A stretch of DNA of 64,000 bases from an uncultured Treponema sp. GTDB taxonomy: Bacteria > Spirochaetota > Spirochaetia > Treponematales > Treponemataceae. The notes under the pieces are model-generated. The model was not told where the DNA came from and ran no database searches. It was given only the letters and a program-made list of their open reading frames with translations. The stretch is from the NCBI GenBank assembly GCA_946411505.1, contig CAMKEG010000006.1, positions 62,001 to 126,000 of the forward strand, written 5' to 3'. Below are positions 1 through 64,000 of the stretch, piece after piece. A program made the position numbers and the translations under genes. The number at the start of each line of letters is the position of its first letter. The first letter of the stretch is position 1.

Positions 1-1763
1 AAATGCTCGTCCAGCTTTTTTTCGTCAATTTCCAAGTAGCCGCGCATCTTTCCGGGATTGTAGCCCGAATAGTTTGTGGCGTTTGTCGAGATTCCGATTT
101 GATTGAGCATCGTCACTTCCGCGCTGTCGGAAAATTTGTATTGGGCGGAAATGATTCTTTGCATCGAGCCTTTTGCGCTGGACAAGCTGAAGTCGTTGAA
201 AAAAAGCCCCAGCTTTTTTTGGTAGCCGTCTTTTTCGTCCCGGGTTAGATAGTCAAGCTCTTCGATTATTTCGGGCTTGTTTTGGCTGAGTATGTTTATT
301 TCCGCCACGGTCTGGTTGTATTTTCCCACAAATTGAATCAAGGCGTCCTTGGCGCTTTCCGTGTCGGGCTTGATTGATATTGTGGCGGTCCTTTCCGTTT
401 TGTCGGACAAGTGCAGCGTGACGCCCGGAACCACGTCGTCGATGTCGTTTTCCGGCCGAGTTATTGTGATGCCTTCGTATTTGATGACGGCGTCGCCAGC
501 CTCGCTTATCGGGTGGACGGCTTCGTAGCCGGAATCCTTTTTTGAGTCAAAGGCCGTAAGGGCTTTGACGTCAAGCTCCACGCCCGTGTTCCTGTTCCTT
601 ATGACAAGCGCGGAAAGGCCCGGAATTTTTTTTGCGTCCACGCTTACTTTGACTTCCGGCCCCGCGCCTGTGCCGGCGTCAAAATTCCAGGCTTCCTTGG
701 GAATCTCAATTTCGCTTTCTTCGCCGGAGGAGGAGAGGGCGTAGAGGACGGAATTGTCCCTAACTTCCTCAAGAGGCTCTTTTGGCGCGGCGAAATTTGT
801 GATGCCCGTTTCGCTGGGCTTGTTTTCGATTGTTATTCCGCCAAAGGTCACGCTTCCGGCTCCCGGAATCTCCGGCCGGCCCGCGCTTTCGTTCAGCTCC
901 ATCGTTATGTCGGAAACCTGCCGCGCCTGAATCGCAAGCTCAACCCGCAGGTTTGCGTTTCCCTTCATCGCGGCCGGAACCTTTATCACGGCGCCGCCGC
1001 GCGGGGAGAATTTTATTCCGCCGTTGTCCGCCCTGGCCTTGTCGGTTGAAAGGGCGGGAAGCCCTTTTTGCTCGGCGGCCGATTTTTCGTCGCCGTCCGG
1101 GGCGGAAAGCTCCGCGGCCCTTGTCCCGAATGTCTTTATGGAAGAGGCCGTCTTTCTGATTATTTCCTTGTCTATGGCGTAGTCCAAGGCGGCGTCCTCA
1201 AAGGCCAGCCGCTTGTCCTCGCCCGTTTTTAGCGATTCAATCAAGAGCGCCTTTTTGCCCTTGTTCACTCCGATTAGGGAGGCCTTGATTGTGTTGGCTC
1301 CGCGCTTGTTCAAGGACGTGATGAAGTCCTCGATTTTTCCGCCTCGCCATTTATATGATATTGTCTTGTCGCCGGTTTTAAAAGTGTAGGTTCCTTCCGG
1401 AACTTCCTCGCCTTTCTCTATTTCCTTGCTCAAAAGGCGGTCGCAAGTGGCGGGCGTAATAACGTCAACTTTAAATGTGTCGTAAGCCGCGTCCCGCCCG
1501 GCGTCGGCTGTTATCGCGTATTCGTCGCTAGAAGAGGCTAATTTGTTGTTGAAAGGGTTGTCATACGAGTAGAGGCTTTTAACGCTGTCTCGCAGTGAGG
1601 ACATTTTTTGATTGACGTCGCGCCAAGCGCTTTGCTGCGTTTTGTAGGATTCGAGCGTATCCTGCTCCCTTGTAAGCGGGATGCGTTCGACTTTCATCAG
1701 ACCTTCTACGAGATCATTGGTTTTATACTTGTCGCTGACACCCGGTATGCCGATTCCTGCCAT
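1..1763 (-). CDS. fliD: Flagellar hook-associated protein 2 (filament cap), 3' end outside window
   Basis: FliD caps the growing flagellar filament and guides flagellin folding; in spirochaetes this happens in the periplasm. The minus-strand frame is open from an ATG at 1763 to the window edge (587 codons), so the C-terminus is missing. The N-terminus (MAGIGIPGVSDKYKTNDLVE, then LMKVERIPLTREQ) is the typical FliD start: a short hydrophobic stretch, then a helical region with SYKTQQSAWRDVNQKMSSLR. Near the visible end, INILSQNKPEI and LGLFFNDFSLSSAKGSMQRI match the FliD C-terminal region. A GGGG lies about 7 nt before the ATG. It follows flaG by 30 bp on the same strand, the usual flaG-fliD order. 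The plus-strand frames here are antisense shadows. Confidence 0.9.
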   Translation of the reverse strand, partial: MAGIGIPGVSDKYKTNDLVEGLMKVERIPLTREQDTLESYKTQQSAWRDVNQKMSSLRDSVKSLYSYDNPFNNKLASSSDEYAITADAGRDAAYDTFKVDVITPATCDRLLSKEIEKGEEVPEGTYTFKTGDKTISYKWRGGKIEDFITSLNKRGANTIKASLIGVNKGKKALLIESLKTGEDKRLAFEDAALDYAIDKEIIRKTASSIKTFGTRAAELSAPDGDEKSAAEQKGLPALSTDKARADNGGIKFSPRGGAVIKVPAAMKGNANLRVELAIQARQVSDITMELNESAGRPEIPGAGSVTFGGITIENKPSETGITNFAAPKEPLEEVRDNSVLYALSSSGEESEIEIPKEAWNFDAGTGAGPEVKVSVDAKKIPGLSALVIRNRNTGVELDVKALTAFDSKKDSGYEAVHPISEAGDAVIKYEGITITRPENDIDDVVPGVTLHLSDKTERTATISIKPDTESAKDALIQFVGKYNQTVAEINILSQNKPEIIEELDYLTRDEKDGYQKKLGLFFNDFSLSSAKGSMQRIISAQYKFSDSAEVTMLNQIGISTNATNYSGYNPGKMRGYLEIDEKKLDEH

Positions 1764-1793
1764 ATAACCCCGATGATGATCCCATGTGAGTTT

Positions 1794-2168
1794 TTAAATC
1801 ATTTGGTCAAACAAAAGACCCATGGTCTTTCGCATGTTGATTTTTATCCTCTGCATGTCCTCGGACGGTATTTCCTTGAGCACTTTGTTGGTGCTGGGGT
1901 CAACCACCCTAATTATAACGCTGTTCAACTCTTTGTTGACAGAGAATTGAAGCCTGCGTCCCATCACTTGATCCGACAGCTGTTGGAGCTGCTGGACGTC
2001 AGCTTTGGTCTGGGCCATGTTTGCCTCAATGTTTTGAACGACGCTGGCGCCGTCCGCTATGTTGAGGGTTTGTTCTACACTTCCTGTACCTGCGTTTACG
2101 GGAACGGGATTGTAGCGCGTTTGGCCATCCATTGCCAAAGACTGCCCTATGCTACTAATTGTATTCAT
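1794..2168 (-). CDS. flaG: FlaG family flagellar protein
   Basis: FlaG proteins are small accessory proteins encoded beside flagellin and fliD; loss alters filament length in some bacteria. This 124-residue protein has a variable N-terminal half and a conserved C-terminal domain (about residues 55-124) containing RRLQFSVNKELNSVIIRVVD and KVLKEIPSEDMQ, the FlaG core. I chose the ATG at 2168 over the longer frame from 2228 because AGGAGG sits 7 nt upstream of it. It lies between flaB1 and fliD on the same strand. A GC-rich inverted repeat (2197-2216) separates it from flaB1, so readthrough from the flaB1 promoter is the likely source of transcript. Confidence 0.88.
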   Translation of the reverse strand: MNTISSIGQSLAMDGQTRYNPVPVNAGTGSVEQTLNIADGASVVQNIEANMAQTKADVQQLQQLSDQVMGRRLQFSVNKELNSVIIRVVDPSTNKVLKEIPSEDMQRIKINMRKTMGLLFDQMI

Positions 2169-2196
2169 AGGCGTTCCTCCTGAAAAATTAGGAAGA

Positions 2197-2216
2197 GGGA
2201 AGGGGCGCGCCTTCCC
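2197..2216 (-). terminator. Hairpin between flaB1 and flaG
   Basis: A perfect 7-bp inverted repeat (GGGAAGG / CCTTCCC with a 6-nt loop) in the flaB1-flaG gap. On the minus strand the nearest T run (T5) is some 10 nt further on, so termination would be partial at best. It could lower flaG-fliD expression relative to flagellin, or protect the flagellin mRNA 3' end. Confidence 0.45.
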
Positions 2217-2278
2217 TTTTCCACGCATTTGTCAAAAAGATGACATCCAGAAATCTCTTCAACAGATACGATTTTTGA

Positions 2279-3127
2279 CTATCTCAACAAGCCAAGAACA
2301 TTCTGTGACTGTGAGTTGGCCTGAGCGAGCATCGCGGTTCCAGCTTGTGTGAGAATCTGGTTCTTTGTATACTCAACCATTTCAGAAGCCATGTCGGTGT
2401 CGCGGATGCGGCTCTCGGCGGCCTGAAGGTTTTCGGCGGCAACTTGAACGCCGTTGGAAGCCATCTCAAAGCGATTCTGGTAAGCGCCCAAATCCGCGCG
2501 CTGCTTAGAAACAGTTGTAAGCGCGGCGTCCACTGTACCAATCGCCATGTTGGCGCTTTCCGGCGTAGAAATGCTAACCTGCTCGTCTGTGCCCTGTGTT
2601 CCCTTGAGTCCAAGGGCCTGGGCTGTCATAGTGCCAATGTACACTCTCGCGTTCTGGTCCATGTTGGCGCCAATCTGGAACTGCATTACTCTCTCAGAGT
2701 TGGCGGCGAAGCCTCCTGTGAGAATGTTCATGCCGTTGAACTGAGCCTGGCTGGCGATGCGGTCAACTTCAGAAACAAGCTGAGAAACCTCTACCTGAAT
2801 CTGCATGCGGTCCTCGTCGGAATAGATTCCGTTGGCGGACTGCACTGAAAGTTCGCGAATGCGCTGAAGGATGTCTGTAGTTTCCTGCAAGTATCCCTCT
2901 GTGGCCTGGATAAAAGAAACACCGTTCTGGATGTTTCTGTTAGCCTGGTTCAATCCGCGAACCTGGCTGCGCATCTTTTCAGATACGGCCAATCCTGAAG
3001 CGTCGTCACCGGCGCGGTTGATTCTTTCGCCAGAGCTGAGTTTTTCAATGTTGCCCATGATGGCGTCATTTGACATGCCAAGTGTGCGATCAGCATACAA
3101 AGCGCTCATGTTGTGGTTAATAATCAT
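2279..3127 (-). CDS. flaB: Flagellin, periplasmic flagellar core protein FlaB
   Basis: FlaB is the core subunit of the spirochaete periplasmic flagellum. The 282-residue product has only the conserved D0/D1 parts: N-terminal [17 protein letters not shown] and [20 protein letters not shown], then [20 protein letters not shown], and C-terminal [14 protein letters not shown] and ending [13 protein letters not shown]. The central part is short, as in FlaB, with no outer D2/D3 domains. GGAGGG lies 7 nt before the ATG at 3127. A second flaB (3498-4358) lies just upstream, so flaB is a multigene family here. A sigma-70 promoter at 3367-3395 would give a 5' leader of about 230 nt. Confidence 0.95.
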
Positions 3128-3366
3128 GTTAAGCCCTCCATGTGTTATAAAACTGCGTCACGTCTTGCAACGCGTCCTGCTCGCGCGGGCGATGCCGGTT
3201 TATGCGCCCCCGGCACGTTTCAACCCCATTGCGGCAAGAAAAAATGCTCCGCAAAACTTTCGTTTTTTTAGCGAAACACTTTTTTTTGCCGCCGCTCGCA
3301 GCGCATGGCTGGCTTTTATATGTCAAAGATCAAAGCGCGGTTGAAAGCGCGCCTATAGTTACTTCA

Positions 3367-3395
3367 ATTTTAGAACGATTTTGCCGATTTGTCAA
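3367..3395 (-). promoter_or_regulatory. Sigma-70 promoter for flaB1
   Basis: On the minus strand, TTGACA (3395-3390), a 17-nt spacer, then TAAAAT (3372-3367). This is a near-consensus housekeeping promoter, separate from that of the other flaB. The predicted start near 3360 leaves a leader of about 230 nt before the flaB1 ATG. Confidence 0.75.
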
Positions 3396-3420
3396 GGCTT
3401 TTCGCCGTCCGGGCTTTCGC

Positions 3421-3473
3421 AAAAAAAGGGGAGGGCAAGGAAAGATAACGTTTTCCCTGTCCGTCCCCTCCTT
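3421..3473 (-). terminator. Intrinsic terminator of flaB2
   Basis: On the minus strand a GC-rich imperfect stem (GGAGGGGAC... with ...CCCTCCCC) is followed directly by seven T residues (3427-3421). It begins about 25 nt after the stop codon of the upstream flaB, so the two flaB genes are probably separate transcripts. Confidence 0.7.
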
Positions 3474-3497
3474 ATTGTTTTAGCCTGTCAAGCTGGT

Positions 3498-4358
3498 CTA
3501 GCGCAAGAGCGACAAGACGTTCTGGCTCTGCGTGTTCGCCTGGGCGAGCATCGCGGTTCCGGCCTGCTGGAGGACTGAGTTCTTTGTGAACTCAACCATC
3601 TGGGCGGCCATGTCCGTGTCGCGGATGCGGCTCTCGGAAGCCTGCAAGTTCTCAGCGCCGATGTCGAGGCCGCGAACGGCGTACTCCATGCGGTTCTGGT
3701 AGGCGCCAAGGTCGGCGCGCTGCTTGTTGATTTTCTTCAAGGCTTCGTCAATGACTCCGATGGCGTGGTTGGCGTCGTCGGGGGCGGCCAAAGTGAGCTT
3801 GTCGCCGGTTCCGATTTCGCGGATGCCAAGGGCTTCGGCTGTCATCGTTCCGATGTAAACCTGCATGCGCTGGTCCATGTTGGCGCCGATGTGGAACCAC
3901 ATTGAGCCTGTGACAGTGTTCTCGCCTGTGGGCTGCGCGAAGCGGCCTGTGAGCATGTTCATGCCGTTGAACTGGGCGCTTGAAGCGATGCGGTCAACCT
4001 CGGAAACAAGGGCGCTCACCTCAACCTGAATCTGCATGCGGTCTTCGTCGGAATAGATTCCGTTTGAAGACTGAACGGCAAGCTCGCGGATGCGCTGCAT
4101 GATGTCGGTTGTTTCCTGGAGATAACCTTCGGTTGTCTGGATGAAACTGATTCCGTTCTGAGCGTTCTCTGAAGCCTGGTTCAAGCCGCGGATTTGGGCG
4201 CGCATTTTTTCAGAAACAGCAAGTCCTGAAGCGTCGTCGCCGGCGCGGTTGATTCTTTCGCCTGAAGAGAGTTTTTCCATGTCTTTGGAGAGACCAAGAC
4301 CCGTTACGCCGAGCTGACGGTTGGCGTACATAGCTGACATGTTGTGGTTGATAACCAT
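3498..4358 (-). CDS. flaB: Flagellin, second FlaB paralogue
   Basis: A second periplasmic flagellar core protein, 286 residues, closely related to the neighbouring Fla[18 protein letters not shown] at the N-terminus, [40 protein letters not shown] in the helical core, and a C-terminus ending [13 protein letters not shown]. The centre (about residues 150-200) differs most from the first copy. I start it at 4358, where AGGAGG is well placed, not at the in-frame ATG at 4391. Having several FlaB subunits in one filament is normal in treponemes. It has its own promoter (4410-4437) and terminator (3421-3473). Confidence 0.95.
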
Positions 4359-4409
4359 AGATTTCCTCCTTGGAAATATGTCGAAGAGCAAAATCCTTTT
4401 TGCTCCAAA

Positions 4410-4437
4410 AGTATAAAATTGCGCTTCAGCATAACAA
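4410..4437 (-). promoter_or_regulatory. Probable promoter of flaB2
   Basis: On the minus strand, TTGTTA (4437-4432), a 16-nt spacer and TATACT (4415-4410). The predicted start is about 45 nt before the flaB2 ATG. No sigma-28-type GCCGATAA box is seen here. Confidence 0.5.
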
Positions 4438-4600
4438 GGCTACATCCACGCAGTTTTATACTGATTCGTCTGAAGTCGGCTCCGTACGGAACTTTACCCT
4501 TCATAACTCTTCATAATTATTTTCGGCCCGCGCCGCGAAAAACTTTAGCGAAATTTTTAAAAAAAATGAAAAAAAATTAAAAACTGACAAAAAAGGCGAA

Positions 4601-4754
4601 AAAAAACGCTCCCAGTTGCGGCTGCGTCATTGCGGAACCGCTTGATAACTGCGCTACTCGCTGTTTGCGCTTGAAACTATTTTACTTCGCCGCTTACGCG
4701 GCGGCGCAAACAGAGAGTTTCCGCAAGCCGCCCCGCGCCTTCCGCGTTTTTTTT
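4601..4754 (+). repeat. Dispersed structured repeat, copy A
   Basis: One of six related elements in the window. It begins with an A run and AACGCTCCCAGTTGC and ends GCGTTTTTTTT; these ends pair. Inside are a second pair (TTGCGGAA with TTCCGCAA), then the stem CTGTTTGCGC / GCGCAAACAG enclosing TTGAAACTATTTTAC and a small GCCGC / GCGGC hairpin. GAGTTTCCGC follows. It lies in the 531-bp gap between two divergent genes, flaB2 and the lipoprotein gene. See the findings for the compensatory changes between copies. Confidence 0.8.
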
Positions 4755-4830
4755 CGCCTTTTTTGCGAATTTTTGTTTTTCGCTAATCTCCAAATAATAG
4801 AAGCGAAGTTGAATGTAACAAAAAATTCTC

Positions 4831-4859
4831 TTGACAAAAGCGGCGGCGTCACTTACAAT
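4831..4859 (+). promoter_or_regulatory. Sigma-70 promoter of the lipoprotein gene
   Basis: TTGACA (4831-4836), 17-nt spacer, TACAAT (4854-4859). The predicted transcription start near 4866 leaves about 24 nt of leader, containing the AGGAG ribosome site of the gene at 4890. Confidence 0.8.
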
Positions 4860-4889
4860 CAGCGCCATTAACTTTTAGGAGAAAAGCTT

Positions 4890-5846
4890 ATGAGAAGACT
4901 TTCTAAAGCCATGGCTATCTTGACGCTAGCCATTTGTATGGGGGGGGGTATAGCCTCTCTAATTTCGTGCAGCAACAATTCTGACAACAATTTGGCGCGT
5001 TTGGCCCTGTTGAACAATGGGAGCGGCGGCGGAACGCCTGCGCCCACGCCTACAGCTCCCACTGGCGGAATCAATGGCTTGTTCAGCGTTAGCGCGACAA
5101 AGAAGGTTTTCTTCTCAAAGGGAAACCTGCGGGCAACATACGACGGCTCGTCATGGACTTGGTCTTTTGCCGACCATCAGTATGACGCTGTAGGCAACGC
5201 GGCCGCCAACACTTTAATCGACGGCAACGGAACTGTTTCTGCTCCCGGTTCGGTTGACCTCTTTGGCTGGGTTGGCGAAAATTCCGCTTTCGAAGGCATG
5301 GCGGCCTTTGGAATTTCCAAAAACGATACCAACAGTGCTTACGGAAACACTAACGGCGAGGCGCTCAAAAACGACTGGGGAACTAATGCCATCAGTAACG
5401 GCGGAAACGTCGCCAACTACGGCTGGCGAACGCTTACCAACGACGAATGGAATTATGTTTTAACCACTCGCGCGGGCGCTGACAGCAAAAAAGGCGCCGC
5501 GACAGTAAACAGTGTGGCTGGCTGGATTCTTCTTCCTGACGCTTGGACGCTCCCGGCCGGCGCGAGCTTTACCGCCGGATGCGCAAGTGAATTTACAACC
5601 AATTCTTACACCGCCGAACAATGGGCGGTTATGGAAAGCGCCGGCGCGGTCTTCCTTCCTTTAACAGGAACGCGCCGTGGCTCAAATGTGTTCTACAGTA
5701 CGCTTTATGGATACTATTGGTCAGCTACTAGCAAAAGCTCGACGGAGGCGTATATAGCATCTTTTAGCGCTTCAAAGTCCTCTTGCAGCAATATGGGCCG
5801 CGGTTATGCCTGCGCGGCTGTCCGTCTTGCAAAAGACTCTAACTAG
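4890..5846 (+). CDS. Surface/periplasmic lipoprotein with paralogous-type C-terminal domain
   Basis: A 318-residue predicted lipoprotein. The N-terminus has a positive start (MRRLSKA), a hydrophobic core and a lipobox ending LISC (Cys27), then a Ser/Gly/Pro-rich linker (about residues 28-62). The rest has DLFGWVGENSAF, WRTLTNDEWNYVL, GYYWSATS and ACAAVRL, resembling the repeated secreted domains found in large paralogous families of gut bacteria and treponemes; its function is unknown. Start chosen at 4890 with AGGAG 9 nt upstream. It has its own promoter and terminator. The signal-peptide codons contain a run of nine G (4940-4948, encoding part of MGGGIAS), so slippage would frameshift the protein before export. 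Confidence 0.75.
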   Translation: MRRLSKAMAILTLAICMGGGIASLISCSNNSDNNLARLALLNNGSGGGTPAPTPTAPTGGINGLFSVSATKKVFFSKGNLRATYDGSSWTWSFADHQYDAVGNAAANTLIDGNGTVSAPGSVDLFGWVGENSAFEGMAAFGISKNDTNSAYGNTNGEALKNDWGTNAISNGGNVANYGWRTLTNDEWNYVLTTRAGADSKKGAATVNSVAGWILLPDAWTLPAGASFTAGCASEFTTNSYTAEQWAVMESAGAVFLPLTGTRRGSNVFYSTLYGYYWSATSKSSTEAYIASFSASKSSCSNMGRGYACAAVRLAKDSN

Positions 5847-5874
5847 TCACGCGGATTGATTTCGCGCAAGCTCA

Positions 5875-5912
5875 GGCGGTCTTCCTATAAGGGGAGGCCG
5901 CCGTTTTTTTTT
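5875..5912 (+). terminator. Intrinsic terminator after the lipoprotein gene
   Basis: GGCGGTCTTCC and GGGGAGGCCGCC form an 11-bp stem with minor mismatches around a 5-nt loop, followed by a run of nine T (5904-5912). It starts 29 nt after the stop codon. Confidence 0.85.
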
Positions 5913-5927
5913 ACCTTTTCGGTTAAT

Positions 5928-6602
5928 TTACAGCGTTTTTATTACTTGTAGAATCGCCCTTGTCGCTTTGCCGCGGTGGGAAATGGCGTTCTTTTGGTCG
6001 GCGGAAAGTTCCGCGACCGTTTTTTGGAACTGGGGAAGGTAGATTATCGGGTCGTAGCCAAAGCCGCCGGAGCCGCGCGCGTCTTCGATGCGGTCGATTA
6101 CAGAGCCTTCCATTGTTTCTTGCGCGATGAAAAAGCGGCTGGGATTTATTAGCAGTACCATCGAGCAGGAGTAGTGGCAGCTGCGCGGCCCGTTTTGGTA
6201 CAAAAAGCCGTTTTTGGGCGTTCCGCCGGCCAGCGCGGCCGTGGTTTGTTCTATCAAAAAGCGGTTTTGCTCGTCTTGGCTGATTTTGCTTCCGTCGGGC
6301 TTTCCTTTCATAAAGTCCGGCCCCGCGTAGCGCGCCGACCAAACGCCGGGCGCTCCGTCCAAGGCGTCAACGCAAATGCCGGAGTCGTCGGCCATGACAA
6401 GCGGGGGCGTTTTTTCTAGCGACCGCGCCTTGTGCCACAAGTCCAGGGCCTTAATCATGGAATTCTGGTAAAAGTCCGTTCCCGTTTCCTCGGGATCAAA
6501 GTCGATTCCCATTTCCTTTGGAATGACAACCTCAAAGTCCGGCAAAACCTGGCTGATTTCGCGCTTTTTGTTCAAATTTCCTGTGGCAAGATAAATTTTC
6601 AT
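5928..6602 (-). CDS. rdgB: XTP/dITP diphosphatase (non-canonical purine NTP pyrophosphatase)
   Basis: RdgB/HAM1 hydrolyses dITP, XTP and ITP to the monophosphate and pyrophosphate, keeping deaminated purines out of DNA and RNA in the cytoplasm. The 224-residue product has the family motifs in order: ATGNLNKKREI (substrate-binding T-G-N-x-x-K) near the start, ADDSGICVDALDGAPGVWSA (acidic metal and base site), GGFGYDPIIY, and AISHRGKA at the C-terminus. I start at 6602, where MKIYLATGN begins as in relatives, rather than the longer frame from 6638. The gene stands alone on the minus strand, convergent with the lipoprotein gene. Confidence 0.93.
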   Translation of the reverse strand: MKIYLATGNLNKKREISQVLPDFEVVIPKEMGIDFDPEETGTDFYQNSMIKALDLWHKARSLEKTPPLVMADDSGICVDALDGAPGVWSARYAGPDFMKGKPDGSKISQDEQNRFLIEQTTAALAGGTPKNGFLYQNGPRSCHYSCSMVLLINPSRFFIAQETMEGSVIDRIEDARGSGGFGYDPIIYLPQFQKTVAELSADQKNAISHRGKATRAILQVIKTL

Positions 6603-6659
6603 GTGTCGAATGTTAGCAGAAAAAGCCGCGAAAGGCAAGAGAATAAAAGAAGAGCGCGC

Positions 6660-6848
6660 GGCGGGAAAGCGGCGCGAAGGAGGAGAGCGGACGGCGGAAA
6701 CACTCAGTTTGCCCCTGCCGCGTTAGCGGCAGGCGTTAATAGTTTCAAGGGGCAAATTGCGTGTAGCGACGCTAGCTAGCGGTTCCGCCGTCCGCTCTCC
6801 GACTGGGAGCCGCTTTCCCGCCGTTTTTTTTTTTTTTTTTTTTTTTTT
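6660..6848 (-). repeat. Dispersed structured repeat, copy B, with T25 tract
   Basis: The most strongly paired copy, in reverse orientation. An outer 14-bp perfect stem (GGCGGGAAAGCGGC / GCCGCTTTCCCGCC) encloses an 18-bp perfect stem (GGAGAGCGGACGGCGGAA and its complement), then the TTTGCCCC / GGGGCAAA stem and an inner CTGCCGC / GCGGCAG hairpin. It is flanked at 6824-6848 by 25 consecutive T on the plus strand. It fills most of the 315-bp gap between the divergent rdgB and the gene at 6918. Confidence 0.8.
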
Positions 6849-6917
6849 GTCTTTTTACAGAAGTTGGCGCGAAATATGCTATGTTTTTTGCATATTTTAA
6901 AAGTTCTGGAGAGACAG

Positions 6918-7886
6918 ATGAACGAGATGGAAATCGACGAATTGGATTCCCTTCCTGCGAAAGTCGAAAGGGGAGAGTTGACGAACGAGCGCGCCGCCAT
7001 GAAAATCATGGAGGTCTTGTACACGAATCCCGGACGCTTTAGGCTTTTGGACATGGACGAGGACGAGAGGAGCGACTTTTTGCTCTGCGCGCTTGAAAAA
7101 TTCGAGAGGGTGATGAGCCGCTATGACAAAAGGCTGGGCCCCTTGGGCGCTTATATCTATTACTCGATTCCGGGCATGAGGCTCTCTTGGAACAGAAAGC
7201 GCGTTGACGCCGAAATCGGAAAGCGGGGCGTGGCTCCGAGCGTAAAAAAGATTTACGAGGATTCAATCCAACGGAAGACTTTGGCCGTGGCGGACTCTAA
7301 GGCTCTCCGCAAGGCGGGCGCGGCGGAAAGTGAGGCTCCGCCCCTTGTCTTCAAGAAAATTCTCAACGAGAAAAGAAGCCTTTTGGAAAGCAAGGCCTCG
7401 CACACCCTTAAGAGGTCCGCCTTGGTGCTGGCCTTGAAGTCCGCCTGGTACATCGACGACAAAAACGTCGAGAAGGTCAGCGGCTGCCTCGGCTGTTCCA
7501 GCGAGAGCGTCGCGGCCGCGTTGGCTCAGGTGAAAAATTCCTTGATAGCGAGGGACGCCAAGAGGGCCGAGATTGTCGAGCGCCGCGACAAGGCCTGGTA
7601 CCTTGTGTGCAAGTACAGGGAGCGGCTTTTGTTTTTGGACCCTAACAGTTCCGCTTGGAAGTTGGTCAAGAGAAAGCTTGACTACCAGCTTGCCTCATGG
7701 AAGAACAAGACCCGCCTTTTGCAAAGCTGCCGGATGAAGGTGACGCCAAGAAACGTCGATTTGGCGAAGATGCTTTGCGTCCATCCGTACCGAATAAGCG
7801 CCTATTTGCAATACGCAAGGAGGATGGCCGAGTCCGGCGCGTCGCTCTTGTCTTTTGGCGATGAGAGCGAGGCCGCCGAAAGTTGA
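6918..7886 (+). CDS. Sigma-70-like / DNA-binding protein of unknown role
   Basis: A 322-residue soluble, basic protein that I do not recognise for certain. Residues about 40-95 (DERSDFLLCALEKFERVMSR, YDKRLGPLGAYIYYSIPG, LSWNRKR) recall the sigma-70 region 2 layout, in which a helix-loop-helix precedes a YD..LG.F..Y motif. Residues about 185-215 (VEKVSGCLGCSSESVAAALA) and 275-310 (VDLAKMLCVHPYRISAYLQY) look like helix-turn-helix units. I start at ATG 6918, with GGAGAG 5 nt upstream, instead of the earlier in-frame 6864. A weak -35/-10 pair (TTTACA, TATGCT, 15-nt spacer) is seen at 6854-6880. It is followed by a strong terminator, so it is a single-gene unit. A specialised sigma factor or a treponeme-specific regulator are both possible. 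Confidence 0.5.
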   Translation: MNEMEIDELDSLPAKVERGELTNERAAMKIMEVLYTNPGRFRLLDMDEDERSDFLLCALEKFERVMSRYDKRLGPLGAYIYYSIPGMRLSWNRKRVDAEIGKRGVAPSVKKIYEDSIQRKTLAVADSKALRKAGAAESEAPPLVFKKILNEKRSLLESKASHTLKRSALVLALKSAWYIDDKNVEKVSGCLGCSSESVAAALAQVKNSLIARDAKRAEIVERRDKAWYLVCKYRERLLFLDPNSSAWKLVKRKLDYQLASWKNKTRLLQSCRMKVTPRNVDLAKMLCVHPYRISAYLQYARRMAESGASLLSFGDESEAAES

Positions 7887-7895
7887 CGGCTTTTT

Positions 7896-7929
7896 GCCCG
7901 CCCGCTTGTAAAAGGCGGGCGTTTTTTTT
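7896..7929 (+). terminator. Intrinsic terminator after the sigma-like gene
   Basis: A perfect 7-bp stem GCCCGCC / GGCGGGC with an 11-nt loop, followed by GTTTTTTTT. It begins 10 nt after the stop codon. Confidence 0.9.
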
Positions 7930-7964
7930 AAGGGCGCGCCTGAAGATTTTTTTTAAAGTTACTA

Positions 7965-7993
7965 TTGTAAAAACCGAAAATTTAGTGTATAAT
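7965..7993 (+). promoter_or_regulatory. Sigma-70 promoter of the large TPR protein operon
   Basis: TTGTAA (7965-7970), a 17-nt spacer, and a perfect TATAAT (7988-7993). The start near 8000 gives a leader of about 38 nt before the ATG at 8038. Confidence 0.8.
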
Positions 7994-8037
7994 GTTCAAT
8001 GGAATTTTTTGTTCCGGCATGGGGAATTTTTTAGGGT

Positions 8038-11000
8038 ATGCCTGGCTATAGCCAATTAAAAAAATTAAGCGAAACTGTTCTCAAATTAGGCAACGAAATA
8101 AAGCTGCGCGCCGAGCGCGGCGAAAAAGCCATTCCCGTATTAATTCCGGACACAATCGAAGACATTGACGACAGCCAGGATTTTGTCCTTGGAATGCCGG
8201 AAAAGCCTAAGCCTCCTGAGCCGGAACCGGAGCCGGATGCCGAGGAGGCCGCGCCTTCTGACTCGGAAGATTCGTCCTCTAGCGTAAGCGTCGACGACCT
8301 TTTGAGCGGCCTTTCCGCTGGCGGCGACGCCCCGGACTTGAGCGCCTTTGGCGGCTCCGGCGACGAAGCGAAAAAAAGCAAGGGCAAGGGCGCCAAAAGC
8401 AAAAAGGAAATCGTTCCTCCAAAAGAAAAGGAGCCTGAGCCTCCGCCGAAGCCTAAAGGAATAAGCGGCTCCGGCTATTCGGGCTTTGGCTTTGACGATG
8501 ACGGAAATTTGGAGGAGGGCGCCAAGGGCGACTCCAAGCTGGACATAGCGGCCTTGATGGGCGGCGCGGGAAAGAAGCCCGCCCCGTCAAGCGCGGCCAC
8601 GGGCATCCCGGAGCTGGACGCGATACTGAATCCGCCAAAAGCGGCTCCTTCAAGCGGAGCCACCGGCATTCCGGAGCTTGACGCTATATTGAATCCCAAA
8701 AAAGAGGAGCCGCCTGTTCCGCCGCCCGAGCCTGTCCAAGAGGCCGAGCCGATTGAGGAGCTTGACGGCGAGCCGCTTCCGTCCGCGCCCGAGCCTGAAA
8801 GCGTCAAGGCGCAAGAGATTGACTTTGGGGATTTGGACGAGATTGCGGTCGAGGACTACGCTCCGCCCAAAGCGGAGGATTCCTCATCCGACATGGACGC
8901 GGCCGCCCTTTTTGGCGACAACGTTGAGGACTTTGAAATGCCTGACGGCATGGGCGCGGGCAAGGAAAAGCCCAAGCCTGTTTTCAAGCCGCTCCCTGTC
9001 GAAGACGACCTCGCTATTTTAAAGCCGGACATTTTTACGGACAATCCTGTCAGCAAGGAAAATCCGCCTTATTACGTGACCGCGCCTTACGGAAAGTTGC
9101 CCGAGCAGCCCGCGCCAAAAGCCGGGGAAGCGGAGGCTGCGAAAAAAGACGCGCCCACGGAAGAATTCTCGTCCATTGACGGAATCGAAGTGGAAGATTT
9201 TTCTCCGGCGGAAGACGCGGCGGCCCAAGATGTTTCCGCTATTGACGACATTCCAGTTTCCGACGACATTCCCGCTGTAGACGAAGTTCCAACTGTCGAC
9301 GAAATTCCCGCCGCGGAAGATTTCGCGCTTCCAGACGACATGGCTTTGGACGTTCCCGCGGAGGAGACGTCCGCTCCTGACGCGGGCTCCGTGGACTTTA
9401 ACATGGACGACATTCCGCCGCTTGACGACTTGGCGCCTTTGGACGAGGCCCCCTTGGCGGAAGAAGCCCCGGTTGCGGAAGAAGCGGCTCCGGCGGACGA
9501 AACGCCGGCCGTGGAGGATGTTCCTGTCGCGGAAGACGCGGCGGCCCAAGACGTTCCCGCTATTGACGATGTTCCCGCTGTAGACGATGTTCCAACTGTC
9601 GACGAAATTCCCGCCGCGGACGACGTTCAAGCCATCGACGACATTCCCGCCGCGGAAGATTTCGCGCTTCCAGACGACATGGCCTTGGACGTTCCCGCCG
9701 ACGAAGCTTCCGCTCCTGACGCGGGCTCCGTGGACTTCAACATGGACGACATTCCGCCGCTTGACGACTTGGCGGAAGAAGCTCCTGTCGCGGAAGACGC
9801 CGCTCCCGCGGACGAAACGTCCGCCTCTGACGCGCCCGCCGTTGACTTTGACATGGACGGCCTTGACTTTGGCAGCGACAAAGAATTTGAGGGCGGCCCG
9901 TCGATAGACTTGAACATGGACTTGCCCGAAGAGATTGGCGAAGTTCCTCCGGAAGTTTCATCGATGGACACGGACACGGACACGGAGGGCGGCGGACTTG
10001 AGGATTCCGCGCCTGAGGCCGATGCCGAGGCGCAAGCCTCCGGCGAAGAGGCCGCTCCCGATTTTGGCGACATGGATTTGGGCGGAGAGGGCGTTCAAGT
10101 TCCTGACGACGCCGTCGAGGCTCCAAAAGGCGACGAGGACATATTCAACACTGACGGAATGGACTTCGCCTCCTTCGACATGCCGGACTCTTTTGCTTCG
10201 GAGAAAGGCGCTCCGGCCGCAGAAGACGGCGCCCTGCCAGGCGAAAGCGTCGGCGAGCCTGACGAGGCCACTTCCAGCGCGCTTGACGGCTTTGACATAC
10301 AGGACACTGACAGCCAGCTTTCAAAGGCCAGCGACGACTTCGCGCTGGAAGGAAGCGGCGACGACTTTAGCATTCCGGGCTTTTCGGAAGAGGGCGCCGA
10401 TCCTTACGCCAACGACGGAAAGAAGGGCGGCCTGGACCAAGTTGACTTTTCCGGCGCCGTCACCGGCGACGGAAAGCAAAGAACTTCCCTGACCGAAGAC
10501 GAATACGAGAAATTCAAAAAGAACCTCCGCGACTATCCTCTTAACGTGCGCATCGCCGTTGAGGACATGATCGCTAAAAACGAGTTTACCGACGAAGTTG
10601 TTTTTGAAGTAATCGAAAAAATATTGAAGAAGGTTACGGCCAGGCAGCTTGCGGGGCATTTGGAAAAAATGCTCGACATCAGCCTGCCCGTTCCCCGCGA
10701 CTACGAGCGCCGAAGCGCCGAAGAATACGAGGCTTACAAGGCTTCCTTCGCCTATCAGTTGAAGAGCAGAATTCTTCCGGCCGTCATCATCGGCGTTTTT
10801 GCCGCGATGATTTTGTTCTGCCTTGGCTATTTGGGCCACCGCTTTGTCTACAAGCCCTTGATGGCGGAAAAGCTTTACAAGGAAGGCTACGTTCTCATTG
10901 AGCATGACGAGTTCCCCTTGTCAAAGGACAAATTTGACGAGGCCCTAAAATACAAGTCAAAGAAAAAATGGTTCTTCAAGTACGCCCGCGCCTACCGCGG

Positions 11001-12471
11001 CAAAAAGCAGTACGATTTGTCGGAGCTTTTCTACAAGAACATTTTAAAGCGCTTCAACCACGACAAGCAGGCCGGCCTTGAATACGCCCAAATGGAAGTC
11101 GATGACTTGGCCAACTACGAGCTTGCCGAAGAAATTTTAAAGCGCGAAGTTTTGGACAACCATGTCAACGATCCTGACGGAATTTTGGCCTTGGGCGACA
11201 CATACCTTGAATGGGCCAGCGAAAAGGAGCCGGCGAAATTTGAGGACGCCTACCAGACTTACTCAAAGCTTCAGCAATTGTACGGCTCCAAGAATCCCAA
11301 CTTGTACCAGAGCCGCTTCTTGCGCTACAACATTCGCACCGACCAGTTGAGAAACGTTTTGGAGTTGAAGGAATTCTTCTACGGCCAAGGCGAAAAGTCG
11401 CTGGGCGCCTCCGACTGGACGGAACTGAGCGGCTACCTTATGGACAAGCAGTACGGCGAGCTTCCCGCCGAGCAAGAATTCTTGCGCGATAAAATAGAAG
11501 ACGTGCGCGACATGATTTTGTTCGCGGTAAAGGCCGCTCCCGAAGAGCCTGTGGCCAACTACAATTTGTCCCGCTACTTTGTCCAAGTCGGCGACCACGA
11601 CAAGGCCAAGAAGTCGCTTGCCATGACCGAAAAATATTTTAACAAGGCCGTCAATTTGCGCAAGCGCGCCCTTTACATGCAGTTGAACAACTACAGGCTT
11701 TTGGGCGAGGAATACCTTTACGACCGCGAATACTTGCTGGCCAGAAAAACTTTGAACGACGGCTTGCGCCTTTTTGAAAGCAAAAAACGGCAGAGCAATC
11801 TTGAGTCCGACAAAAATGTCGGCGTGATGTATTCCGACATGGGCAACCTTGACTACTTTATTTCCGGAGACTTGGAAGCCGCCAGAATGAATTACCAAAA
11901 TTCAATCGACAACAAGAACGACACGCCCTCAATCCGCTACAGGGTGGGCTACATCGACTACTCCAACGACGATTACCAAAACGCCTTGAGCAACTTCATC
12001 AAGGCCAGCCAGCAAGTGACCGACGACTCGCACTTGATGCTGGCCTTGGGAAACACGCTTTCCCTTAAGGACGACAATTACGCCGCGCAAGGCTACTACG
12101 ACCGCCTGCTTGAGAGGCTTGACTTGGTCCGCGAAAAATACGGAATCGTCTCGCCGCAGACAGACGAGCGCGCGGGCGACATGGTTGAAACTTACATGAA
12201 GGCGTCCAACAATTTGGGCGTCAGCCTTTTCCGCATCGCGCGGCAGAGCGGTTCCAGCTCAAAGAACGCCGCCTCGCTAGTGAACTTCCAAAACTCAATC
12301 CGCTACTACGACGCGCTCACAAGAAACCAAACGACGATGGTCCGCTTGCCCGGCAGCAACTTGGCCGAAATGAATTTGCGCTACGCCACAAATCCGTTCC
12401 CAAAATTTGAGCCGGAAATTTACACGGAAATTCCGCGTGTCCTTGACGGCGAAAAGGGTCTTGAGCAGTGA
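8038..12471 (+). CDS. Large acidic, single-pass TPR protein; possible periplasmic flagellar collar protein
   Basis: A 1477-residue protein in three parts. Residues 1-55 are helical (MPGYSQLKKLSETVLKLGNE). Residues about 55-820 are low-complexity, very acidic and Pro/Ala-rich, with internal repeats (ATGIPELDAILNP twice; a long AEDAAAQDV...DIPPLDDLA unit twice). One membrane helix lies at about 912-932 (ILPAVIIGVFAAMILFCLGY). Residues about 940-1477 carry TPR-like helical pairs, presumably periplasmic. This layout resembles the spirochaete flagellar collar protein FlcA (Borrelia BB0326), which has an N-terminal cytoplasmic part, a membrane helix and periplasmic TPRs; that assignment is inference. 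RBS is weak (TAGGG, 1 nt gap). It overlaps the next gene by 4 bp (GTGA), suggesting translational coupling. Confidence 0.6.
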   Translation: MPGYSQLKKLSETVLKLGNEIKLRAERGEKAIPVLIPDTIEDIDDSQDFVLGMPEKPKPPEPEPEPDAEEAAPSDSEDSSSSVSVDDLLSGLSAGGDAPDLSAFGGSGDEAKKSKGKGAKSKKEIVPPKEKEPEPPPKPKGISGSGYSGFGFDDDGNLEEGAKGDSKLDIAALMGGAGKKPAPSSAATGIPELDAILNPPKAAPSSGATGIPELDAILNPKKEEPPVPPPEPVQEAEPIEELDGEPLPSAPEPESVKAQEIDFGDLDEIAVEDYAPPKAEDSSSDMDAAALFGDNVEDFEMPDGMGAGKEKPKPVFKPLPVEDDLAILKPDIFTDNPVSKENPPYYVTAPYGKLPEQPAPKAGEAEAAKKDAPTEEFSSIDGIEVEDFSPAEDAAAQDVSAIDDIPVSDDIPAVDEVPTVDEIPAAEDFALPDDMALDVPAEETSAPDAGSVDFNMDDIPPLDDLAPLDEAPLAEEAPVAEEAAPADETPAVEDVPVAEDAAAQDVPAIDDVPAVDDVPTVDEIPAADDVQAIDDIPAAEDFALPDDMALDVPADEASAPDAGSVDFNMDDIPPLDDLAEEAPVAEDAAPADETSASDAPAVDFDMDGLDFGSDKEFEGGPSIDLNMDLPEEIGEVPPEVSSMDTDTDTEGGGLEDSAPEADAEAQASGEEAAPDFGDMDLGGEGVQVPDDAVEAPKGDEDIFNTDGMDFASFDMPDSFASEKGAPAAEDGALPGESVGEPDEATSSALDGFDIQDTDSQLSKASDDFALEGSGDDFSIPGFSEEGADPYANDGKKGGLDQVDFSGAVTGDGKQRTSLTEDEYEKFKKNLRDYPLNVRIAVEDMIAKNEFTDEVVFEVIEKILKKVTARQLAGHLEKMLDISLPVPRDYERRSAEEYEAYKASFAYQLKSRILPAVIIGVFAAMILFCLGYLGHRFVYKPLMAEKLYKEGYVLIEHDEFPLSKDKFDEALKYKSKKKWFFKYARAYRGKKQYDLSELFYKNILKRFNHDKQAGLEYAQMEVDDLANYELAEEILKREVLDNHVNDPDGILALGDTYLEWASEKEPAKFEDAYQTYSKLQQLYGSKNPNLYQSRFLRYNIRTDQLRNVLELKEFFYGQGEKSLGASDWTELSGYLMDKQYGELPAEQEFLRDKIEDVRDMILFAVKAAPEEPVANYNLSRYFVQVGDHDKAKKSLAMTEKYFNKAVNLRKRALYMQLNNYRLLGEEYLYDREYLLARKTLNDGLRLFESKKRQSNLESDKNVGVMYSDMGNLDYFISGDLEAARMNYQNSIDNKNDTPSIRYRVGYIDYSNDDYQNALSNFIKASQQVTDDSHLMLALGNTLSLKDDNYAAQGYYDRLLERLDLVREKYGIVSPQTDERAGDMVETYMKASNNLGVSLFRIARQSGSSSKNAASLVNFQNSIRYYDALTRNQTTMVRLPGSNLAEMNLRYATNPFPKFEPEIYTEIPRVLDGEKGLEQ
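9208..9780 (+). repeat. In-frame tandem duplication inside the acidic domain
   Basis: Two copies of a unit of roughly 250-260 bp, starting at 9208 and 9529 (GCGGAAGACGCGGCGGCCCA at both), near-identical at the nucleotide level, with the second carrying an extra 18 bp. Both encode runs of IDD-P/VDE-P dipeptide-like repeats ending DIPPLDDLA. Length differences between strains are likely through recombination. Confidence 0.8.
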
Positions 12472-13085
12472 AAATATACTGTCCGTATGTCGGCGTTTTA
12501 TGGAAGCGGCGGCTTATAGTCCTGTACAAAGAGATTTTCAGAAAGTCCATCCATTTGTGCTCGGCGCTTGTGCCCTTGGCGCTTCATTTTTTTTATAAGA
12601 CCACAATCGCGCTTTTGTTCGCCGCGGCGGCCCTTTATTCAGTCAGCCAAATAATGTCCTTGCATGGGAAAAAAATTCCATTGATTTCCGACATAACCGA
12701 CATGGCCGCGCGCGAACGCGACCGGGGAAAATTTGTTTTGGGCCCTTTGACCCTTGTTTTGGGAATCGCCTGCGCCGCGCTTTTATGGGAAGGGCAGGCC
12801 GCGACCGCTGGAATTTTGGCCTTGGCCTTTGGCGACGGCTTGGCCAGCCTTGCCGGAAAAATTTTTGGAAACCTTCACATACCGCGCACCGGGGGAAAGA
12901 CTTGCGCCGGAAGCCTTATGTGCTTGACCGCGATTTTCATTTCGTCGTTCTTGGTTTTGGGACGGGCGGACGCGGCCTTGGCCTTGGCGCTTTGCGGAAT
13001 GTTCGTGGAGGTTTTGCCGTTGAAGGACTTTGACAATCTTTTGATTCCGCTTTTGCTTGGCGGCCTTGCCCAATCCTTTCAATAA
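12468..13085 (+). CDS. SEC59/DGK1/VTE5-type lipid alcohol kinase homologue
   Basis: A 205-residue polytopic membrane protein. It opens with FRKSIHLCSALVPLALHFF, the R-K-x-x-H segment typical of the dolichol/phytol/diacylglycerol kinase (CTP-dependent) family, and has GDGLASLAGKIFG and RTGGKTCAGSL, matching the family's conserved loops. Relatives phosphorylate long-chain lipid alcohols or diacylglycerol using CTP in the membrane; the substrate here is unknown. The start is a GTG at 12468 overlapping the stop of the TPR gene by 4 bp, so the two are co-translated. It converges on the next gene, with a 7-bp overlap of the 3' ends. Confidence 0.7.
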   Translation: MKIYCPYVGVLWKRRLIVLYKEIFRKSIHLCSALVPLALHFFYKTTIALLFAAAALYSVSQIMSLHGKKIPLISDITDMAARERDRGKFVLGPLTLVLGIACAALLWEGQAATAGILALAFGDGLASLAGKIFGNLHIPRTGGKTCAGSLMCLTAIFISSFLVLGRADAALALALCGMFVEVLPLKDFDNLLIPLLLGGLAQSFQ

Positions 13086-13894
13086 TAAAGCTTGTGCAAG
13101 TTGTTGAAGTAGCGGAATGTTCCGAAGAAGAGCAGGAAAGTTCCGGGAATGGCGGCGGCCAAAATCGCGGCGCCGTTAAGAGTCAACAAGCCGGCCATTA
13201 CGCACATAACGTCCAGTCCCAGCCTTAAGTACAAGGGGTTTTCGTTTATGCGCGCGTTGACAGCGTATGAAATGAAGGAAAGAAGGGCCGTCAACGCGTA
13301 GTAAAGCGCCGCGAACAGGTGCCAGCCTATTTGTATGTTGAAGGCGGGCAGGATTTTAGTGGTGTTGACGGGAACCGAGCTGGCTATCGCCAGGGAAAAA
13401 ATCAACATGACCACAAAATGCCGCTCCGCGTTGAGGTTTTTCTTGGAGTCAAGGATTAAGGACGCGGCGAAAAGGCTTGTGAACGACAGGGTTCTGCCCC
13501 AAAACAAGGCCTTTCCGACGATGACCAAAAAGCTTGAAAAGGTGTCGCGGGATATTTCCAGAGGAATGCAGGGCCTTAGAAGCTCCGGAACGCAGCCCAT
13601 CAAAAAGAGGATGAAATAAGCGATTTCGTTTGACGGCGTTTTTTCAAAGCGCGCGTAGGCGTAAAAGGCGGCCGCGGGAATGTAGATTGCCATCGCGAGG
13701 GCCTCGAAGAAGAGGACCCAAATGTTGTTTGTCCAAAACGAAAAGTTTCCCCTGGGAAATTCGTAACTAAAATGGGGCTTCGCGTTTATAATTATGTTGA
13801 GTTTATATAGATAATAAAGCAGCGCGGCGGAACAAATAGCCAAAAACAATGTGGAAAAGGTGAGGGTCAAGTTGTTTCGCGCTTTTAAGGTCAT
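13079..13894 (-). CDS. Polytopic membrane protein of unknown function
   Basis: A 271-residue protein with about seven hydrophobic segments (for example LTFSTLFLAICSAALLYYLY near residues 10-30, WVLFFEALAMAIYIPAAAFY near 60-80, and a last pair near 215-260). I recognise no family motif. The seven-helix layout resembles the 7TM sensor modules in front of spirochaete cyclase domains, but no output domain is attached. Minus strand, alone, 3' end overlapping that of the kinase-like gene. The ATG has no Shine-Dalgarno; a -10 box ends 6 nt before it, so the mRNA is probably leaderless. Confidence 0.6.
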   Translation of the reverse strand: MTLKARNNLTLTFSTLFLAICSAALLYYLYKLNIIINAKPHFSYEFPRGNFSFWTNNIWVLFFEALAMAIYIPAAAFYAYARFEKTPSNEIAYFILFLMGCVPELLRPCIPLEISRDTFSSFLVIVGKALFWGRTLSFTSLFAASLILDSKKNLNAERHFVVMLIFSLAIASSVPVNTTKILPAFNIQIGWHLFAALYYALTALLSFISYAVNARINENPLYLRLGLDVMCVMAGLLTLNGAAILAAAIPGTFLLFFGTFRYFNNLHKLYY

Positions 13895-13900
13895 GCCAAC

Positions 13901-13929
13901 ATTATATAATTTTGCTATTTTTTGCTCAA
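13901..13929 (-). promoter_or_regulatory. Promoter giving a leaderless mRNA for the 13894 gene
   Basis: On the minus strand TTGAGC (13929-13924), 17-nt spacer, TATAAT (13906-13901), then 6 nt to the ATG at 13894. Transcription would start at or within a base or two of the start codon. Confidence 0.75.
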
Positions 13930-13953
13930 GATGTTTTTTTTATTTGCCGATAA
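13926..13953 (+). promoter_or_regulatory. Possible sigma-28 (FliA) promoter of the DUF2259 gene
   Basis: An exact GCCGATAA (13946-13953), the sigma-28 -10 consensus, with a weak -35 (TCAA at 13926-13929) 16 nt upstream. It overlaps the -35 of the divergent promoter at 13901-13929. Inference from sequence only. Confidence 0.4.
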
Positions 13954-13973
13954 TTTAAGTAAGGAAGGGAAAG

Positions 13974-14669
13974 ATGAAGAAAGCGCTGATTGCAGGATTA
14001 ATTTTCATTGCGGCCGGAATATCTTTTGCCGGCGATGCCGCTGCATTCAAAGACATTGGTTTCTCTAGCGACGGAAAAATTTATGTTTTCGGTCAATACG
14101 GCAAGACTGACGTCAAATATCAGCCTTACGCGGAAATTTATACAATCGATGTTGAAAAGAACGAGTATGTTCCCGGCGGCGTGTACAAGAACCTTGAGGA
14201 CAATTCCTTGCGAAGCGGAAGCCAGGTCTACGAAGACTTGCTGGCCAAGCACTTCCTTGACTTGAATAAGTACAATTGCAAAAGCGCCTCCGTTGACGAC
14301 GTTATTTATGTTTTGGAAAGCGAAAGCAAAAAAGGCGTTGACGAGATTGAGTTTAAGAATTACGGCGACAACGGCGAGTCAAAGCGCTTGACTTACAATG
14401 TGCGCCTTGTTCCGACTTTCTACGGCTGGGGCAAGGACTTGCGCTCAAGCTTTTACATTGACGTGAACGTCCGCGACAACAGCGGCAACAGCGTTCAGTC
14501 TTACACCGTAGGCTCGCCGGACATAAAGAGAAAGGGCGTGAGCGCCTATAAGATTGTCCGCATTTTCAGGGACTCGGCCAAAAGCGGCTTGGTGTTTGTT
14601 GTTGAAAAAACTGTAGAGGACTCTACCGGCACCTCCATCCGGTACATGGTCGAAACAGTTAGATTATAA
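13974..14669 (+). CDS. Secreted protein, DUF2259-like
   Basis: A 231-residue exported protein with a clear signal peptide (MKKALIAGLIFIAAGISFAG, cleavage likely after SFA or GDA near residues 18-23). The mature part begins AAFKDIGFSSDGKIYVFGQY and contains AEIYTIDVEKNEYV, which I match to the predicted secreted DUF2259 family of spirochaetes; biochemical role unknown. RBS AAGGAAGGG 6 nt before the ATG. Single gene, followed by a cluster of hairpins. The upstream GCCGATAA box raises the possibility of co-regulation with motility genes. Confidence 0.7.
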   Translation: MKKALIAGLIFIAAGISFAGDAAAFKDIGFSSDGKIYVFGQYGKTDVKYQPYAEIYTIDVEKNEYVPGGVYKNLEDNSLRSGSQVYEDLLAKHFLDLNKYNCKSASVDDVIYVLESESKKGVDEIEFKNYGDNGESKRLTYNVRLVPTFYGWGKDLRSSFYIDVNVRDNSGNSVQSYTVGSPDIKRKGVSAYKIVRIFRDSAKSGLVFVVEKTVEDSTGTSIRYMVETVRL

Positions 14670-14733
14670 AAAAAAGTCTGAAAGAATTCCTTCGTTTTCA
14701 ACCGTCGGATTTTTTCAAAAACCTCCTGTGTTA

Positions 14734-14805
14734 GGTTGGCAGCCCCAACCGAAAACCGCGCGGCGCAAACTTGTGTGAGAGAGTTTGTGTCACGCGGTTT
14801 TTTTT
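14734..14805 (+). terminator. Paired hairpins with T8, terminator of the DUF2259 gene
   Basis: First a small hairpin GGTTGG / CCAACC (14734-14750), then AACCGCG (14754-14760) pairing with CGCGGTT (14793-14799) around an inner GCGCAAACT / AGTTTGTGT pair, ending in eight T (14798-14805). It lies 65-135 nt after the stop codon. Confidence 0.65.
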
Positions 14806-14806
14806 A

Positions 14807-14891
14807 TTGCGGCGCGACAATCTTGTTCGCGCCGCAAAAGGAACGAGTCAAGGCCTTGGGCGAAGCGCGCCTTGACCGTTCCTATTTTTTT
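14807..14891 (+). terminator. Two further hairpins; convergent-gene terminator
   Basis: TTGCGGCGCGA pairs perfectly with TCGCGCCGCAA (14807-14837). Directly after it, AGGAACG-GTCAAGG pairs with CCTTGAC-CGTTCCT (14839-14883), followed by seven T (14885-14891). The second arm overlaps the stop codon of the minus-strand gene ending at 14882, so it probably separates the two convergent genes. Confidence 0.6.
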
Positions 14892-15976
14892 ACGGAGGCG
14901 GAATACGCGCTTTGGGCGACTTCCCAATCGTATTTGGACGAGATTTTTCCGTTGTCCGCCCGCGCGCTTGTTTTTCTGACAAGGGGCCTTGTCGGGGACA
15001 TTTTGTTGTTTTGGTCGTTGGCCAGAACAGAGTTTTCCGCGCTCGCGTTTCCTTCCCAGACCTTGTCTTTGACGGCGCGCTCAAGGGCTTCCGACAAATT
15101 CCATTTTGTCTCAAAGTTTGCTTCCAAGGAAAAATAGCTTAAGGCGTCAATCGTCTTGTTGGAATTTCTGTCGCGCAAAAGCAGAACGTCGTTTTTTGAA
15201 TGCACGGAAGACGTTCCGGCGTTAAAGAACAAGTCCCGCCTTTTGGACGAGGAGCGGCCGGTCTTTGCGAGCGACAAGTCGCTTCCCAATTCGTCGACGC
15301 AGTCCGCTTCGTTGGCGGTGGGCTTTAGGTGCAGCGTTATTTCGTCGCCGGCCTTTACTTCCACGTTGGGCAAGGGGTATTCCGCCTTGTTGGCCGCGCA
15401 GTAAAGGTCAATGCCAAAGAGGTTTCCGTCCTGAAGCGCCCTTATGATTGCGTACGGGCTTTCGGGATTCACGCCGGTCTTTCCCTTGTAGGGCGAGGGC
15501 TGGACTTCAACCAAGACGCAGCGGGGAAGCCTTTCGTTGAAGCCGTCAAAGGGCAGCGCGAATGTCAATGTGTTTCCGCGCTCGTCCTTTATCTCGCTGA
15601 ACAGTTGGTAGCGCTGGCCCAGCTTGGGCTTTTCCTCAAAGACGTAGACGGCCGAGCACTTGTCGGGCGACATCGCTGCCCTTGCCTTGATTGGATTTTC
15701 GGCGGCGACGTCAATCGAAGCCCTTTGCCCCGCGTCCAGTTTTGTCACAGAGGCCGACTGCACGCTCACTGCCTTTGAAAAGTCCACTTCAATCGAAGTC
15801 GCGTTCAAAATCGAAACGCCTTTGATTTGCGGACTTTCCTCGGCGCCCAGCGCTTGGATTCCTTGGCTTGTAAGTTGGCAGGACGCGTGGCAAACGCAAA
15901 GCAAGGCCGCCGCCAGTATGATTCCCGCGAACATCAAGCATTCTAGGAAGCCAAAAGATTTTTTTTCTTTTTTCAT
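14882..15976 (-). CDS. Secreted protein with lamin-tail-like domain
   Basis: A 364-residue exported protein. A charged start (MKKEKKS) is followed by a long hydrophobic segment (about residues 8-32, CLMFAGIILAAALLCVCHAS) that may be a signal peptide or anchor; a Cys occurs at its end (HASC), so lipidation is possible. Then SILNATSIEVDFSKAVSVQSA (bacterial Ig-like) about residues 55-150, and CVLVEVQPSPYKGK ... NDVLLLRDRNSNKTIDAL (about 160-300), which resembles a lamin-tail domain as found in secreted spirochaete proteins. The C-terminus is polar. I start at 15976 because GGAGGAAC precedes it; an earlier in-frame ATG at 16009 lacks one. Function unknown. Confidence 0.6.
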   Translation of the reverse strand: MKKEKKSFGFLECLMFAGIILAAALLCVCHASCQLTSQGIQALGAEESPQIKGVSILNATSIEVDFSKAVSVQSASVTKLDAGQRASIDVAAENPIKARAAMSPDKCSAVYVFEEKPKLGQRYQLFSEIKDERGNTLTFALPFDGFNERLPRCVLVEVQPSPYKGKTGVNPESPYAIIRALQDGNLFGIDLYCAANKAEYPLPNVEVKAGDEITLHLKPTANEADCVDELGSDLSLAKTGRSSSKRRDLFFNAGTSSVHSKNDVLLLRDRNSNKTIDALSYFSLEANFETKWNLSEALERAVKDKVWEGNASAENSVLANDQNNKMSPTRPLVRKTSARADNGKISSKYDWEVAQSAYSASVKK

Positions 15977-16049
15977 TGTTCCTCCATAAAAAAAATCTAT
16001 ATATATCATTGCGCTGTTTGTCGTTTTTTTAGCGGTTTTTTGAAAAAAG

Positions 16050-16078
16050 TTGAATTTTTTTTATATTTTTAGTATAAT
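16050..16078 (+). promoter_or_regulatory. Promoter giving a near-leaderless mRNA for the U32 gene
   Basis: TTGAAT (16050-16055), 17-nt spacer, TATAAT (16073-16078), then 10 nt to the ATG at 16089. No Shine-Dalgarno is present. A start 6-7 nt after the -10 leaves a leader of about 4 nt. Confidence 0.75.
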
Positions 16079-16088
16079 TTTTTGAATT

Positions 16089-18374
16089 ATGGCAGAATTA
16101 TTGGCTCCGGCCGGAAATGTGGAATCTCTTGACGCTGCGATTGGCGAAGGCGCCGACGCCGTTTATTTGGGCTTGAAAACTTTCAACGCGCGCCTTAGAA
16201 GCTCAAATTTTTCTTTCAGGGAATTTGAGGGCGCCGTTTCGTCCCTTCACAAAAAAGGAAAAAAAATATACGTCACCGTAAACACCGTTTGCGAGGAGCG
16301 GGAGACTGAGCGCCTCTACCGCTTTTTGGCCTACCTCAACCGGGTGGGCCCGGACGGCTTGATTGTCCAGGACTACGGCGTAATCCGAATGTGCCAGGAA
16401 TTTTTTCCCAACCTTGCCTTGCACGCCTCCACGCAAATGAACGTGGAATCCGCCGCCGCGGTGAACCTATTGGGAAAGGAAGGCTTCAAGCGCGCCGTGC
16501 TCGCGCGCGAGTTGGGCCTTGAGGAAATCAAGGAAATAAAGGCCAAGACCAATGTTGAGCTTGAAGTTTTCGCGCACGGCGCTCTTTGCGTGAGCGAGTC
16601 CGGCTTGTGCTTGTTCTCAAGCTTTTTGGGCGGAAAAAGCGCCAACCGTGGAATGTGCGCCCAAGCCTGCCGCCGTTTGTACACAACGGAAAGCGGCGGC
16701 GGAAATTTTTCCGGCTATTATTTTTCTCCCTGCGACTTGCAGTTGATAGACAAGATTCCGGACTTGGTCGAGGCCGGCGTGGAATCATTTAAGATTGAGG
16801 GCCGCATGAAAAGCGCCGACTATGTTGGAAGCGTCGTGGCCGCCTACCGCTATGTCTTGGACCACTGGCAGGAAAACAAAAAGGAGGCCGTCGCCGCCGC
16901 CAAGCGAATTTTGGCCACCGACTTCGCCCGTTCAAAGACGTCTTACTGGTACAACTTCAAGAGCGTCCAAGAGGGCGTGGAAAAAGCCGGCGCGGAAATC
17001 CTTAATCCAAACCAGGCCGGCGGAACCGGAATATATTTGGGAAAAATTTCTTCCACAAAAGCCGCGCCCGACGAATTGAAGGAAGCGGCCAAAGCCGCCG
17101 CCGAAAAGTCCGGCGGCCAAAAGGATTTCAGGGTTCAGCTGGCCCTCATAAAGGGCGGAAGCTACTCTCCGGACCCGGGCGACTCAATCCGCATCCACAA
17201 AAAGAACGACGCGGGCAGGGCCAGCCACAAGGTCAAGCATTCCGAATACGACGACCAGGGCAGGCTGTGGATAGACGTGCCGGCGGGCTTTGGCGAAGGC
17301 GACGAAGTTTATTTGCTTCAAACAAAGTCGATGTCAAAGCGCTACCAGCGGGTTTTGCCCAACGACTTGGGGCCCTTCAACCACCAGCCCCGCGACGAGC
17401 TTCTTCCTGTCATGGATTTGACGCCCGTTCAAAAAAAGGAGTTGGATTATTTTCCTGAAGGCTTGTATGTCCAAGTTTCCTCAATCGCCGACGTCTTCGC
17501 GGCGCAAGCCCTTAATCCTGTCCGCTTGATTCTTGAGTTGAACAGCGAGACGCTTTCGGACTTGCTGGGCAAAAAAACTGTTTTGCCGTTCTCCAAAAAA
17601 CAGACGGTTTTGTCGTTGGATCCCTTCTGCCCGCAAGGAATAGAAGAAAAGCAAATCGAGCAAATCGGCGCCTTGACGGAAATGGGCTACGGCGTCTTTG
17701 TGGCCAACAACTTGGCGCAAGTTTCTGTCCTAAGGCAAAAGGGCGCCAAGGCCATCGCCGGACCATATTTGTACACGTTCAACCGATGGGCGGTCTCTTG
17801 GCTTGAAAACCAGAACATCGGCGCCTTCATTTCGCCTTACGAAAATTCCAAGAAAAACCTTGAGGGCGTTTTTGAGCCAAAGCTTCGCGACCGAGTCCTG
17901 CTTCCGATTTACGCTTATCCGGCCTTGTTCAGAATGCGCTTCAAGCTTCCTAAGGACTACGACTTTACCTATTTTAGCGACAAGGAAGAAGTCAACTTTA
18001 AAGTCAATTCCACCGTCGACGGCTCCTTTGTAATGCCGGAGGCGCCTTTCAGCATAGCCGACAAGACTGGCTCGCTTAAAAGCGAAGGCTTCCGCCGCTT
18101 CTTGGTTGACTTTTCAAAGACAAAAGTCGGCCGCCAAGAAGTCAAGGCGGTGCAGCAATCCTTGGCCAGACAGCAGCCCTTGGAGGGCGTTTCCCGCTTC
18201 AACTGGAAGGAAGGCTTTTACTCAATTTCGCCGGAAGAATACCGCGCCAAGTTTGACGCTTCAAGCGAGCCTGCCTTCCGCTCAGGAAAGGGCCGGAAGC
18301 CGCAGGGCGCGGCCTCCGCTTCCAAGCCAAGGGGCAAGACGCAAGGCAGGGCTTCCGGCAAAAGGCGCAAGTGA
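16089..18374 (+). CDS. U32-family protein (RlhA/TrhP-type RNA hydroxylation or related)
   Basis: A 761-residue protein of the peptidase U32 family. Members with this N-terminal TIM-like domain (MAELLAPAGNVESLDAAIGE) are now known as prephenate-dependent tRNA or 23S rRNA hydroxylases or ubiquinone-pathway partners rather than proteases. Four cysteines, C167, C174, C190 and C215, fit the Fe-S ligand pattern, within FAHGALCVSESGLC, RGMCAQAC and FSPCDLQ. The C-terminal half (about 330-720) matches longer U32 members, and the last 40 residues are basic and low-complexity (KGRKPQGAAS...KRRK), consistent with RNA contact. Single gene; the mRNA is probably leaderless. Confidence 0.75.
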   Translation: MAELLAPAGNVESLDAAIGEGADAVYLGLKTFNARLRSSNFSFREFEGAVSSLHKKGKKIYVTVNTVCEERETERLYRFLAYLNRVGPDGLIVQDYGVIRMCQEFFPNLALHASTQMNVESAAAVNLLGKEGFKRAVLARELGLEEIKEIKAKTNVELEVFAHGALCVSESGLCLFSSFLGGKSANRGMCAQACRRLYTTESGGGNFSGYYFSPCDLQLIDKIPDLVEAGVESFKIEGRMKSADYVGSVVAAYRYVLDHWQENKKEAVAAAKRILATDFARSKTSYWYNFKSVQEGVEKAGAEILNPNQAGGTGIYLGKISSTKAAPDELKEAAKAAAEKSGGQKDFRVQLALIKGGSYSPDPGDSIRIHKKNDAGRASHKVKHSEYDDQGRLWIDVPAGFGEGDEVYLLQTKSMSKRYQRVLPNDLGPFNHQPRDELLPVMDLTPVQKKELDYFPEGLYVQVSSIADVFAAQALNPVRLILELNSETLSDLLGKKTVLPFSKKQTVLSLDPFCPQGIEEKQIEQIGALTEMGYGVFVANNLAQVSVLRQKGAKAIAGPYLYTFNRWAVSWLENQNIGAFISPYENSKKNLEGVFEPKLRDRVLLPIYAYPALFRMRFKLPKDYDFTYFSDKEEVNFKVNSTVDGSFVMPEAPFSIADKTGSLKSEGFRRFLVDFSKTKVGRQEVKAVQQSLARQQPLEGVSRFNWKEGFYSISPEEYRAKFDASSEPAFRSGKGRKPQGAASASKPRGKTQGRASGKRRK

Positions 18375-18411
18375 CGCAGGCTCAAAAGCCGCGCCGCTTG
18401 CGCGCGACGCC

Positions 18412-18888
18412 TTAAAACTGCGCGATTTCTTCTTCGATTTCCGAACCTCCTTCGCTTTGGGCGGCCGCGGCGGCGAGCGCCGTGGCGGTTGCTTCTTCCG
18501 CGGCGCTTTCGTTTTCCGCGGCGGAAGCGTCGGCCTCGTCCTCGTTGGCCTTGTTGAAGCGCTGCTTGAACTCAATCTTTTCGGCGATTATTGTCACGCG
18601 GCTGGTGTTTTTTCCTTCCGGAGTCTTCCAACGGTTTTGCTTAAGGCGGCCTACGACGCTGAGGCCGCGGCCTTTTTGGCTGAACTTGGCGCAGATTTCC
18701 GCAAGCTTTCCAAATGTCTCCACGTCAAAATACGAAACTTCGTTTTCGTATTCGCCTGACGCGGCCTTTTTGTAATAATGATTCACCGCGATCGGAATCT
18801 TGCAAATGGGAAATCCGTTGGGCGACGTCCTGAAATTGGGTTCTCTGGTGATGTTTCCTTCCACCACAAGACAGTTGATGTTGTTCAT
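18412..18888 (-). CDS. ssb: Single-stranded DNA-binding protein
   Basis: SSB coats single-stranded DNA during replication, repair and recombination. The 158-residue protein has the OB fold in residues 1-105: MNNINCLVVEGNITREPNFR, ICKIPIAVNHYYKK, SYFDVETFGKLAEICAKFSQ, KGRGLSVVGRLKQNRW, RVTIIAEKIEF. An Ala/Glu-rich linker follows. The C-terminal tip is EIEEEIAQF: acidic and ending in Phe, but Ala-Gln replaces the usual Ile/Leu-Pro of DDDIPF-type tips. RBS AAGGAG 7 nt before the ATG at 18888. A 30-bp motif upstream (18946-18975) recurs at 26747. Confidence 0.93.
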   Translation of the reverse strand: MNNINCLVVEGNITREPNFRTSPNGFPICKIPIAVNHYYKKAASGEYENEVSYFDVETFGKLAEICAKFSQKGRGLSVVGRLKQNRWKTPEGKNTSRVTIIAEKIEFKQRFNKANEDEADASAAENESAAEEATATALAAAAAQSEGGSEIEEEIAQF

Positions 18889-18945
18889 AATGAACTCCTT
18901 AAAAAATAGATTTTTGAAAACGAGGCGCGCGGCCGCTTTTTCATG

Positions 18946-18975
18946 ATATAAGATATAAGCGTTAGCGCAAAAATT
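18946..18975 (-). promoter_or_regulatory. Motif upstream of ssb shared with the gene at 26811
   Basis: On the minus strand: AATTTTTG, GCTA, C, then CTTATAT repeated twice. The same arrangement with only a few changes is at 26747-26776, and a looser form at the recA start region (38402-38430). It may be a promoter or an operator. Confidence 0.4.
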
Positions 18976-19180
18976 AGTGGTTTTTGAAAAAAAAAATGAA
19001 TTTTTTTTGAAAAATTTCTGAATTTTTTGACTAGTGGTTTGCCGCTCGTGCCTTCGTTTGTAAGACAGTAATTGCTGTTTCGAGCGGTTTCGCCGCGTCC
19101 CATTGGACGCGTTATGCTAATCTCTTTGCCCTAAAAGCGCCTCGTTCGCAGCCGTTTGAATTTCCGCGAGAGCGTTTTCT
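18976..19180. other. Intergenic DNA between ssb and the 636-residue gene
   Basis: No convincing coding sequence. It holds two inverted repeats: CCGCTCG / CGAGCGG (about 19042-19084) with an inner ACAG / CTGT pair, and GCGTCC / GGACGC (about 19096-19110). The arms are not followed by a clear T run, so they are only possible terminators of the minus-strand gene ending at 19181. None of the conserved blocks of the dispersed element is present. Confidence 0.4.
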
Positions 19181-21091
19181 CTAAAGATTTTTCACAAGAT
19201 AAACCATGTAGAGCTGAACGTAGACGTAGAGGGAGTCCTGGTCGGTGATTTTTTGCATGTTTGGAGTCTTGCAAAGAGTTTCGGCCAAGTCTTGGATTCT
19301 GTCAATCGTAAAGCTTTTTCCGCTGATGGTTCTCAAAACTTTTCGCATGTAGTCGCGTATCAGCGAATTTACGTCTTCGGTCAAGTTTAGGTAGGCCTGC
19401 TTTGTTATCATTTTGTTCCACTGCTTTTTGTAGGAGTTCATCTCGCGCTCGATTGACGAGCCTTCCGGGATGAGGTTTTCCTCCACCTTTTTGGCCGCGT
19501 GGATGAGAGAGTCTTTCCTTGACTCGTTCTTGTGGGATGACGGCCTTCTTTCTTCGACGTCTTCCGTGACTGCGGCGACGCTCTGCTTGGCTCCCTGCTT
19601 CTTTTTCTTTTGCGGCTTTTTGTTGAACAGGCCTAGCAGCCAAGAGAAAATCGGAATCGTGTACCAGAAGGGCAAAAGAATTCTTGCGTTGGCCAAAAGC
19701 GTCTGCCTGTTCAGCATGAGCAAATGCGAGTAGGGCATGAGGTTTTCGCCAAGGAACAAGTTGGCGGAGTTTCCGCTTTTGTTGGTCCTTGCCATTTCAA
19801 CGTTAAGCACGCTCAGGAAGGTCGCGTTTAAAAGCGCGTACAAAACTGGGCTCAATTTTTCAACTTCGCGTTCAAGCCGCGCGTTGAAGGCCGCCTCGTC
19901 CGTCATTTCCTTCAGCTTGTCGTAGTTCAACAAAACTTCGTACCATTCGCGGGTCAAGGCGTCGTTTATCGTGTCGTGCAGCTCGTTGCACATTCTTATT
20001 ATCAGCGGAAAAACTTTTTCCTTGTAGATGAAGTAGCGCGCGCCGCTCGCGGTCTTGAACACAAGCAAATTGGGCAGCTCGTTGGCCATCGCGTCGGTGG
20101 TTTCCTTTTGCAAAAACTCTTTTAGCGCCTCGTCCTTGTATTGTCCTTGCAGGGGAACGCCCTTGGCGTCGGTGAACTTTAAGATTCCGTCCATCGTAAA
20201 AAAGTAGGGCGGCTGCTTCAAGTGCATTTGCACGGTCTTTAGCGCGTTCTCTTGCTGCTGGTTTTTCGCCGACTCGTTTTTGTAGAATGACGTCACGATT
20301 TCGGAAATCGCGACGGCCTGCAAAACGTTGACGTCTTCCTGCGTGAAGTCCTTGACCTTTTCGTAATCCTGCTTGATGAAGTAGCAAAGCTGGCCCCAAA
20401 AGTAAAAGCAGTCGGCGGAATTTTTGAGCGACTGCAAGGCTTCTTCCGGAGCCTTTACGAATTGGCTGAAAAAGTTCTTTACGGAAATTTCCTTTCCGGG
20501 ATTTGAGATGCGAAGTTTTTTTAGGTAGTAGTCGTGGTATTCGTCCTTCTCCAGCATGTGCTGCATTTTTTCCAGGCTGGCGTTGACAAGGACGGAAACC
20601 GGAACGTTTCCCGGAAAGATGATTGACGGCAAATTCATCGGAACGATGATTGCGTAAAGGTTTTTGTCGTCGGGCTTTTGGTTTTTTAGAAGGTCAAAGA
20701 TGATTTCGGTGTATTCCGACTTTATCAAAACTTCGCTGGGCGTCTGCTTGGGCATGTCTTGGATTGTCGGAAAAGGAACAGTCGCGTTGCTCTTGATTTC
20801 CTTGTAGCGCTCGGCGAACGTCGCGTTGAAGTAGCCGGTGACGAAAATTATTTTCTTGGCGGGATTTGTGTCTATGATCGCGATTTGCTTGCTCTCGATT
20901 AGAGGAGCGAACGCGGCTTCCAAAGGGGCTGTGGGGTCGCCTAGGTAAGGAACCAAGCCTTCTTGTTCCTCGACGTTTTTTGCCGCGTATCGCTTGACGT
21001 AATCTACGAACGCGGAATACAAAATAAAAGGCGACTTCTGCTTGCTTGCGTAAAAGCGCAAGAGAACTCCCATATCGCTTGTGGCTGCCAT
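19181..21091 (-). CDS. Conserved treponeme-type protein of unknown function
   Basis: A 636-residue protein with no recognised family. It is rich in charged residues, with one strongly hydrophobic segment (about residues 478-495, LLPFWYTIPIFSWLLGLF) followed directly by a lysine-rich stretch (NKKPQKKKKQGAK), so it may sit on the inner membrane with a cytoplasmic C-terminal tail of about 130 residues. There is no signal peptide. The N-terminus (MAATSDMGVLLRFYASKQKS) leads into mixed alpha/beta sequence. Start at 21091 is supported by a promoter whose -10 ends 6 nt upstream; a later in-frame ATG is at 21073. It is monocistronic or upstream of ssb. Confidence 0.55.
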   Translation of the reverse strand: MAATSDMGVLLRFYASKQKSPFILYSAFVDYVKRYAAKNVEEQEGLVPYLGDPTAPLEAAFAPLIESKQIAIIDTNPAKKIIFVTGYFNATFAERYKEIKSNATVPFPTIQDMPKQTPSEVLIKSEYTEIIFDLLKNQKPDDKNLYAIIVPMNLPSIIFPGNVPVSVLVNASLEKMQHMLEKDEYHDYYLKKLRISNPGKEISVKNFFSQFVKAPEEALQSLKNSADCFYFWGQLCYFIKQDYEKVKDFTQEDVNVLQAVAISEIVTSFYKNESAKNQQQENALKTVQMHLKQPPYFFTMDGILKFTDAKGVPLQGQYKDEALKEFLQKETTDAMANELPNLLVFKTASGARYFIYKEKVFPLIIRMCNELHDTINDALTREWYEVLLNYDKLKEMTDEAAFNARLEREVEKLSPVLYALLNATFLSVLNVEMARTNKSGNSANLFLGENLMPYSHLLMLNRQTLLANARILLPFWYTIPIFSWLLGLFNKKPQKKKKQGAKQSVAAVTEDVEERRPSSHKNESRKDSLIHAAKKVEENLIPEGSSIEREMNSYKKQWNKMITKQAYLNLTEDVNSLIRDYMRKVLRTISGKSFTIDRIQDLAETLCKTPNMQKITDQDSLYVYVQLYMVYLVKNL

Positions 21092-21097
21092 TCCTAT

Positions 21098-21126
21098 AGT
21101 ATAGCGCGACTATAAACTTTTTTCAA
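21098..21126 (-). promoter_or_regulatory. Promoter giving a leaderless mRNA for the 21091 gene
   Basis: On the minus strand TTGAAA (21126-21121), 17-nt spacer, TATACT (21103-21098), then 6 nt (TATAGGA run into the ATG) to the start at 21091. Transcription should begin at the start codon. Confidence 0.75.
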
Positions 21127-21197
21127 GACAAAAAAGCGCGCGGGCAAAAATGACCGCTCCCCGGATTTGAAAGGTATAAAAACAATTGTATGAGAAA

Positions 21198-21397
21198 GCG
21201 CGAAGAAGCCGAGCGGTTGTCGGAAACACTACGTCGGGACAAGCCCGCCGTTTTGCGTATGGTAATTATTTACTTGCGCGCTCCCGCGCGCGGGCAATCA
21301 TTTTGCCTCAGCGGCGATTGACAGCGCTCGGAAGAGCGCAAGTGGATAATTTCCTATACAAAGCGGAGCGTAAGCGACGCACTGGGAGCGTTTTTTT
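21198..21397 (-). repeat. Dispersed structured repeat, divergent copy C
   Basis: Reverse orientation. The ends match the other copies (GGAAACACT with CGCGAAGAAGCC on one side; ACTGGGAGCG followed by T7 on the other), while the middle differs and has its own long imperfect pairing (ACTTGCGCG with the GCGCAAGT region; AATTATTTACTT facing AAGTGGATAATT). It fills the gap between the divergent 21091 gene and hisC. Confidence 0.6.
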
Positions 21398-21400
21398 ATA

Positions 21401-21429
21401 TTGCAAACATTGTGTTTTGCGATTATAAT
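21401..21429 (+). promoter_or_regulatory. Promoter giving a leaderless mRNA for hisC
   Basis: TTGCAA (21401-21406), 17-nt spacer, TATAAT (21424-21429), then 6 nt to the ATG at 21436. There is no Shine-Dalgarno. Confidence 0.75.
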
Positions 21430-21435
21430 GATATT

Positions 21436-22554
21436 ATGCTATCCACACGAATGAAAAACTTGGACCCCTACAAGCCTGGCGAGCAGCCGCGCGACAGGGA
21501 CTACATAAAGCTCAACGCAAACGAAAACCCTTATCCGCCCGCTCCAAGCGTGGCCGCCGCCGCCGCGGACTTCCTAAAGGAAAATCCGCAAAAGCTGGCC
21601 CTTTACCCCGACCCCGACGCCAACGAGCTTAAGGCGGCGCTCGCCGACCTTTTGAACAAGTCGGGCGGCGTTTTGTCAAAGAACCAACCCTTTGAGGGCG
21701 GCTTTAAAGTCACCCCCGACATGATTTACATGGGGAACGGAAGCGACGAAGTTTTGTCCTTTGTCTTTTACGCCTTCTTTGACTCCGACAAAAAGCTTGT
21801 GCGCCCCGAACATTCCTACAGCTTTTATCCTGTCTACTGCGGCTTTTACAACATTCCAAGCGACATCGTTCCCTTAAAGGGCGACTGGAGCCTTGACGTG
21901 GACGAGATGGTTTTTAGGGCAAACAAAAACCATTCGTCAACGATTTTCGCAAACCCAAACGCGCCCACGTCGCTTGGCCTAAGCCGCGACCAAATCCGCG
22001 CCTGGATCCGCCGCGCGCCGCGTGACCGCGTTTTTGTCGTTGACGAAGCCTACGTGGACTTTGGCGGCGAGACAGTCCTTCCCTTGCTCGCGGAATTCAA
22101 AAACCTTGTGGTCGTGCGGACTTTCAGCAAAAGCTTGTGCGGCGCGGGCCTTAGGTGCGGCTACATCGTGGCCAACCCGGAGCTCGCGCAGGCGGTGACC
22201 ACCGTAAAAAATTCATTGAACCACTTTCCGCTTGACGCCTTCACGCAAAAATTCGCGCTGGAGACATGCAAGGCCGTCGACTACTACGCGGACTGCGCTA
22301 AAAAAGTGGTTGCCGAGCGCGAGTCATTCATAGACTTTTTGCGCGAGCGGCAATGGAACGTTCTTCAAAGCCAGACAAACTTTGTCTTTTGCCAAAAAAA
22401 CGGCGTGGACGGAAAGGCCGTTTACGAGGCGCTCAAAAAAGAGGGCATCCTTGTCCGCCGCTTTGACACGCCCGGCATAGAGCGGTGGCTTAGAATAACA
22501 ATCGGAACGGCCGAGCAAATGTCGGCGCTAAAAAAATCCATGGAGGCTATATGA
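21436..22554 (+). CDS. hisC: Histidinol-phosphate aminotransferase
   Basis: HisC is a PLP enzyme that transaminates imidazole-acetol phosphate with glutamate in histidine synthesis; relatives also act on aromatic amino acids. The 372-residue fold-type I enzyme shows KLNANENPYPP at the N-terminus (substrate-binding signature), GNGSDEVL (PLP phosphate site), NPNAPTSLG, VVDEAYVDFGG (Asp and Tyr contacting PLP) and RTFSKSLCGAGLRCGY with the PLP lysine at about residue 228. I start at 21436 rather than the upstream in-frame ATG at 21412, which lies inside the promoter. It overlaps the phosphoesterase gene by 4 bp (ATGA). No other his genes are nearby, so the substrate could be broader than histidinol phosphate. 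Confidence 0.85.
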   Translation: MLSTRMKNLDPYKPGEQPRDRDYIKLNANENPYPPAPSVAAAAADFLKENPQKLALYPDPDANELKAALADLLNKSGGVLSKNQPFEGGFKVTPDMIYMGNGSDEVLSFVFYAFFDSDKKLVRPEHSYSFYPVYCGFYNIPSDIVPLKGDWSLDVDEMVFRANKNHSSTIFANPNAPTSLGLSRDQIRAWIRRAPRDRVFVVDEAYVDFGGETVLPLLAEFKNLVVVRTFSKSLCGAGLRCGYIVANPELAQAVTTVKNSLNHFPLDAFTQKFALETCKAVDYYADCAKKVVAERESFIDFLRERQWNVLQSQTNFVFCQKNGVDGKAVYEALKKEGILVRRFDTPGIERWLRITIGTAEQMSALKKSMEAI

Positions 22555-23234
22555 AACTTCTTTTGATTTCTGACTTGCACGGAAATGTTGACAACTTGCA
22601 AAAATTGGAAGGCGAAATAAAAAGCGCCGACGCGGTTTTGTTCGCGGGCGACTTCAGCAAATTTAAAATGACCGAGACCGGCCTTCCTTGCGCAAAAAAA
22701 ATGCGCGAGCTTTGCCCCAATCTTTTTTGCGTAATCGGAAACTGCGACGAGCCTGAACTTTTGTACGATTTGGAAGAGCAGGACATGAGCTGCGAGCATA
22801 GCCTTGTTTACTTTGAAGGCCTTGCTATCGCCGGCTCGGGCGGCGGCTCAAAGTTCACCGGCGAGACTCCCAACGAGCGCGACGAGGCGGACTTGCAAAA
22901 GGACTTTGACGTTATTGAAAATTCCGGCTTGGAAGAAGAAGGGCAGTGGAGCAACTTGATTTTAATCAGCCACAACCCGCCCAAGGCGCAAAGCGTAGAT
23001 TCGCCGGCGCCAAACGTTCACGCGGGAAGCCAAATTTTTTCTGACTTCATAGAGCGGACAAAGCCCCTTGCCGTCTTGTGCGGCCACATTCACGAAGGAC
23101 GGGGCGTTGACAAAATCGGAGATGCGCCCGTGGTCAATCCCGGCCCCTTGTGCGAGGGAAATTACGCCGTGATGGAATTGGAAAAGGGCGAAGATGGATT
23201 TAAAGTTTCAAAGATTGACTTGAAAAGCCTCTAG
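22551..23234 (+). CDS. Calcineurin-like metallophosphoesterase
   Basis: A 227-residue cytoplasmic metal-dependent phosphoesterase. All metal-binding motifs are visible: ISDLHGN (residues 6-12), FAGDFS (about 32), VIGNCDEPE (about 62), LISHNPP (about 142) and CGHIHEGRG (about 178). The substrate cannot be told from the sequence; relatives hydrolyse phosphodiesters or nucleotides. It is translationally coupled to hisC by a 4-bp overlap, with GGAGG 4 nt before the ATG. A perfect small palindrome (TATGAA...TTCATA, 23247-23271) follows the gene. Confidence 0.85.
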   Translation: MKLLLISDLHGNVDNLQKLEGEIKSADAVLFAGDFSKFKMTETGLPCAKKMRELCPNLFCVIGNCDEPELLYDLEEQDMSCEHSLVYFEGLAIAGSGGGSKFTGETPNERDEADLQKDFDVIENSGLEEEGQWSNLILISHNPPKAQSVDSPAPNVHAGSQIFSDFIERTKPLAVLCGHIHEGRGVDKIGDAPVVNPGPLCEGNYAVMELEKGEDGFKVSKIDLKSL

Positions 23235-23258
23235 CTCGGGTTTTGGTATGAAAAACTA

Positions 23259-24587
23259 CTAGTTATTCATACCCCCCCCCTCTAGCTGCCAAGTCTTCAG
23301 CTTGCCCATGCCTTCGTAGTCTTTTTCGGGAAGGGCTTCAAAAGCGTAAAGTTCGCCAAGCTGCGCGTAGACGCTTTCCGAAACATGGATGCAGTTGGGC
23401 GAGCAAGTGTTCTGCAGCATTTCCGCCAAGGCGATTGGGTTTCCCCAGGCGTTTGAAATGAAATTTTGGTTTCCCACAAGTTCCGCGACTACAGGGCCGC
23501 TGGCGACTCCTATCCTAAGCTGCAAGTTCATTCCGTTTTGCGTGTTTGTCTTTTTTAGAATGCTTAAGATTTCTATCGCGAAGTGAATCATTTCCGAAGC
23601 GCTCATGGAGCCTTGTTCCGGAATGCCGGACACCGCCGAGTAATAGCCGCCGAAGCTGCGGATTTTTTCGACGCTGAAACTGTCGGACGCGCTTTCGATT
23701 TTTTCAAAAAGGCTCGACAAGTACCTTGAAAGGCGCTCGATGCCCATCCTGTTGGCGAACTTGGCGAAGTCCACGACTTCAAGGACCAGCACGCAAACGT
23801 CGGAGAAAATGTTGGCCACGGGATTTGCGGTCTCCAAGCTTTTTTTGTTGATTGGAGTCGTGGAGTAAAACCTTATCAAGTCGCGGGCCCGTTTGTTAGC
23901 CTGAGCCAGCCTGTTGATGGTTTGCGCGTCCGGATTTTCCACGGTGAAGTACATTATGAAAACTGTTACGGACGTTCCGAAGCCGACCAAAAGCAGCTCC
24001 TTGTTGAACATTTGGACAATGGCGATGATTCCTTCCATCACGCAGAAGGAAAGGATTGAGAAAACCTTTGACATTTTCATGTGGCGGGCGTTGAGCAAAA
24101 GGACAAAAATCACCATCATGACTGAAAAGGTCGAGAACATGTACGTGATGTCCGACGGGGCGCCGTATGAGTAAATTTGCCTTCCGTATCCGGAGTAGTA
24201 AAGCCTGCTCACGCAAGTCAATATCGTTATCGCGACTATCATCGCGGACAGGACGGACAAAAGGCCGAACTTAAGCGTTTTTAGAATCGGAGGAAGCTTT
24301 CTGTTTGTGGCGCAGGAAATCGTGTAAATGTCAATCGCGTATATGAAGCCGTTCATCGCCACGATGTAAGCCTTGCTTAAAAAATTGTTGAGCAGGGGCA
24401 TTGAGTCCCGGTGGTTTATCGTGTAGACGCTGGCTATGTCCAGGGCAAGCTCGACAAGCGTTATTATGAGTATTGCCTTGTAAATTCTATTTTGCGTCGA
24501 ATCCCATTTTACTTTCTTAAAAAAGGCCACAAAAAGTATGGTTGTGAAAATAAGGCCCGCGATTTGAAATTCTATCGATATCGGCAT
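23259..24587 (-). CDS. Seven-helix membrane protein with degenerate class III nucleotidyl cyclase domain
   Basis: A 442-residue protein. Residues about 5-220 carry some seven membrane helices; residues about 255-435 match the class III cyclase fold in overall pattern (RIGVASGPVVAELVGNQNFI, HVSESVYAQLGEL). The catalytic positions look substituted. The first metal Asp falls on Glu (VLEVVDF), the second on Gly (RSFGGYYSAVSG, where GD is usual), and the G-D-x-V-N-x-A-x-R segment reads GNPIALAEM. The domain therefore looks catalytically dead and may bind a nucleotide or a partner instead. The last codons (LEGGGMNN) include a nine-G tract. It has its own leaderless-type promoter. Confidence 0.7.
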   Translation of the reverse strand: MPISIEFQIAGLIFTTILFVAFFKKVKWDSTQNRIYKAILIITLVELALDIASVYTINHRDSMPLLNNFLSKAYIVAMNGFIYAIDIYTISCATNRKLPPILKTLKFGLLSVLSAMIVAITILTCVSRLYYSGYGRQIYSYGAPSDITYMFSTFSVMMVIFVLLLNARHMKMSKVFSILSFCVMEGIIAIVQMFNKELLLVGFGTSVTVFIMYFTVENPDAQTINRLAQANKRARDLIRFYSTTPINKKSLETANPVANIFSDVCVLVLEVVDFAKFANRMGIERLSRYLSSLFEKIESASDSFSVEKIRSFGGYYSAVSGIPEQGSMSASEMIHFAIEILSILKKTNTQNGMNLQLRIGVASGPVVAELVGNQNFISNAWGNPIALAEMLQNTCSPNCIHVSESVYAQLGELYAFEALPEKDYEGMGKLKTWQLEGGGMNN

Positions 24588-24595
24588 ATCTTACC

Positions 24596-24624
24596 ATTTT
24601 AAGCCTGTTTTGAAAAAAAAGCAA
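24596..24624 (-). promoter_or_regulatory. Promoter giving a near-leaderless mRNA for the cyclase-like gene
   Basis: On the minus strand TTGCTT (24624-24619), 17-nt spacer, TAAAAT (24601-24596), then 8 nt to the ATG at 24587. Confidence 0.6.
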
Positions 24625-24631
24625 GGTTTTT

Positions 24632-25618
24632 TTATTCTTTTGCGGAACTTTGGCAAATGCGGAATCCAAGGAAATTGTAGCATTCGTTGGGGTCGTAGCC
24701 GTAGCGGTCGCCGCAGTAGATGAAGCCGGTGTAGGGCGACCAAGAGCCGCCCCTGCAAACCCTTTCCTTGCCAAATTCCGGGCCGGCGGCGCGTTCCACG
24801 CCTTCCGTGTCCTTGTAGTCGGCCAGCCAGTCCCAGCAAAATTCAAGGACGTTTCCGCTCATGTCGTAAAGGCCGGAGCCGTTCGCCTTTCCGCTTCCGG
24901 GGGCGGCTTGCCCTTCGGGAACGAAAATCGTTCCGGCCGTTCCGACCACGCGCGCGTCGCTTGTGTTGGCGTCAAACCAAGCCACGTCCTCTTCCGAGAC
25001 GCTGTCGTCAATTTGGCCCGAGGCGAGCGCGCCGTTTTGGAAGCCGGCCTTGGTCTTTCTCGCGGCGTATTCCCATTCTGTTTCGGTTGGAAGCCGCCAG
25101 CCGTCGGCGGACCAGTCGCAGGAGCATCTGTCCAAGGCCGCCGTGTCGCTTGAGTCGCGCAAAACTTTTCCGTTAAGGGCGTAGCAGGGAGTCTTTCCCT
25201 CCATTTCGCTCATCGCGTTGCACCAAACGGCGGCGTCGTACCAGCTTATCATGGTGACCGGCTTGTAGCAGCCGGCGGCCGTCGGGGCGGCGCCGCGCTT
25301 TCCGCTTGAGCCTTCCTGTCCGGGGTTGGCGAAAGTGTAGCCGTTTTGTTCCGCGTAGATGCGGCCGATGTACCACAAGTTGTAGGTGGTCTCGTAGGCG
25401 TTCATCTTGAAGGGGGCCACAAAGCGGACCGCCGTGTAGCTTTGCGTGTTCTCGCCGATTGTGAAAACGTCGTATTCCGCCTCCTCATGAAGCGGGGCGA
25501 ATGAAACCATGTTTATGTCGTTGAAGGCCTTTTCGTCCTTGGCGGCCTTTTTGGCCGGACGGGCGAAGAGCGGGGCAAGCAGAAACGCCGCCGCAAAAAA
25601 CAAAACAAGCTTTTTCAT
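24632..25618 (-). CDS. Exported FGE/SUMF1-fold protein without catalytic cysteines
   Basis: A 328-residue exported protein with the formylglycine-generating-enzyme fold. A signal peptide (MKKLVLFFAAAFLLAPLFAR) is followed by the fold's landmarks: FKMNAYETTYNLWY, PVTMISWYDAAVWCNAMSEM, RLPTETEWEYAAR, NGSGLYDMSGNVLEFCWDW, VCRGGSWSPYTG and NFLGFRICQS. Copper-dependent FGE uses a pair of cysteines in the segment after GGS; here that segment reads WSPYTGFIYCGDR, so the pair is absent and sulfatase activation is unlikely. Many bacterial members are binding proteins or other oxidases. It overlaps corA by 4 bp, so both come from the corA promoter. Confidence 0.7.
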   Translation of the reverse strand: MKKLVLFFAAAFLLAPLFARPAKKAAKDEKAFNDINMVSFAPLHEEAEYDVFTIGENTQSYTAVRFVAPFKMNAYETTYNLWYIGRIYAEQNGYTFANPGQEGSSGKRGAAPTAAGCYKPVTMISWYDAAVWCNAMSEMEGKTPCYALNGKVLRDSSDTAALDRCSCDWSADGWRLPTETEWEYAARKTKAGFQNGALASGQIDDSVSEEDVAWFDANTSDARVVGTAGTIFVPEGQAAPGSGKANGSGLYDMSGNVLEFCWDWLADYKDTEGVERAAGPEFGKERVCRGGSWSPYTGFIYCGDRYGYDPNECYNFLGFRICQSSAKE

Positions 25619-26670
25619 TTCATCGCCTCCAAATTAAGCTCCTGCGCTTCGAGCGTCTTTTTCAGCCTGCGGATTTCCGCGCGCTTGGCCCTGTTCTTCT
25701 TTTTCTTTTCTCTGTTGGCGGAAGACTTGGTTCTGTCCATAAGCGAAAGTCGGAGCAGGGTGACGACGACGGCAAAAAGGCAAAGAAGCGTGATTATCGC
25801 GCAGCCAAAAAGCCCGTACTTGGCGAAGGGCAGGTCGACGTTCATTCCCCAAAAGCTTGTGATGAAGGTAGGAACGCTTATCGCGACGGTTACGACAGTC
25901 AGCTTTTTCATCACGCCGTTCATGTTGTTGGAGATGATGGAGCCGAAGGTGTCGCTCATGCGGCTGAATGTGTTGGAATACGTGTCCGCCATTTCCAAGG
26001 CCTGGCGGTTGTCAACCTCAACGTCGTCAAGCCAGTCCAAGTCGTCCTCGTCAAATTTCAGGAGGCGGGTCTTGCGAAGCTTTTCCAAAAGAAGTTGGTT
26101 CGACTTGATTGAGGTGGTGAAAAATACGGTCGACTTTTCCAAGTTGAGCAATTGCAAGATTTCCTTGTTCTCCACGGCGTACTGCAGCTCGCCCTGGATG
26201 CCCGAGGCGCGGCGGTTGATTTCCTTAAGGTATCGAAGGTAGGTTATGTCGGCGCGGCTCAGGATTTGAATCAAGAAGGCCGGAAAGTCGTTTAGGTTTA
26301 TGTTCTTTACGCGGCCAGCGGAAAAGTCCTTTAGCACCTCGCAGTCTGTCCAGCAAATCGTGATGATGTAGTTTTTCATCAGGATTACGCCGAGCGGAAT
26401 TGAAAAGTAGGACACTTCCGCCGTTGGAACAAAAATCGGAAGGCGCGTGATTGTAAGGATGTATGTCTCCGCGTCCTCGATGCGCGAAAGCTCGTCGGGG
26501 TCAAGGATGTCTATTATGTGCTCTTGTTCGATTTTAAATTCTTTTTCAAGGACGTTGATGTCTTCGCGCGTGACGTTGCGGGCGTCCACCCAGACACGTT
26601 TTGAGCTGATGAGATTTTCTTTTTCTGTGTCAACCAGCTTTCCGTCTTCCTGCTGCCAGTAAGTGATCAT
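25615..26670 (-). CDS. corA: CorA-type magnesium/divalent metal transporter
   Basis: CorA forms a pentameric inner-membrane channel for Mg2+ (also Co2+/Ni2+). The 351-residue protein has a large soluble N-terminal domain, a long helix containing RQALEMADTYSNTFSRM, and two C-terminal membrane helices separated by the signature loop GMN (in SFWGMNVDLPFAKYG, about residue 275). The C-terminal tail is strongly basic. I start at ATG 26670 with AGAAGG upstream; an in-frame ATG at 26688 is earlier. It leads a two-gene unit with the FGE-like gene. Confidence 0.88.
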   Translation of the reverse strand: MITYWQQEDGKLVDTEKENLISSKRVWVDARNVTREDINVLEKEFKIEQEHIIDILDPDELSRIEDAETYILTITRLPIFVPTAEVSYFSIPLGVILMKNYIITICWTDCEVLKDFSAGRVKNINLNDFPAFLIQILSRADITYLRYLKEINRRASGIQGELQYAVENKEILQLLNLEKSTVFFTTSIKSNQLLLEKLRKTRLLKFDEDDLDWLDDVEVDNRQALEMADTYSNTFSRMSDTFGSIISNNMNGVMKKLTVVTVAISVPTFITSFWGMNVDLPFAKYGLFGCAIITLLCLFAVVVTLLRLSLMDRTKSSANREKKKKNRAKRAEIRRLKKTLEAQELNLEAMK

Positions 26671-26698
26671 CAGCCTTCTCCCAGTCAAAAATCGCGAA

Positions 26699-26727
26699 AT
26701 TATACCAAAAAATCATTTTTTTTGCAA
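26699..26727 (-). promoter_or_regulatory. Sigma-70 promoter of corA
   Basis: On the minus strand TTGCAA (26727-26722), 17-nt spacer, TATAAT (26704-26699). The start near 26692 gives a leader of about 22 nt containing the ribosome site. Confidence 0.8.
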
Positions 26728-26746
26728 TATTTTTGAAAATTTCGCT

Positions 26747-26776
26747 AATTTTTGAGCTATCTCTTATATCTTATAT
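26747..26776 (+). promoter_or_regulatory. Motif upstream of the 26811 gene, shared with ssb
   Basis: AATTTTTG, GCTA, C, then two CTTATAT units, matching 18946-18975 over 30 positions with few changes. It ends 34 nt before the ATG of the small gene. Confidence 0.4.
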
Positions 26777-26810
26777 GCGTAAAAAAAATTATTTTAGGAG
26801 AGCTTTCATC

Positions 26811-27002
26811 ATGCAAGAGAATTTTTTCTTTGACGGAGGCGGCGAGAGCCGCTTCAAGATTTATTCAATCGTAAAGCGCGAGCGCCGTCCCAAAGGCCTT
26901 TTGGGGCCGGCCCCGAATTTTTCCTGGCCTCCAAGAAAGCTTCAAAGCCGCGTCTCGGAGCGTTCCGGCCGCCCGGCGAGCGGGGAGGGCGAAAAAAAAT
27001 GA
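26811..27002 (+). CDS. Small basic protein of unknown function
   Basis: A 63-residue ORF starting MQENFFFDGGGESRFKIYSI and then rich in Arg, Lys and Pro (KRERRPKGLLGPAP, WPPRKLQSRVSERSG). I see no domain. Support comes from AGGAGA 10 nt upstream, an upstream motif shared with ssb, and a 4-bp ATGA overlap with the following lipoprotein gene, indicating coupled translation. The longer in-frame start at 26733 would run through the promoter-like motif and is unlikely. Confidence 0.5.
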   Translation: MQENFFFDGGGESRFKIYSIVKRERRPKGLLGPAPNFSWPPRKLQSRVSERSGRPASGEGEKK

Positions 27003-27445
27003 CCCGGAATCTTGGCAAGCCTAAGGCTTCCGCCGCTTTTTTTGCCCTGGCCTTGTCGCTTTTTGCCCTCTGCTCTTGCCAAGCCCTAAAAAGGGCTTCC
27101 TCGCCCATTGTCATTTACGACGCGAAGGTCTCCGAGCGCGATTGCATTGGCGTGGAATTTGTCGTGGTAAACCTATGCGGCCGCCCTGTAAAAAGCGCGG
27201 CTTTTAGGATAAGCGTTTCGGAAAAGAAAGACGAAGACGGCGAGGACGGCGGCGATTTTTGCGGCGCCTTCTTTGAGACGCTTTGGACTTTGGAGGACAG
27301 CTTGGACGCGGGCGAGGAGCGGACGATTTTTGTTCCGTTGGACGGCGTTGACAGCGAGTTGGAGGCCGACGGCTTGGAGATTGAAAGCGTTCTTGTGGAA
27401 AGCGCGGTTTTTGAAGATGGCGGCTGGTGGAGGCGGAAAAACTAG
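26999..27445 (+). CDS. Small predicted lipoprotein
   Basis: A 148-residue protein with a basic N-terminus, a hydrophobic core (ASAAFFALALSLFALC) and a lipobox ending CSC (Cys27). The mature part reads SPIVIYDAKVSERDCIGVEF and VKSAAFRISVSEK, followed by an acidic loop (EKKDEDGEDGGD) and AGEERTIFVPLD: a beta-rich domain, unassigned. It is coupled to the small basic gene upstream. The stop codon overlaps that of sufU on the other strand (4 bp), so no independent terminator fits between them. Confidence 0.6.
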   Translation: MTRNLGKPKASAAFFALALSLFALCSCQALKRASSPIVIYDAKVSERDCIGVEFVVVNLCGRPVKSAAFRISVSEKKDEDGEDGGDFCGAFFETLWTLEDSLDAGEERTIFVPLDGVDSELEADGLEIESVLVESAVFEDGGWWRRKN

Positions 27446-27870
27446 GCCTTGGGGCCGAGCGCCTCTTTCATCGTCCGCCAGCCGAGTTCCGCGCACTTTA
27501 CGCGGGCGGGCATCTTTGCGATGTCCTGCAAGGCGGCGGCCTCGTCCAAGGACTCAAGCTCCTCGTCGGTGACAGTTCCTGTTATCATGCGCATAAAGAC
27601 GTCGCAAAGGCGCTTGGCCTCGTCCTCGCTCTTTCCAAGGATAAGGTCTATCATCATGTCGCAGGAGGCTTGGCTTATCGCGCAGCCGCTTCCGCTGTAT
27701 GAGGCGTCGGCGATTTTTCCGTCTTGGACTTTTAGGTTGAGCGTGATTTTGTCGCCGCAGCTGGGGTTCACGCCGTCAAGTACGCAAGTGGCGCCGGGCA
27801 GCGGTTTTTTGTGCAGGGGGTTCAAGTTGTGTTCGTTTAGTATTTCGCGGTAAAGTTCTTTTGTGTCCAT
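27442..27870 (-). CDS. sufU: Iron-sulfur cluster assembly sulfur-transfer/scaffold protein SufU
   Basis: SufU accepts persulfide sulfur from SufS and passes it to the SufBCD scaffold (zinc-dependent in Gram-positive systems). The 142-residue protein has the IscU-like fold with the three conserved cysteines: NPSCGD (Cys about 38), GSGCAISQAS (about 63) and VKCAELGW (about 125), and the Asp next to the first Cys that marks IscU/SufU. The 18-20 residue insertion typical of SufU relative to IscU is present between the second and third Cys. It is the last gene of the suf operon, 27 nt after sufS. Confidence 0.9.
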   Translation of the reverse strand: MDTKELYREILNEHNLNPLHKKPLPGATCVLDGVNPSCGDKITLNLKVQDGKIADASYSGSGCAISQASCDMMIDLILGKSEDEAKRLCDVFMRMITGTVTDEELESLDEAAALQDIAKMPARVKCAELGWRTMKEALGPKA

Positions 27871-27897
27871 GTTGCCTCCTAGTGGTTGCCGCCGCTT

Positions 27898-29118
27898 TTA
27901 GTCCTTAAAGCCTGCCCATTCTCGGACGCGGGCGAGTGCGGCGCAAAAGCGGTCGATTTCTTCCGCGCTGTTGTAAAAGTAAAGGCTCGCGCGCGCGGTG
28001 GCCGGAAGGTCAAGGTATTGGCCAAGCGGCTGCGCGCAGTGGTGGCCCGCGCGGATGGCGATTTTTTCGGTGTCCAAAATGCTGGAGATGTCGTGCGGGT
28101 GGACGCCGTCAATCGTAAAGGTGACGATGCCGCATCTTTTGGCGCCGTCCTTGCTTCCTACAATGTTCACGTGGGGAATCGCGCCCATCTTTTGGACCAA
28201 GAGCGCGGCCAGCTCGTTGTCGTGGGCCGCTATCTTTTCCATTCCGATTTCCATAAGGTATTCGGCGGCGGCGGCCATTCCGACCGCGCCTCCGACGTTG
28301 ACCGTGCCCGCCTCAAATTTTTCTGGGACCTCGGCCCATGTGGCTCCTTCGCGCGTCACGTATTCTATCATCTCGCCGCCGCGCAAAAATGGCGGCATTT
28401 TTTCCAAGAGCTCGCGCTTTGCGTAAAGGCCGCCGATTCCGGTGGGGCCGCAAAATTTGTGGCCGCTAAAGGCGTAAAAGTCTACGTCCAAATCCTGGAC
28501 ATTGACAGGAATGTGGGGCAGGGCCTGCGCTCCGTCTGCCACGATGACCGCGCCTTTTTGGTGGGCGAGCGCCGCGATTTTTTTTATCGGGTTTGTCGTT
28601 CCCAAAACGTTTGAAACGTGCGTCATGGCGACGATTTTTGTTTTTTCGGTAATCTTATTGTATTCCTCTTGGGGAATCTCGCCTGTCGCCTTGTCGCATT
28701 CAAGCCAGACAAGACGCGCGCCCGTTTTTTGCGCGGCCATTTGCCAGGGCAAAATGTTTGAGTGGTGCTCCATCACGCTGACTGCGATTTCGTCTCCGGC
28801 TTTGAGCGCGGAAAGCGCGTAGGAGTAGGCGACAAGGTTGAGGGATTCGCTTGCGTTGCGCGTAAAGACGATTTCTTCCGCCTGGGCCGCTCCGACAAAG
28901 CGCGCGATTGTCGCGCGCGATTTTTGGTAGGCCTCGGTCGCGCGGACGCTAAGGTTGTAAAGGCCTCGCAAGGGGTTTGCGTTGTCGGCCTCGTAAAATT
29001 TTTGGACGGCTTCCAAAACGGCGCTGGGCTTTTGCGCCGTGGCCGCGTTGTCAAAGTAAATTAGGCCGTCGTTTTCTTTGGCGGAAAAAATCGGAAAATC
29101 CTTTTTGTAGTCGCGCAT
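27898..29118 (-). CDS. sufS: Cysteine desulfurase SufS
   Basis: SufS is a PLP enzyme that removes sulfur from cysteine as a protein persulfide. In its 406 residues: YFDNAATAQKPSAV at the N-terminus, TRNASESLNLVAYSY, VMEHHSNILPWQ, DGAQALPHIPVNVQ and FYAFSGHKFCGPTGIG, where the PLP lysine is the K of GHK (about residue 225). The active-site Cys is in RAGHHCAQPLG (about 360). It shares one base with the end of sufD (TAATG) and is followed by its partner sufU, as expected for the SufS/SufU pair. Confidence 0.94.
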   Translation of the reverse strand: MRDYKKDFPIFSAKENDGLIYFDNAATAQKPSAVLEAVQKFYEADNANPLRGLYNLSVRATEAYQKSRATIARFVGAAQAEEIVFTRNASESLNLVAYSYALSALKAGDEIAVSVMEHHSNILPWQMAAQKTGARLVWLECDKATGEIPQEEYNKITEKTKIVAMTHVSNVLGTTNPIKKIAALAHQKGAVIVADGAQALPHIPVNVQDLDVDFYAFSGHKFCGPTGIGGLYAKRELLEKMPPFLRGGEMIEYVTREGATWAEVPEKFEAGTVNVGGAVGMAAAAEYLMEIGMEKIAAHDNELAALLVQKMGAIPHVNIVGSKDGAKRCGIVTFTIDGVHPHDISSILDTEKIAIRAGHHCAQPLGQYLDLPATARASLYFYNSAEEIDRFCAALARVREWAGFKD

Positions 29119-30239
29119 TATTCTTGGCCTCCGTCTTCCATGCTTTGGTCAAAAAAGTCCAGGGCTTTTTGAGCCTCTTGGCCGTCGCCAATCAACGCGG
29201 CCACTCTAGCGATTTTTGAGCGGGCCATCATTTTTTGCGCCTCCTCAAGCGGAAGTCCGCGCGTTTTCATGTAGAACAAAAGGTCCTCGTCCAAGCGGCC
29301 TATCGTCGCTCCGTGCTCGCCTTGCACGTCCTCTTCGTCGCACAAAATAAGCGGAATCGACTTGTTTACGACTTCCGGGCTAAGCAAAAGCGTTTCTTCG
29401 GTTTCGTTTCCGACAGAAGCCGCGCAGCCCCTTTTAAAGTCAATCGTTCCCCGGTAAGTCTTTTTGGCGCCGTCCTTTAGGGTGCCGTAAACGTTCATAA
29501 GACTCTTTGTCTCGCGGCCAGTTTGCTCGGCGACAAAGTTCATGTCAAGCTCCCGCTGGCCGTCCAAGCAGTAGGCCGCGTTGTGGACAAAGCATGAGCG
29601 CGCGCTTGCAAGGGCGGATTTTATTCCCTGAAAAATCTTGTCCGCGCCCAATTCCAGCTGCGCGATTTCTATCGAAGAATTCTCTCCGGCTTCGCATCCG
29701 ATGTCGTTAAGCTGAACGAAGCCGCTTCCCAAAAGCTGGACCGTCGCGACCTTAAGGCGCGAGTTGCTGCCCGCGGCGATTTTTGTCTGGAAGGCGTTAA
29801 GGCCCTTCGCGCTTTTTTCGCTTGTCCATTCGATTATGACTGTGGCCTCGACGTTGTCGCCGGCCTTTACAAAAAGGCGCTTGAATGAGGCCGCGCCGTC
29901 TTCAAGGTTCGCGCGGACAAAGAGCGGAGAAGCGGAATTAAAGCCGTCCTTCAATTCAAGGAGCGCGGCCGCTTCTTGGCCTTGCGATGAGTTTTGGTCA
30001 AGAAGCGCGTCAAAGTCTTTTCCAAGAGCGCCTTCGATTCGCGCCGGGCTTTTTGGCGCGGCCGCTTCTTGGGCTTTCAAATCTTTTCCGCTTGTGAACG
30101 CCGCTCCTTCCGGCAGAGCGCTTGTCTCAAGGTTCGCGCTCTTTGCTTCAAGTTCCGCCTCCTCCAAAAAAGAGGCCTTGTTCATTCTAAGCCAGTTCCA
30201 AGTAAGGGCGGGCAGGGGATTTAAAGTCATCTCTTTCAT
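29118..30239 (-). CDS. sufD: Fe-S assembly protein SufD
   Basis: SufD pairs with SufB in the SufBC2D scaffold. The 373-residue protein has a variable N-terminal half, and a beta-helical core with VKAGDNVEATVIIEWTSEKS, SCFVHNAAYCLDGQRELDMN, the H-G-A-T-I-G-R segment (VQGEHGATIGRLDEDLLFYM) and RGLPLEEAQKMM near the C-terminus. These are the usual SufB/SufD C-terminal landmarks; the protein is less conserved than SufB, as in other species. It overlaps sufB by 4 bp and sufS by 1 bp. Confidence 0.9.
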   Translation of the reverse strand: MKEMTLNPLPALTWNWLRMNKASFLEEAELEAKSANLETSALPEGAAFTSGKDLKAQEAAAPKSPARIEGALGKDFDALLDQNSSQGQEAAALLELKDGFNSASPLFVRANLEDGAASFKRLFVKAGDNVEATVIIEWTSEKSAKGLNAFQTKIAAGSNSRLKVATVQLLGSGFVQLNDIGCEAGENSSIEIAQLELGADKIFQGIKSALASARSCFVHNAAYCLDGQRELDMNFVAEQTGRETKSLMNVYGTLKDGAKKTYRGTIDFKRGCAASVGNETEETLLLSPEVVNKSIPLILCDEEDVQGEHGATIGRLDEDLLFYMKTRGLPLEEAQKMMARSKIARVAALIGDGQEAQKALDFFDQSMEDGGQE

Positions 30240-31651
30240 AGCGTCCCCTTCATCTCTAGGCGGATCAAATTGTTCATCTCAACCGCGTATTCAAGCGGAA
30301 GCTCCTTTGACACCGGGCTTGCAAAGCCCGAGACTATCATGGCCCTGGCTTCTTCCTCCGGAACTCCGCGGCTCATCAAGTAAAAAATCGCGTCGCTGGA
30401 GATTCGACCAATCTTGGCTTCATGTCCCACGTCGGCCTTGTCGGTCAAAACGGTCATCGCGGGAATCGTGTCGCTGCGGCTCTTTGAGTCAAGCATGAGG
30501 CTTTGGCAAGAGACGCTTGCCTTGCTGCCTTCCGCCATCTTTCCGATGTATACGGCGCTCCGGTATGTTGAGATTCCACCGCTTTTAGAAATGCTCTTTG
30601 TGTTTATTACGCTTGAAGTGTTGGGCGCCAGGTGGAGCATCTTGGCTCCCGTGTCAAGGTTCTGCCCTTCGCCCGCGAATGTCACGCCTGTGAATTCGGC
30701 GCGGGCCTTGTTTCCAACAAGGTCGCTTTCCGGGTACAAGTATGAAATGTGGCTTCCAAAAGAGCCTGACACCCATTCGATCGTCGCGCCTTCCTCGACG
30801 CGGGCGCGCTTGGTGTTCAGGTTGTACATGTTCTTGGACCAGTTTTCGATTGTGCTGTAGCGCAAGTGCGCGCCCTTTTTTACAAAAAGCTCCACGCAGC
30901 CTGCGTGCAAGTTGGCCACGTTGTGTTTTGGCGCCGAGCATCCTTCGATAAAGTGCAAGTCCGCGCCTTCGTCAACGATTATAAGCGTGTGCTCAAACTG
31001 GCCCGCGCCCTTGGCGTTCAACCTAAAGTAAGACTGCAAGGGGAATGAAAGCTTCGTTCCCTTGGGAACGTAGACAAAGCTTCCGCCCGACCAAGCCGCC
31101 CCGTGGAGCGCGGCAAACTTGTGGTCGTTTGGCTTTACGAGAGTCATAAAATACTTTTGGACCATCGGACCCCATTCAGGGCTTTTAAGCGCTTCCTCAA
31201 AGCCCAGGTATACCACGCCCTGCTTGGCCACTTCCGACTGCACGTTGTGGTAGACAAGCTCCGAGTCGTATTGCGCTCCTACTCCGGCAAGCGAGGCGCG
31301 CTCGGCTTCGGGGATTCCTAGCTTTTCAAAAGTGTTCTTTATGTCGTCGGGAACGTCCTCCCACTTTCCGCTCATTTTTGTCTTGGGGCGGACGTATGAC
31401 GAAATGTTCGCGATGTCAAGGCCCGCGATGTCGGGGCCCCATTCAGGCTCCTTCATCTGGTTGTAAATCTTAAGGGACTTCAATCGGAACTCGCGCATCC
31501 ACTGGGGGTCGTCCTTTTCTTCCGAGATTTTCTTTATGATGTCTTCCGACAGGCCCGACTCCATTCTGTAAAAGTCCTTGTCGCTTTCTTCGTAGCGAAA
31601 GTCGTAAAGGGAGCGGTTTATGTCGTTTACTTGAGTTTTTTCTTCAGCCAT
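30236..31651 (-). CDS. sufB: Fe-S assembly scaffold protein SufB
   Basis: SufB is the main scaffold on which Fe-S clusters form. The 471-residue product shows the conserved blocks KDDPQWMREFRLKSLKIYNQ, YHNVQSEVAKQGVVYLGFEE, GGSFVYVPKGTKL, HFIEGCSAPKHNVANLHAGC, and YSTIENWSKNMYNLNTKRAR. The C-terminal SLMLDSKSRSDTIPAMTV and VGHEAKIGRISSDAIFYLMS contain the conserved Asp/His positions. A stop-to-start gap of 3 nt from sufC. Strongly conserved, so the call is secure. Confidence 0.96.
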   Translation of the reverse strand: MAEEKTQVNDINRSLYDFRYEESDKDFYRMESGLSEDIIKKISEEKDDPQWMREFRLKSLKIYNQMKEPEWGPDIAGLDIANISSYVRPKTKMSGKWEDVPDDIKNTFEKLGIPEAERASLAGVGAQYDSELVYHNVQSEVAKQGVVYLGFEEALKSPEWGPMVQKYFMTLVKPNDHKFAALHGAAWSGGSFVYVPKGTKLSFPLQSYFRLNAKGAGQFEHTLIIVDEGADLHFIEGCSAPKHNVANLHAGCVELFVKKGAHLRYSTIENWSKNMYNLNTKRARVEEGATIEWVSGSFGSHISYLYPESDLVGNKARAEFTGVTFAGEGQNLDTGAKMLHLAPNTSSVINTKSISKSGGISTYRSAVYIGKMAEGSKASVSCQSLMLDSKSRSDTIPAMTVLTDKADVGHEAKIGRISSDAIFYLMSRGVPEEEARAMIVSGFASPVSKELPLEYAVEMNNLIRLEMKGTL

Positions 31652-31654
31652 AAA

Positions 31655-32401
31655 TCATTCTGCCAAATATTTGTCAAAGCCGTTTTGGTTTATGTCGGCC
31701 ACCAGTTCGGCGCCGCCGGTCTTTAGGATTCTTCCCTTGGCCAAAATGTGCGCCTTTGTGACGTTGAGGCTTTCCAAAATTTTGGTCGAGTGGGTGATGA
31801 TTAAAAGCGAGCCGTTTTGCGTCTTTTGGAATTCCTCGATTCCCTTGCTTACGGTGCGGACGGCGTCCACGTCAAGGCCTGAGTCGGTCTCGTCCAAAAT
31901 CGCGAGCTTTGGCTTTAGCATCAAAAGCTGCAATATTTCGCTCTTTTTTCGCTCGCCGCCCGAAAAGCCCACGTTGAGGTCCCGGCCCGCGTAGGACTCG
32001 TTCATGTTCAAAAGCGCCATCGCGGCCTTAAGCTCTTTTTGGAAGGCGAAAAGCTTCACCCGCTCGCCTGTTTTTTGCTGCAAGGCGCTTCTGATGAAAG
32101 TTTCCAGGCTGATTCCGGGAACCTCTAGCGGCGCCTGGAAGGACATGAAAAGGCCGGCCTTGGCGCGCTTGTCGGCGCTCCAGTCGGTCACGTCCTGGCC
32201 GTCAAAGAGAATCTTTCCGCCCTGCAAGGCGTAGACAGGGTTTCCCATAATGACGTTGCCCAGCGTGGATTTTCCGGCGCCGTTGGGCCCCATCAAAACG
32301 TGGGTCTCTCCCTCGCCGATTTGCAAGTCCAGTCCGTCGAGCACGGTTTTTTCGCCAATGCCGACCCTTATATTTTGTATGTCGAGTAAATTTTTGGCCA
32401 T
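31655..32401 (-). CDS. sufC: Fe-S assembly ATPase SufC
   Basis: SufC is the ABC-type ATPase that drives conformational change in SufBCD. In 248 residues: Walker A GPNGAGKST, Q-loop SFQAPLEVPGISLE, signature FSGGERKKSEILQLL, Walker B LAILDETDSGLD and the H-loop in IITHSTKIL. I start at 32401 (MAKNLLDIQNIRVG); an upstream in-frame ATG at 32431 lies across the promoter. It is the first gene of sufCBDSU, an order seen in many bacteria. The -10 box ends 9 nt before the ATG, and a heptamer tandem repeat lies just upstream of the -35. Confidence 0.95.
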   Translation of the reverse strand: MAKNLLDIQNIRVGIGEKTVLDGLDLQIGEGETHVLMGPNGAGKSTLGNVIMGNPVYALQGGKILFDGQDVTDWSADKRAKAGLFMSFQAPLEVPGISLETFIRSALQQKTGERVKLFAFQKELKAAMALLNMNESYAGRDLNVGFSGGERKKSEILQLLMLKPKLAILDETDSGLDVDAVRTVSKGIEEFQKTQNGSLLIITHSTKILESLNVTKAHILAKGRILKTGGAELVADINQNGFDKYLAE

Positions 32402-32410
32402 AATAGCATT

Positions 32411-32439
32411 AATATAGTGAAAATCGCGCATAATTGCAA
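32411..32439 (-). promoter_or_regulatory. Promoter of the suf operon, near-leaderless
   Basis: On the minus strand TTGCAA (32439-32434), 17-nt spacer, TATATT (32416-32411), then 9 nt to the sufC ATG. No Shine-Dalgarno. I saw no obvious IscR or Fur palindrome in it. Confidence 0.7.
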
Positions 32440-32442
32440 GAC

Positions 32443-32488
32443 AATTCTTAATTCTTAATTCTTAATTCTTAATTCTTAATTCTTAATT
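32443..32488 (-). repeat. Heptamer tandem repeat beside the suf promoter
   Basis: Six perfect copies of AATTCTT in a row plus a partial seventh (32443-32488), then two AATTATG-like units. On the minus strand it sits immediately upstream of the -35 box of the suf promoter, at about -38 to -85, where an AT-rich UP element would act. Confidence 0.85.
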
Positions 32489-32603
32489 ATGAATTATGAA
32501 TTGAAATAATGAATATCATTATATAATTTGCGGAATTTTGTGCGAGTTTTTGCGGAATGTGGCGAAAATCGTTAAAAAAATGGCAAAATTCGCCGTTTTT
32601 TTC

Positions 32604-32632
32604 TTTACAAAAAAACGCCTCCGCGCTATAAT
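32604..32632 (+). promoter_or_regulatory. Promoter giving a near-leaderless mRNA for malQ
   Basis: TTTACA (32604-32609), 17-nt spacer, TATAAT (32627-32632), then 8 nt to the ATG at 32641. No Shine-Dalgarno. Confidence 0.75.
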
Positions 32633-32640
32633 CCTCTACC

Positions 32641-34218
32641 ATGAAAACAAACAGAACAAGCGGCATTTTGGTCCATCCCACAAGCTTTTCAGGCTCCGCG
32701 GGAATCGGAACGTTGGGAACCCCCTCTTATAAATTCGTTGACTGGCTTGCGGCGGCGGGCCAGACCTTGTGGCAAATCCTGCCCTTGGGGCCCACCGGCT
32801 ACGGCGACTCGCCTTACGCCTCCTTTTCGACTTTTGCCGGAAACCCGCTTTTGATTGATCTTGACGACTTGGCAAAGCGCGGCTGGGCCGACGCCGCCTC
32901 GATCGTTCCGCCGGAATGGATAAAGGATTCTGGCCGCGTGGACTACGGCGCCGTCGTTTATTGGAAGAATCCCGTCCTGGCCACGGCGGCCGACTTTTTT
33001 CAAAAAAATTGTTCCACCGCCGACCGCGTAAAATACGAGGCCTTTAAAAACGACAATTCGGCCTGGCTTGACAACTACGCGAATTTTATGACGATCAAGG
33101 CCTTTTACGACGCCAAGGCCGCCGAAGAAAAGACAAGCGGCATTTGGTTCAGCTATTGGCCGGCCGACTTGCGTTCCTGCGACCCTTCCGCCGTTTCAAA
33201 ATGGAACGCGGAGCATGTCCAAGAAATCGAATCTATAAAGACAATCCAGTTTTTCTTTGCCGAGCAGTGGGGCGCGCTAAAAAAATACGCCAACGAAAAG
33301 GGAATAAAAATCATAGGCGACATTCCGATTTTTGTCGCGCCCGACTCGGCCGACGTCTGGGGGAGCCAAAGCCTTTTCCAGCTGGAGGCGGACGGAACGC
33401 CCAAGGCCGTGGCCGGAGTTCCGCCGGACTACTTTAGCGCGACCGGCCAATTGTGGGGAAACCCCCTTTACGACTGGGACGCGATGGCAAAGACCGGCTA
33501 CTATTGGTGGGTGGCCAGAATCCGCCGCTGCCTTGAGCTTGTTGACATCGTCCGCATCGACCACTTTAGGGGCTTTGAGGCCTATTGGTCGGTTCCCTTT
33601 GGAGAGGAAACCGCCGTCAACGGAAAATGGATTCCCGGCCCCGGCCGCGCCCTCTTTGACGCGATAAAAAAAGAGCTGGGCGACATTCCGATTATCGCCG
33701 AAGACTTGGGCCTTATAACGGAAGGCGTGCGCGCGCTTCGCGACGGCTGCGGCTTTCCGGGCATGAAAGTGCTTCAATTCGCCTTTGACCCGGGCGAGGC
33801 CGGAAAGGACGGAATGGTCAACGCCTTCCTTCCGCACATGTACGAAAAAAACAGCGTGGTCTACACGGGCACGCACGACAACCAAACGATGCAGGGCTGG
33901 CTTGATTCCGCCGGCGACGAAGCCGTCAAGATAACGGCGGAATACGCCTACGGCCGCGAGATGGGCGCCGAAGAGGCAAGGCGCTTGGCCTCCAGCGGCG
34001 AGCTTAGGACGGCCCTTGTCCGCTGCGCGATCGCCAGCGCCGCCGACACCGCCGTCATTCCGATGCAGGACGTTTTGGGCGTTGGCGACGAGGGCCGCAT
34101 GAACGAGCCTTCCACGGTTGGAACAAACTGGACTTGGAGATTTGACTTGTCCGAGCTTACCGAAGACCGCGCCCGCCGCCTTTTGTTCCTGTCCAAAATC
34201 TACGGCCGGAACATATAA
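32641..34218 (+). CDS. malQ: 4-alpha-glucanotransferase (amylomaltase)
   Basis: MalQ transfers alpha-1,4-glucan segments between maltodextrins in the cytoplasm, releasing glucose. The 525-residue GH77 enzyme begins RTSGILVHPTSFSGSAGIGT and has WQILPLGPTGYGDSPYASFS, GDIPIFVAPDSADVW, and RIDHFRGFEAYWSVP with the nucleophile Asp. The acid/base Glu is in IIAEDLGLITEGV and the transition-state Asp in TGTHDNQTMQGW. Full length for the short bacterial type. It is a single gene whose stop codon is followed immediately by the A run of repeat copy D, which probably ends transcription. Confidence 0.95.
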   Translation: MKTNRTSGILVHPTSFSGSAGIGTLGTPSYKFVDWLAAAGQTLWQILPLGPTGYGDSPYASFSTFAGNPLLIDLDDLAKRGWADAASIVPPEWIKDSGRVDYGAVVYWKNPVLATAADFFQKNCSTADRVKYEAFKNDNSAWLDNYANFMTIKAFYDAKAAEEKTSGIWFSYWPADLRSCDPSAVSKWNAEHVQEIESIKTIQFFFAEQWGALKKYANEKGIKIIGDIPIFVAPDSADVWGSQSLFQLEADGTPKAVAGVPPDYFSATGQLWGNPLYDWDAMAKTGYYWWVARIRRCLELVDIVRIDHFRGFEAYWSVPFGEETAVNGKWIPGPGRALFDAIKKELGDIPIIAEDLGLITEGVRALRDGCGFPGMKVLQFAFDPGEAGKDGMVNAFLPHMYEKNSVVYTGTHDNQTMQGWLDSAGDEAVKITAEYAYGREMGAEEARRLASSGELRTALVRCAIASAADTAVIPMQDVLGVGDEGRMNEPSTVGTNWTWRFDLSELTEDRARRLLFLSKIYGRNI

Positions 34219-34373
34219 AAAAAACGCGGCTCCCGGTTGCGTTCGTCATCGCGGAACCGCTCGATATCGTCGCTCCACGCTGTCCTCGCCTTGAAACTAT
34301 TTACGCTGCCGCTGGCGCGGCAGGCGAGGACAGAGTGTTTCCGCTATGCCGCCCGCGCCCTCGCGCCGCTTTT
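34219..34373 (+). repeat. Dispersed structured repeat, copy D
   Basis: Starts directly after the malQ stop codon with an A run. Outer stem GCGGC / GCCGC; next GCGGAA / TTCCGC with a CAT / ATG extension. Then the perfect 11-bp stem CTGTCCTCGCC / GGCGAGGACAG enclosing TTGAAACTATTTACG and a GCCGC / GCGGC hairpin. It ends in four T. The 11-bp stem is a different sequence from those of copies A and F, but fully paired. Confidence 0.8.
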
Positions 34374-34378
34374 CTGTC

Positions 34379-34401
34379 ATTGTCGGGCTTGACCCGACAA
34401 T
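34379..34401 (+). promoter_or_regulatory. Perfect palindrome overlapping the rpe -35 box
   Basis: ATTGTCGGG, a 5-nt centre, then CCCGACAAT: nine-base arms with no mismatch. The rpe -35 (34389-34394) lies inside it. It may be an operator or a mobile short palindrome that created the promoter. Confidence 0.6.
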
Positions 34402-34418
34402 CCTTGCTACATTATAAT
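34389..34418 (+). promoter_or_regulatory. Promoter giving a near-leaderless mRNA for the rpe operon
   Basis: TTGACC (34389-34394), 18-nt spacer, TATAAT (34413-34418), then 9 nt to the rpe ATG at 34428. No Shine-Dalgarno. Confidence 0.7.
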
Positions 34419-34427
34419 AACGGCGCA

Positions 34428-35063
34428 ATGGAAAACAAACGCGTTTTGGCTCCGTCGCTGCTTTCGGCTGACTTTGGCCGTTTGGCGGAAGCCGTTAAAA
34501 AAATAGAGGAGGGCGGCGCCGGCGCGGTTCACGTCGACGTGATGGACGGAACTTTCGTGCCCGAAGTTTCCTTTGGCCAGCCCGTCGTCCGTTCCCTGCG
34601 GCCGCTGACAAAGCTGCCCTTTGACGTCCACTTGATGGTCCAAAATCCCGAGCGGCAAATCGAGTCTTTCGCAGCGCTTGGCGCCGACTGGATAACCTTC
34701 CACCAAGAGGCCGCTGCCGGAAAGGAAGTCCAGTTAATGGACAAAATCCATTCCCTAGGAAAAAAGGCCGGAATCAGCGTAAAACCCGGCACAAGCGTGG
34801 AAACACTGAAGAATTCTCTCAAATTTGCCGATATTATATTGATAATGACTGTCGAGCCGGGCTTTGGCGGACAAAAGCTCATTCCCGAATGCTTGGAAAA
34901 GGTTAGGGAATTGGCTAAAATCCGAAGCGAGCTGGGCTTGAGCTATAAAATTTCCGTTGACGGCGGCGTGAACGCCCGGACATTGGACTCCGTTTTGCAA
35001 AGCGGGGTTGACGTCGTGGTTTCGGGCTCGGCCTTTTTCAACGGAACGCTAGGCTGGAGATGA
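34428..35063 (+). CDS. rpe: Ribulose-phosphate 3-epimerase
   Basis: Rpe interconverts D-ribulose 5-phosphate and D-xylulose 5-phosphate in the pentose phosphate pathway. The 211-residue TIM barrel shows LAPSLLSADFGRL, AVHVDVMDGTFVPEVSFGQP, PFDVHLMVQNPE (all with metal or acid-base residues), MTVEPGFGGQKLIPE and KISVDGGVNARTL, ending in VVSGSAFF. I start at 34428 because MENKRVLAPSLLS is the family N-terminus and the promoter lies just before; a longer frame opens at 34335 inside repeat D. It overlaps the next gene by 4 bp, so rpe heads a four-gene unit with envelope genes. Confidence 0.94.
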   Translation: MENKRVLAPSLLSADFGRLAEAVKKIEEGGAGAVHVDVMDGTFVPEVSFGQPVVRSLRPLTKLPFDVHLMVQNPERQIESFAALGADWITFHQEAAAGKEVQLMDKIHSLGKKAGISVKPGTSVETLKNSLKFADIILIMTVEPGFGGQKLIPECLEKVRELAKIRSELGLSYKISVDGGVNARTLDSVLQSGVDVVVSGSAFFNGTLGWR

Positions 35064-36013
35064 TAAAAGTGAAGAACACATTCAAGCGCCTTTTTGCATT
35101 CGCGTTCGCGTGCGCCTTTTTCCTGCGCGCCTTTGACTGCGCCACCGCCGCCAGAATCGGCTCCTACGCCGAGGAAAATCCGGCCCGCGAGATTCTTGGC
35201 GCGGCTTACAACGCCTACCGCGACGCCGACTATCCGAGCGCGGTGATGCTTTTTAGAAAGGCCTTGAGCGACCCGCAAAACGAAAGCGACTCTTCCCTTT
35301 ACATGCTGATAATGGCAGGAATGCATTCGCGTTCCTACAAGGCCGCCTACGCGGACATGGCTTACTTTTTGCAGAACTATCCCAATTCCGAATACGCTCC
35401 GTTGGTCCAGTACCAGCAGGGAAGGAGCCTTTACCATTTGGGAGAGTACGACAAGGCGGTTTTGGCCTTGAGCGACTTTTGCCATCAAAATCCAAAAAGC
35501 CAAATGTATCCTTCGGCCCTTTTTTGGATTGCCGAATGCTTTTACTCGGGCTACAACTTTGAGCAGGCCCGCCCCTTGTATGAAAGAATCGTCGACGAGT
35601 TTCCAAAGGACGCCAAGGCGATAGAAGCCAAGTACCGCCTTGACGCGCTGAACCAGCGCCTGCGCGAGGAAAAGCTTTTGTACCTTTTGCAGCAGACCGG
35701 CGAAAGCTACCTTTCATCAAAAGAAAATTACGAAAAGGCCTTGCGCCGCTACGAGATGGAGAACGCGCTTGGCGTGGCTCCATCCGCAGAGGCCGCCACG
35801 GAAGAAGCGCCCGAGCAAAGCGCCGTTCCGGCCGTCGCCGAAAATGAAGGCGCCAAGAAGAATGCCGGCGGCGAAAAGCAAAAGGCAGGCGCGGCGCGGC
35901 TGGACTTGACTTCCTCCAACGCCGCCGACTACAATTTCATCGACGCCTTGACAAAGCTAAAGAAATCTGCCGCGGAAGCCCAAGGGCTTCTTGAGGAGGA
36001 GATTCAGGAATGA
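35060..36013 (+). CDS. Exported TPR protein
   Basis: A 317-residue protein with a signal-type N-terminus (TFKRLFAFAFACAFFLRAFD) followed by about four TPR-like repeats between residues 45 and 200 (LGAAYNAYRDADYPSAVMLF, YKAAYADMAYFLQNYPNSEY, QGRSLYHLGEYDKAVLAL, IAECFYSGYNFEQARPLYER). The layout resembles BamD/CpoB-like periplasmic TPR proteins. The second part is Ala/Glu-rich linker, ending in a helical segment (ALTKLKKSAAEAQGLLEEE). It overlaps both neighbours by 4 bp (ATGA), so the group is translated as a unit. The partner it serves is unknown. Confidence 0.65.
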   Translation: MIKVKNTFKRLFAFAFACAFFLRAFDCATAARIGSYAEENPAREILGAAYNAYRDADYPSAVMLFRKALSDPQNESDSSLYMLIMAGMHSRSYKAAYADMAYFLQNYPNSEYAPLVQYQQGRSLYHLGEYDKAVLALSDFCHQNPKSQMYPSALFWIAECFYSGYNFEQARPLYERIVDEFPKDAKAIEAKYRLDALNQRLREEKLLYLLQQTGESYLSSKENYEKALRRYEMENALGVAPSAEAATEEAPEQSAVPAVAENEGAKKNAGGEKQKAGAARLDLTSSNAADYNFIDALTKLKKSAAEAQGLLEEEIQE

Positions 36014-37191
36014 AAAGAGCCCTTTTTCTTTTTGCGCTGGCGCTTTTTGCCGCAAGTTCCTTGGCGGTGGCCGCGGAGAATGCCGTCGACTACGACACGG
36101 AAGTTCAGGAAAGCGAGGCGGACACAAGGCAGGAGGCAAAAAGCAAAACGCCTTCCAAGTCCGCCGAAAGAATACGCAGGTTTGGCGGCGACGTCGCGGT
36201 CCAAAAGGGCCTTGTCAGGATGGAAACCGTCCGCTCAAGCGGCGCCGTCTTGTTTTACGTCGTCAACGGAAAGAAAATTTTTCCCGCCGTCGACGTCAAC
36301 GGATACGGCCGGTCCAACTATCTTTCCCTTTTCATTGGAGCCAGGGAATACCGCTTGGGAAAGAGCGCCAACTGCCTCTATCATTACGACGTTGACGACA
36401 ACTCAATCACGGAAACTTTCACGGTAAAAAAAGTCGCCGAGCTTACGTCCACATACACGATTTGCAAAATGGACGAAAAGGACGAGCAGGAAAACTGCGT
36501 CTTGGTCAAGCATTCGTTCAAGAACGCCACCGGCAAAAAGAAGGTCTTTGTCTTGAAGGCCGTCTACAACCTTTGCCTTGGCGAGAACCGGGCCTTCCAT
36601 TATTCCACGGCGCTTAAGAGCGACATCGGCGGCGAGTATGTGGTTCTGCCCTCAAAGGACGAAAGCTGGATAATTTCAAGCGACAGCCAGAACGCCGTCG
36701 AATTCATCGTGCACGGAAAGGACGTCACGCCTCCCAAAAAGGCGGTGATGGCCAACAAGGACGTCGTGGAGCTTTCCTCTCCGTCAACGTCTTTCAATCC
36801 GGGAAATTCCTTTGAGTCCCTCTTGTCCTACAACAACTCCTCGCTTGGCCTTTACTGGGACGCGGTGGAACTGGACGACGGCGCGAGCGCGGAGTATTCG
36901 TATAAAATCAACTTCTCTACAAACGACTTTCAAAATTCCGGAAAGCTTTATCCTGTGGAAAAGCCGGAGGAGGCCAAGGCCGAGAAGGCGGAGGAGCCCA
37001 AAAAGGAGCCCGCTTCCACGGACAGTTCCGGCTACATCGACCCGTCAAAGCTGAACGAGGAGTATGTCCAGCAATTGATAAACCACATAAACTCCCTTGA
37101 GCAAAGCGACCCTAGCTTGAACCGCTTGAAGATTCAGCAGCTTCAAACCGAAGTTGACGAAGTGCTCCAAGTTTTAAGGAGCCGCAAGTGA
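36010..37191 (+). CDS. Exported beta-rich protein of unknown function
   Basis: A 393-residue protein with a clear signal peptide (MKRALFLFALALFAASSLAV, cut near AAA-EN). The mature region begins with a polar linker, then a beta-rich domain (about residues 55-320) with YVVNGKKIFPAVDVNGYGRS, HYDVDDNSITETFTVKK and YSYKINFSTNDFQNSGKLYP. A Lys/Glu/Pro linker follows, and a C-terminal helix (YVQQLINHINSLEQSDPS, LQTEVDEVLQVLRSRK) that could be a coiled coil. No family recognised. Its place between two TPR proteins, all overlapping, suggests one envelope complex. Confidence 0.6.
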   Translation: MKRALFLFALALFAASSLAVAAENAVDYDTEVQESEADTRQEAKSKTPSKSAERIRRFGGDVAVQKGLVRMETVRSSGAVLFYVVNGKKIFPAVDVNGYGRSNYLSLFIGAREYRLGKSANCLYHYDVDDNSITETFTVKKVAELTSTYTICKMDEKDEQENCVLVKHSFKNATGKKKVFVLKAVYNLCLGENRAFHYSTALKSDIGGEYVVLPSKDESWIISSDSQNAVEFIVHGKDVTPPKKAVMANKDVVELSSPSTSFNPGNSFESLLSYNNSSLGLYWDAVELDDGASAEYSYKINFSTNDFQNSGKLYPVEKPEEAKAEKAEEPKKEPASTDSSGYIDPSKLNEEYVQQLINHINSLEQSDPSLNRLKIQQLQTEVDEVLQVLRSRK

Positions 37192-38231
37192 AAAGCGCCA
37201 TAGACCGGGCGCGGTACTTGATGCGCTGCAGGAACTTTGCCTCGGCGATTCAAGTCTTGAACGAAAAGCGCCAAGTGTACGAAGAATCTTTTGACTACAA
37301 CTACACTTTGGGCCTGGCCTTTTTGTACGCGGGAGACGCGGGAAGCGCGGCGCAAAGCTTTGAGGCCGCCAGAAAAATAAAAATCAACGACGCAAACCTT
37401 TTGCTTGCCCAGGCCGCGATCCACTTGCGGCGGGGAAACACCGAGCGCGCCGTCCAGTATTACCTTGACATCTTGGACTTGGATCCGCAAAACCAAGGGG
37501 CCAAGCGCGCCCTTGAGTTTGTCCGGGTTCACGGCGACTACGAGGAAATTTGCCGCTGGGTCGACGACGGCCGGATTGAGCTTTACTATCCGCCGCTCGG
37601 AGCGAACCCCAAAAAAATCAAGGTCTTCGCGGCCGCCTTGCTGCTTGGCGCCCTTGCCGGCGCTTTGACCGTCCGCCTTTGGCCTAAAGACTTTTCAAAG
37701 AGCGACAGGGCCGACCTTAGCTCGCTGACGCTTTCCGTGGAGGACAAGTCCAACAGCGCGGCGGTCAGGAAGGCCTACAACCAAGCCTTGCAGTATTTTG
37801 AGGAACGCAGGGACAACGCCGCCCAAAGGGAAGTGAACAAGATTTTAAACTCGTCCGCCTCCGAGGGCCTTAAGCAAAAGGCCAGGGCTTTGACTTCGTA
37901 TTTTGAGACGCCCGGCTTTGACAGCCTCAAGGACAATTTTTCGTATCAGGACGTCGCCCAAAACAGCGCGCTTTATTTGGACTGCTACGTCGATTGGTCG
38001 GGCCGCGCCTCAAATTTGGTCGAGGGCGAAAACAGCCTTTCGTTTGACTTGCTTGTAGGCTACGAGGACTTGAAGAGCGTCGACGGCATCGTCCGCGTTG
38101 ACTTTGGCTTTTTGCCGGAGCGCGGCCTTGACCCGGAAAAGCCGGTCCGCGTCTTGGGCCGCGTTTCTACCGACGGCGGCAAAATCGTTCTCAAAGGCCG
38201 CTCCCTGTATCAAAGCGTGAAAGACTTTTAA
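37188..38231 (+). CDS. Membrane-anchored TPR protein
   Basis: A 347-residue protein starting at a GTG (37188) that overlaps the previous stop. Residues about 8-110 form TPR repeats (ARYLMRCRNFASAIQVLNEK, YTLGLAFLYAGDAGSAAQSF, AQAAIHLRRGNTERAVQYYL). One membrane helix lies at about residues 145-163 (KIKVFAAALLLGALAGALTV). The outer part has a further helical stretch (VRKAYNQALQYFEERRDNAA) and a beta domain (about 265-347). The TPR part is probably cytoplasmic and the C-terminal half periplasmic. Last gene of the rpe unit; repeat copy E starts at its stop codon. Confidence 0.65.
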   Translation: MKSAIDRARYLMRCRNFASAIQVLNEKRQVYEESFDYNYTLGLAFLYAGDAGSAAQSFEAARKIKINDANLLLAQAAIHLRRGNTERAVQYYLDILDLDPQNQGAKRALEFVRVHGDYEEICRWVDDGRIELYYPPLGANPKKIKVFAAALLLGALAGALTVRLWPKDFSKSDRADLSSLTLSVEDKSNSAAVRKAYNQALQYFEERRDNAAQREVNKILNSSASEGLKQKARALTSYFETPGFDSLKDNFSYQDVAQNSALYLDCYVDWSGRASNLVEGENSLSFDLLVGYEDLKSVDGIVRVDFGFLPERGLDPEKPVRVLGRVSTDGGKIVLKGRSLYQSVKDF

Positions 38232-38314
38232 AAAAAAGACGGCTCCCGGTTGCGGAGCGAGTAGCGACGCTAGCTAGCGGTTTCACGGGCCGCTCAGACG
38301 CTGGGAGACATTTT
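38230..38314 (+). repeat. Dispersed structured repeat, shortened copy E
   Basis: Begins at the stop of the TPR gene with an A run and GGCTCCCGGTTGCG, and ends with GACGCTGGGAG and TTTT. It also contains GTAGCGACGCTAGCTAGCGG, matching the reverse orientation of the CGCTAGCTAGCGTCGCTAC block in copy B. The whole TTTGCCCC-type central stem is missing, so this is a deleted or rearranged copy of about 85 bp. Confidence 0.6.
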
Positions 38315-38366
38315 ATAATTTATTCTAAAAATCCGTAAATTTGTATTGTAATTCGCCGTTTTTCTA

Positions 38367-38395
38367 TTGAAAATTTTTCATTTTTTTTTTAAAAT
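38367..38395 (+). promoter_or_regulatory. Sigma-70 promoter of recA
   Basis: TTGAAA (38367-38372), 17-nt spacer, TAAAAT (38390-38395). The start near 38402 falls at the edge of an AT-rich stretch (38402-38430) loosely like the motif before ssb. Leader about 45 nt with GTGGAGG before the ATG. I see no clear LexA-type palindrome. Confidence 0.75.
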
Positions 38396-38446
38396 GTTCT
38401 AAATTTTTGAATAAAATTTATACCTTATGGGTGGAGGTTTTTTTAT

Positions 38447-39700
38447 ATGGCAGAAAAAAAGGAGGCGGCTTCTTCCAACGAAAAGCTGCAAGCTTTGGAA
38501 GCGGCGCGCCTGCAAATCGAAAAGCAGTTTGGCCAAGGCTCGCTGATGAAATTGGGAACCCAGGCGGACACGGCCAAAATCGACGTGATTCCGTCCGGCT
38601 CCATCTTGTTGGACGAGGCGCTTGGAATCGGAGGCTATCCGCGCGGCCGCGTAATAGAAATGTACGGCCCTGAAAGCTCTGGCAAGACTACGCTCGCGCT
38701 TCACGCGGTGGCCGAGTCGCAAAAGCTTGGCGGCATCGCGGCCTTCATCGACGCGGAGCACGCGCTTGACCCGGTTTACGCAAAGAACCTTGGCGTCAAC
38801 ATCGACGAGCTTTGGGTGAGCCAGCCGGACACCGGCGAGCAGGCTTTGGAAATATGCGAGAACCTTGTGCGAAGCGGGGCGGTCGACATAATCGTAATCG
38901 ACTCTGTGGCCGCGCTGACTCCGCAAAAGGAAATCGAAGGCGAGATGGGCGACAGCGTCATGGGCTTGCAGGCCCGCCTTATGAGCCAGGCGCTTAGAAA
39001 GCTTACCGCGATTGTCGGAAAGTCAAAGTGCACCGTCATTTTCATCAACCAAATCCGAATGAAAATAGGCGTCATGTTCGGAAACCCCGAGACGACGACC
39101 GGCGGAAACGCGCTTAAATTTTATTCCAGCGTCCGCCTGGAAATCCGCCGCATAGAGACGATTGACGGAAAGGGCGACGAAGAGGCCGTCGGAAACCGCG
39201 TGCGCGTTAAAATTGTAAAGAACAAGGTGGCGCCGCCCTTCCGCAAAGTTGAGCTGGACATTTACTTCGGAAAGGGAATCTCAAGCGCGGCCAGCCTTTT
39301 GGACAGCGCGGTGAAGCACGGCCTTATCGACAAGCGCGGCGCCTGGTACACGCGCGGCGACGAAAAAGTCGGCCAGGGAAAAGAGAACGCCGTGGCCTTC
39401 ATCGAAAACAATCCCGACTACAAGCTTAAGCTTGAAAAGGAATTGCGCGACAAGATTTTCCCCGGCCAGGTTTTGCGCACAAAGGAAGGCGAGGTTGTCA
39501 CCGAGGAGCAAATCCGCGCCTACGAAAAGGCGATGAGGGAGAAGGGCGTGGGCACCGGCTCTTTGCCGACGGACGCCACTCCGCCCGCCGCTCCAGAGCC
39601 TAAGGCCGCCGCGAAGGAAAGCGCGGAAGCAAAGCAAGGAGCGTCCGCTACGGCCGCCAAAAAGGCCGCGGCCAAGGCCGTTCCTGAGGAGCTCTTTTAA
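38447..39700 (+). CDS. recA: Recombinase A
   Basis: RecA forms filaments on single-stranded DNA, drives homologous pairing and activates SOS cleavage. The 417-residue protein has [20 protein letters not shown], Walker [10 protein letters not shown], the Walker B region [20 protein letters not shown], loop L1/L2 residues ([39 protein letters not shown]) and the C-terminal domain. Beyond about residue 360 comes a long Ala/Lys/Pro-rich tail ([20 protein letters not shown]) before a final EELF. Such a tail is longer than the acidic tail of E. coli RecA. TAATG overlap with folK makes recA, folK and scpA one unit. Confidence 0.97.
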
Positions 39701-40377
39701 TGGTTCCCGTCGCGCTGGGCCTTGGAAGCAACAAGGGCTTTGAAGGCCGTCCGCCCGTCCAATTGCTGGGCGGCGCGGTTTTCGAGCTAAAAAAGATTTT
39801 GGCCGGCCTAGAGTGGTCGTCCGTCTACAAGACCCGCGCGATGTATTACGAGGACCAGGACGACTTTTACAATATGGCCGTTCTGGGATTCGTCGACGAC
39901 AACGGCCGCGGCGGCGAAAGGGGCGCCTTTGCCTTGCTGGACGCGATTCATAAAATTGAGGCGCGCTTTGGCCGCGACCGTTCCAAGGAAATACGGAACG
40001 GGCCGCGCAGCCTTGACGTTGACATAGAGCTTTACGGCTCGAAAAAAATCCGCGCGGAAACTTTGATTGTTCCGCACGAAAGGCTAAAAGAAAGGGCCTT
40101 TGTTCTTGTTCCTTTAGTGGAGATTTTGGCAAAAGATGCCGATAATATAAAATGGAAAGGCTTGGGCCCTGAAAATATTTTGGGGCTTAAGGACGCGCTC
40201 TCAACGCTTAGCGGGCGGGAAGTTTCCGGCGACGGAAATTGCGGCGTTGAAAAATTCATGGACGCGGCTTCCTTTTCAAGTTATGTAAAAGAGGAACAGT
40301 ATGGAACAGGAAACGTTGGAAGAGACAAAGGTTCAGACAAAAAGCCCCGCCAAGAAATTTTCGGCCGGCCAGTTTGA
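39700..40377 (+). CDS. folK: 2-amino-4-hydroxy-6-hydroxymethyldihydropteridine pyrophosphokinase
   Basis: FolK transfers pyrophosphate from ATP to 6-hydroxymethyl-dihydropterin in folate synthesis. Conserved blocks: LGLGSNKGFEGRP at the N-terminus, SSVYKTRAMYYEDQDDFYNM, LLDAIHKIEARFGRDRS and NGPRSLDVDIELYG, with the two Mg-binding Asp in LDVDIEL, followed by IVPHERLKERAFVLVPLVEI. Conservation ends near residue 150; the protein then continues to residue 225 with unremarkable sequence whose last 77 nt overlap the start of scpA in another frame. Typical FolK has about 160-170 residues, so this tail is long. Confidence 0.9.
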   Translation: MVPVALGLGSNKGFEGRPPVQLLGGAVFELKKILAGLEWSSVYKTRAMYYEDQDDFYNMAVLGFVDDNGRGGERGAFALLDAIHKIEARFGRDRSKEIRNGPRSLDVDIELYGSKKIRAETLIVPHERLKERAFVLVPLVEILAKDADNIKWKGLGPENILGLKDALSTLSGREVSGDGNCGVEKFMDAASFSSYVKEEQYGTGNVGRDKGSDKKPRQEIFGRPV

Positions 40378-41080
40378 AGGCCCGCTTGACTTGCTTTGGA
40401 GCTTGATTCGCGAAAGCAAGATAAACATTTACGACATTCCAATCGCGCAAATCACGGAGCAATACTTGGACTACCTTGACAGCATTGTCGAGACTGACCT
40501 TACCGACCTCAGCGAATTTTACAGCTGGGCGGCCAAGCTTGTTTACATCAAGAGCCGCATGCTGCTTCCTGTCGAAGTGGCCTACGACGACGGCGACGAC
40601 ATAGAGGATCCCCGCCAGGAATTGGTGGAAAAGCTCATCGAATACCAAAAGTTCAAGAAGCTCAGCGAGCTTATGGAAGAGCAGGAAGACGACAGCGCCT
40701 ACACCTTTGAGCGAAAGAAAATCCAGCGCATGCTTCCCTTTGACGACGCCGAAAGCCAGTGGGAGCGCGTGGACACTTGGGAGCTCTTGCAGCAAATGCA
40801 AAAGATTTTCCGCACGATGGTGTCAAAGTACTCCAACGAAAAAGTCCTTAACATGTACGAGGAAATCAGCGTCAACGAAAAAATCACCCTTATGAACGAA
40901 AAACTTGACGAGGCCGGAAGCTGCATGTTCACCGACCTTATCACCCGCCGCGGAAACGAAATGGACGTAATCTGCGCCTTCATGGCCTTGCTTGAGGCCG
41001 TGAAGTTCAAGATGGCCACGATTTTCCAAAGCCGCCTCTTTGGCGACATCAAGATTTGCAAGTACGAGGCCGCGGCTTGA
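40301..41080 (+). CDS. scpA: Segregation and condensation protein A
   Basis: ScpA is the kleisin that joins Smc and ScpB to compact and segregate the chromosome. The 259-residue protein begins its conserved part at FEGPLDLLWSLIRESKINIY, then DIPIAQITEQYLDYLDS and WAAKLVYIKSRMLLP, the ScpA N-terminal signature. The middle is acidic, and a C-terminal winged-helix region (NEMDVICAFMALLEAVKFKM, TIFQSRLFGDI) follows. AGAGGAA lies 5 nt before the ATG at 40301, even though that start lies 77 nt inside folK. scpB is not beside it. Repeat copy F follows as the probable terminator. Confidence 0.9.
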   Translation: MEQETLEETKVQTKSPAKKFSAGQFEGPLDLLWSLIRESKINIYDIPIAQITEQYLDYLDSIVETDLTDLSEFYSWAAKLVYIKSRMLLPVEVAYDDGDDIEDPRQELVEKLIEYQKFKKLSELMEEQEDDSAYTFERKKIQRMLPFDDAESQWERVDTWELLQQMQKIFRTMVSKYSNEKVLNMYEEISVNEKITLMNEKLDEAGSCMFTDLITRRGNEMDVICAFMALLEAVKFKMATIFQSRLFGDIKICKYEAAA

Positions 41081-41083
41081 TGT

Positions 41084-41237
41084 AAAAAAAACGCTCCCAG
41101 TTGCCGTGCAGTCGGCGGAACCGCTAGATATCGTCGCTACACGCAATTTGCCCCTTGTAACTATTTACGTCTGTCGCTAGCGCGGCAGGGGCAAATTGAG
41201 TGTTTCCGCCAACCGCCCGGCTCCTTCGCGCGTTTTT
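41084..41237 (+). repeat. Dispersed structured repeat, copy F
   Basis: Starts 4 nt after the scpA stop with an A run and AACGCTCCCAGTTGC; ends GCGCGTTTTT. GGCGGAA pairs with TTCCGCC. The central 11-bp stem CAATTTGCCCC / GGGGCAAATTG is perfect and encloses TTGTAACTATTTACG plus a TGTCGC / GCGGCA hairpin that needs one G-U pair. It lies between convergent genes (scpA and the NusG paralogue) and could end transcription in both directions. Confidence 0.8.
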
Positions 41238-41246
41238 ATCGTTTGG

Positions 41247-41804
41247 TCAACCGGCCGGCTTCGCGCTTTCGCTTAGCGAAATCTCTTCAAAGGCAAGGTC
41301 GAATTTTATTTCGTTGTTGCAAAGGTCTATTTTCACAGTCGCGCGGCCTTGCTTTCGGTTCACTTTTGTTATTTTCCCTTCAAAGCCAGTCAATGGGCCC
41401 TTTGTGATTACAATTCGCTGGTTTTGGTCAAAGTATGCCTTTGAGATTCCCTGCGTCTCGCCGAATTTCAGCAGGTTTGAAAGGTATTCCATGTCCTTTC
41501 CTTGAATGTGAACAATGTCGGCGTTTGTGTTGAGGAAATGGTAGAAGTTTTGGCATTTTTTTGTCGCGGCGACAAGGGCCGCGTCCAAGTTTTCCGTTGA
41601 CATGAACACGTAGCCGGGGAAAAGCGCCTGTTCGTATTCGACTTTTTTCGCGTTTTTCATGCGTTTTTTGAAAAACGTGATTTTGGCTTCGCTGAGAGTT
41701 TTTTGTGAAAGGCGCGCTTTACGAATCGTTTCGTCAAAGTCTTTCTTGAACGATTCCTCGCCTCCGCTTTTTACCATCAAGCAATACCATTTCATAAATT
41801 TCAT
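41247..41804 (-). CDS. NusG-family antitermination factor, LoaP-like, at the head of a polysaccharide locus
   Basis: A 185-residue NusG paralogue. NGN domain about residues 1-110: WYCLMVKSGGEESFKKDF, then YEQALFPGYVFMSTENLDAA, the family signature. KOW domain at the C-terminus: VITKGPLTGFEGKITKVNRK with GRATVKIDL. Specialised NusG paralogues (RfaH, UpxY, LoaP) stop early termination in long polysaccharide operons; LoaP types occur in spirochaetes and bind an RNA hairpin in the leader. This gene is transcribed away from a locus of more than 20 kb. I start at 41804 (GAAG upstream), because the 41894 frame runs through the promoter. It could instead be a general NusG, but its position argues for a specialised one. 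Confidence 0.7.
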   Translation of the reverse strand: MKFMKWYCLMVKSGGEESFKKDFDETIRKARLSQKTLSEAKITFFKKRMKNAKKVEYEQALFPGYVFMSTENLDAALVAATKKCQNFYHFLNTNADIVHIQGKDMEYLSNLLKFGETQGISKAYFDQNQRIVITKGPLTGFEGKITKVNRKQGRATVKIDLCNNEIKFDLAFEEISLSESAKPAG

Positions 41805-41837
41805 TTTACTTCTTTTTGGCTCGGAATGCAAGGTCGT

Positions 41838-41866
41838 ATTATACTCTGCCGCGCGTTTTGTTGACA
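41838..41866 (-). promoter_or_regulatory. Probable weak promoter of the NusG paralogue
   Basis: On the minus strand a perfect TATAAT (41843-41838) with a 17-nt spacer, but the -35 position (TGTCAA) is the complement of the -35 box of the divergent locus promoter. The two promoters therefore compete for the same DNA. Confidence 0.45.
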
Positions 41867-41889
41867 CATTGCCCTGATTGTTATATAAT
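41861..41889 (+). promoter_or_regulatory. Consensus promoter of the polysaccharide locus
   Basis: TTGACA (41861-41866), 17-nt spacer, TATAAT (41884-41889): an exact sigma-70 consensus in both boxes. The start near 41896 gives a leader of about 176 nt before gmd. This is the strongest promoter sequence in the window. Confidence 0.85.
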
Positions 41890-41895
41890 TGCACA

Positions 41896-42071
41896 TTAAT
41901 CAGTTGAATGCTAGCCGTGACGCTCGATAGGAGCGCGGCCGGGCGCTTCGATCACTTGTTCCTTCATTGCGCGGGCAAAAAGCGCTTTTTTACGGAACGG
42001 TCTTTTTTTAAGGCTTACTACGGAAGGGAGAAGTTATATCCAATCGCATGGTTTTTTAAGGAGAATGTCAT
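41896..42071 (+). promoter_or_regulatory. Structured leader RNA of the polysaccharide locus
   Basis: Leader between the consensus promoter and gmd. First, a hairpin: GCCG (41914-41917), a three-base TGA bulge, CGCTC (41921-41925), loop GATAG, GAGCG and CGGC (to 41939). Second, a terminator-like structure: TTGTTCC (41957-41963) pairing with GGAACGG (41995-42001), enclosing GCGC / GCGC, followed by TCTTTTTTT (to 42009); a further T6 lies at 41986-41991. No ops/JUMPstart sequence is present. AAGGAG stands 8 nt before the gmd ATG. The order promoter, bulged hairpin, terminator is what antitermination by a NusG paralogue would need. Confidence 0.5.
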
Positions 42072-43148
42072 ATGGACAAAATCGCGTTAATCACAGGAAT
42101 CACGGGCCAGGACGGCTCTTTTTTGGCGGAATTTTTGCTGGACAAGGGCTATGACGTCCACGGAATAATCCGCCGCTCGTCCAGCTTCAACACCGCCCGC
42201 ATCGAGCACCTTTACATTGACGACCTTATTGAGGACATGCACAAGGACAAAAAGGTAAAGCTTCACTACGGAGACCTTACCGACAGCGAAAGCCTGATCC
42301 GCCTTATCCGCGAAATTAAGCCGACCGAAATCTACAACCTCGGCGCCCAGAGCCATGTAAAGGTCAGCTTTGACGTTCCCGAATACACCGCCGACACGGA
42401 CGCGACCGGCGTTTTGCGCATTTTGGAAGCCGTCCACTTTTTGGGAATGGACAAGACTTGCCGCATTTACCAGGCCTCCACTTCGGAGCTCTTTGGCCTT
42501 GTGCAGGAGATTCCGCAAAAAGAGACCACGCCATTTTACCCGCGCTCGCCGTATGCCGTGGCCAAGCTTTACGGCTTTTGGATCATGAAAAACTACCGCG
42601 AGTCTTACGGAATGTTCTGTTCCAACGGAATTTTGTTCAACCACGAAAGCGAGAGGCGCGGTGAGACTTTCGTCACCCGCAAAATCACGCTTGCCGCAAG
42701 CCGCATCGCCCAGGGCTTCCAGAAAAAGCTTTACCTTGGAAACCTCAACGCCTTGCGCGACTGGGGCTACGCCAAGGACTACGTGGAATGCATGTGGCTT
42801 ATCTTGCAGCAGGAAAAGCCCGACGACTTTGTCGTTGCCACCGGCGAGCAGCACAGCGTGCGCGAATTCTGCCAGCTGGCCTTTAAGGAAGCCGGAATCG
42901 ACATCGAGTTTAAGGGCGAAGGCGTTGACGAAAAGGGCTACGACAAGGCGACAGGAAAGGTCTTGATTGAAGTTGACCCTAAGTATTTCCGCCCTGCGGA
43001 AGTCGAGACCCTTTTGGGCGACCCCACAAAGGCAAAATCAGTCCTAGGCTGGAACCCGACAAAGACAAGCTTTAAGGAATTGGTCCACATCATGATGAAG
43101 CACGACATGGAGTATGTCAAGAATGAGAGAACCGTACGGGCGAGATAA
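42072..43148 (+). CDS. gmd: GDP-mannose 4,6-dehydratase
   Basis: Gmd converts GDP-D-mannose to GDP-4-keto-6-deoxymannose, the first step to GDP-L-fucose and related sugars. The 358-residue extended SDR has [20 protein letters not shown] (NADP site), the family tag [68 protein letters not shown] (catalytic Thr/Ser-Glu) and [10 protein letters not shown] with the Tyr-x3-Lys pair, then [21 protein letters not shown] near the end. First gene after the structured leader; fcl, which uses its product, is two genes on. Confidence 0.95.
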
Positions 43149-43153
43149 GGATT

Positions 43154-44077
43154 ATGGCTTTGCGTTCACGAAAAATAGACTGTACGTCGGATTCCGTAGT
43201 ACAAAAAGTTTATGAGAGTGATAAAAACTTTTTTATCAGGGATACAAATGCAAAGTCAAAAAATTGCATAGTTTGCTTTTCTGGAAATGGACTTTATTAC
43301 CCTGATGAAGAAGCTTGCTTTATTGAAACTGTAATTAATAAAAACCGCTATGAATGGCAAAACATTACTAAATCAAAAAAAATTGAACAAAGAGTAAGCC
43401 GCTTTATTTTTTTGCGAGACGTTCATAAACAATGGTATGTGGAAGGAATAAATAAGACCGTTGATACTGTTGATAAAGTTTTTGATTTGTTAAGAGAATT
43501 GACAATTGGATACGAAGTAATTACGGTTGGGAATTCTGCGGGGGGGTATGCGGCCGTTCTTTTTGGATGTCTGTTGGGCGCAAAAAAAATTTTTTGTGTA
43601 AGCGGTCAATTTTTTTTTAGTGAAGAGATATTGAATGTATGTAGGCTAGTTCGTCTGCATAAAAACGAAGAAAAGTATTCTAAGTATTATGATTTACGCT
43701 CTCTTGTTTCAAGTTATTCGGGCTTTTTGATTTATATTTTTCCTTGTTATTCAGACATCGACATCCAACAATGGAAGCATATAAGTGATTTGAAAAATGT
43801 AATAGCTATTAGAATAAATTCAGATAGTCATGGGGCTGGTTTGCTTCCGGAAAATTGGCAGTATGTTTTTTTTGAAAAAGGCGCAGATTTAAAAAGAAAA
43901 ATCGATTCTGAAAGGGTTTATGCGCCGGAGGAATTTTATAACATATCATTGCCTTGCAGTGTTGCAATTATGGATGGAATGAAGAAATGCTTAAAGAAAA
44001 GCGCCAAGACGTTTCTTATAAAAATTGGGCTTTTTTCTAAGTTGAAAAGTTTTTCAAGAAGAAATCGAAAGAGGTAA
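43154..44077 (+). CDS. Alpha/beta-hydrolase-like protein of the polysaccharide locus
   Basis: A 307-residue protein that I do not recognise. Its central VITVGNSAGGYAAVLFGCLL (about residues 121-141) has the G-x-S-x-G nucleophile elbow of alpha/beta hydrolases, with Ser near 127, and NSDSHGAGLLPENW near 225-240 could supply the His. A deacylase, esterase or acyltransferase acting on the polysaccharide is plausible. The gene is AT-rich and uses A/T-ending codons, unlike gmd and fcl on either side, so it looks inserted. The elbow codons contain a G7 tract (43540-43546), where slippage would cut the protein at its active site. Confidence 0.5.
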   Translation: MALRSRKIDCTSDSVVQKVYESDKNFFIRDTNAKSKNCIVCFSGNGLYYPDEEACFIETVINKNRYEWQNITKSKKIEQRVSRFIFLRDVHKQWYVEGINKTVDTVDKVFDLLRELTIGYEVITVGNSAGGYAAVLFGCLLGAKKIFCVSGQFFFSEEILNVCRLVRLHKNEEKYSKYYDLRSLVSSYSGFLIYIFPCYSDIDIQQWKHISDLKNVIAIRINSDSHGAGLLPENWQYVFFEKGADLKRKIDSERVYAPEEFYNISLPCSVAIMDGMKKCLKKSAKTFLIKIGLFSKLKSFSRRNRKR

Positions 44078-44097
44078 TTATAAAAAGGGTAATAGTT

Positions 44098-45075
44098 ATG
44101 GAAAAGAACGCTAAGATTTACGTTGCCGGCCACCGGGGCTTGGTTGGCGGCTCTATTGTCCGCTGCCTAAAGGAAAAGGGCTACACGAACATCGTCACGA
44201 GGACTCACAAGGAGCTTGACCTTTTGAACCAAGCCGCCGTAAACGAATTTTTCGCCGCGGAAAAGCCGGAATATGTTTTTTTGGCGGCGGCCCATGTAGG
44301 CGGAATCGGAGCCAACTCCACTTATCCGGCCGACTTCATCTACCAAAACATGGTCATAGGCTTTAACGTGGTGGAAGCTGCGCGCGTTAACGGCGTAAAA
44401 AAATTGATGAACCTAGGTTCCACCTGCATATACCCCAAGATGGCCGAGCAGCCGATTAAGGAGGAGTCGCTTTTGACAGGCCCCTTGGAGCCGACCAACG
44501 ACGCCTACGCCTTGGCCAAAATCAGCGTCATAAAATTGTGTACCGCTTACAACAAGCAGTTTGGAACAAACTTTTTGAGCGTCATGCCCACAAACCTTTA
44601 CGGCCTTGGCGACAACTACGAGCTTCAGGGAAGCCACGTCTTTCCTGCGATGATCCGAAAATTCCACGAGGCCAAGGCTAGCGGCGAGGATGTCGTCCAC
44701 CTTTGGGGCGACGGCTCTCCTTTGCGCGAATTCTTGTTTGCCGGAGACCTTGCCGACGCGGTGGTCTACCTTATGGAAAACAAGGACGCCTCCGACTTGC
44801 GGACTCCCACCGGCGACTTTGTCAACGTCGGCACCGGAAAGGAGTGCACGATCAAGGAATTGGCCGAAACAGTCCGCGACGTTGTCTACGCCGACGTGGC
44901 CGCGTCGGGCCGGACTTGCAAGATGGAATGGGATTCTTCCAAGCCCAACGGCACTCCGCGCAAGCTTTGCGACGTGACCCGCCTTAACGCTCTTGGCTGG
45001 AAGGCCAAGGTTGACGTGCGCGAGGGCGTTGAGATAAGCTATGACGACTTTTTGCATGGGGATGTAAGGAAGTGA
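44098..45075 (+). CDS. fcl: GDP-L-fucose synthase
   Basis: Fcl epimerises and reduces GDP-4-keto-6-deoxymannose to GDP-L-fucose with NADPH. The 325-residue SDR has YVAGHRGLVGGSIVRCL, TRTHKELDLLNQAAVNEFFA, FLAAAHVGGIGANSTYPADF, LGSTCIYPKMAEQPIKEESL and YALAKISVIKLC (Tyr-x3-Lys), and YGLGDNYELQGSHVFPAMIR, all typical of the family. With gmd it completes the pathway from GDP-mannose. It overlaps the transporter gene by 4 bp (GTGA). Confidence 0.94.
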   Translation: MEKNAKIYVAGHRGLVGGSIVRCLKEKGYTNIVTRTHKELDLLNQAAVNEFFAAEKPEYVFLAAAHVGGIGANSTYPADFIYQNMVIGFNVVEAARVNGVKKLMNLGSTCIYPKMAEQPIKEESLLTGPLEPTNDAYALAKISVIKLCTAYNKQFGTNFLSVMPTNLYGLGDNYELQGSHVFPAMIRKFHEAKASGEDVVHLWGDGSPLREFLFAGDLADAVVYLMENKDASDLRTPTGDFVNVGTGKECTIKELAETVRDVVYADVAASGRTCKMEWDSSKPNGTPRKLCDVTRLNALGWKAKVDVREGVEISYDDFLHGDVRK

Positions 45076-45923
45076 GCCAGCCAGAACAGTGGACAAAAGT
45101 TATCACCGCAAAAAAACGCCTTATGGACTTGCATCTTAGGGACGTGTGGATTTACCGCTACCTTATAAAAATGTTCATAAAGCGCGACTTTGTCACGCAA
45201 TACAAGCAGACGATTTTGGGCCCCTTGTGGTACTTGGTCCAGCCGTTGATTACCGCATTTATGTACATGTTCATTTTTGGAAAAATGGCCAAGGTTGGAA
45301 CGGACGGAGTGCCTTTTATACTTTTTTATTTTGCGGGAACCATGCTTTGGACTTACTTTACGTCTTGCCTTGACTCTTGCTCCAAGACCTTCACTAACAA
45401 CCAAAACATTTTTGGAAAGGTTTATTTTCCGCGCCTTACCTCTCCAATCGCCACTTGCGGTTTCCATATTATCAAGCTTTTGATGCAGTTTGCTTTGCTT
45501 GCCGCGATATTTTTGTACAGCGTTTTTGTCCAAAAGGTTAGGATAAACATTTCGTGGCTCGCATTGACTTTTCCCCTGATTGTTTTGTGGGTTGGCGTCC
45601 TTGGCGGAAGCATGGGCCTTATCATCAGCTCGCTTACGACCAAATACCGCGACCTTAACATTCTTTTGACATTCGGCATCCAGCTTGGCATGTACGCGAC
45701 GCCTGTCGTCTATCCGCTGTCGGAACTGCCGCCAAAATTTGGCTGGCTTGCATACGCCAACCCTATGTGCGCGCCGATAGAGTTTTTTAGAATCGCCTTT
45801 TACGGAGCGGGGCATCTGGACACAAGCGTAATCATTTGCAGCGTTTGCGCGACATTCGCCCTGGCCTTTTTTGGCCTTGTGCTCTTTACCCGAAACGAGA
45901 GAAATTTTGTGGATGTGATATAG
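45072..45923 (+). CDS. wzm: ABC-2 polysaccharide exporter, permease (Wzm-type)
   Basis: The permease of an ABC exporter that moves finished lipid-linked polysaccharide across the inner membrane. In 283 residues: an N-terminal amphipathic segment, LRDVWIYRYLIKMFIKRDFV, then KQTILGPLWYLVQPLITAFM, the usual Wzm/KpsM/TagG start, and about six membrane helices, with ALTFPLIVLWVGVLGGSMGL and TFGIQLGMYATPVVYPLSEL. GTG start overlapping fcl. Its ATPase follows at once. Confidence 0.9.
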   Translation: MSQPEQWTKVITAKKRLMDLHLRDVWIYRYLIKMFIKRDFVTQYKQTILGPLWYLVQPLITAFMYMFIFGKMAKVGTDGVPFILFYFAGTMLWTYFTSCLDSCSKTFTNNQNIFGKVYFPRLTSPIATCGFHIIKLLMQFALLAAIFLYSVFVQKVRINISWLALTFPLIVLWVGVLGGSMGLIISSLTTKYRDLNILLTFGIQLGMYATPVVYPLSELPPKFGWLAYANPMCAPIEFFRIAFYGAGHLDTSVIICSVCATFALAFFGLVLFTRNERNFVDVI

Positions 45924-45931
45924 GAGTGGGT

Positions 45932-47170
45932 GTGGCAAACAACGATATCGCGATTAAAGTAGAGAACCTCTCAAAGTATTACAAGCTTGGCGTAATCAAC
46001 AACGGAACGCTCTTCCGCGACATTCAAAGCTGGTGGGCGCGTATCCGCGGAAAGGAAGACCCCCACGCTAAAATTGGAAGCAAGTACGACCACTCGCAAG
46101 AAGGCTTTTGGGCGCTTAAGGATTTGAACTTTGAAATAAAAAAAGGCGACCGCGTCGGAATCATCGGCCACAACGGCGCCGGAAAGTCAACTTTGTTAAA
46201 ACTCCTTAGCCAAATCACCGCCCCTACCGAAGGCAACATAAAAATCAACGGCAAAATAGCAAGCCTTTTGGAAGTTGGAACCGGCTTCCACCCCGAGATG
46301 ACCGGCCGCGAGAACATCTACATGAACGGCGCCATCCTTGGCATGAGCCACGACGAGATTGACAAAAAGGTTGACGCCATCATCGAGTTTAGCGAAATTG
46401 GCGAGCACATAGACACTCCCGTAAAGCGCTACTCCAGCGGCATGTACGTGCGCCTTGCCTTTGCCGTCGCCGCCCACTTGGACAGCGACATACTTATTGC
46501 CGACGAGGTGCTGGCGGTAGGGGACGCGGCTTTTCAGAAAAAGGCTCTGGGAAAGATGAACGAGCTTTCCAGCGGAGAAGGGCGGACGGTTTTGTTTGTA
46601 AGTCACAATATGGAGCAGGTGAAGAATTTGTGCAACAAGGGCATTGTGCTGGAGAAGGGAAGGGTAGTAAGGCAGGATGATGACATTGAAAAGTCGATAA
46701 ATTATTATCTGGGGAAGAATGAAGATAATAGTGATGTAGTGACGACTTCTTGGAAGAATGACGGAAGGGTTTGGGATGAGAGCTTTAATCCTTTGAGTTT
46801 TGAGATTTTGACAATAGATGATAAGGTGGTGACAGGACCGCTTGATTATGAAAAGGATTATAAAGTTAGGTTGACGGTAGATGTAAAAAAGCCTGATTCG
46901 AATGTTGATTTCTGGATTGCCTGCTATAAGGGGGGGGAGCTTTTTTTTAATTTGCCTATGCCTAGTGATTTTAAGTTTAAAAAAAACAAGAATGTCTTTG
47001 ATTTCTTCATGCCTAAAACAACGATTTTACCAGGTTTATACACTTTTACATTAGGGTCTTCTTTAAAAAATATAAAGTGGATTGTAAATTCATTTGAATT
47101 TGAGATAACGATTATGACAACTATTTTATCTCCTAAGCAACGGATTTTTGAGACGATGGTTGTTTGTTAG
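45932..47170 (+). CDS. wzt: Polysaccharide ABC exporter, ATPase with carbohydrate-binding C-terminus (Wzt-type)
   Basis: ATPase partner of Wzm. Residues 1-240 are the nucleotide-binding domain: IGHNGAGKSTLLKLLSQITA (Walker A), GTGFHPEMTGRENIYMNGAI, YSSGMYVRLAFAVAAHLDSD (signature), ILIADEVLAVGD (Walker B) and LFVSHNM. Residues about 290-412 are a beta-sandwich like the Wzt C-terminal domain that recognises the polysaccharide end (FEILTIDDKVVTGPLDYEKD). Start is GTG 45932, five bases after AGGAG. Base use shifts from the local G/C-ending style to AT-rich from about 46600, at the domain boundary, so the recognition domain was probably exchanged. A G8 tract lies at 46930-46937. Confidence 0.9.
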   Translation: MANNDIAIKVENLSKYYKLGVINNGTLFRDIQSWWARIRGKEDPHAKIGSKYDHSQEGFWALKDLNFEIKKGDRVGIIGHNGAGKSTLLKLLSQITAPTEGNIKINGKIASLLEVGTGFHPEMTGRENIYMNGAILGMSHDEIDKKVDAIIEFSEIGEHIDTPVKRYSSGMYVRLAFAVAAHLDSDILIADEVLAVGDAAFQKKALGKMNELSSGEGRTVLFVSHNMEQVKNLCNKGIVLEKGRVVRQDDDIEKSINYYLGKNEDNSDVVTTSWKNDGRVWDESFNPLSFEILTIDDKVVTGPLDYEKDYKVRLTVDVKKPDSNVDFWIACYKGGELFFNLPMPSDFKFKKNKNVFDFFMPKTTILPGLYTFTLGSSLKNIKWIVNSFEFEITIMTTILSPKQRIFETMVVC

Positions 47171-47198
47171 TCTGTTTCAGTAGGTGTAAAGTTCTATT

Positions 47199-47330
47199 AT
47201 GCAACTTTTAATCCTTGTTGGAGGAAAAATCGCTAACTTACGCGAAAAAAAATTTAATGAATCGATTTTACCTGAGAGTCATATAAAAAAGAATTGTATT
47301 ATATGCTATGTGGATGAAATGTTGAAATAA
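47199..47330 (+). pseudogene. Short fragment resembling a nucleotidyltransferase N-terminus
   Basis: A 43-codon ORF beginning MQLLILVGGKIANLREKKF. The first residues parallel the start of RfbF in this window (MQTLILAGGKGTRLGEETRK at 55162), but the key G-T-R-L of the nucleotide loop is damaged and similarity then fades. No ribosome site precedes it. It may be the scar of a lost sugar nucleotidyltransferase gene; the alternative is chance. Confidence 0.3.
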
Positions 47331-47350
47331 ATTTATAATAAGGAATTGTT

Positions 47351-48814
47351 ATGTTAGAAACTCCAGTTTTATATATTGTTTTTAATCGCCTTGATACCGT
47401 AAAACAAACATTTCTAAAAATAAAACAGGCACGGCCCAAGGAATTATATATTGCTGCCGATGGACCTCGATTAATTAGAGAGGGTGAAGCAGAAAAATGT
47501 AAGGAAGTTCGGGGATGGGTTCTGGAACAAATAGATTGGGATTGTAATGTCCATACCTTGTTTAGGGAGGAAAATTTAGGTTGTGGAAGAGGGGTTTCTT
47601 CAGCCATTACTTGGTTTTTCGATAATGTTGAGCAAGGAATAATATTAGAGGATGACTGCTTACCAAGTTTGAGTTTTTTCACGTTTTCTCAAGAAATGCT
47701 TCAGAGATACAAGGATAATGAGAGTATTTACTTAATTTCTGGTACAAATATCAATGATAAGCGAGTTTATGGTAAAGGCTATTTCTTTTCTCAACTTGGG
47801 GGAATATGGGGCTGGGCTTCATGGAAAAGGGCTTGGCATAATTTTAAATTTGATATAAGCAACTTGGTTTCCGAAGAAAATTTAAAATTATGCGAAACAC
47901 ATCTAGGTATAAAAAACTCTGTCGAATGGATGAGAGAAATTTTCTTTAAAGATGTTGATACCTGGGATTATCAATGGCTTTTTATTCGCTTGTTAAATGG
48001 AGGTCTTTCGATAGTTCCTGAAAAAAATTTAATCTCTAATATAGGTTTTCAAGCAGATTCATCTCACACTTCTAGCGCTTCATCTCCTTTTGCTAATTTA
48101 CCTTCTTACGAGTTGAAATTTCCAGTGGAAAAGCAAAATATTGTGGTTTCCAAAGAATACGATAAGTATTTTTCAAAGTTTTTCAAAACAAGTAAAAATA
48201 ATTTTGTAAAAAAAATAATTAGTTTCCCTAAACGTTGTATTAAGCATATACTCCGTCGACTGTATATAATTGCATCTGCGGCGCCTGCAAAAACTTATGA
48301 CTGCATTTATGATAAAACAACAGTTTTTCATCCAGAAGCATCTGTGATGGCTATGAACTCGCCCGATTCAATTATTGTTGGGGCTGGAACACATATTAGA
48401 GGTAATTTACAAACATATCCGCATGGAGGAAACATTACTATTGGAAAAAACTGTTATGTAGGAGATCATACCAGAATTTGGTCTTCTTCAAAAATAGAAA
48501 TTGGTGATTATGTATTAATTTCACATAATGTTAATATTTTTGATGATACAACACATCCAGTTGATTCAATTGAGCGTCGAAAACATGCTGAATATATATT
48601 TACAAAAGGATTCCCTAAAGAAATGACTTCATTGGATCCTAAGCCGATAAAAATAGAAAAAGACGCTTGGATTTGTTGTAATTCTATAATTCTTAGAGGT
48701 ATTACAATCGGCGAAGGTTCTATTGTAGCGGCAGGAAGTGTTGTAACAAAAGATGTCCCCCCTTATACAATGGTTGCCGGAAATCCGGCAAAAATTATAA
48801 AGAAGATAAAATAA
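47351..48814 (+). CDS. Glycosyltransferase fused to a hexapeptide-repeat acetyltransferase
   Basis: A 487-residue two-domain enzyme. Residues 1-about 270 are a GT-A type glycosyltransferase: TPVLYIVFNRLDTVKQTFLK, ELYIAADGPR, EENLGCGRGVSSAITWFFDN and GIILEDDCLPS, with the E-D-D metal motif, and GIWGWASWKRAW. Residues about 325-487 are a left-handed beta-helix acyltransferase (ITIGKNCYVGDHTRIWSSSK, IEIGDYVLISHNVNIFDDTT, ITIGEGSIVAAGSVVTKDVP, YTMVAGNPAKIIKKI), as in WcaF/NodL O-acetyltransferases. One protein could therefore add a sugar and O-acetylate it. Both halves are AT-rich. It starts at 47351 with AAGGA upstream. Confidence 0.8.
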   Translation: MLETPVLYIVFNRLDTVKQTFLKIKQARPKELYIAADGPRLIREGEAEKCKEVRGWVLEQIDWDCNVHTLFREENLGCGRGVSSAITWFFDNVEQGIILEDDCLPSLSFFTFSQEMLQRYKDNESIYLISGTNINDKRVYGKGYFFSQLGGIWGWASWKRAWHNFKFDISNLVSEENLKLCETHLGIKNSVEWMREIFFKDVDTWDYQWLFIRLLNGGLSIVPEKNLISNIGFQADSSHTSSASSPFANLPSYELKFPVEKQNIVVSKEYDKYFSKFFKTSKNNFVKKIISFPKRCIKHILRRLYIIASAAPAKTYDCIYDKTTVFHPEASVMAMNSPDSIIVGAGTHIRGNLQTYPHGGNITIGKNCYVGDHTRIWSSSKIEIGDYVLISHNVNIFDDTTHPVDSIERRKHAEYIFTKGFPKEMTSLDPKPIKIEKDAWICCNSIILRGITIGEGSIVAAGSVVTKDVPPYTMVAGNPAKIIKKIK

Positions 48815-48843
48815 AATCCAAACAAAAGGTAGGTTGGATTTGA

Positions 48844-49023
48844 TTAAAAATAGATAAAGCTTGGAAGCGGCTTGAAGATTGGTCTGTAGAAGATGAAAAA
48901 GCGATTCCTTTTTGTGAAGAATATAAAAAAATGCTAGCTTTAAATATGATGAATACTAATTTGGGAAAATTAAATTTGCCATTAAAAGCTATTGGAAAGA
49001 CAAACGGTGATCTTTATTTATGA
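48844..49023 (+). pseudogene. Start-less coding remnant
   Basis: An open frame of 59 codons after a TGA at 48841, with no start codon before an internal ATG: it reads DKAWKRLEDWSVEDEKAIPF and ends KAIGKTNGDLYL, overlapping the next ATG by 3 bases. It looks like the 3' end of a gene whose beginning was lost. I cannot name the parent family. Confidence 0.35.
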
Positions 49024-49913
49024 GAAAGATTTTAATTATTGGTTCTGAAGGTTTTATAGGTAGCCACTTGACTGCATTTTATCAACAAAAAGCTTGTGAT
49101 GTTTTAAGAGTTGATATTGTTGATAAAAAGGATGTTAATTACATTCAAGTTGACAAAGAAAATCCTCTCTTTCATTCGATTTTTGAAAACTTTAAACCTG
49201 ATGTATGTCTTAATTGTAGCGGCGCCGCCAGCGTTCCTTTTTCATTTGAACAACCGTTAAATGACTTTAAGCTAAATGTTTTGAATGTAGTTGTTTTACT
49301 AGATGCCATTAGATTACATTCTCCAAATTGCAGGTTTGTAAATTTTTCAAGCGCAGCTGTTTATGGGAACCCTATATCAATTCCTGTTAAAGAAAAATTT
49401 GAAAAAAATCCTATATCTCCATATGGTTTTCATAAAAGTGTAGTTGAAGATATCATGGCTGAGTATAGTAGATTTTTCAATTTGAAAGTATGTACACTTC
49501 GTTTGTTTTCGGCTTATGGGAACGGCTTGCGAAAGCAAATAATGTTCGACTTGTATAATAAGTTTACGAACGATCCACAAGTGAAACTTTTTGGAACTGG
49601 TAAAGAAACTCGTGATTATATACATATCGATGACATTTGCAGTGTTGTTGATTTAGTTTTGGCAAATTCTAATTTTGACAATGATGTTGTTAATGTTGCG
49701 ACTGGGAAAGAAGTTGCTCTTTCTGAACTTGTAGATATTTTTAAGAAAACGATTTGTTGCAATAAAGAAGTTTTGTATTCTGGTTCTGTTAGAACAGGGG
49801 ATCCATCTAGGTGGCAGGCTGATGTGTCAAAAATAATTTCATGGGGATATAAGCAAACTGTCGACTTGGAGAATGGAATAGAGAGGTATGTAAAATGGAT
49901 AAGAAACGCATAG
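49020..49913 (+). CDS. NAD-dependent sugar epimerase/dehydratase (SDR)
   Basis: A 297-residue extended SDR. It has ILIIGSEGFIGSHLTAFYQQ (NAD-binding Gly motif), CLNCSGAASVPFSFEQPLND, FVNFSSAAVYGNPISIPVKE and SPYGFHKSVVED with the Tyr-x3-Lys pair, then RLFSAYGNGLRKQIMFDL and TGKETRDYIHIDDICSVVDL. Similar to UDP-hexose 4-epimerases and related dehydratases; the exact substrate cannot be told. AT-rich like its neighbours. It overlaps the following glycosyltransferase by 19 nt. Confidence 0.8.
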   Translation: MRKILIIGSEGFIGSHLTAFYQQKACDVLRVDIVDKKDVNYIQVDKENPLFHSIFENFKPDVCLNCSGAASVPFSFEQPLNDFKLNVLNVVVLLDAIRLHSPNCRFVNFSSAAVYGNPISIPVKEKFEKNPISPYGFHKSVVEDIMAEYSRFFNLKVCTLRLFSAYGNGLRKQIMFDLYNKFTNDPQVKLFGTGKETRDYIHIDDICSVVDLVLANSNFDNDVVNVATGKEVALSELVDIFKKTICCNKEVLYSGSVRTGDPSRWQADVSKIISWGYKQTVDLENGIERYVKWIRNA

Positions 49914-50956
49914 GAATTTATTATACCTCATCTGACAATTGGATTGGAGGAAAGTATTATCTTGATGGCGTAATAAGTGTTCTGAAAAAAAATCCAAACA
50001 TAGAAATTCTTTATTTGGATAAATACGAAAGAAGTTTTTTCTTGAAGATTATTGGAAAGTTATTTGGCAGGAATTCAGAATTGTATAAAGATAAGCTTTG
50101 CAAGGAAATGAACAAATGGAACCTTGATGTTGTTTTTCCTTATGTTGATGGTTCTTACATTGCAAAGAAAAATATATCTTGGATACCGGATTTTCAAGAG
50201 AATTATTACCCAGGTTTTTTTTCTGTAGATGAAATTTGCAATAGGTTGTCAAATCAAGCTAGGGTCGCTTACTCAAAAAATTTGCTTGTTTTGTCTAGCG
50301 ACAGCGCCAAAAAAGATTTTAAGAGATTGTTCCCTTGTTATTCTTGCGATGTGTTTGTCCTGTCGTTTGTTTCTTCTCTCAATAATGTATCGCATTCAGT
50401 GTCCAGGTCTGTCATTGAAAAGTATGGAATAAATGAGCCTTTTTTTATATGCTCAAATCAGTTGTGGGAGCATAAAAATCATCTGGTTGTCATTAATGCG
50501 GTGAAAAAAATGAAAGAAAATGGAAAGCATGTTTTATGTGTTTTTACTGGTAAAGAGTCAGATTATCGTAATCCTGATTTTCCTGCTTCGCTTAAGAATC
50601 TTGTAAAAGTTTTGCGTCTTGAAAATGAGATTCGTTTTTTAGGTTTCATATCTCGTGAGGATCAAATAGAATTGATGAAGGCAAGTGTAGCTGTGATTCA
50701 GCCGTCTTTGTTCGAGGGATGGAATACTACAATAGAAGATGCTAAGTTTCTCAAAAAAAAAATTATAGCTTCTTCTTTGCCTGTGCACATGGAGCAACTG
50801 AAAGAAAAGGGAATTTATTTTAATCCAAATGATTGCGGTGAATTGGCAAATATTTTGTCGCAAATGAATCCTTTGGAGTCAAGCGTTGATTATGATTATA
50901 AAAGTCAAGCTGAAGAATACTGTAATAATGTAAGAAAAATTTTTTTGGAAGGTTGA
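49895..50956 (+). CDS. GT4-type glycosyltransferase
   Basis: A 353-residue GT-B fold enzyme. The N-terminus (RIGIYYTSSDNWIGGKYYLD) has the Gly-rich start of GT4 enzymes. The C-terminal domain has ICSNQLWEHKNHLVVINAVK, VCVFTGKESDYRN and FLGFISREDQIELMKASVAV. PSLFEGWNTTIEDAKFLKKK carries the donor-binding E-x7-E motif (Glu of FEGWN and Glu of TIEDA). It probably adds one sugar of the repeat unit from a nucleotide sugar on the cytoplasmic face. AT-rich; the last intact gene before the transposase fossil. Confidence 0.82.
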   Translation: MDKKRIGIYYTSSDNWIGGKYYLDGVISVLKKNPNIEILYLDKYERSFFLKIIGKLFGRNSELYKDKLCKEMNKWNLDVVFPYVDGSYIAKKNISWIPDFQENYYPGFFSVDEICNRLSNQARVAYSKNLLVLSSDSAKKDFKRLFPCYSCDVFVLSFVSSLNNVSHSVSRSVIEKYGINEPFFICSNQLWEHKNHLVVINAVKKMKENGKHVLCVFTGKESDYRNPDFPASLKNLVKVLRLENEIRFLGFISREDQIELMKASVAVIQPSLFEGWNTTIEDAKFLKKKIIASSLPVHMEQLKEKGIYFNPNDCGELANILSQMNPLESSVDYDYKSQAEEYCNNVRKIFLEG

Positions 50957-51051
50957 TTTTTTTTATGATGATGCTTTTTGATTCTGTGAAAGTTTTTCTG
51001 TAAATTCCCAAAAAGTTGGCGCTGTGGTAAATTAAACACAGGAGCCTAATT

Positions 51052-51796
51052 ATGGCAAAAAAAACACCACCACACAAAGTCGTAATGACTGAAGGCAAAA
51101 TAGAGATTATCAGAAATCTGCTTTCAGAATACGACATCAAAGACGCCCATGACATTTAGGAAGCGCTGAAGGATCTTCTTGGCGGAACCATCAAGGAAAT
51201 GATGGAAGCCGAAATGGAAGACTGTTTGTGGTATGAAAATTCAGAGCGTTCTGACAATGACGATTCCCGGAACCTTTACAGATCAAAGACAGTAAAGTCC
51301 AGCATTGGCGAAGTCGTGCTTGAAGTTCTGCAGGGCCGAAAGGAAGTGCTGTCACTCGCCATAGGCGAAAGGGAGAGCTCCAAGTTCTGACCGAACGCCC
51401 TGAACGAGTTTAAGAACCTCGGCGTGAAGGATATACAACGCCGCTTCCGAAGATGAGGGGGCTGAAAGTCTGCGATCGTACCGTTGAAAAATGGTCGGCG
51501 AAATATTCGAACTCCATAAAACGCTAGACTGAAAACAGGGATGTTGTAGTTTCGATTTTCAAGTTCTCAAAAGATGTCCAAAAAATCATCTACACAGTAA
51601 ACGCGATCGAAAGCCTGAACTCCCGCTACCGGAAGCTTAGCCTCCAGCGCAGCGTGTTCCCAGGCGGCCAAGCCCTGCTTGAGGCTTTGTACCTTGTAAC
51701 ATTTGAAGCGATAAAAAAATGGACCCAGTCGATTCATAACTGGGCCAGGCCTATGGCGAAATGTGCATAATGTACGAAGGCCGCCTGCCGGACTAA
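51052..51796 (+). mobile_element. Decayed IS256-family transposase
   Basis: Remnant of an IS256 (Mutator-like) transposase. The start reads MAKKTPPHKVVMTEGKIEII, then a stop after AHDI, then LLGGTIKEMMEAEMEDCLWY and SSIGEVVLEVLQGRKEVLSL, then another stop. After internal loss of most of the catalytic region the C-terminus returns: KIIYTVNAIESLNSRYRKLS (the conserved I-Y-T-x-N-A-I-E-S-L-N block), ALLEALYLVTFEAIKKWTQS and HNWARPMAKCA. At least three in-frame stops and a deletion make it inactive. Base use differs from the AT-rich genes on its left. I could not find matching terminal repeats. Confidence 0.8.
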
Positions 51797-51803
51797 TTAA
51801 AAA

Positions 51804-51835
51804 AAAGACAACTTCCCGACGAGGAAGCTGTCTTT
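51804..51835 (-). terminator. Hairpin after the IS remnant
   Basis: AAAGACAACTTCC pairs with GGAAGCTGTCTTT (13 positions, one mismatch) around a 6-nt loop. A run of A before it on the plus strand makes it a good terminator on the minus strand (T8); on the plus strand only three T follow. Confidence 0.6.
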
Positions 51836-51993
51836 AGCATTTAGCTCTTGATAAAAAATCAGCAATAATTTATATTCGGAAAAGAAACAGTAGCTGTAAG
51901 CTGCTTGCGGGACACGACCGCATTAAAACTTTTTACCGCAACCTACTAAATTTATAGACAAATCCTGTCATATAAATTTGTAATGGTCAAAAT

Positions 51994-53199
51994 ATGAACT
52001 TGGCAGAATGGGTAAAGACAAAAATTGGAAGATGTAAAATTCTTTATGCAATCCTGGCTAAAATTTATCATGCCCCATTGGCTTCTGCCGCTTTGGCAAA
52101 GCGAAGTTTTCTTCTTTTCAAGTCTCGTTCGGCCTTTCGCGCTCTTCTTGCCTCTGGCAAGAAATATGACTTGGTTTTCATGCATTGTCTTGGCGGCGGA
52201 ACTGAAGTGTATGTGAAAAACACGTTGCGAGGAAAAACGGACTATATAGTTTTTAAAAACTATAACATTTTTGGCTTCCAAGAAATTTATTCTTTGGAAG
52301 TTTGCGGGATAAAGACGCCCTTTTTTATCGGGGCGGACGACATAATCAGCCTGGAAAAAATTGCCGGCGCTGTTTTTGTTGAAAACCTTTGCGGCTATGG
52401 CGACTGCGACCTTATCCTAAAAACGATAGCCGCCTTTTCCGCAAAAATTTCGTTTAAAGTCCATGACTTTTATTCCGCGTGTCCTAAGGTCAACATGATA
52501 AGGAACTTCCGTTATTGTGGCGTGACATGCGACTCGTCTTGCGTTAATGATGTCGGCGGGCGGCCATACAGCCCCGATCGATGGCGGACTATGTGGGGAA
52601 CTTTCTTTGAGCGGGTGGATGAGTTTTTCTTTTTTTCTGAAAGCTCCGAGAAAATCCTTTGCTCTATATATAAAATTCCCCCCAAAAAAATAAGACTGAA
52701 GCCCCACGACATGGGGTATTTTACCCCTAAAGTAATTTCCAGCTTGCCAACGAATTTGAACATAGGAATTTTTGGAAGCATAACATCCGAAGCAAAAGGC
52801 TTTTCCGTGGTGAAGAGTTTCGCCGAATTTTCTCGTGGCAAGGACTATAAAATATTCTTGAACGGTCTTGTCGGCGAGCCTGACCAGGATGTCTTTAGCA
52901 AGAACGAGAATTTCGTTCAATGCGGCCCATACAAGACGGAAGAAATTTATGACCGCCTTGTGTCGCAAAAGATAGGCGTTGTGTTCTTTTCAAGCGTATG
53001 GCCGGAAACATTTTCTTATGTTGTTTCGGAGCTGATGCTGACAGGAATTCCCATCGCTTGTTTTGATGTCGGCGCCCAGGCGGAAAAGATAAAAGAATAT
53101 CCTTTGGGAAAAATCATTCCGGGTTTTTCCAATGAATCCATACTAAAAACGCTGCGGGAATGCCATGCCATTGGCAGGGAGCGATATGACAATGAATAA
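51994..53199 (+). CDS. Glycosyltransferase, GT4-like
   Basis: A 401-residue cytoplasmic enzyme. The N-terminal half has LVFMHCLGGGTEVYVKNTLR, recalling the Gly-rich acceptor loop of GT4 enzymes, and FKVHDFYSACPKVNMI with CGVTCDSSC (several Cys). The C-terminal half has LNIGIFGSITSEAKGFSVVK and GVVFFSSVWPETFSYVVSEL, whose PE...SE positions suit the E-x7-E donor motif. It restarts the locus after the IS scar; the ATG at 51994 lacks a clear ribosome site. Base use returns towards that of the chromosome. Confidence 0.75.
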   Translation: MNLAEWVKTKIGRCKILYAILAKIYHAPLASAALAKRSFLLFKSRSAFRALLASGKKYDLVFMHCLGGGTEVYVKNTLRGKTDYIVFKNYNIFGFQEIYSLEVCGIKTPFFIGADDIISLEKIAGAVFVENLCGYGDCDLILKTIAAFSAKISFKVHDFYSACPKVNMIRNFRYCGVTCDSSCVNDVGGRPYSPDRWRTMWGTFFERVDEFFFFSESSEKILCSIYKIPPKKIRLKPHDMGYFTPKVISSLPTNLNIGIFGSITSEAKGFSVVKSFAEFSRGKDYKIFLNGLVGEPDQDVFSKNENFVQCGPYKTEEIYDRLVSQKIGVVFFSSVWPETFSYVVSELMLTGIPIACFDVGAQAEKIKEYPLGKIIPGFSNESILKTLRECHAIGRERYDNE

Positions 53200-53977
53200 A
53201 CCTATGCTTTCCATTGTTACGATTAATTATAACAATAAGGATGGGCTTGACAAGACCATAAAGTCTGTGCTGGAACAACGCGGGCTTCCTGCCGGGAGCC
53301 TTGAATACATAATTGTAGACGGAGGTTCAACGGACGGAAGCGTTGATGTCATAAAAAAATATTTGGCAGGCGGTTACTCCCATAAAATTTCGAAATGGGT
53401 CAGTGAAAAAGACTCTGGAATATACAACGCTTTTAACAAGGGCATAGGAATGGCAGAAGGGGATATAATAGGCCTGTTGAATTCTGGCGACACTGTTATT
53501 GACGGCGCATACGACAATATCCTTGAAATCCATAAAACTCGTCCTGATTCGATTTTGTATGGCGTGGAGAATTTTTGCAGAGACGGAAAATTTGTTGGCA
53601 TTTTTGGCCCTTGCGCTGATGAGCTTCCAATTCGAATGATAGCCCACTCGGCGTCTTTTGTCCCTAGAAAAATATATGAAAAATATGGCTTGTATGACGA
53701 GTCATTTAAAAGTTCCGGGGATTGGGACTTGTTCCTTACATTCTATCAAGCCGGGGTTTCTTTTTACTACATCAATAAAATTGTCGTTGACTTTGACGCT
53801 TGCGGAATAAGCAATTCAAACCTGAAGCTTGTTGAAGAGGAAAACATAAGGCTCCTTGAAAAACATGGAATAAAAGCAAACAAATCAAATGCCTTTGTAA
53901 AAAGAGTTCTGCATTTCTTGCTTCCAGGCTTTTGTTTTTTTATTTTTAGAAAGTTGTCAAAGTTGATTCGTTCTTGA
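53186..53977 (+). CDS. GT2-family glycosyltransferase
   Basis: A 263-residue GT-A enzyme: LSIVTINYNNKDGLDKTIKS at the N-terminus, YIIVDGGSTDGSVDVIKKYL (first Asp site), VSEKDSGIYNAFNKGIGMAE and GDIIGLLNSGDTVIDGAYDN, where the metal-binding D-x-D is replaced by NSGD as in the WcaA/WbbD-like subgroup. ESFKSSGDWDLFLTFYQAG carries the ED/WD acceptor region. The C-terminal 30 residues are hydrophobic (LHFLLPGFCFFIFRKL). I start at ATG 53186, 14 nt inside the previous gene, rather than upstream 53165. Confidence 0.85.
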   Translation: MTMNKPMLSIVTINYNNKDGLDKTIKSVLEQRGLPAGSLEYIIVDGGSTDGSVDVIKKYLAGGYSHKISKWVSEKDSGIYNAFNKGIGMAEGDIIGLLNSGDTVIDGAYDNILEIHKTRPDSILYGVENFCRDGKFVGIFGPCADELPIRMIAHSASFVPRKIYEKYGLYDESFKSSGDWDLFLTFYQAGVSFYYINKIVVDFDACGISNSNLKLVEEENIRLLEKHGIKANKSNAFVKRVLHFLLPGFCFFIFRKLSKLIRS

Positions 53978-53987
53978 GGAGTTGGAA

Positions 53988-55100
53988 ATGCGCAAAGCGT
54001 CACCTGAAATTTCTGTTTTGATTCCTTACTACAATGACAGAGCGTTTTTAAGGCAGTCCATACAGTCGGTTTTAAGCCAAACATTCAAAGATTTTGAACT
54101 CATATTGATAAACCACGCCACTCAAGACGATTGCCGTGAAATCGCGCGTTCCTTTGACGACCCTAGAATCGTTCACGTTGACTTGGAATTTAACAACGGG
54201 GCGGGCGGTGGCTTTGTTTTTGAAGCTTTTATAGGAAAAGCCAGCGGCAAATACATAAAGTTTTTTTGCGCCGATGACGTTATGAAAAGCGACTGCCTTG
54301 AAAAGCTACATTCATACTTGGCTTCAAACCCTGACAAGGACATCGTTTTTGGCGATGCCCGTCTTGTGGACAAGAACGGTTCTCCAAAGAAACTTTTGTG
54401 GTCAGAGCGCTTTGCTGACTTTTCATTTGAGGACGACAATCTTTCGCTTTTGAAGAAATTCTTTGACAAAAAAAGTTTTCTTCCGCTTCCTGCCTGCCTG
54501 TTCAAAAGAACTGCCGCCGACGGCCTGAAAATCGACAAGTCGCTGATCATCGAATTTGACCAGAGCCTTTGGATTCAAATGATGATGCGCGGAGTGAATT
54601 TTGGCTTTACACGCGACGTGGTTTTCGACTACAGGGTTCACAAGTTTCAAAACTCTACGGTAAGGTTTGATAACCGCGTAGACGAATACGATTTTTACGA
54701 GTCCATAATGCGCGCTAAGCTTTTTTATGGAATAAAGGACATCGTCCAGCTGGAACGCCTTTTGGGCGGATGCGAAAAGAAATTCGGCTTGTCCAAAAAA
54801 GACGTGGAATTTTTCCCGTTTGCGATTGCCTGCTATTACCTTGAAAAGCATCAAAACCTAAGCTGCAAAGTCGCGGGTTACGAATACTTGCACGGTTGCA
54901 TGGAAGACCCCAGGTCCAGACAAAAGTTAAAGGAGCGGTTTGGCTTTACCGTGGCCGACTTTAGGCTTCTCTACAAGAACTCCCATGGGTTTAATCCGTC
55001 CATGTATATGGAATATATTGGAATAAAGGGCGGAATTGTGATGGTTCTAAAAAAAATCTACGAAAAATTGTTTGGCCGGCTCTACGCCAAGATTCTTTGA
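53988..55100 (+). CDS. GT2-family glycosyltransferase, paralogue 1
   Basis: A 370-residue enzyme: PEISVLIPYYNDRAFLRQSI, QTFKDFELILINHATQDDCR, HVDLEFNNGAGGGFVFEAFI and KYIKFFCADDVMKSDCLEKL (CADD metal motif). The C-terminal half (about 230-370) is helical. Its first 110 residues closely match those of the gene at 61766, with the same NHA and GAGGG segments, so the two are paralogues on either side of the CDP-sugar genes. Start at ATG 53988, with GAGGAG upstream; TTG at 53982 is an alternative. Confidence 0.85.
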   Translation: MRKASPEISVLIPYYNDRAFLRQSIQSVLSQTFKDFELILINHATQDDCREIARSFDDPRIVHVDLEFNNGAGGGFVFEAFIGKASGKYIKFFCADDVMKSDCLEKLHSYLASNPDKDIVFGDARLVDKNGSPKKLLWSERFADFSFEDDNLSLLKKFFDKKSFLPLPACLFKRTAADGLKIDKSLIIEFDQSLWIQMMMRGVNFGFTRDVVFDYRVHKFQNSTVRFDNRVDEYDFYESIMRAKLFYGIKDIVQLERLLGGCEKKFGLSKKDVEFFPFAIACYYLEKHQNLSCKVAGYEYLHGCMEDPRSRQKLKERFGFTVADFRLLYKNSHGFNPSMYMEYIGIKGGIVMVLKKIYEKLFGRLYAKIL

Positions 55101-55161
55101 CGGCCAGCTCGGCGCGTTTTTTTCAAATTTCGCTATATTGATTGTTCAGGAAACAAGACAT

Positions 55162-55947
55162 ATGCAAACATTGATACTTGCCGGCGGGAAAGGAACCCGT
55201 CTTGGAGAGGAAACTCGCAAGGTTCCAAAGCCTATGGTTCACATTGGCGGCTACCCGATTCTTTGGCACATAATGAAAATATATTCTCACTATGGCTACA
55301 ATGATTTTGTAATCCTTACGGGATACAAAGGACATGTTATAAAAGAATATTTTTTAAACTACTACAACCGCTACAGCGACATGACAATCGACATGTCGAA
55401 CAACGACGTTCAGATTCACAGAATGAGAAGCGAACCGTGGAGAATAACCATGCTTTACACGGGCGAGGTGACGATGACCGCCGGCCGCATCGCAAAGGCG
55501 AAGTCTTACATTGGAAACGAACCTTTCATGCTCACTTACGGCGACGGAGTCAGCGACGTTAACATAGACAAGTTAGTCGATTCCCATGTAAAGAGCGGAA
55601 AGCTTGTCTCGCTGACCGCAGTCCAGCCTGAAGGCCGCTTTGGCGCTTTGGACATTCAGCCGGACGGAACGATAAGCCAGTTTCAGGAAAAGCCCAGCGA
55701 CGCTTGGATTAACGGAGGCTTTTTTGTTTGCGAAAGCAAGGCGTTGGATTACATTCCCGAAGAATCCTATGACATTATGTGGGAACGCGCTCCGCTTCAA
55801 AACATCGCCAAGGACGGCCAGCTGCACGCCTACAAACATTCCGGCTTTTGGCATCCTATGGACATGCTTAAGGACAAGGAAGATTTGGAAAAATTATGGG
55901 CCTCGCATTCCGCGCCGTGGGATGTTTGGGGGCATTTTAAAAAATAG
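55162..55947 (+). CDS. rfbF: Glucose-1-phosphate cytidylyltransferase
   Basis: RfbF (DdhA) makes CDP-glucose from CTP and glucose 1-phosphate, the entry to CDP-3,6-dideoxyhexoses. The 261-residue protein has TLILAGGKGTRLGEETRKVP (nucleotide loop), PMVHIGGYPILWHIMKIYSH, FMLTYGDGVSDVNIDKLVDS (metal Asp), LTAVQPEGRFGALDIQ and the C-terminal WERAPLQNIAKDGQLHAYKH, all typical. I start at 55162; the 55072 frame is only an extension across the end of the previous gene. Followed by rfbG and rfbH in pathway order. Confidence 0.93.
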   Translation: MQTLILAGGKGTRLGEETRKVPKPMVHIGGYPILWHIMKIYSHYGYNDFVILTGYKGHVIKEYFLNYYNRYSDMTIDMSNNDVQIHRMRSEPWRITMLYTGEVTMTAGRIAKAKSYIGNEPFMLTYGDGVSDVNIDKLVDSHVKSGKLVSLTAVQPEGRFGALDIQPDGTISQFQEKPSDAWINGGFFVCESKALDYIPEESYDIMWERAPLQNIAKDGQLHAYKHSGFWHPMDMLKDKEDLEKLWASHSAPWDVWGHFKK

Positions 55948-55955
55948 GTCGCTCT

Positions 55956-57017
55956 ATGAACGGATTGTTAGGGTTCTATAAAAATAAAAAAGTTTTTCTA
56001 ACCGGCCACACGGGCTTTAAGGGAACATGGCTTAGCCGCATATTGATTTTGGCAGGCGCCGATGTTGCTGGCTTTTCTCTTGAGCCTCCGACAAATCCTA
56101 GTCTCTTTGAACTTACAAAAACCGCCAGCCAGATGAAGTCCATAATCGGCGACATTCGCGACGGCGAAAAACTCAAGTCCGCTATGACGGAATTCAAGCC
56201 GGACATCGTCCTGCACCTTGCCGCGCAGCCAATTGTTAGGGCCAGTTACAAAGACCCCGTTGGCACTTACGAAACAAACGTCATGGGCACGGTGAACGTT
56301 TTGGAAGCCGTCCGCGCCTGTCCGTCAGTCCGCTCCTTTGTAAACGTGACCACCGACAAGGTTTACCTTAACCGCGAGTGGGCGTGGGGCTACCGTGAGA
56401 ACGAAGAGCTTTGCGGCTACGACCCATATTCCAACAGCAAGTCTTGCTCGGAGCTTGTGACATACAGCTACCGCAATTCTTTCTTTAACGAAAAAGACGC
56501 CCCCGCCATTTCCACCGCGCGCAGCGGAAACGTAATCGGAGGCGGCGATTATGCCGTTGACAGAATAGTTCCCGACTGCATCCGCGCCGTTGAAGCGGGA
56601 AGAGACATAATTTTGCGAAACCCAAATTCAACGCGGCCTTACCAGCATGTTTTGGAATGCCTTCGCGGCTACTTGGCGCTGGCCAAGGCGCAATACGAAG
56701 ACAAGGCCTTTGTCGGCGCCTACAACTTTGGCCCAGACGACGAGTCCTGCGTGACTACGGGCCAGCTTGCAACGCTGTTCTGCGACGCGTGGGGAAGCGG
56801 AGCGGATTGGAAAAGCGTCAGCGAGGAGGGCGCCCCGCATGAGGCCAATTTCCTAAAGTTGGATTGCTCAAAGTCAAAAAATGTTCTTGGTTGGAAGCCT
56901 CTTTGGGGAATAAAGACCGCCGTGGAAAAAATAGTTGAATGGGAAAAAGCCGTTCAGGCTGGAACGCCTGCGGCGGAAATCACTGACAAGCAAATAAAAG
57001 AATATTTTGGGATGTGA
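55956..57017 (+). CDS. rfbG: CDP-glucose 4,6-dehydratase
   Basis: RfbG (DdhB) converts CDP-D-glucose to CDP-4-keto-6-deoxyglucose using bound NAD. The 353-residue SDR has VFLTGHTGFKGTWLSRILIL, the diagnostic GHTGFKG start, LHLAAQPIVRASYKDPVGTY, VNVTTDKVYLNREWAWGYRE and YDPYSNSKSCSELVTYSYRN with the Tyr-x3-Lys pair. RSGNVIGGGDYAVDRIVPDC and RPYQHVLECLRGYLALA follow. Gap of 8 nt after rfbF and 4 nt before rfbH. Confidence 0.95.
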   Translation: MNGLLGFYKNKKVFLTGHTGFKGTWLSRILILAGADVAGFSLEPPTNPSLFELTKTASQMKSIIGDIRDGEKLKSAMTEFKPDIVLHLAAQPIVRASYKDPVGTYETNVMGTVNVLEAVRACPSVRSFVNVTTDKVYLNREWAWGYRENEELCGYDPYSNSKSCSELVTYSYRNSFFNEKDAPAISTARSGNVIGGGDYAVDRIVPDCIRAVEAGRDIILRNPNSTRPYQHVLECLRGYLALAKAQYEDKAFVGAYNFGPDDESCVTTGQLATLFCDAWGSGADWKSVSEEGAPHEANFLKLDCSKSKNVLGWKPLWGIKTAVEKIVEWEKAVQAGTPAAEITDKQIKEYFGM

Positions 57018-57021
57018 GCTT

Positions 57022-58350
57022 ATGTTTGAGAATAAGTCAAAGGAAGAAGCGACAAAAGAGATACTTGACAGCGTAAAAGAGTATTACAAAAAATTTATGG
57101 TCCGCCCCGAATGGAAGGACGGCGACAGAATCGCCTACGCAAGCCGCGTTTTTGACGAAAAGGAAATGGTCAACCTTGCTGACTCCGCCCTTGAGTTTTG
57201 GCTTACAAGCGGTCGCTACACAGACCGGTTTGAAAAAGGACTCGGCGAATATCTTGGAACGCCCTTTGTTTCACTGGTCAATTCAGGAAGCTCCGCAAAC
57301 CTTATAGCCTTTATGGCGCTGACTTCGCCCCTATTGAAGGAACGGCAGGTCCAACGCGGCGACGAAGTCATTACAGTGGCCTGCGGATTCCCTACGACGG
57401 TGACTCCGATTTTGCAGTACGGCGCCGTTCCCGTTTTTGTGGACGTGACGATTCCTCAATACAATGTTGACGTAGCCCAATTGGAGGCGGCGCTAAGCCC
57501 CAAGACAAAGGCCGTGATGCTGGCGCACACTTTGGGAAATCCCTTTGACTTAAAGTCTGTGACGGAGTTCTGCAAAAAGCATAATTTGTGGCTTATTGAA
57601 GACAATTGCGACGCGCTTGGCTCCGAATACATCTTGGACGGAAAAACTTACAAGACCGGAACTGTCGGCGACATCGGAACATCAAGCTTTTATCCGCCGC
57701 ACCACATGACGATGGGCGAGGGCGGCGCTGTCTACACAAAAAATCCTCTCTTGCACAAAATCATACGCTCCTTGCGCGATTGGGGCCGCGACTGCGTTTG
57801 CCCAAGCGGAAAAGACGGCGTTTGCGGCCACCGCTTTGACCGCCAGTTCGGCACGCTTCCGCTTGGCTACGACCACAAATACACTTACAGCCACTTTGGC
57901 TACAACCTCAAGGCTACCGACTTGCAGGCGGCCATCGGCTGCGCCCAGTTGGAAAAGTTTCCTTCGTTTGTGGAACGGCGCAAGGCCAACTTCAAGCGTT
58001 TGCGCGCGGCTTTGGAAGACGTCCAAGACAAACTGGTTTTGCCGGAAGCAGCTCCCAACAGCGACCCCAGCTGGTTCGGCTTTTTGATTACTTGCAAGAC
58101 CGGCGTTGACCGCACCGAACTTGTAAAAAAAATCGAGTCTGCCAACATTCAAACCCGCGCCCTTTTTGCCGGAAACCTTACCCGCCATCCTTGCTTTGAC
58201 CAAATCCGCGGAACGGACGCATATCGCGTTGTTGGTGATCTTGCCGTTACGGACAGAATTATGAACGACTCATTTTGGGTGGGTGTGTATCCCGGCATGA
58301 CGGATAAGATGATTGACAAGATGGCGAGTGTGATAAGGGCTAGTATTTAA
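57022..58350 (+). CDS. rfbH: CDP-4-dehydro-6-deoxyglucose 3-dehydrase (E1)
   Basis: RfbH (DdhC/E1) is a PMP- and [2Fe-2S]-dependent dehydrase that removes the C-3 hydroxyl from CDP-4-keto-6-deoxyglucose, giving the 3,6-dideoxy-4-keto precursor after reduction. The 442-residue protein has the aminotransferase fold, but the usual PLP lysine is replaced by His (SSFYPPHHMTMGEGG, about residue 225), the hallmark of E1. The Fe-S cysteine group is at GRDCVCPSGKDGVCGHRFDR. The reductase partner (E3/DdhD) is not in this window. Start chosen at 57022; 57007 is an in-frame alternative inside the rfbG end. Confidence 0.95.
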   Translation: MFENKSKEEATKEILDSVKEYYKKFMVRPEWKDGDRIAYASRVFDEKEMVNLADSALEFWLTSGRYTDRFEKGLGEYLGTPFVSLVNSGSSANLIAFMALTSPLLKERQVQRGDEVITVACGFPTTVTPILQYGAVPVFVDVTIPQYNVDVAQLEAALSPKTKAVMLAHTLGNPFDLKSVTEFCKKHNLWLIEDNCDALGSEYILDGKTYKTGTVGDIGTSSFYPPHHMTMGEGGAVYTKNPLLHKIIRSLRDWGRDCVCPSGKDGVCGHRFDRQFGTLPLGYDHKYTYSHFGYNLKATDLQAAIGCAQLEKFPSFVERRKANFKRLRAALEDVQDKLVLPEAAPNSDPSWFGFLITCKTGVDRTELVKKIESANIQTRALFAGNLTRHPCFDQIRGTDAYRVVGDLAVTDRIMNDSFWVGVYPGMTDKMIDKMASVIRASI

Positions 58351-58363
58351 GAGAGCAAAGCAT

Positions 58364-59989
58364 ATGTCAATTCAACTTTTAGACTGCACGCTTCGTGATG
58401 GAGCGTACATAAACAATTCGGACTTTGGAGAGCCCGCGTTAAAGGGCATCATAAAGCATTTGCAGGACGCGCGCGTTGAGATTATTGAGTGCGGCTGGCT
58501 GAAGGACGCGGCCCATAAAGATGGAAGCAGCTATTTTCATGTTCCTGCTGACGCGGTGCGATATCTTTTGGAAAAAAAGCCCGGCGCAATTTATGTGGCG
58601 ATGATAGATTACAACCGCTATGACGATTCTGTTCTGCCGCAATGCGACGGAAAGTCTTTGGACGCCATCCGCGTTGTGTTTCCGCACGGAAAGCACGAGG
58701 AAGGAATAGCGATTGGAAACAGAATCGCGCAAAAGGGCTACAAGGTGTTTTACCAGGCGGCCAACACGCTAGCTTATTCTGACGAAGACCTTGCCGTTCT
58801 TGCGGAAGCCATGAACAAGGCAAAGCCCGTCGCCGTTTCCATCGTTGACACTTTTGGCGCTATGTACGAGGACGACCTTGCCCGCATCTTTGCGATACTT
58901 GACAAGCGCCTTGACAATTCAATAAAACTCGGCTTTCACGCGCACAACAACCAGCAGTTGGCTTTTGCCTTGTCTTCTACATTTGTGGAACTTGCCGAAA
59001 AGTCCGGACGTGACGCCATCGCGGATTCCTCTCTTTGCGGAATGGGCCGCGGCGCCGGCAACACGACCACGGAGCTTATGGCAAGCTATCTAAACAGAAA
59101 GCGCCACAAGAATTACGACATGAACGAAATTCTTGACGCGATTGACATGTACATGACCGGCTTTGCGGAAAAGTATTCGTGGGGATATTCAACGCCGTAT
59201 TTTATCGCGGGCTTGTACCAGTGCCATGTGAACAACATCGCTTACTTGCAAAAAAACCACCGAGCCAACGCGCGCGACATGAGCAACATCATCGCTTCCT
59301 TGACCCAGGACGAGCGCCGCGCTTATGACTATGACTTGCTTGAAAAAAAATATTTGGAAAACCAAGACAGAATCATAGACGACTCTGAAGCTCTTAAGGC
59401 ATTGAAGGAAAGTTTTAGCGACAAGAAAATTCTCTTGCTCGCTCCCGGAAAGACAATAATAACGGAAAAAGAAAAAATCGACGCCTTTATAAAAAGAGAG
59501 AAGCCTGTTGTCGTCGCCGTGAACGCGATTCATAAGGGCTATGACTGTGACTATGTAATGTTTATCAATTCCGTTCGCTACAAGTACGCAAAAGAATCTT
59601 ATGCGCAAGAATTTTCGAAGCATAAAAAAATTCTTCTTTCAAACATAAAGACTGCGGGGTTGGAAGATGAATTGATTGTTAACTTTTACAATGTCATCAA
59701 AAGAGGCTGGGAGCATTTTGACAACGCCGTTATCTGCTGTCTGCGCTTGATGAACAAATTGGACGTTTCTAATGTCGCGCTTGCGGGCTTTGACGGCTTT
59801 AAGACGGCGTATAACGAAAGCTACGCGGACTCTTCTTTGCCGACGCTTAATCCAAACGGCAAGTGGGCGGAATTGAATGAGGAAATCAAAAATATGTTCA
59901 GCGACTTTGTGTTGTCGTCAAAGGACAAGATGCGCTTGGAATTTGTTACGGAAAGTATTTTTTCGGAATGTCTTGAGGCGGTGAAATGA
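58364..59989 (+). CDS. HMGL-type aldolase fused to an additional C-terminal domain
   Basis: A 541-residue protein. Residues 1-about 275 form an HMGL/DRE-TIM barrel like 4-hydroxy-2-oxovalerate aldolase: LLDCTLRDGAYINNSDFGEP (metal Asp and catalytic Arg of the T-L-R-D-G motif), VSIVDTFGAMYEDDLARIFA, LGFHAHNNQQLAFALSS (metal-binding His-x-His) and CGMGRGAGNTTTELMASYL. Such enzymes make or cleave 4-hydroxy-2-oxoacids, usually using pyruvate. Residues about 345-541 (KILLLAPGKTIITEKEKIDA, VVAVNAIHKGYDCDYVMFIN) form a Rossmann-like domain of unknown role. It overlaps the ThDP enzyme gene by 4 bp (ATGA), so the two likely act together on the CDP-sugar. Confidence 0.75.
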   Translation: MSIQLLDCTLRDGAYINNSDFGEPALKGIIKHLQDARVEIIECGWLKDAAHKDGSSYFHVPADAVRYLLEKKPGAIYVAMIDYNRYDDSVLPQCDGKSLDAIRVVFPHGKHEEGIAIGNRIAQKGYKVFYQAANTLAYSDEDLAVLAEAMNKAKPVAVSIVDTFGAMYEDDLARIFAILDKRLDNSIKLGFHAHNNQQLAFALSSTFVELAEKSGRDAIADSSLCGMGRGAGNTTTELMASYLNRKRHKNYDMNEILDAIDMYMTGFAEKYSWGYSTPYFIAGLYQCHVNNIAYLQKNHRANARDMSNIIASLTQDERRAYDYDLLEKKYLENQDRIIDDSEALKALKESFSDKKILLLAPGKTIITEKEKIDAFIKREKPVVVAVNAIHKGYDCDYVMFINSVRYKYAKESYAQEFSKHKKILLSNIKTAGLEDELIVNFYNVIKRGWEHFDNAVICCLRLMNKLDVSNVALAGFDGFKTAYNESYADSSLPTLNPNGKWAELNEEIKNMFSDFVLSSKDKMRLEFVTESIFSECLEAVK

Positions 59990-61764
59990 AAGTTTCAGAT
60001 TTAGTGTTTGAGTACATCTCCAATCTTGGCGTAAAGCATGTCTTTTATTTGCCTGGCGGCGGCGCCATGCATCTTGACGATTCTCTTGGCCACAACAAAA
60101 ATCTCACGCCAATATGCATGTTGCACGAGCAGCCATGTTCAATCGCGGCGGAAGCGTACGCGCGAATAAGCGGCGGCTTTGGCGTTTGCGTGGTGACAAG
60201 CGGCCCCGGCGCCACGAACACCGTGACAGGCCTTGCCGGCGCTTGGCTTGACGCGACGCCCGTGATTTTTATTTCCGGACAGGCGAAGCGGGCTGACTTG
60301 GTTGGCGGCCAAAAGATTCGCCAGTTTGGCATTCAGGAAGTCAATGTCGTTGAATTGGTCAAGTCTGTTACAAAATACGCCGCGCAAGTCAAAGAGCCTG
60401 ATGACATTCTTTACGAGCTGGACAAAGCTGTCGCCCTTGCAAAAGAAGGAAAGCCCGGCCCCGTTTGGCTTGACATTCCTCTTGACATTCAAGCCTCGCA
60501 GGTGGATCCGGAGAGCCTTCCGCACTTTTCAAAAAAAATGCCAGCTTATGAATGCAAGGAAAGCGACGTGAGGAAAACCATCGAGCTTTTTAACAAGGCG
60601 GAACGGCCGCTCGTTCTTTTAGGAAACGGCATACGCCTTGCCAACGCGATTCCGGAAATGGAAGCGTTGATAAAAAAACTTAATGTTCCTGTAATGACAA
60701 CTTGGAACGGCGTTGACTTGATAGAGGACGACAACCCCTTGTTTTTTGGCCGTCCGGGAGCGGTTGGGCATAGGCACGCGAATTTCATCCAGCAAAACGC
60801 TGATTTTGTTTTGACGATTGGAACCCGCCTTAACTTGCTTTCCACAGGCTACGACTTTGAGAGCTTTTTGCGCAACGCAAAGCATGTTATGGTGGAAATT
60901 GACGAAAACGAGATGAAAAAACGTAGCGTTCATCCTTATCTAAAAATTCACGCCGACGCGAAGTCTTTTTTGCAAAAAATGCTTTTGAACGCTGACAAAA
61001 TCGCTGGCAAGAATCGGGACGCTTGGTGGAAATACTGCCGCGACATAAAGGCGCGGTATCCTCTTTTTGTTCCAGAACAAACTCCAGACGGGGAAGGAAT
61101 CAACACGTACAAGCTTGTTGACTGCCTTACGGAAAAAATGACCGGCAATGATATTTTTCAGTTTACGAGTTCCGGAACCGGCGCCGACATTTCCATGTAT
61201 TCATTTAGGATTAAAAAAGGCCAGAGGGCGTTCCTTACCAAGGGGCTTGCTTCGATGGGCTTTGACCTTTCCGCTTGCATTGGCTCGTGCGTCGCGAGCG
61301 GAAAGCGGCGGACTGTTTGCATAACCGGCGACGGCGGCTTTTTGATGAATGTCCAAGAGCTTGCCACGCTAAAATATTTGAATTTGCCGGTGAAGATTTT
61401 TATTCTTTGCAACGACGGCTACGGAATGATTTACAATTCCCAAAACGGCAACTTCAAGCGCCTTACGGGTTGCACAAAAGAAAGCGGGCTTGGAATGCCG
61501 GAAATGAAATCCGTGGTGGAAGGCTTTGGCGTAAAATGTTTTGAAGCGTCTGACGAGTCCAAACTGGCCGATACGATTGACGAGGTTCTTTCTTATGACG
61601 GGCCTTGCGTTTGCAATGTAAAGGTTTTCATCGGCCAGAAAATTCTTCCGCGCCAAACAAACTATATGAAAGAAGACGGACAAATGGCAAGCCGACCGCT
61701 TGAAGACATGTCTCCGCTTTTGGAAAGAGATGAGTTTGCTGGCAATATGATAGGAGAAAAATAA
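59986..61764 (+). CDS. Acetolactate-synthase-like ThDP-dependent carboligase
   Basis: A 592-residue ThDP enzyme with the three-domain layout of acetolactate synthase. N-terminal Pyr domain: VFYLPGGGAMHLDD, and CMLHEQPCSIAAEAYARISG with the catalytic Glu in HEQ. The middle domain has PLVLLGNGIRLANAIPEMEA. The PP domain has CITGDGGFLMNVQELATLKY with the G-D-G...N ThDP motif ending at FILCNDGYGMIY. In a CDP-dideoxysugar cluster the nearest known parallel is YerE, which joins a two-carbon unit from pyruvate to C-4 of CDP-3,6-dideoxy-4-keto-glucose in yersiniose synthesis. The aldolase next to it suggests another 2-oxoacid as donor. Confidence 0.78.
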   Translation: MKVSDLVFEYISNLGVKHVFYLPGGGAMHLDDSLGHNKNLTPICMLHEQPCSIAAEAYARISGGFGVCVVTSGPGATNTVTGLAGAWLDATPVIFISGQAKRADLVGGQKIRQFGIQEVNVVELVKSVTKYAAQVKEPDDILYELDKAVALAKEGKPGPVWLDIPLDIQASQVDPESLPHFSKKMPAYECKESDVRKTIELFNKAERPLVLLGNGIRLANAIPEMEALIKKLNVPVMTTWNGVDLIEDDNPLFFGRPGAVGHRHANFIQQNADFVLTIGTRLNLLSTGYDFESFLRNAKHVMVEIDENEMKKRSVHPYLKIHADAKSFLQKMLLNADKIAGKNRDAWWKYCRDIKARYPLFVPEQTPDGEGINTYKLVDCLTEKMTGNDIFQFTSSGTGADISMYSFRIKKGQRAFLTKGLASMGFDLSACIGSCVASGKRRTVCITGDGGFLMNVQELATLKYLNLPVKIFILCNDGYGMIYNSQNGNFKRLTGCTKESGLGMPEMKSVVEGFGVKCFEASDESKLADTIDEVLSYDGPCVCNVKVFIGQKILPRQTNYMKEDGQMASRPLEDMSPLLERDEFAGNMIGEK

Positions 61765-61765
61765 G

Positions 61766-62995
61766 ATGGCAACGCGAAAGGTGCAAAAACAATTAAATGA
61801 AAAAATCAGGCAGAAAACAACATATGTCAAAAAAGGCAAACGGCCTGAAATTTCGGTTTTAATACCATATTACAATGACGAAGATTTTTTGAGTCAGTCC
61901 ATACAGTCTGTTTTGGATCAATCTTACACCGATTTTGAGCTTGTTCTAATAAACCACGCTTGCACAGACTCAAGCCGTGCCATAGCGCACTCTTTTAATG
62001 ATAAGAGAATTATCCACGTCGATTTGCCTACAAATGCCGGCGCTGGTGGCGGTGTGATTTTTGAATCATTTTTGAATGTGGCAAGAGGAGAATACTTGAA
62101 GTTATTTTGCGCGGATGATTTGCTTCATGATAATTTTTTAGAAGAGGCTATGATTTTTTTTAAGAAAAATCCCGACAAAAGCATATTTTTTACGGATATG
62201 AATTTCATAGATTCTGATGGAAAAAATGAAGGGCACTCTTGGTTTCAATATCGAGGCTTTAATATTAATGACGCGGATGAATATGATGTGTTAAGAAATT
62301 ACTTTCATGGGAATTCTATATTACCGTTGCCCGCAAGTATTTTTAAGCGGAGTTTGGCGGATAAAATAGAAATTGATTATACTCTTGTTATGGAGTTTGA
62401 TGTTTTGCTGTGGATGCGCCTTATGGCTGCTGGCGGAAAAATTGGATTCTCCGATTATTGCTTTGTTGACTATCGTGTACACCAAAATCAAACAAGTTCT
62501 AGCGGGCATAAAAATAAAGCATATGTGCAATCCGCCTTTGAACAGGAAATAATTCTTGATGAATTTATGGGCATTATGGATTTGAAACTTTTGGAGTCCA
62601 TAGTACTCAACGCAATAGTTTTTGACGTAAACAAGATTGTAAAACTAAAAAACAAGGATGTTCTTGCAAAATTTTTGTATGCAAGATTTTTGTTGAAAAA
62701 TGTTAACAATTTTCCGTATCAACGGTGTGGATATAAGTATATTCATTCTTTGTTTCAGGATGAAAACGCTAGAAATATATTGCTTAACGAGTATAATTAT
62801 TCTATAAAAGATTTTAGGCATGACTACAGTTCTTTGGACCTTTCAATAAATTCAGATTTGCTTAGCTATTTTTATTGCGGAGGTTTCCGAGGAGGGAATC
62901 TAAATGGACTTGGAATAAAAGGTCTTGCAAAAGAAGTTCTAAGACTTGTCTTTAGAAAGCTCGTGCCAAGAAAGGACAAGCTTATACCGTTGTGA
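61766..62995 (+). CDS. GT2-family glycosyltransferase, paralogue 2
   Basis: A 409-residue enzyme with a basic N-terminal extension of about 28 residues, then PEISVLIPYYNDEDFLSQSI, DQSYTDFELVLINHACTDSS, HVDLPTNAGAGGGVIFESFL and EYLKLFCADDLLHDNFLEEA, matching the paralogue at 53988 over the catalytic part. The C-terminal half is more different and AT-rich (from about 62100). GGAGAAA lies upstream, with one base between it and the ThDP gene. It probably adds a residue similar to, but not the same as, its paralogue's. Confidence 0.83.
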   Translation: MATRKVQKQLNEKIRQKTTYVKKGKRPEISVLIPYYNDEDFLSQSIQSVLDQSYTDFELVLINHACTDSSRAIAHSFNDKRIIHVDLPTNAGAGGGVIFESFLNVARGEYLKLFCADDLLHDNFLEEAMIFFKKNPDKSIFFTDMNFIDSDGKNEGHSWFQYRGFNINDADEYDVLRNYFHGNSILPLPASIFKRSLADKIEIDYTLVMEFDVLLWMRLMAAGGKIGFSDYCFVDYRVHQNQTSSSGHKNKAYVQSAFEQEIILDEFMGIMDLKLLESIVLNAIVFDVNKIVKLKNKDVLAKFLYARFLLKNVNNFPYQRCGYKYIHSLFQDENARNILLNEYNYSIKDFRHDYSSLDLSINSDLLSYFYCGGFRGGNLNGLGIKGLAKEVLRLVFRKLVPRKDKLIPL

Positions 62996-63031
62996 GATTT
63001 TTAAAAATAATTTGATAGCAAAATTTTTTTG

Positions 63032-63059
63032 TTGACTAGAAGGGTTGTGCACATAATTT
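63032..63059 (+). promoter_or_regulatory. Possible internal promoter before the last SDR gene
   Basis: TTGACT (63032-63037), 16-nt spacer, TAATTT (63054-63059), in the 79-bp gap before the ATG at 63075. This is the only sizeable gap in the last 8 kb of the locus. Confidence 0.4.
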
Positions 63060-63074
63060 TTGGTTTGGACTTGT

Positions 63075-63956
63075 ATGAAAAAAATTCTTCTTACCGGCGC
63101 TACCGGAATGATTGGAAGCGCGATTGTCCGCGAGGCGTTAAAGCAAAATTGTGAAATAACTTGCATTGTAAGGAAAGGCTCGCCGCGCGCCGTGAATATT
63201 CTGCAAGACAGACGCGTCCGTGTTGTTGAATGTGACATTTCGGATTACAAGACGCTGGAGCTTGAAGGCTTTTATGACGTTTTCATGCACCTTGCTTGGG
63301 ACAAAACTTCCGTTGGCGGTCGCGACGACGTGGACTGCCAGTTGCGGAACGTCGAGTATGCGCTGGATGCGGTTCGCCTTGCCAAGCGTGCGGGCTGCTC
63401 TGTTTTTATAGGCGCCGGAAGTCAGGCGGAATACGGCGTTCAAAACGTTCCGTTGACGCCGGATTTGCCGGTGAAGCCAGAAAGCGGATATGGCATAGCG
63501 AAATACGCGGCCGGAAAATTTTCCGCCATGTTGTGCAAGCAGTTTGGCATGCGCTTTAATTGGCTGCGAATTTTAAGTGTTTACGGTCCCAATGACGGCG
63601 AAAATACTTTGATTAGCTATGTCGTCCGCGAATTTAAGGCCGGCCGCAGCCCCGAGCTTACAAAGTGCGCTCAGACTTGGGATTACCTTCACTGCGACGA
63701 CGCGGCCCGTGCTTTTTTAGCCGTGGCCGACCGCGGCGTTGACGGAAAATTTTATCCGCTTGGAAGCGGGCGGGGAAGCCCCCTTTCGGAATATGTAATG
63801 GAACTGCAAAAGAGAATTGCGCCCGCCGTTCCAGTAAAGTTTGGAGTTAAGGAATACTATCCCCACCAGCCAATGTTTCTTGTGGCAGACATAAGCGAAT
63901 TGATGGTGGACACCGGCTGGAAGCCGCAGGTTGAATTTTGGGGGATGGAAGCTTGA
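63075..63956 (+). CDS. NAD(P)-dependent SDR, candidate reductase of the CDP-sugar pathway
   Basis: A 293-residue extended SDR: ILLTGATGMIGSAIVREALK (cofactor motif), VFMHLAWDKTSVGGRDDVDC, FIGAGSQAEYGVQNVPLTPD and SGYGIAKYAAGKFSAMLCKQ with the Tyr-x3-Lys pair. RILSVYGPNDGENTLISYVV and WDYLHCDDAARAFLAVADRG follow. In yersiniose synthesis a second enzyme (YerF) reduces the branch carbonyl after the ThDP step; abequose and related sugars use an SDR reductase (RfbJ) at C-4. This gene could play either part; the sequence alone does not decide. Base use is chromosome-like again. Only 44 bp follow before the window ends, with nothing recognisable. Confidence 0.78.
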   Translation: MKKILLTGATGMIGSAIVREALKQNCEITCIVRKGSPRAVNILQDRRVRVVECDISDYKTLELEGFYDVFMHLAWDKTSVGGRDDVDCQLRNVEYALDAVRLAKRAGCSVFIGAGSQAEYGVQNVPLTPDLPVKPESGYGIAKYAAGKFSAMLCKQFGMRFNWLRILSVYGPNDGENTLISYVVREFKAGRSPELTKCAQTWDYLHCDDAARAFLAVADRGVDGKFYPLGSGRGSPLSEYVMELQKRIAPAVPVKFGVKEYYPHQPMFLVADISELMVDTGWKPQVEFWGMEA

Positions 63957-64000
63957 ATAAAGGCTAGCTGACACTTTGCGACTGCATCTTTTCATTCAAG

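Follow-up and report, generated by a model that had tools for sequence, protein, structure and literature searches.

The polysaccharide locus described here opens with a conserved structured leader RNA (41896–42033), and it lies beside a gene whose product is LoaP-like by sequence and predicted fold. Good evidence supports this pairing of a LoaP-like protein with a polysaccharide operon whose leader RNA is conserved. We give an even chance to a broader reading, in which the RNA founds a new processive-antitermination family: a portable cassette of promoter and RNA, served in trans by one LoaP-like protein, would put operons for surface polysaccharide and for anti-phage defence (genes for type I restriction-modification, an Snf2 helicase and a YhcG-type nuclease) under one common antitermination switch in Treponema. 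Coordinates refer to the window, the whole stretch of 64,000 nucleotides that was analysed, taken from an uncultured Treponema sp. whose assembly comprises 2.82 Mb in 14 contigs.

The LoaP-like gene and the polysaccharide locus

The main features of the region, from the paralogue to the end of the locus, are as follows.

41247..41804 (-): LoaP-like NusG paralogue, 185 aa, the second NusG of the genome (NCBIfam, PDB and AlphaFold2 evidence)
41838..41867 (-): probable loaP promoter, GTGTCA-18-TATAAT, 10 of 12 matches
41861..41889 (+): operon promoter, TTGACA-17-TATAAT, belonging to the conserved promoter-RNA cassette
41894..42033 (+): structured leader RNA, conserved, matched by covariance model R2; putative transcript start at about 41896
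42072..63956 (+): O-antigen-like locus, 18 ORFs, running on to the window edge

The initial annotation had described a NusG paralogue divergent from a long locus with an exact-consensus promoter, and these elements were all borne out. The gene is one of exactly two PF02357 genes in the genome, the other being the housekeeping nusG (G000:C2:364806), so that it is not the sole NusG. The 18 ORFs of the locus lie on the opposite strand and include gmd, an fcl-like epimerase, an ABC export pair, glycosyltransferases and rfbF/G/H-like genes, among others. The operon promoter matches the consensus at 12 of 12 positions, its -35 element overlaps that of the probable loaP promoter, and we agree with the leader length of about 176 nt given previously. 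The ORF of the paralogue as listed begins at GTG 41894, and alignment with relatives indicates ATG 41804 as the most likely start, which gives 185 aa; the start at 41894 is disfavoured because the longer ORF would traverse the gene's own promoter region.

Among NCBIfam models, LoaP (NF033641) ranked best for the window protein, with 120.9 bits (E 5.8e-35), followed by NusG (68.3 bits), UpxY (50.6) and RfaH (33.3), and thus led the NusG model by 52 bits. As the curated LoaP cut-off is 125 bits, about 4 bits above this score, we name the protein LoaP-like and do not certify it as LoaP. With a cut-off of 144.5 bits for the RfaH model, the protein is not RfaH by profile. Its closest PDB sequence is 8f5g (E 7.8e-13), an entry titled as a NusG-RNA complex, which we take to be the LoaP-RNA structure that PMC12691694 cites. 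The AlphaFold2 model (pLDDT 92, pTM 0.84) contains an NGN domain and a predicted beta C-terminal domain, the latter unlike the helical hairpin of autoinhibited RfaH. A Foldseek search with this model placed three 8f5g chains on top (E 3.9e-14 to 2e-11, TM 0.73), ahead of housekeeping NusG as next best (1.7e-7) and RfaH (2.8e-5). LoaP-like genes beside polysaccharide operons are already known, and LoaP occurs near biosynthetic operons in Bacillota, Actinomycetota and Spirochaetota (PMC12691694).

Conservation and anatomy of the leader RNA

The window leader aligns end to end, with 81% mean column identity, with the leaders of three relatives in which loaP is divergent from the operon (L034, L035 and L036). 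Compensatory changes are present among these four leaders, and covariation was detected when they were aligned by sequence alone (0.319 versus 0.203). A covariance model made from the four (R1) gave 37 matches in 20 of 200 genomes of the genus, together with weaker matches near loaP at other loci. With a second model (R2), made from 40 sequences, 67 copies were found, spread over 40 of the 196 genomes sampled from the genus. Across a phylum sample of 393 genomes, R2 matched the same genus and two more genera of its family; a single marginal sequence elsewhere (G222, E 0.0018) was not counted as an occurrence outside the family, as most of its 5' domain is absent. These counts are lower bounds, reflecting coarse prefilters in the genome searches and many fragmented metagenome-assembled genomes (MAGs). 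The window genome holds a single copy, the next candidates having E values of 5.7 and 9.0. LoaP-like loci of termite-gut Treponema, T. vincentii and environmental spirochaetes gave no convincing RNA match in the flanks searched, and a pattern scan for the P2 hairpin (see below) in LoaP-like loci yielded zero new members.

Over 66 distinct sequences, standard pairs fill 90.6% of cells (71.7% when shuffled) and both sides change in 21 of 22 pairs. The covariation score of this alignment, which was fitted to the model and is therefore biased toward the structure, is 0.525, against 0.234 for shuffled and 0.067–0.145 for slid structures, and none of 500 shuffles reaches it. RNAalifold, applied to the alignment of 40 sequences, recovered P2 and P3 unaided. 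That the stems covary instead of keeping a fixed sequence argues for pairing at the RNA level. No Rfam family, epsC/EAR included, matched the window leader (E up to 5) or the RNA at 20 loci. The helices of the window RNA are listed below.

41903..41952 (+): 5' domain, with P1 (GUUG 41903–41906 / CGAU 41949–41952) and P1b (GCU 41910–41912 / GGC 41942–41944); covarying helices 1 and 2
41914..41939 (+): P2/P2b bulged hairpin, with GCCG/CGGC, a U.G wobble, the bulge GAC, GCUC/GAGC and the loop GAUAG; helices 3 and 4
41959..41965 (+): 5' strand of P5, UUCCUUC, pairing with GAAGGGA at 42023–42029; from individual folds, covariation weak
41969..41985 (+): P3 hairpin, GCGC-GGGCAAAAA-GCGC; helix 5, 95% paired
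41999..42015 (+): P4 hairpin, GGUCUU/AAGGCU; helix 6, 81% paired, with double changes
42023..42029 (+): 3' strand of P5, GAAGGGA, inside the conserved ACGGAAGGGAGAAG motif; from individual folds

The bulged hairpin GCCG-UGA-CGCUC-GAUAG-GAGCG-CGGC (41914–41939) had been put forward earlier as a candidate recognition element. The hairpin exists and folds (z -1.9), and it is kept, with compensatory changes, in loci beside loaP of related genomes. What has to be revised is its extent, as this real and conserved hairpin is one arm of a two-domain RNA of about 135 nt that starts near +1. Its helices 3 and 4 are 95–100% paired with many compensatory changes. The wobble is U.G, or C.A in another subtype, the bulge of 3 nt is usually GAN, and most copies have GNUAG or GNUUG as their loop.

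The 3' domain is more variable. P3 shows double changes in all 4 of its pairs and is missing from a short subtype, which retains the 5' domain and the purine motif and has one small hairpin instead of P3 and P4. The long subtype has two copies of the sequence ACGGAA around P4, the first of which the short one lacks. P5 appears in most individual folds. In the full set its covariation was not separated from that of shuffled partners (145 of 200 as good), because the two strands are always pyrimidine-rich and purine-rich, respectively; for the long subtype alone it was weakly significant (8 of 200 shuffles). P5 probably closes the 3' domain of the long form, holding P3 and P4. A pseudoknot between GUYC and the GGGC loop of P3 looked attractive in the first four sequences and was rejected, as it was not significant in 39 (40 of 200 shuffles equal).

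Cassette copies and their association with loaP

The conserved unit includes the promoter. A near-perfect sigma-70 promoter ends 2–10 nt 5' of the RNA in 58 of 65 copies, and the mean best promoter match over the 65 copies is 10.6 of 12, versus 6.5 in shuffles. As the promoter was left out of the covariance model, its enrichment is independent support for the RNA matches. A promoter of this strength implies strong initiation, so that control, if any, would come after initiation. Inverted repeats flanking the cassette were found neither in the window nor in most copies checked, and for the window promoter we rejected an invertible arrangement on this ground.

Several genomes carry two to nine copies of the cassette (G186, G195, G069, G054, G198, G128 and G075), each with one intact LoaP-like gene and, in G198, an additional partial match. 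Where copies have unrelated flanks, their similarity is limited to promoter and RNA, about 175 bp. In gut and rumen Treponema, two main kinds of gene follow the cassette. Sugar and polysaccharide genes include gmd, fcl, those for an RfbH-type aminotransferase and FdtA, and flippases. The second kind, restricted to some species and found mostly in multi-copy genomes, consists of defence genes: type I methyltransferases (L145, L155 and L160), a type I restriction enzyme (L163), a YhcG nuclease (L161), a DEAD/UvrD helicase protein (L158) and a Schlafen-domain protein with an Snf2/PLD helicase (L157). The one intact loaP of these genomes is located away from the cassettes that precede defence genes. 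Other genes, such as those for LRR proteins (L173) and an integrase (L164), also occur. This survey of downstream genes is partial, many contigs stopping just 3' of the RNA. In MAGs, for example, the contigs of L143, L144, L150, L152, L167, L165 and L177 stop about 10–330 nt after it, which suggests that repeated or variable sequence at these places breaks the assembly.

The RNA tracks the protein across genomes. Among 146 genomes, the RNA and a LoaP-like gene are both present in 30 and both absent from 74; the gene occurs by itself in 40 and the RNA by itself in 2 (odds ratio 28, p 9e-10, in a test that ignores shared ancestry). In one of the two genomes with the RNA alone, G130, a degraded loaP remnant lies just upstream of the RNA, and in the other, G006, the contig stops 167 nt upstream. 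At most single-copy loci the RNA begins within about 130 nt of loaP, divergently or right after its stop codon, or follows it on the same strand at a distance of no more than a few kb. At L172 and L173, loaP survives as a degraded C-terminal remnant directly 5' of an intact-looking leader RNA. Many LoaP-like loci of the genus and family have no detectable RNA copy, with L042, L043, L055 and L069 among those of the genus with no RNA nearby. Such LoaP-like genes may use another signal.

A proposed antitermination system and its alternatives

We think it fairly likely that the leader is the cis half, and the LoaP-like protein the trans half, of a processive antitermination system, with binding and antitermination as its putative steps. 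Transcription would start at the strong promoter and the first 100–140 nt would fold into the bulged-hairpin domain (P1/P2), to which the long form would add a junction closed by P5 with P3 and P4. The LoaP-like protein would then bind the RNA as it emerges, probably through the bulged hairpin, which is the best candidate contact because it is the part kept in every subtype. The bound protein would stay on RNA polymerase and suppress pausing or termination along the long operon. In the window genome it would act on one detected target, in cis, and in relatives as many as nine cassette copies seem to share a single intact loaP, whose product would act in trans.

The B. velezensis LoaP system (8f5g) is the closest by protein sequence and predicted fold. 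There, LoaP binds a leader hairpin and antiterminates, an UNCG-type hairpin being required and NusA antagonised (PMC12691694). As at the dfn and mln operons of that species, a NusG paralogue neighbours a long biosynthetic operon whose 5' leader contains a conserved RNA hairpin. The B. velezensis ligand is a small UNCG-capped hairpin 5' of a NusA-dependent terminator, whereas the Treponema RNA measures about 100–140 nt, has a GNUAG-type loop, starts near +1 and shows no evident terminator. No stable UNCG-capped stem is conserved in the 67 RNAs. Also unlike the B. velezensis targets, the operons headed by the Treponema cassette include defence operons. Part of the LoaP-type layout proposed initially is upheld, namely a LoaP-like protein beside the conserved leader RNA of a polysaccharide operon, and the order of a recognition hairpin followed by an intrinsic terminator is not.

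The size of the RNA raises the possibility that it is a self-sufficient antiterminator that acts on RNA polymerase directly, the LoaP-like protein assisting or acting later. EAR (epsC) is a large structured RNA of Bacillales, and the put RNAs of phage HK022 are structured, lie early in the transcript and may alter the elongating polymerase with no partner protein. We know of no case in which EAR acts with a NusG paralogue. The Treponema RNA has some of the same properties: it is large, multi-helix and promoter-proximal, it is conserved far past one hairpin, unlike the small dfn hairpin, and it starts near +1 in most copies. Some RNAs, moreover, persist beside a loaP remnant, as in G130. For EAR, a link to the antitermination of polysaccharide operons is cited in PMC12691694. 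The Treponema RNA resembles it in being a large structured RNA of such operons and differs in accompanying a NusG paralogue and in having no Rfam match even at permissive thresholds. It resembles put, compared in sequence via Rfam alone, in being structured and early in the transcript, but put needs no partner protein. Given its close adjacency to and co-occurrence with loaP, we consider self-sufficiency of the RNA unlikely.

A conventional attenuator or riboswitch is a rather improbable reading of the leader. Here, the pyrimidine tract would pair either with the first ACGGAA, before the U-run, or with the second, as P5, and a ligand or protein would toggle between terminator and read-through. 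The two ACGGAA copies of the long subtype, with a U-run after the first, are consistent with such a switch, as is the alternative fold that is possible in the window (GUUCC 41958–41962 with GGAAC 41994–41998, -12.6 kcal/mol). Of 65 RNAs, 13 also contain a terminator-like hairpin, where 1.5 would be expected. However, the terminator pairing shows no covariation across the family: in each of 200 trials, shuffled partners pair equally well or better. Its frequency is 27 of 38, versus 52% in shuffles, and P3, P4 and the first ACGGAA are all missing from short-subtype RNAs. The terminator ending in T7 that had been drawn at 41957–42009 is likewise unsupported, since T42003–T42009 sit in the stem and loop of P4. 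A consensus terminator scan found none in the window leader, and an energy scan of the leader gave only a hairpin of -5 kcal/mol, located elsewhere than the structure drawn. We thus rejected an intrinsic terminator as a conserved feature of the family. The GUUCC/GGAAC fold may form briefly while the polymerase is at the U-run.

RfaH and its ops element share with the Treponema pair a NusG paralogue, long operons such as O-antigen loci and a promoter-proximal signal. The protein could read DNA in the transcription bubble at an ops-like site, as RfaH does, the RNA structure having another role. The P2 loop, C-GNUAG-G, resembles the CGGTAG core of ops, and 7 of the 67 copies match ops with at most 2 mismatches. 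However, ops is a fixed DNA sequence, and it is absent from the window leader, as had been noted initially: the best match has 3 mismatches among 9 fixed bases. The covarying stems, the RfaH score below its cut-off and the predicted beta C-terminal domain also speak against DNA reading, which we regard as very unlikely. That the cassette is only a strong promoter that has moved or been duplicated together with a stabilising 5' UTR, unconnected to NusG-type control, is highly improbable: copies do have only promoter and RNA in common, but flanking inverted repeats are absent as described above, and the RNA tracks loaP across genomes and within loci.

Antitermination by the LoaP-like protein through the leader RNA would extend what a NusG paralogue can recognise to a large RNA at the transcript start, as the pairing suggests. 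In a literature search that covered few subscription journals, we found no report of the Treponema RNA, of NusG paralogues tied to restriction-modification operons, or of a LoaP target signal in Spirochaetota. The covariation-backed RNA and its partner protein are a concrete pair that can be made and tested, and the model serves to pick out candidate targets in genome sequences. Transcription elongation would connect phage defence with surface polysaccharide, and defence genes would gain a new layer of control.

Two minor features of the window lie outside the cassette. Within the polysaccharide locus, about 1 kb (50957–51993) contains no intact gene and by eye resembles a broken transposase remnant. 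Between scpA and loaP, a repeat of about 146 bp (41085–41230) contains a 17-nt inverted repeat (41139–41155 / 41187–41203). It has at least 40 copies in the same genome, 76–100% identical, and is probably a dispersed intergenic repeat element.
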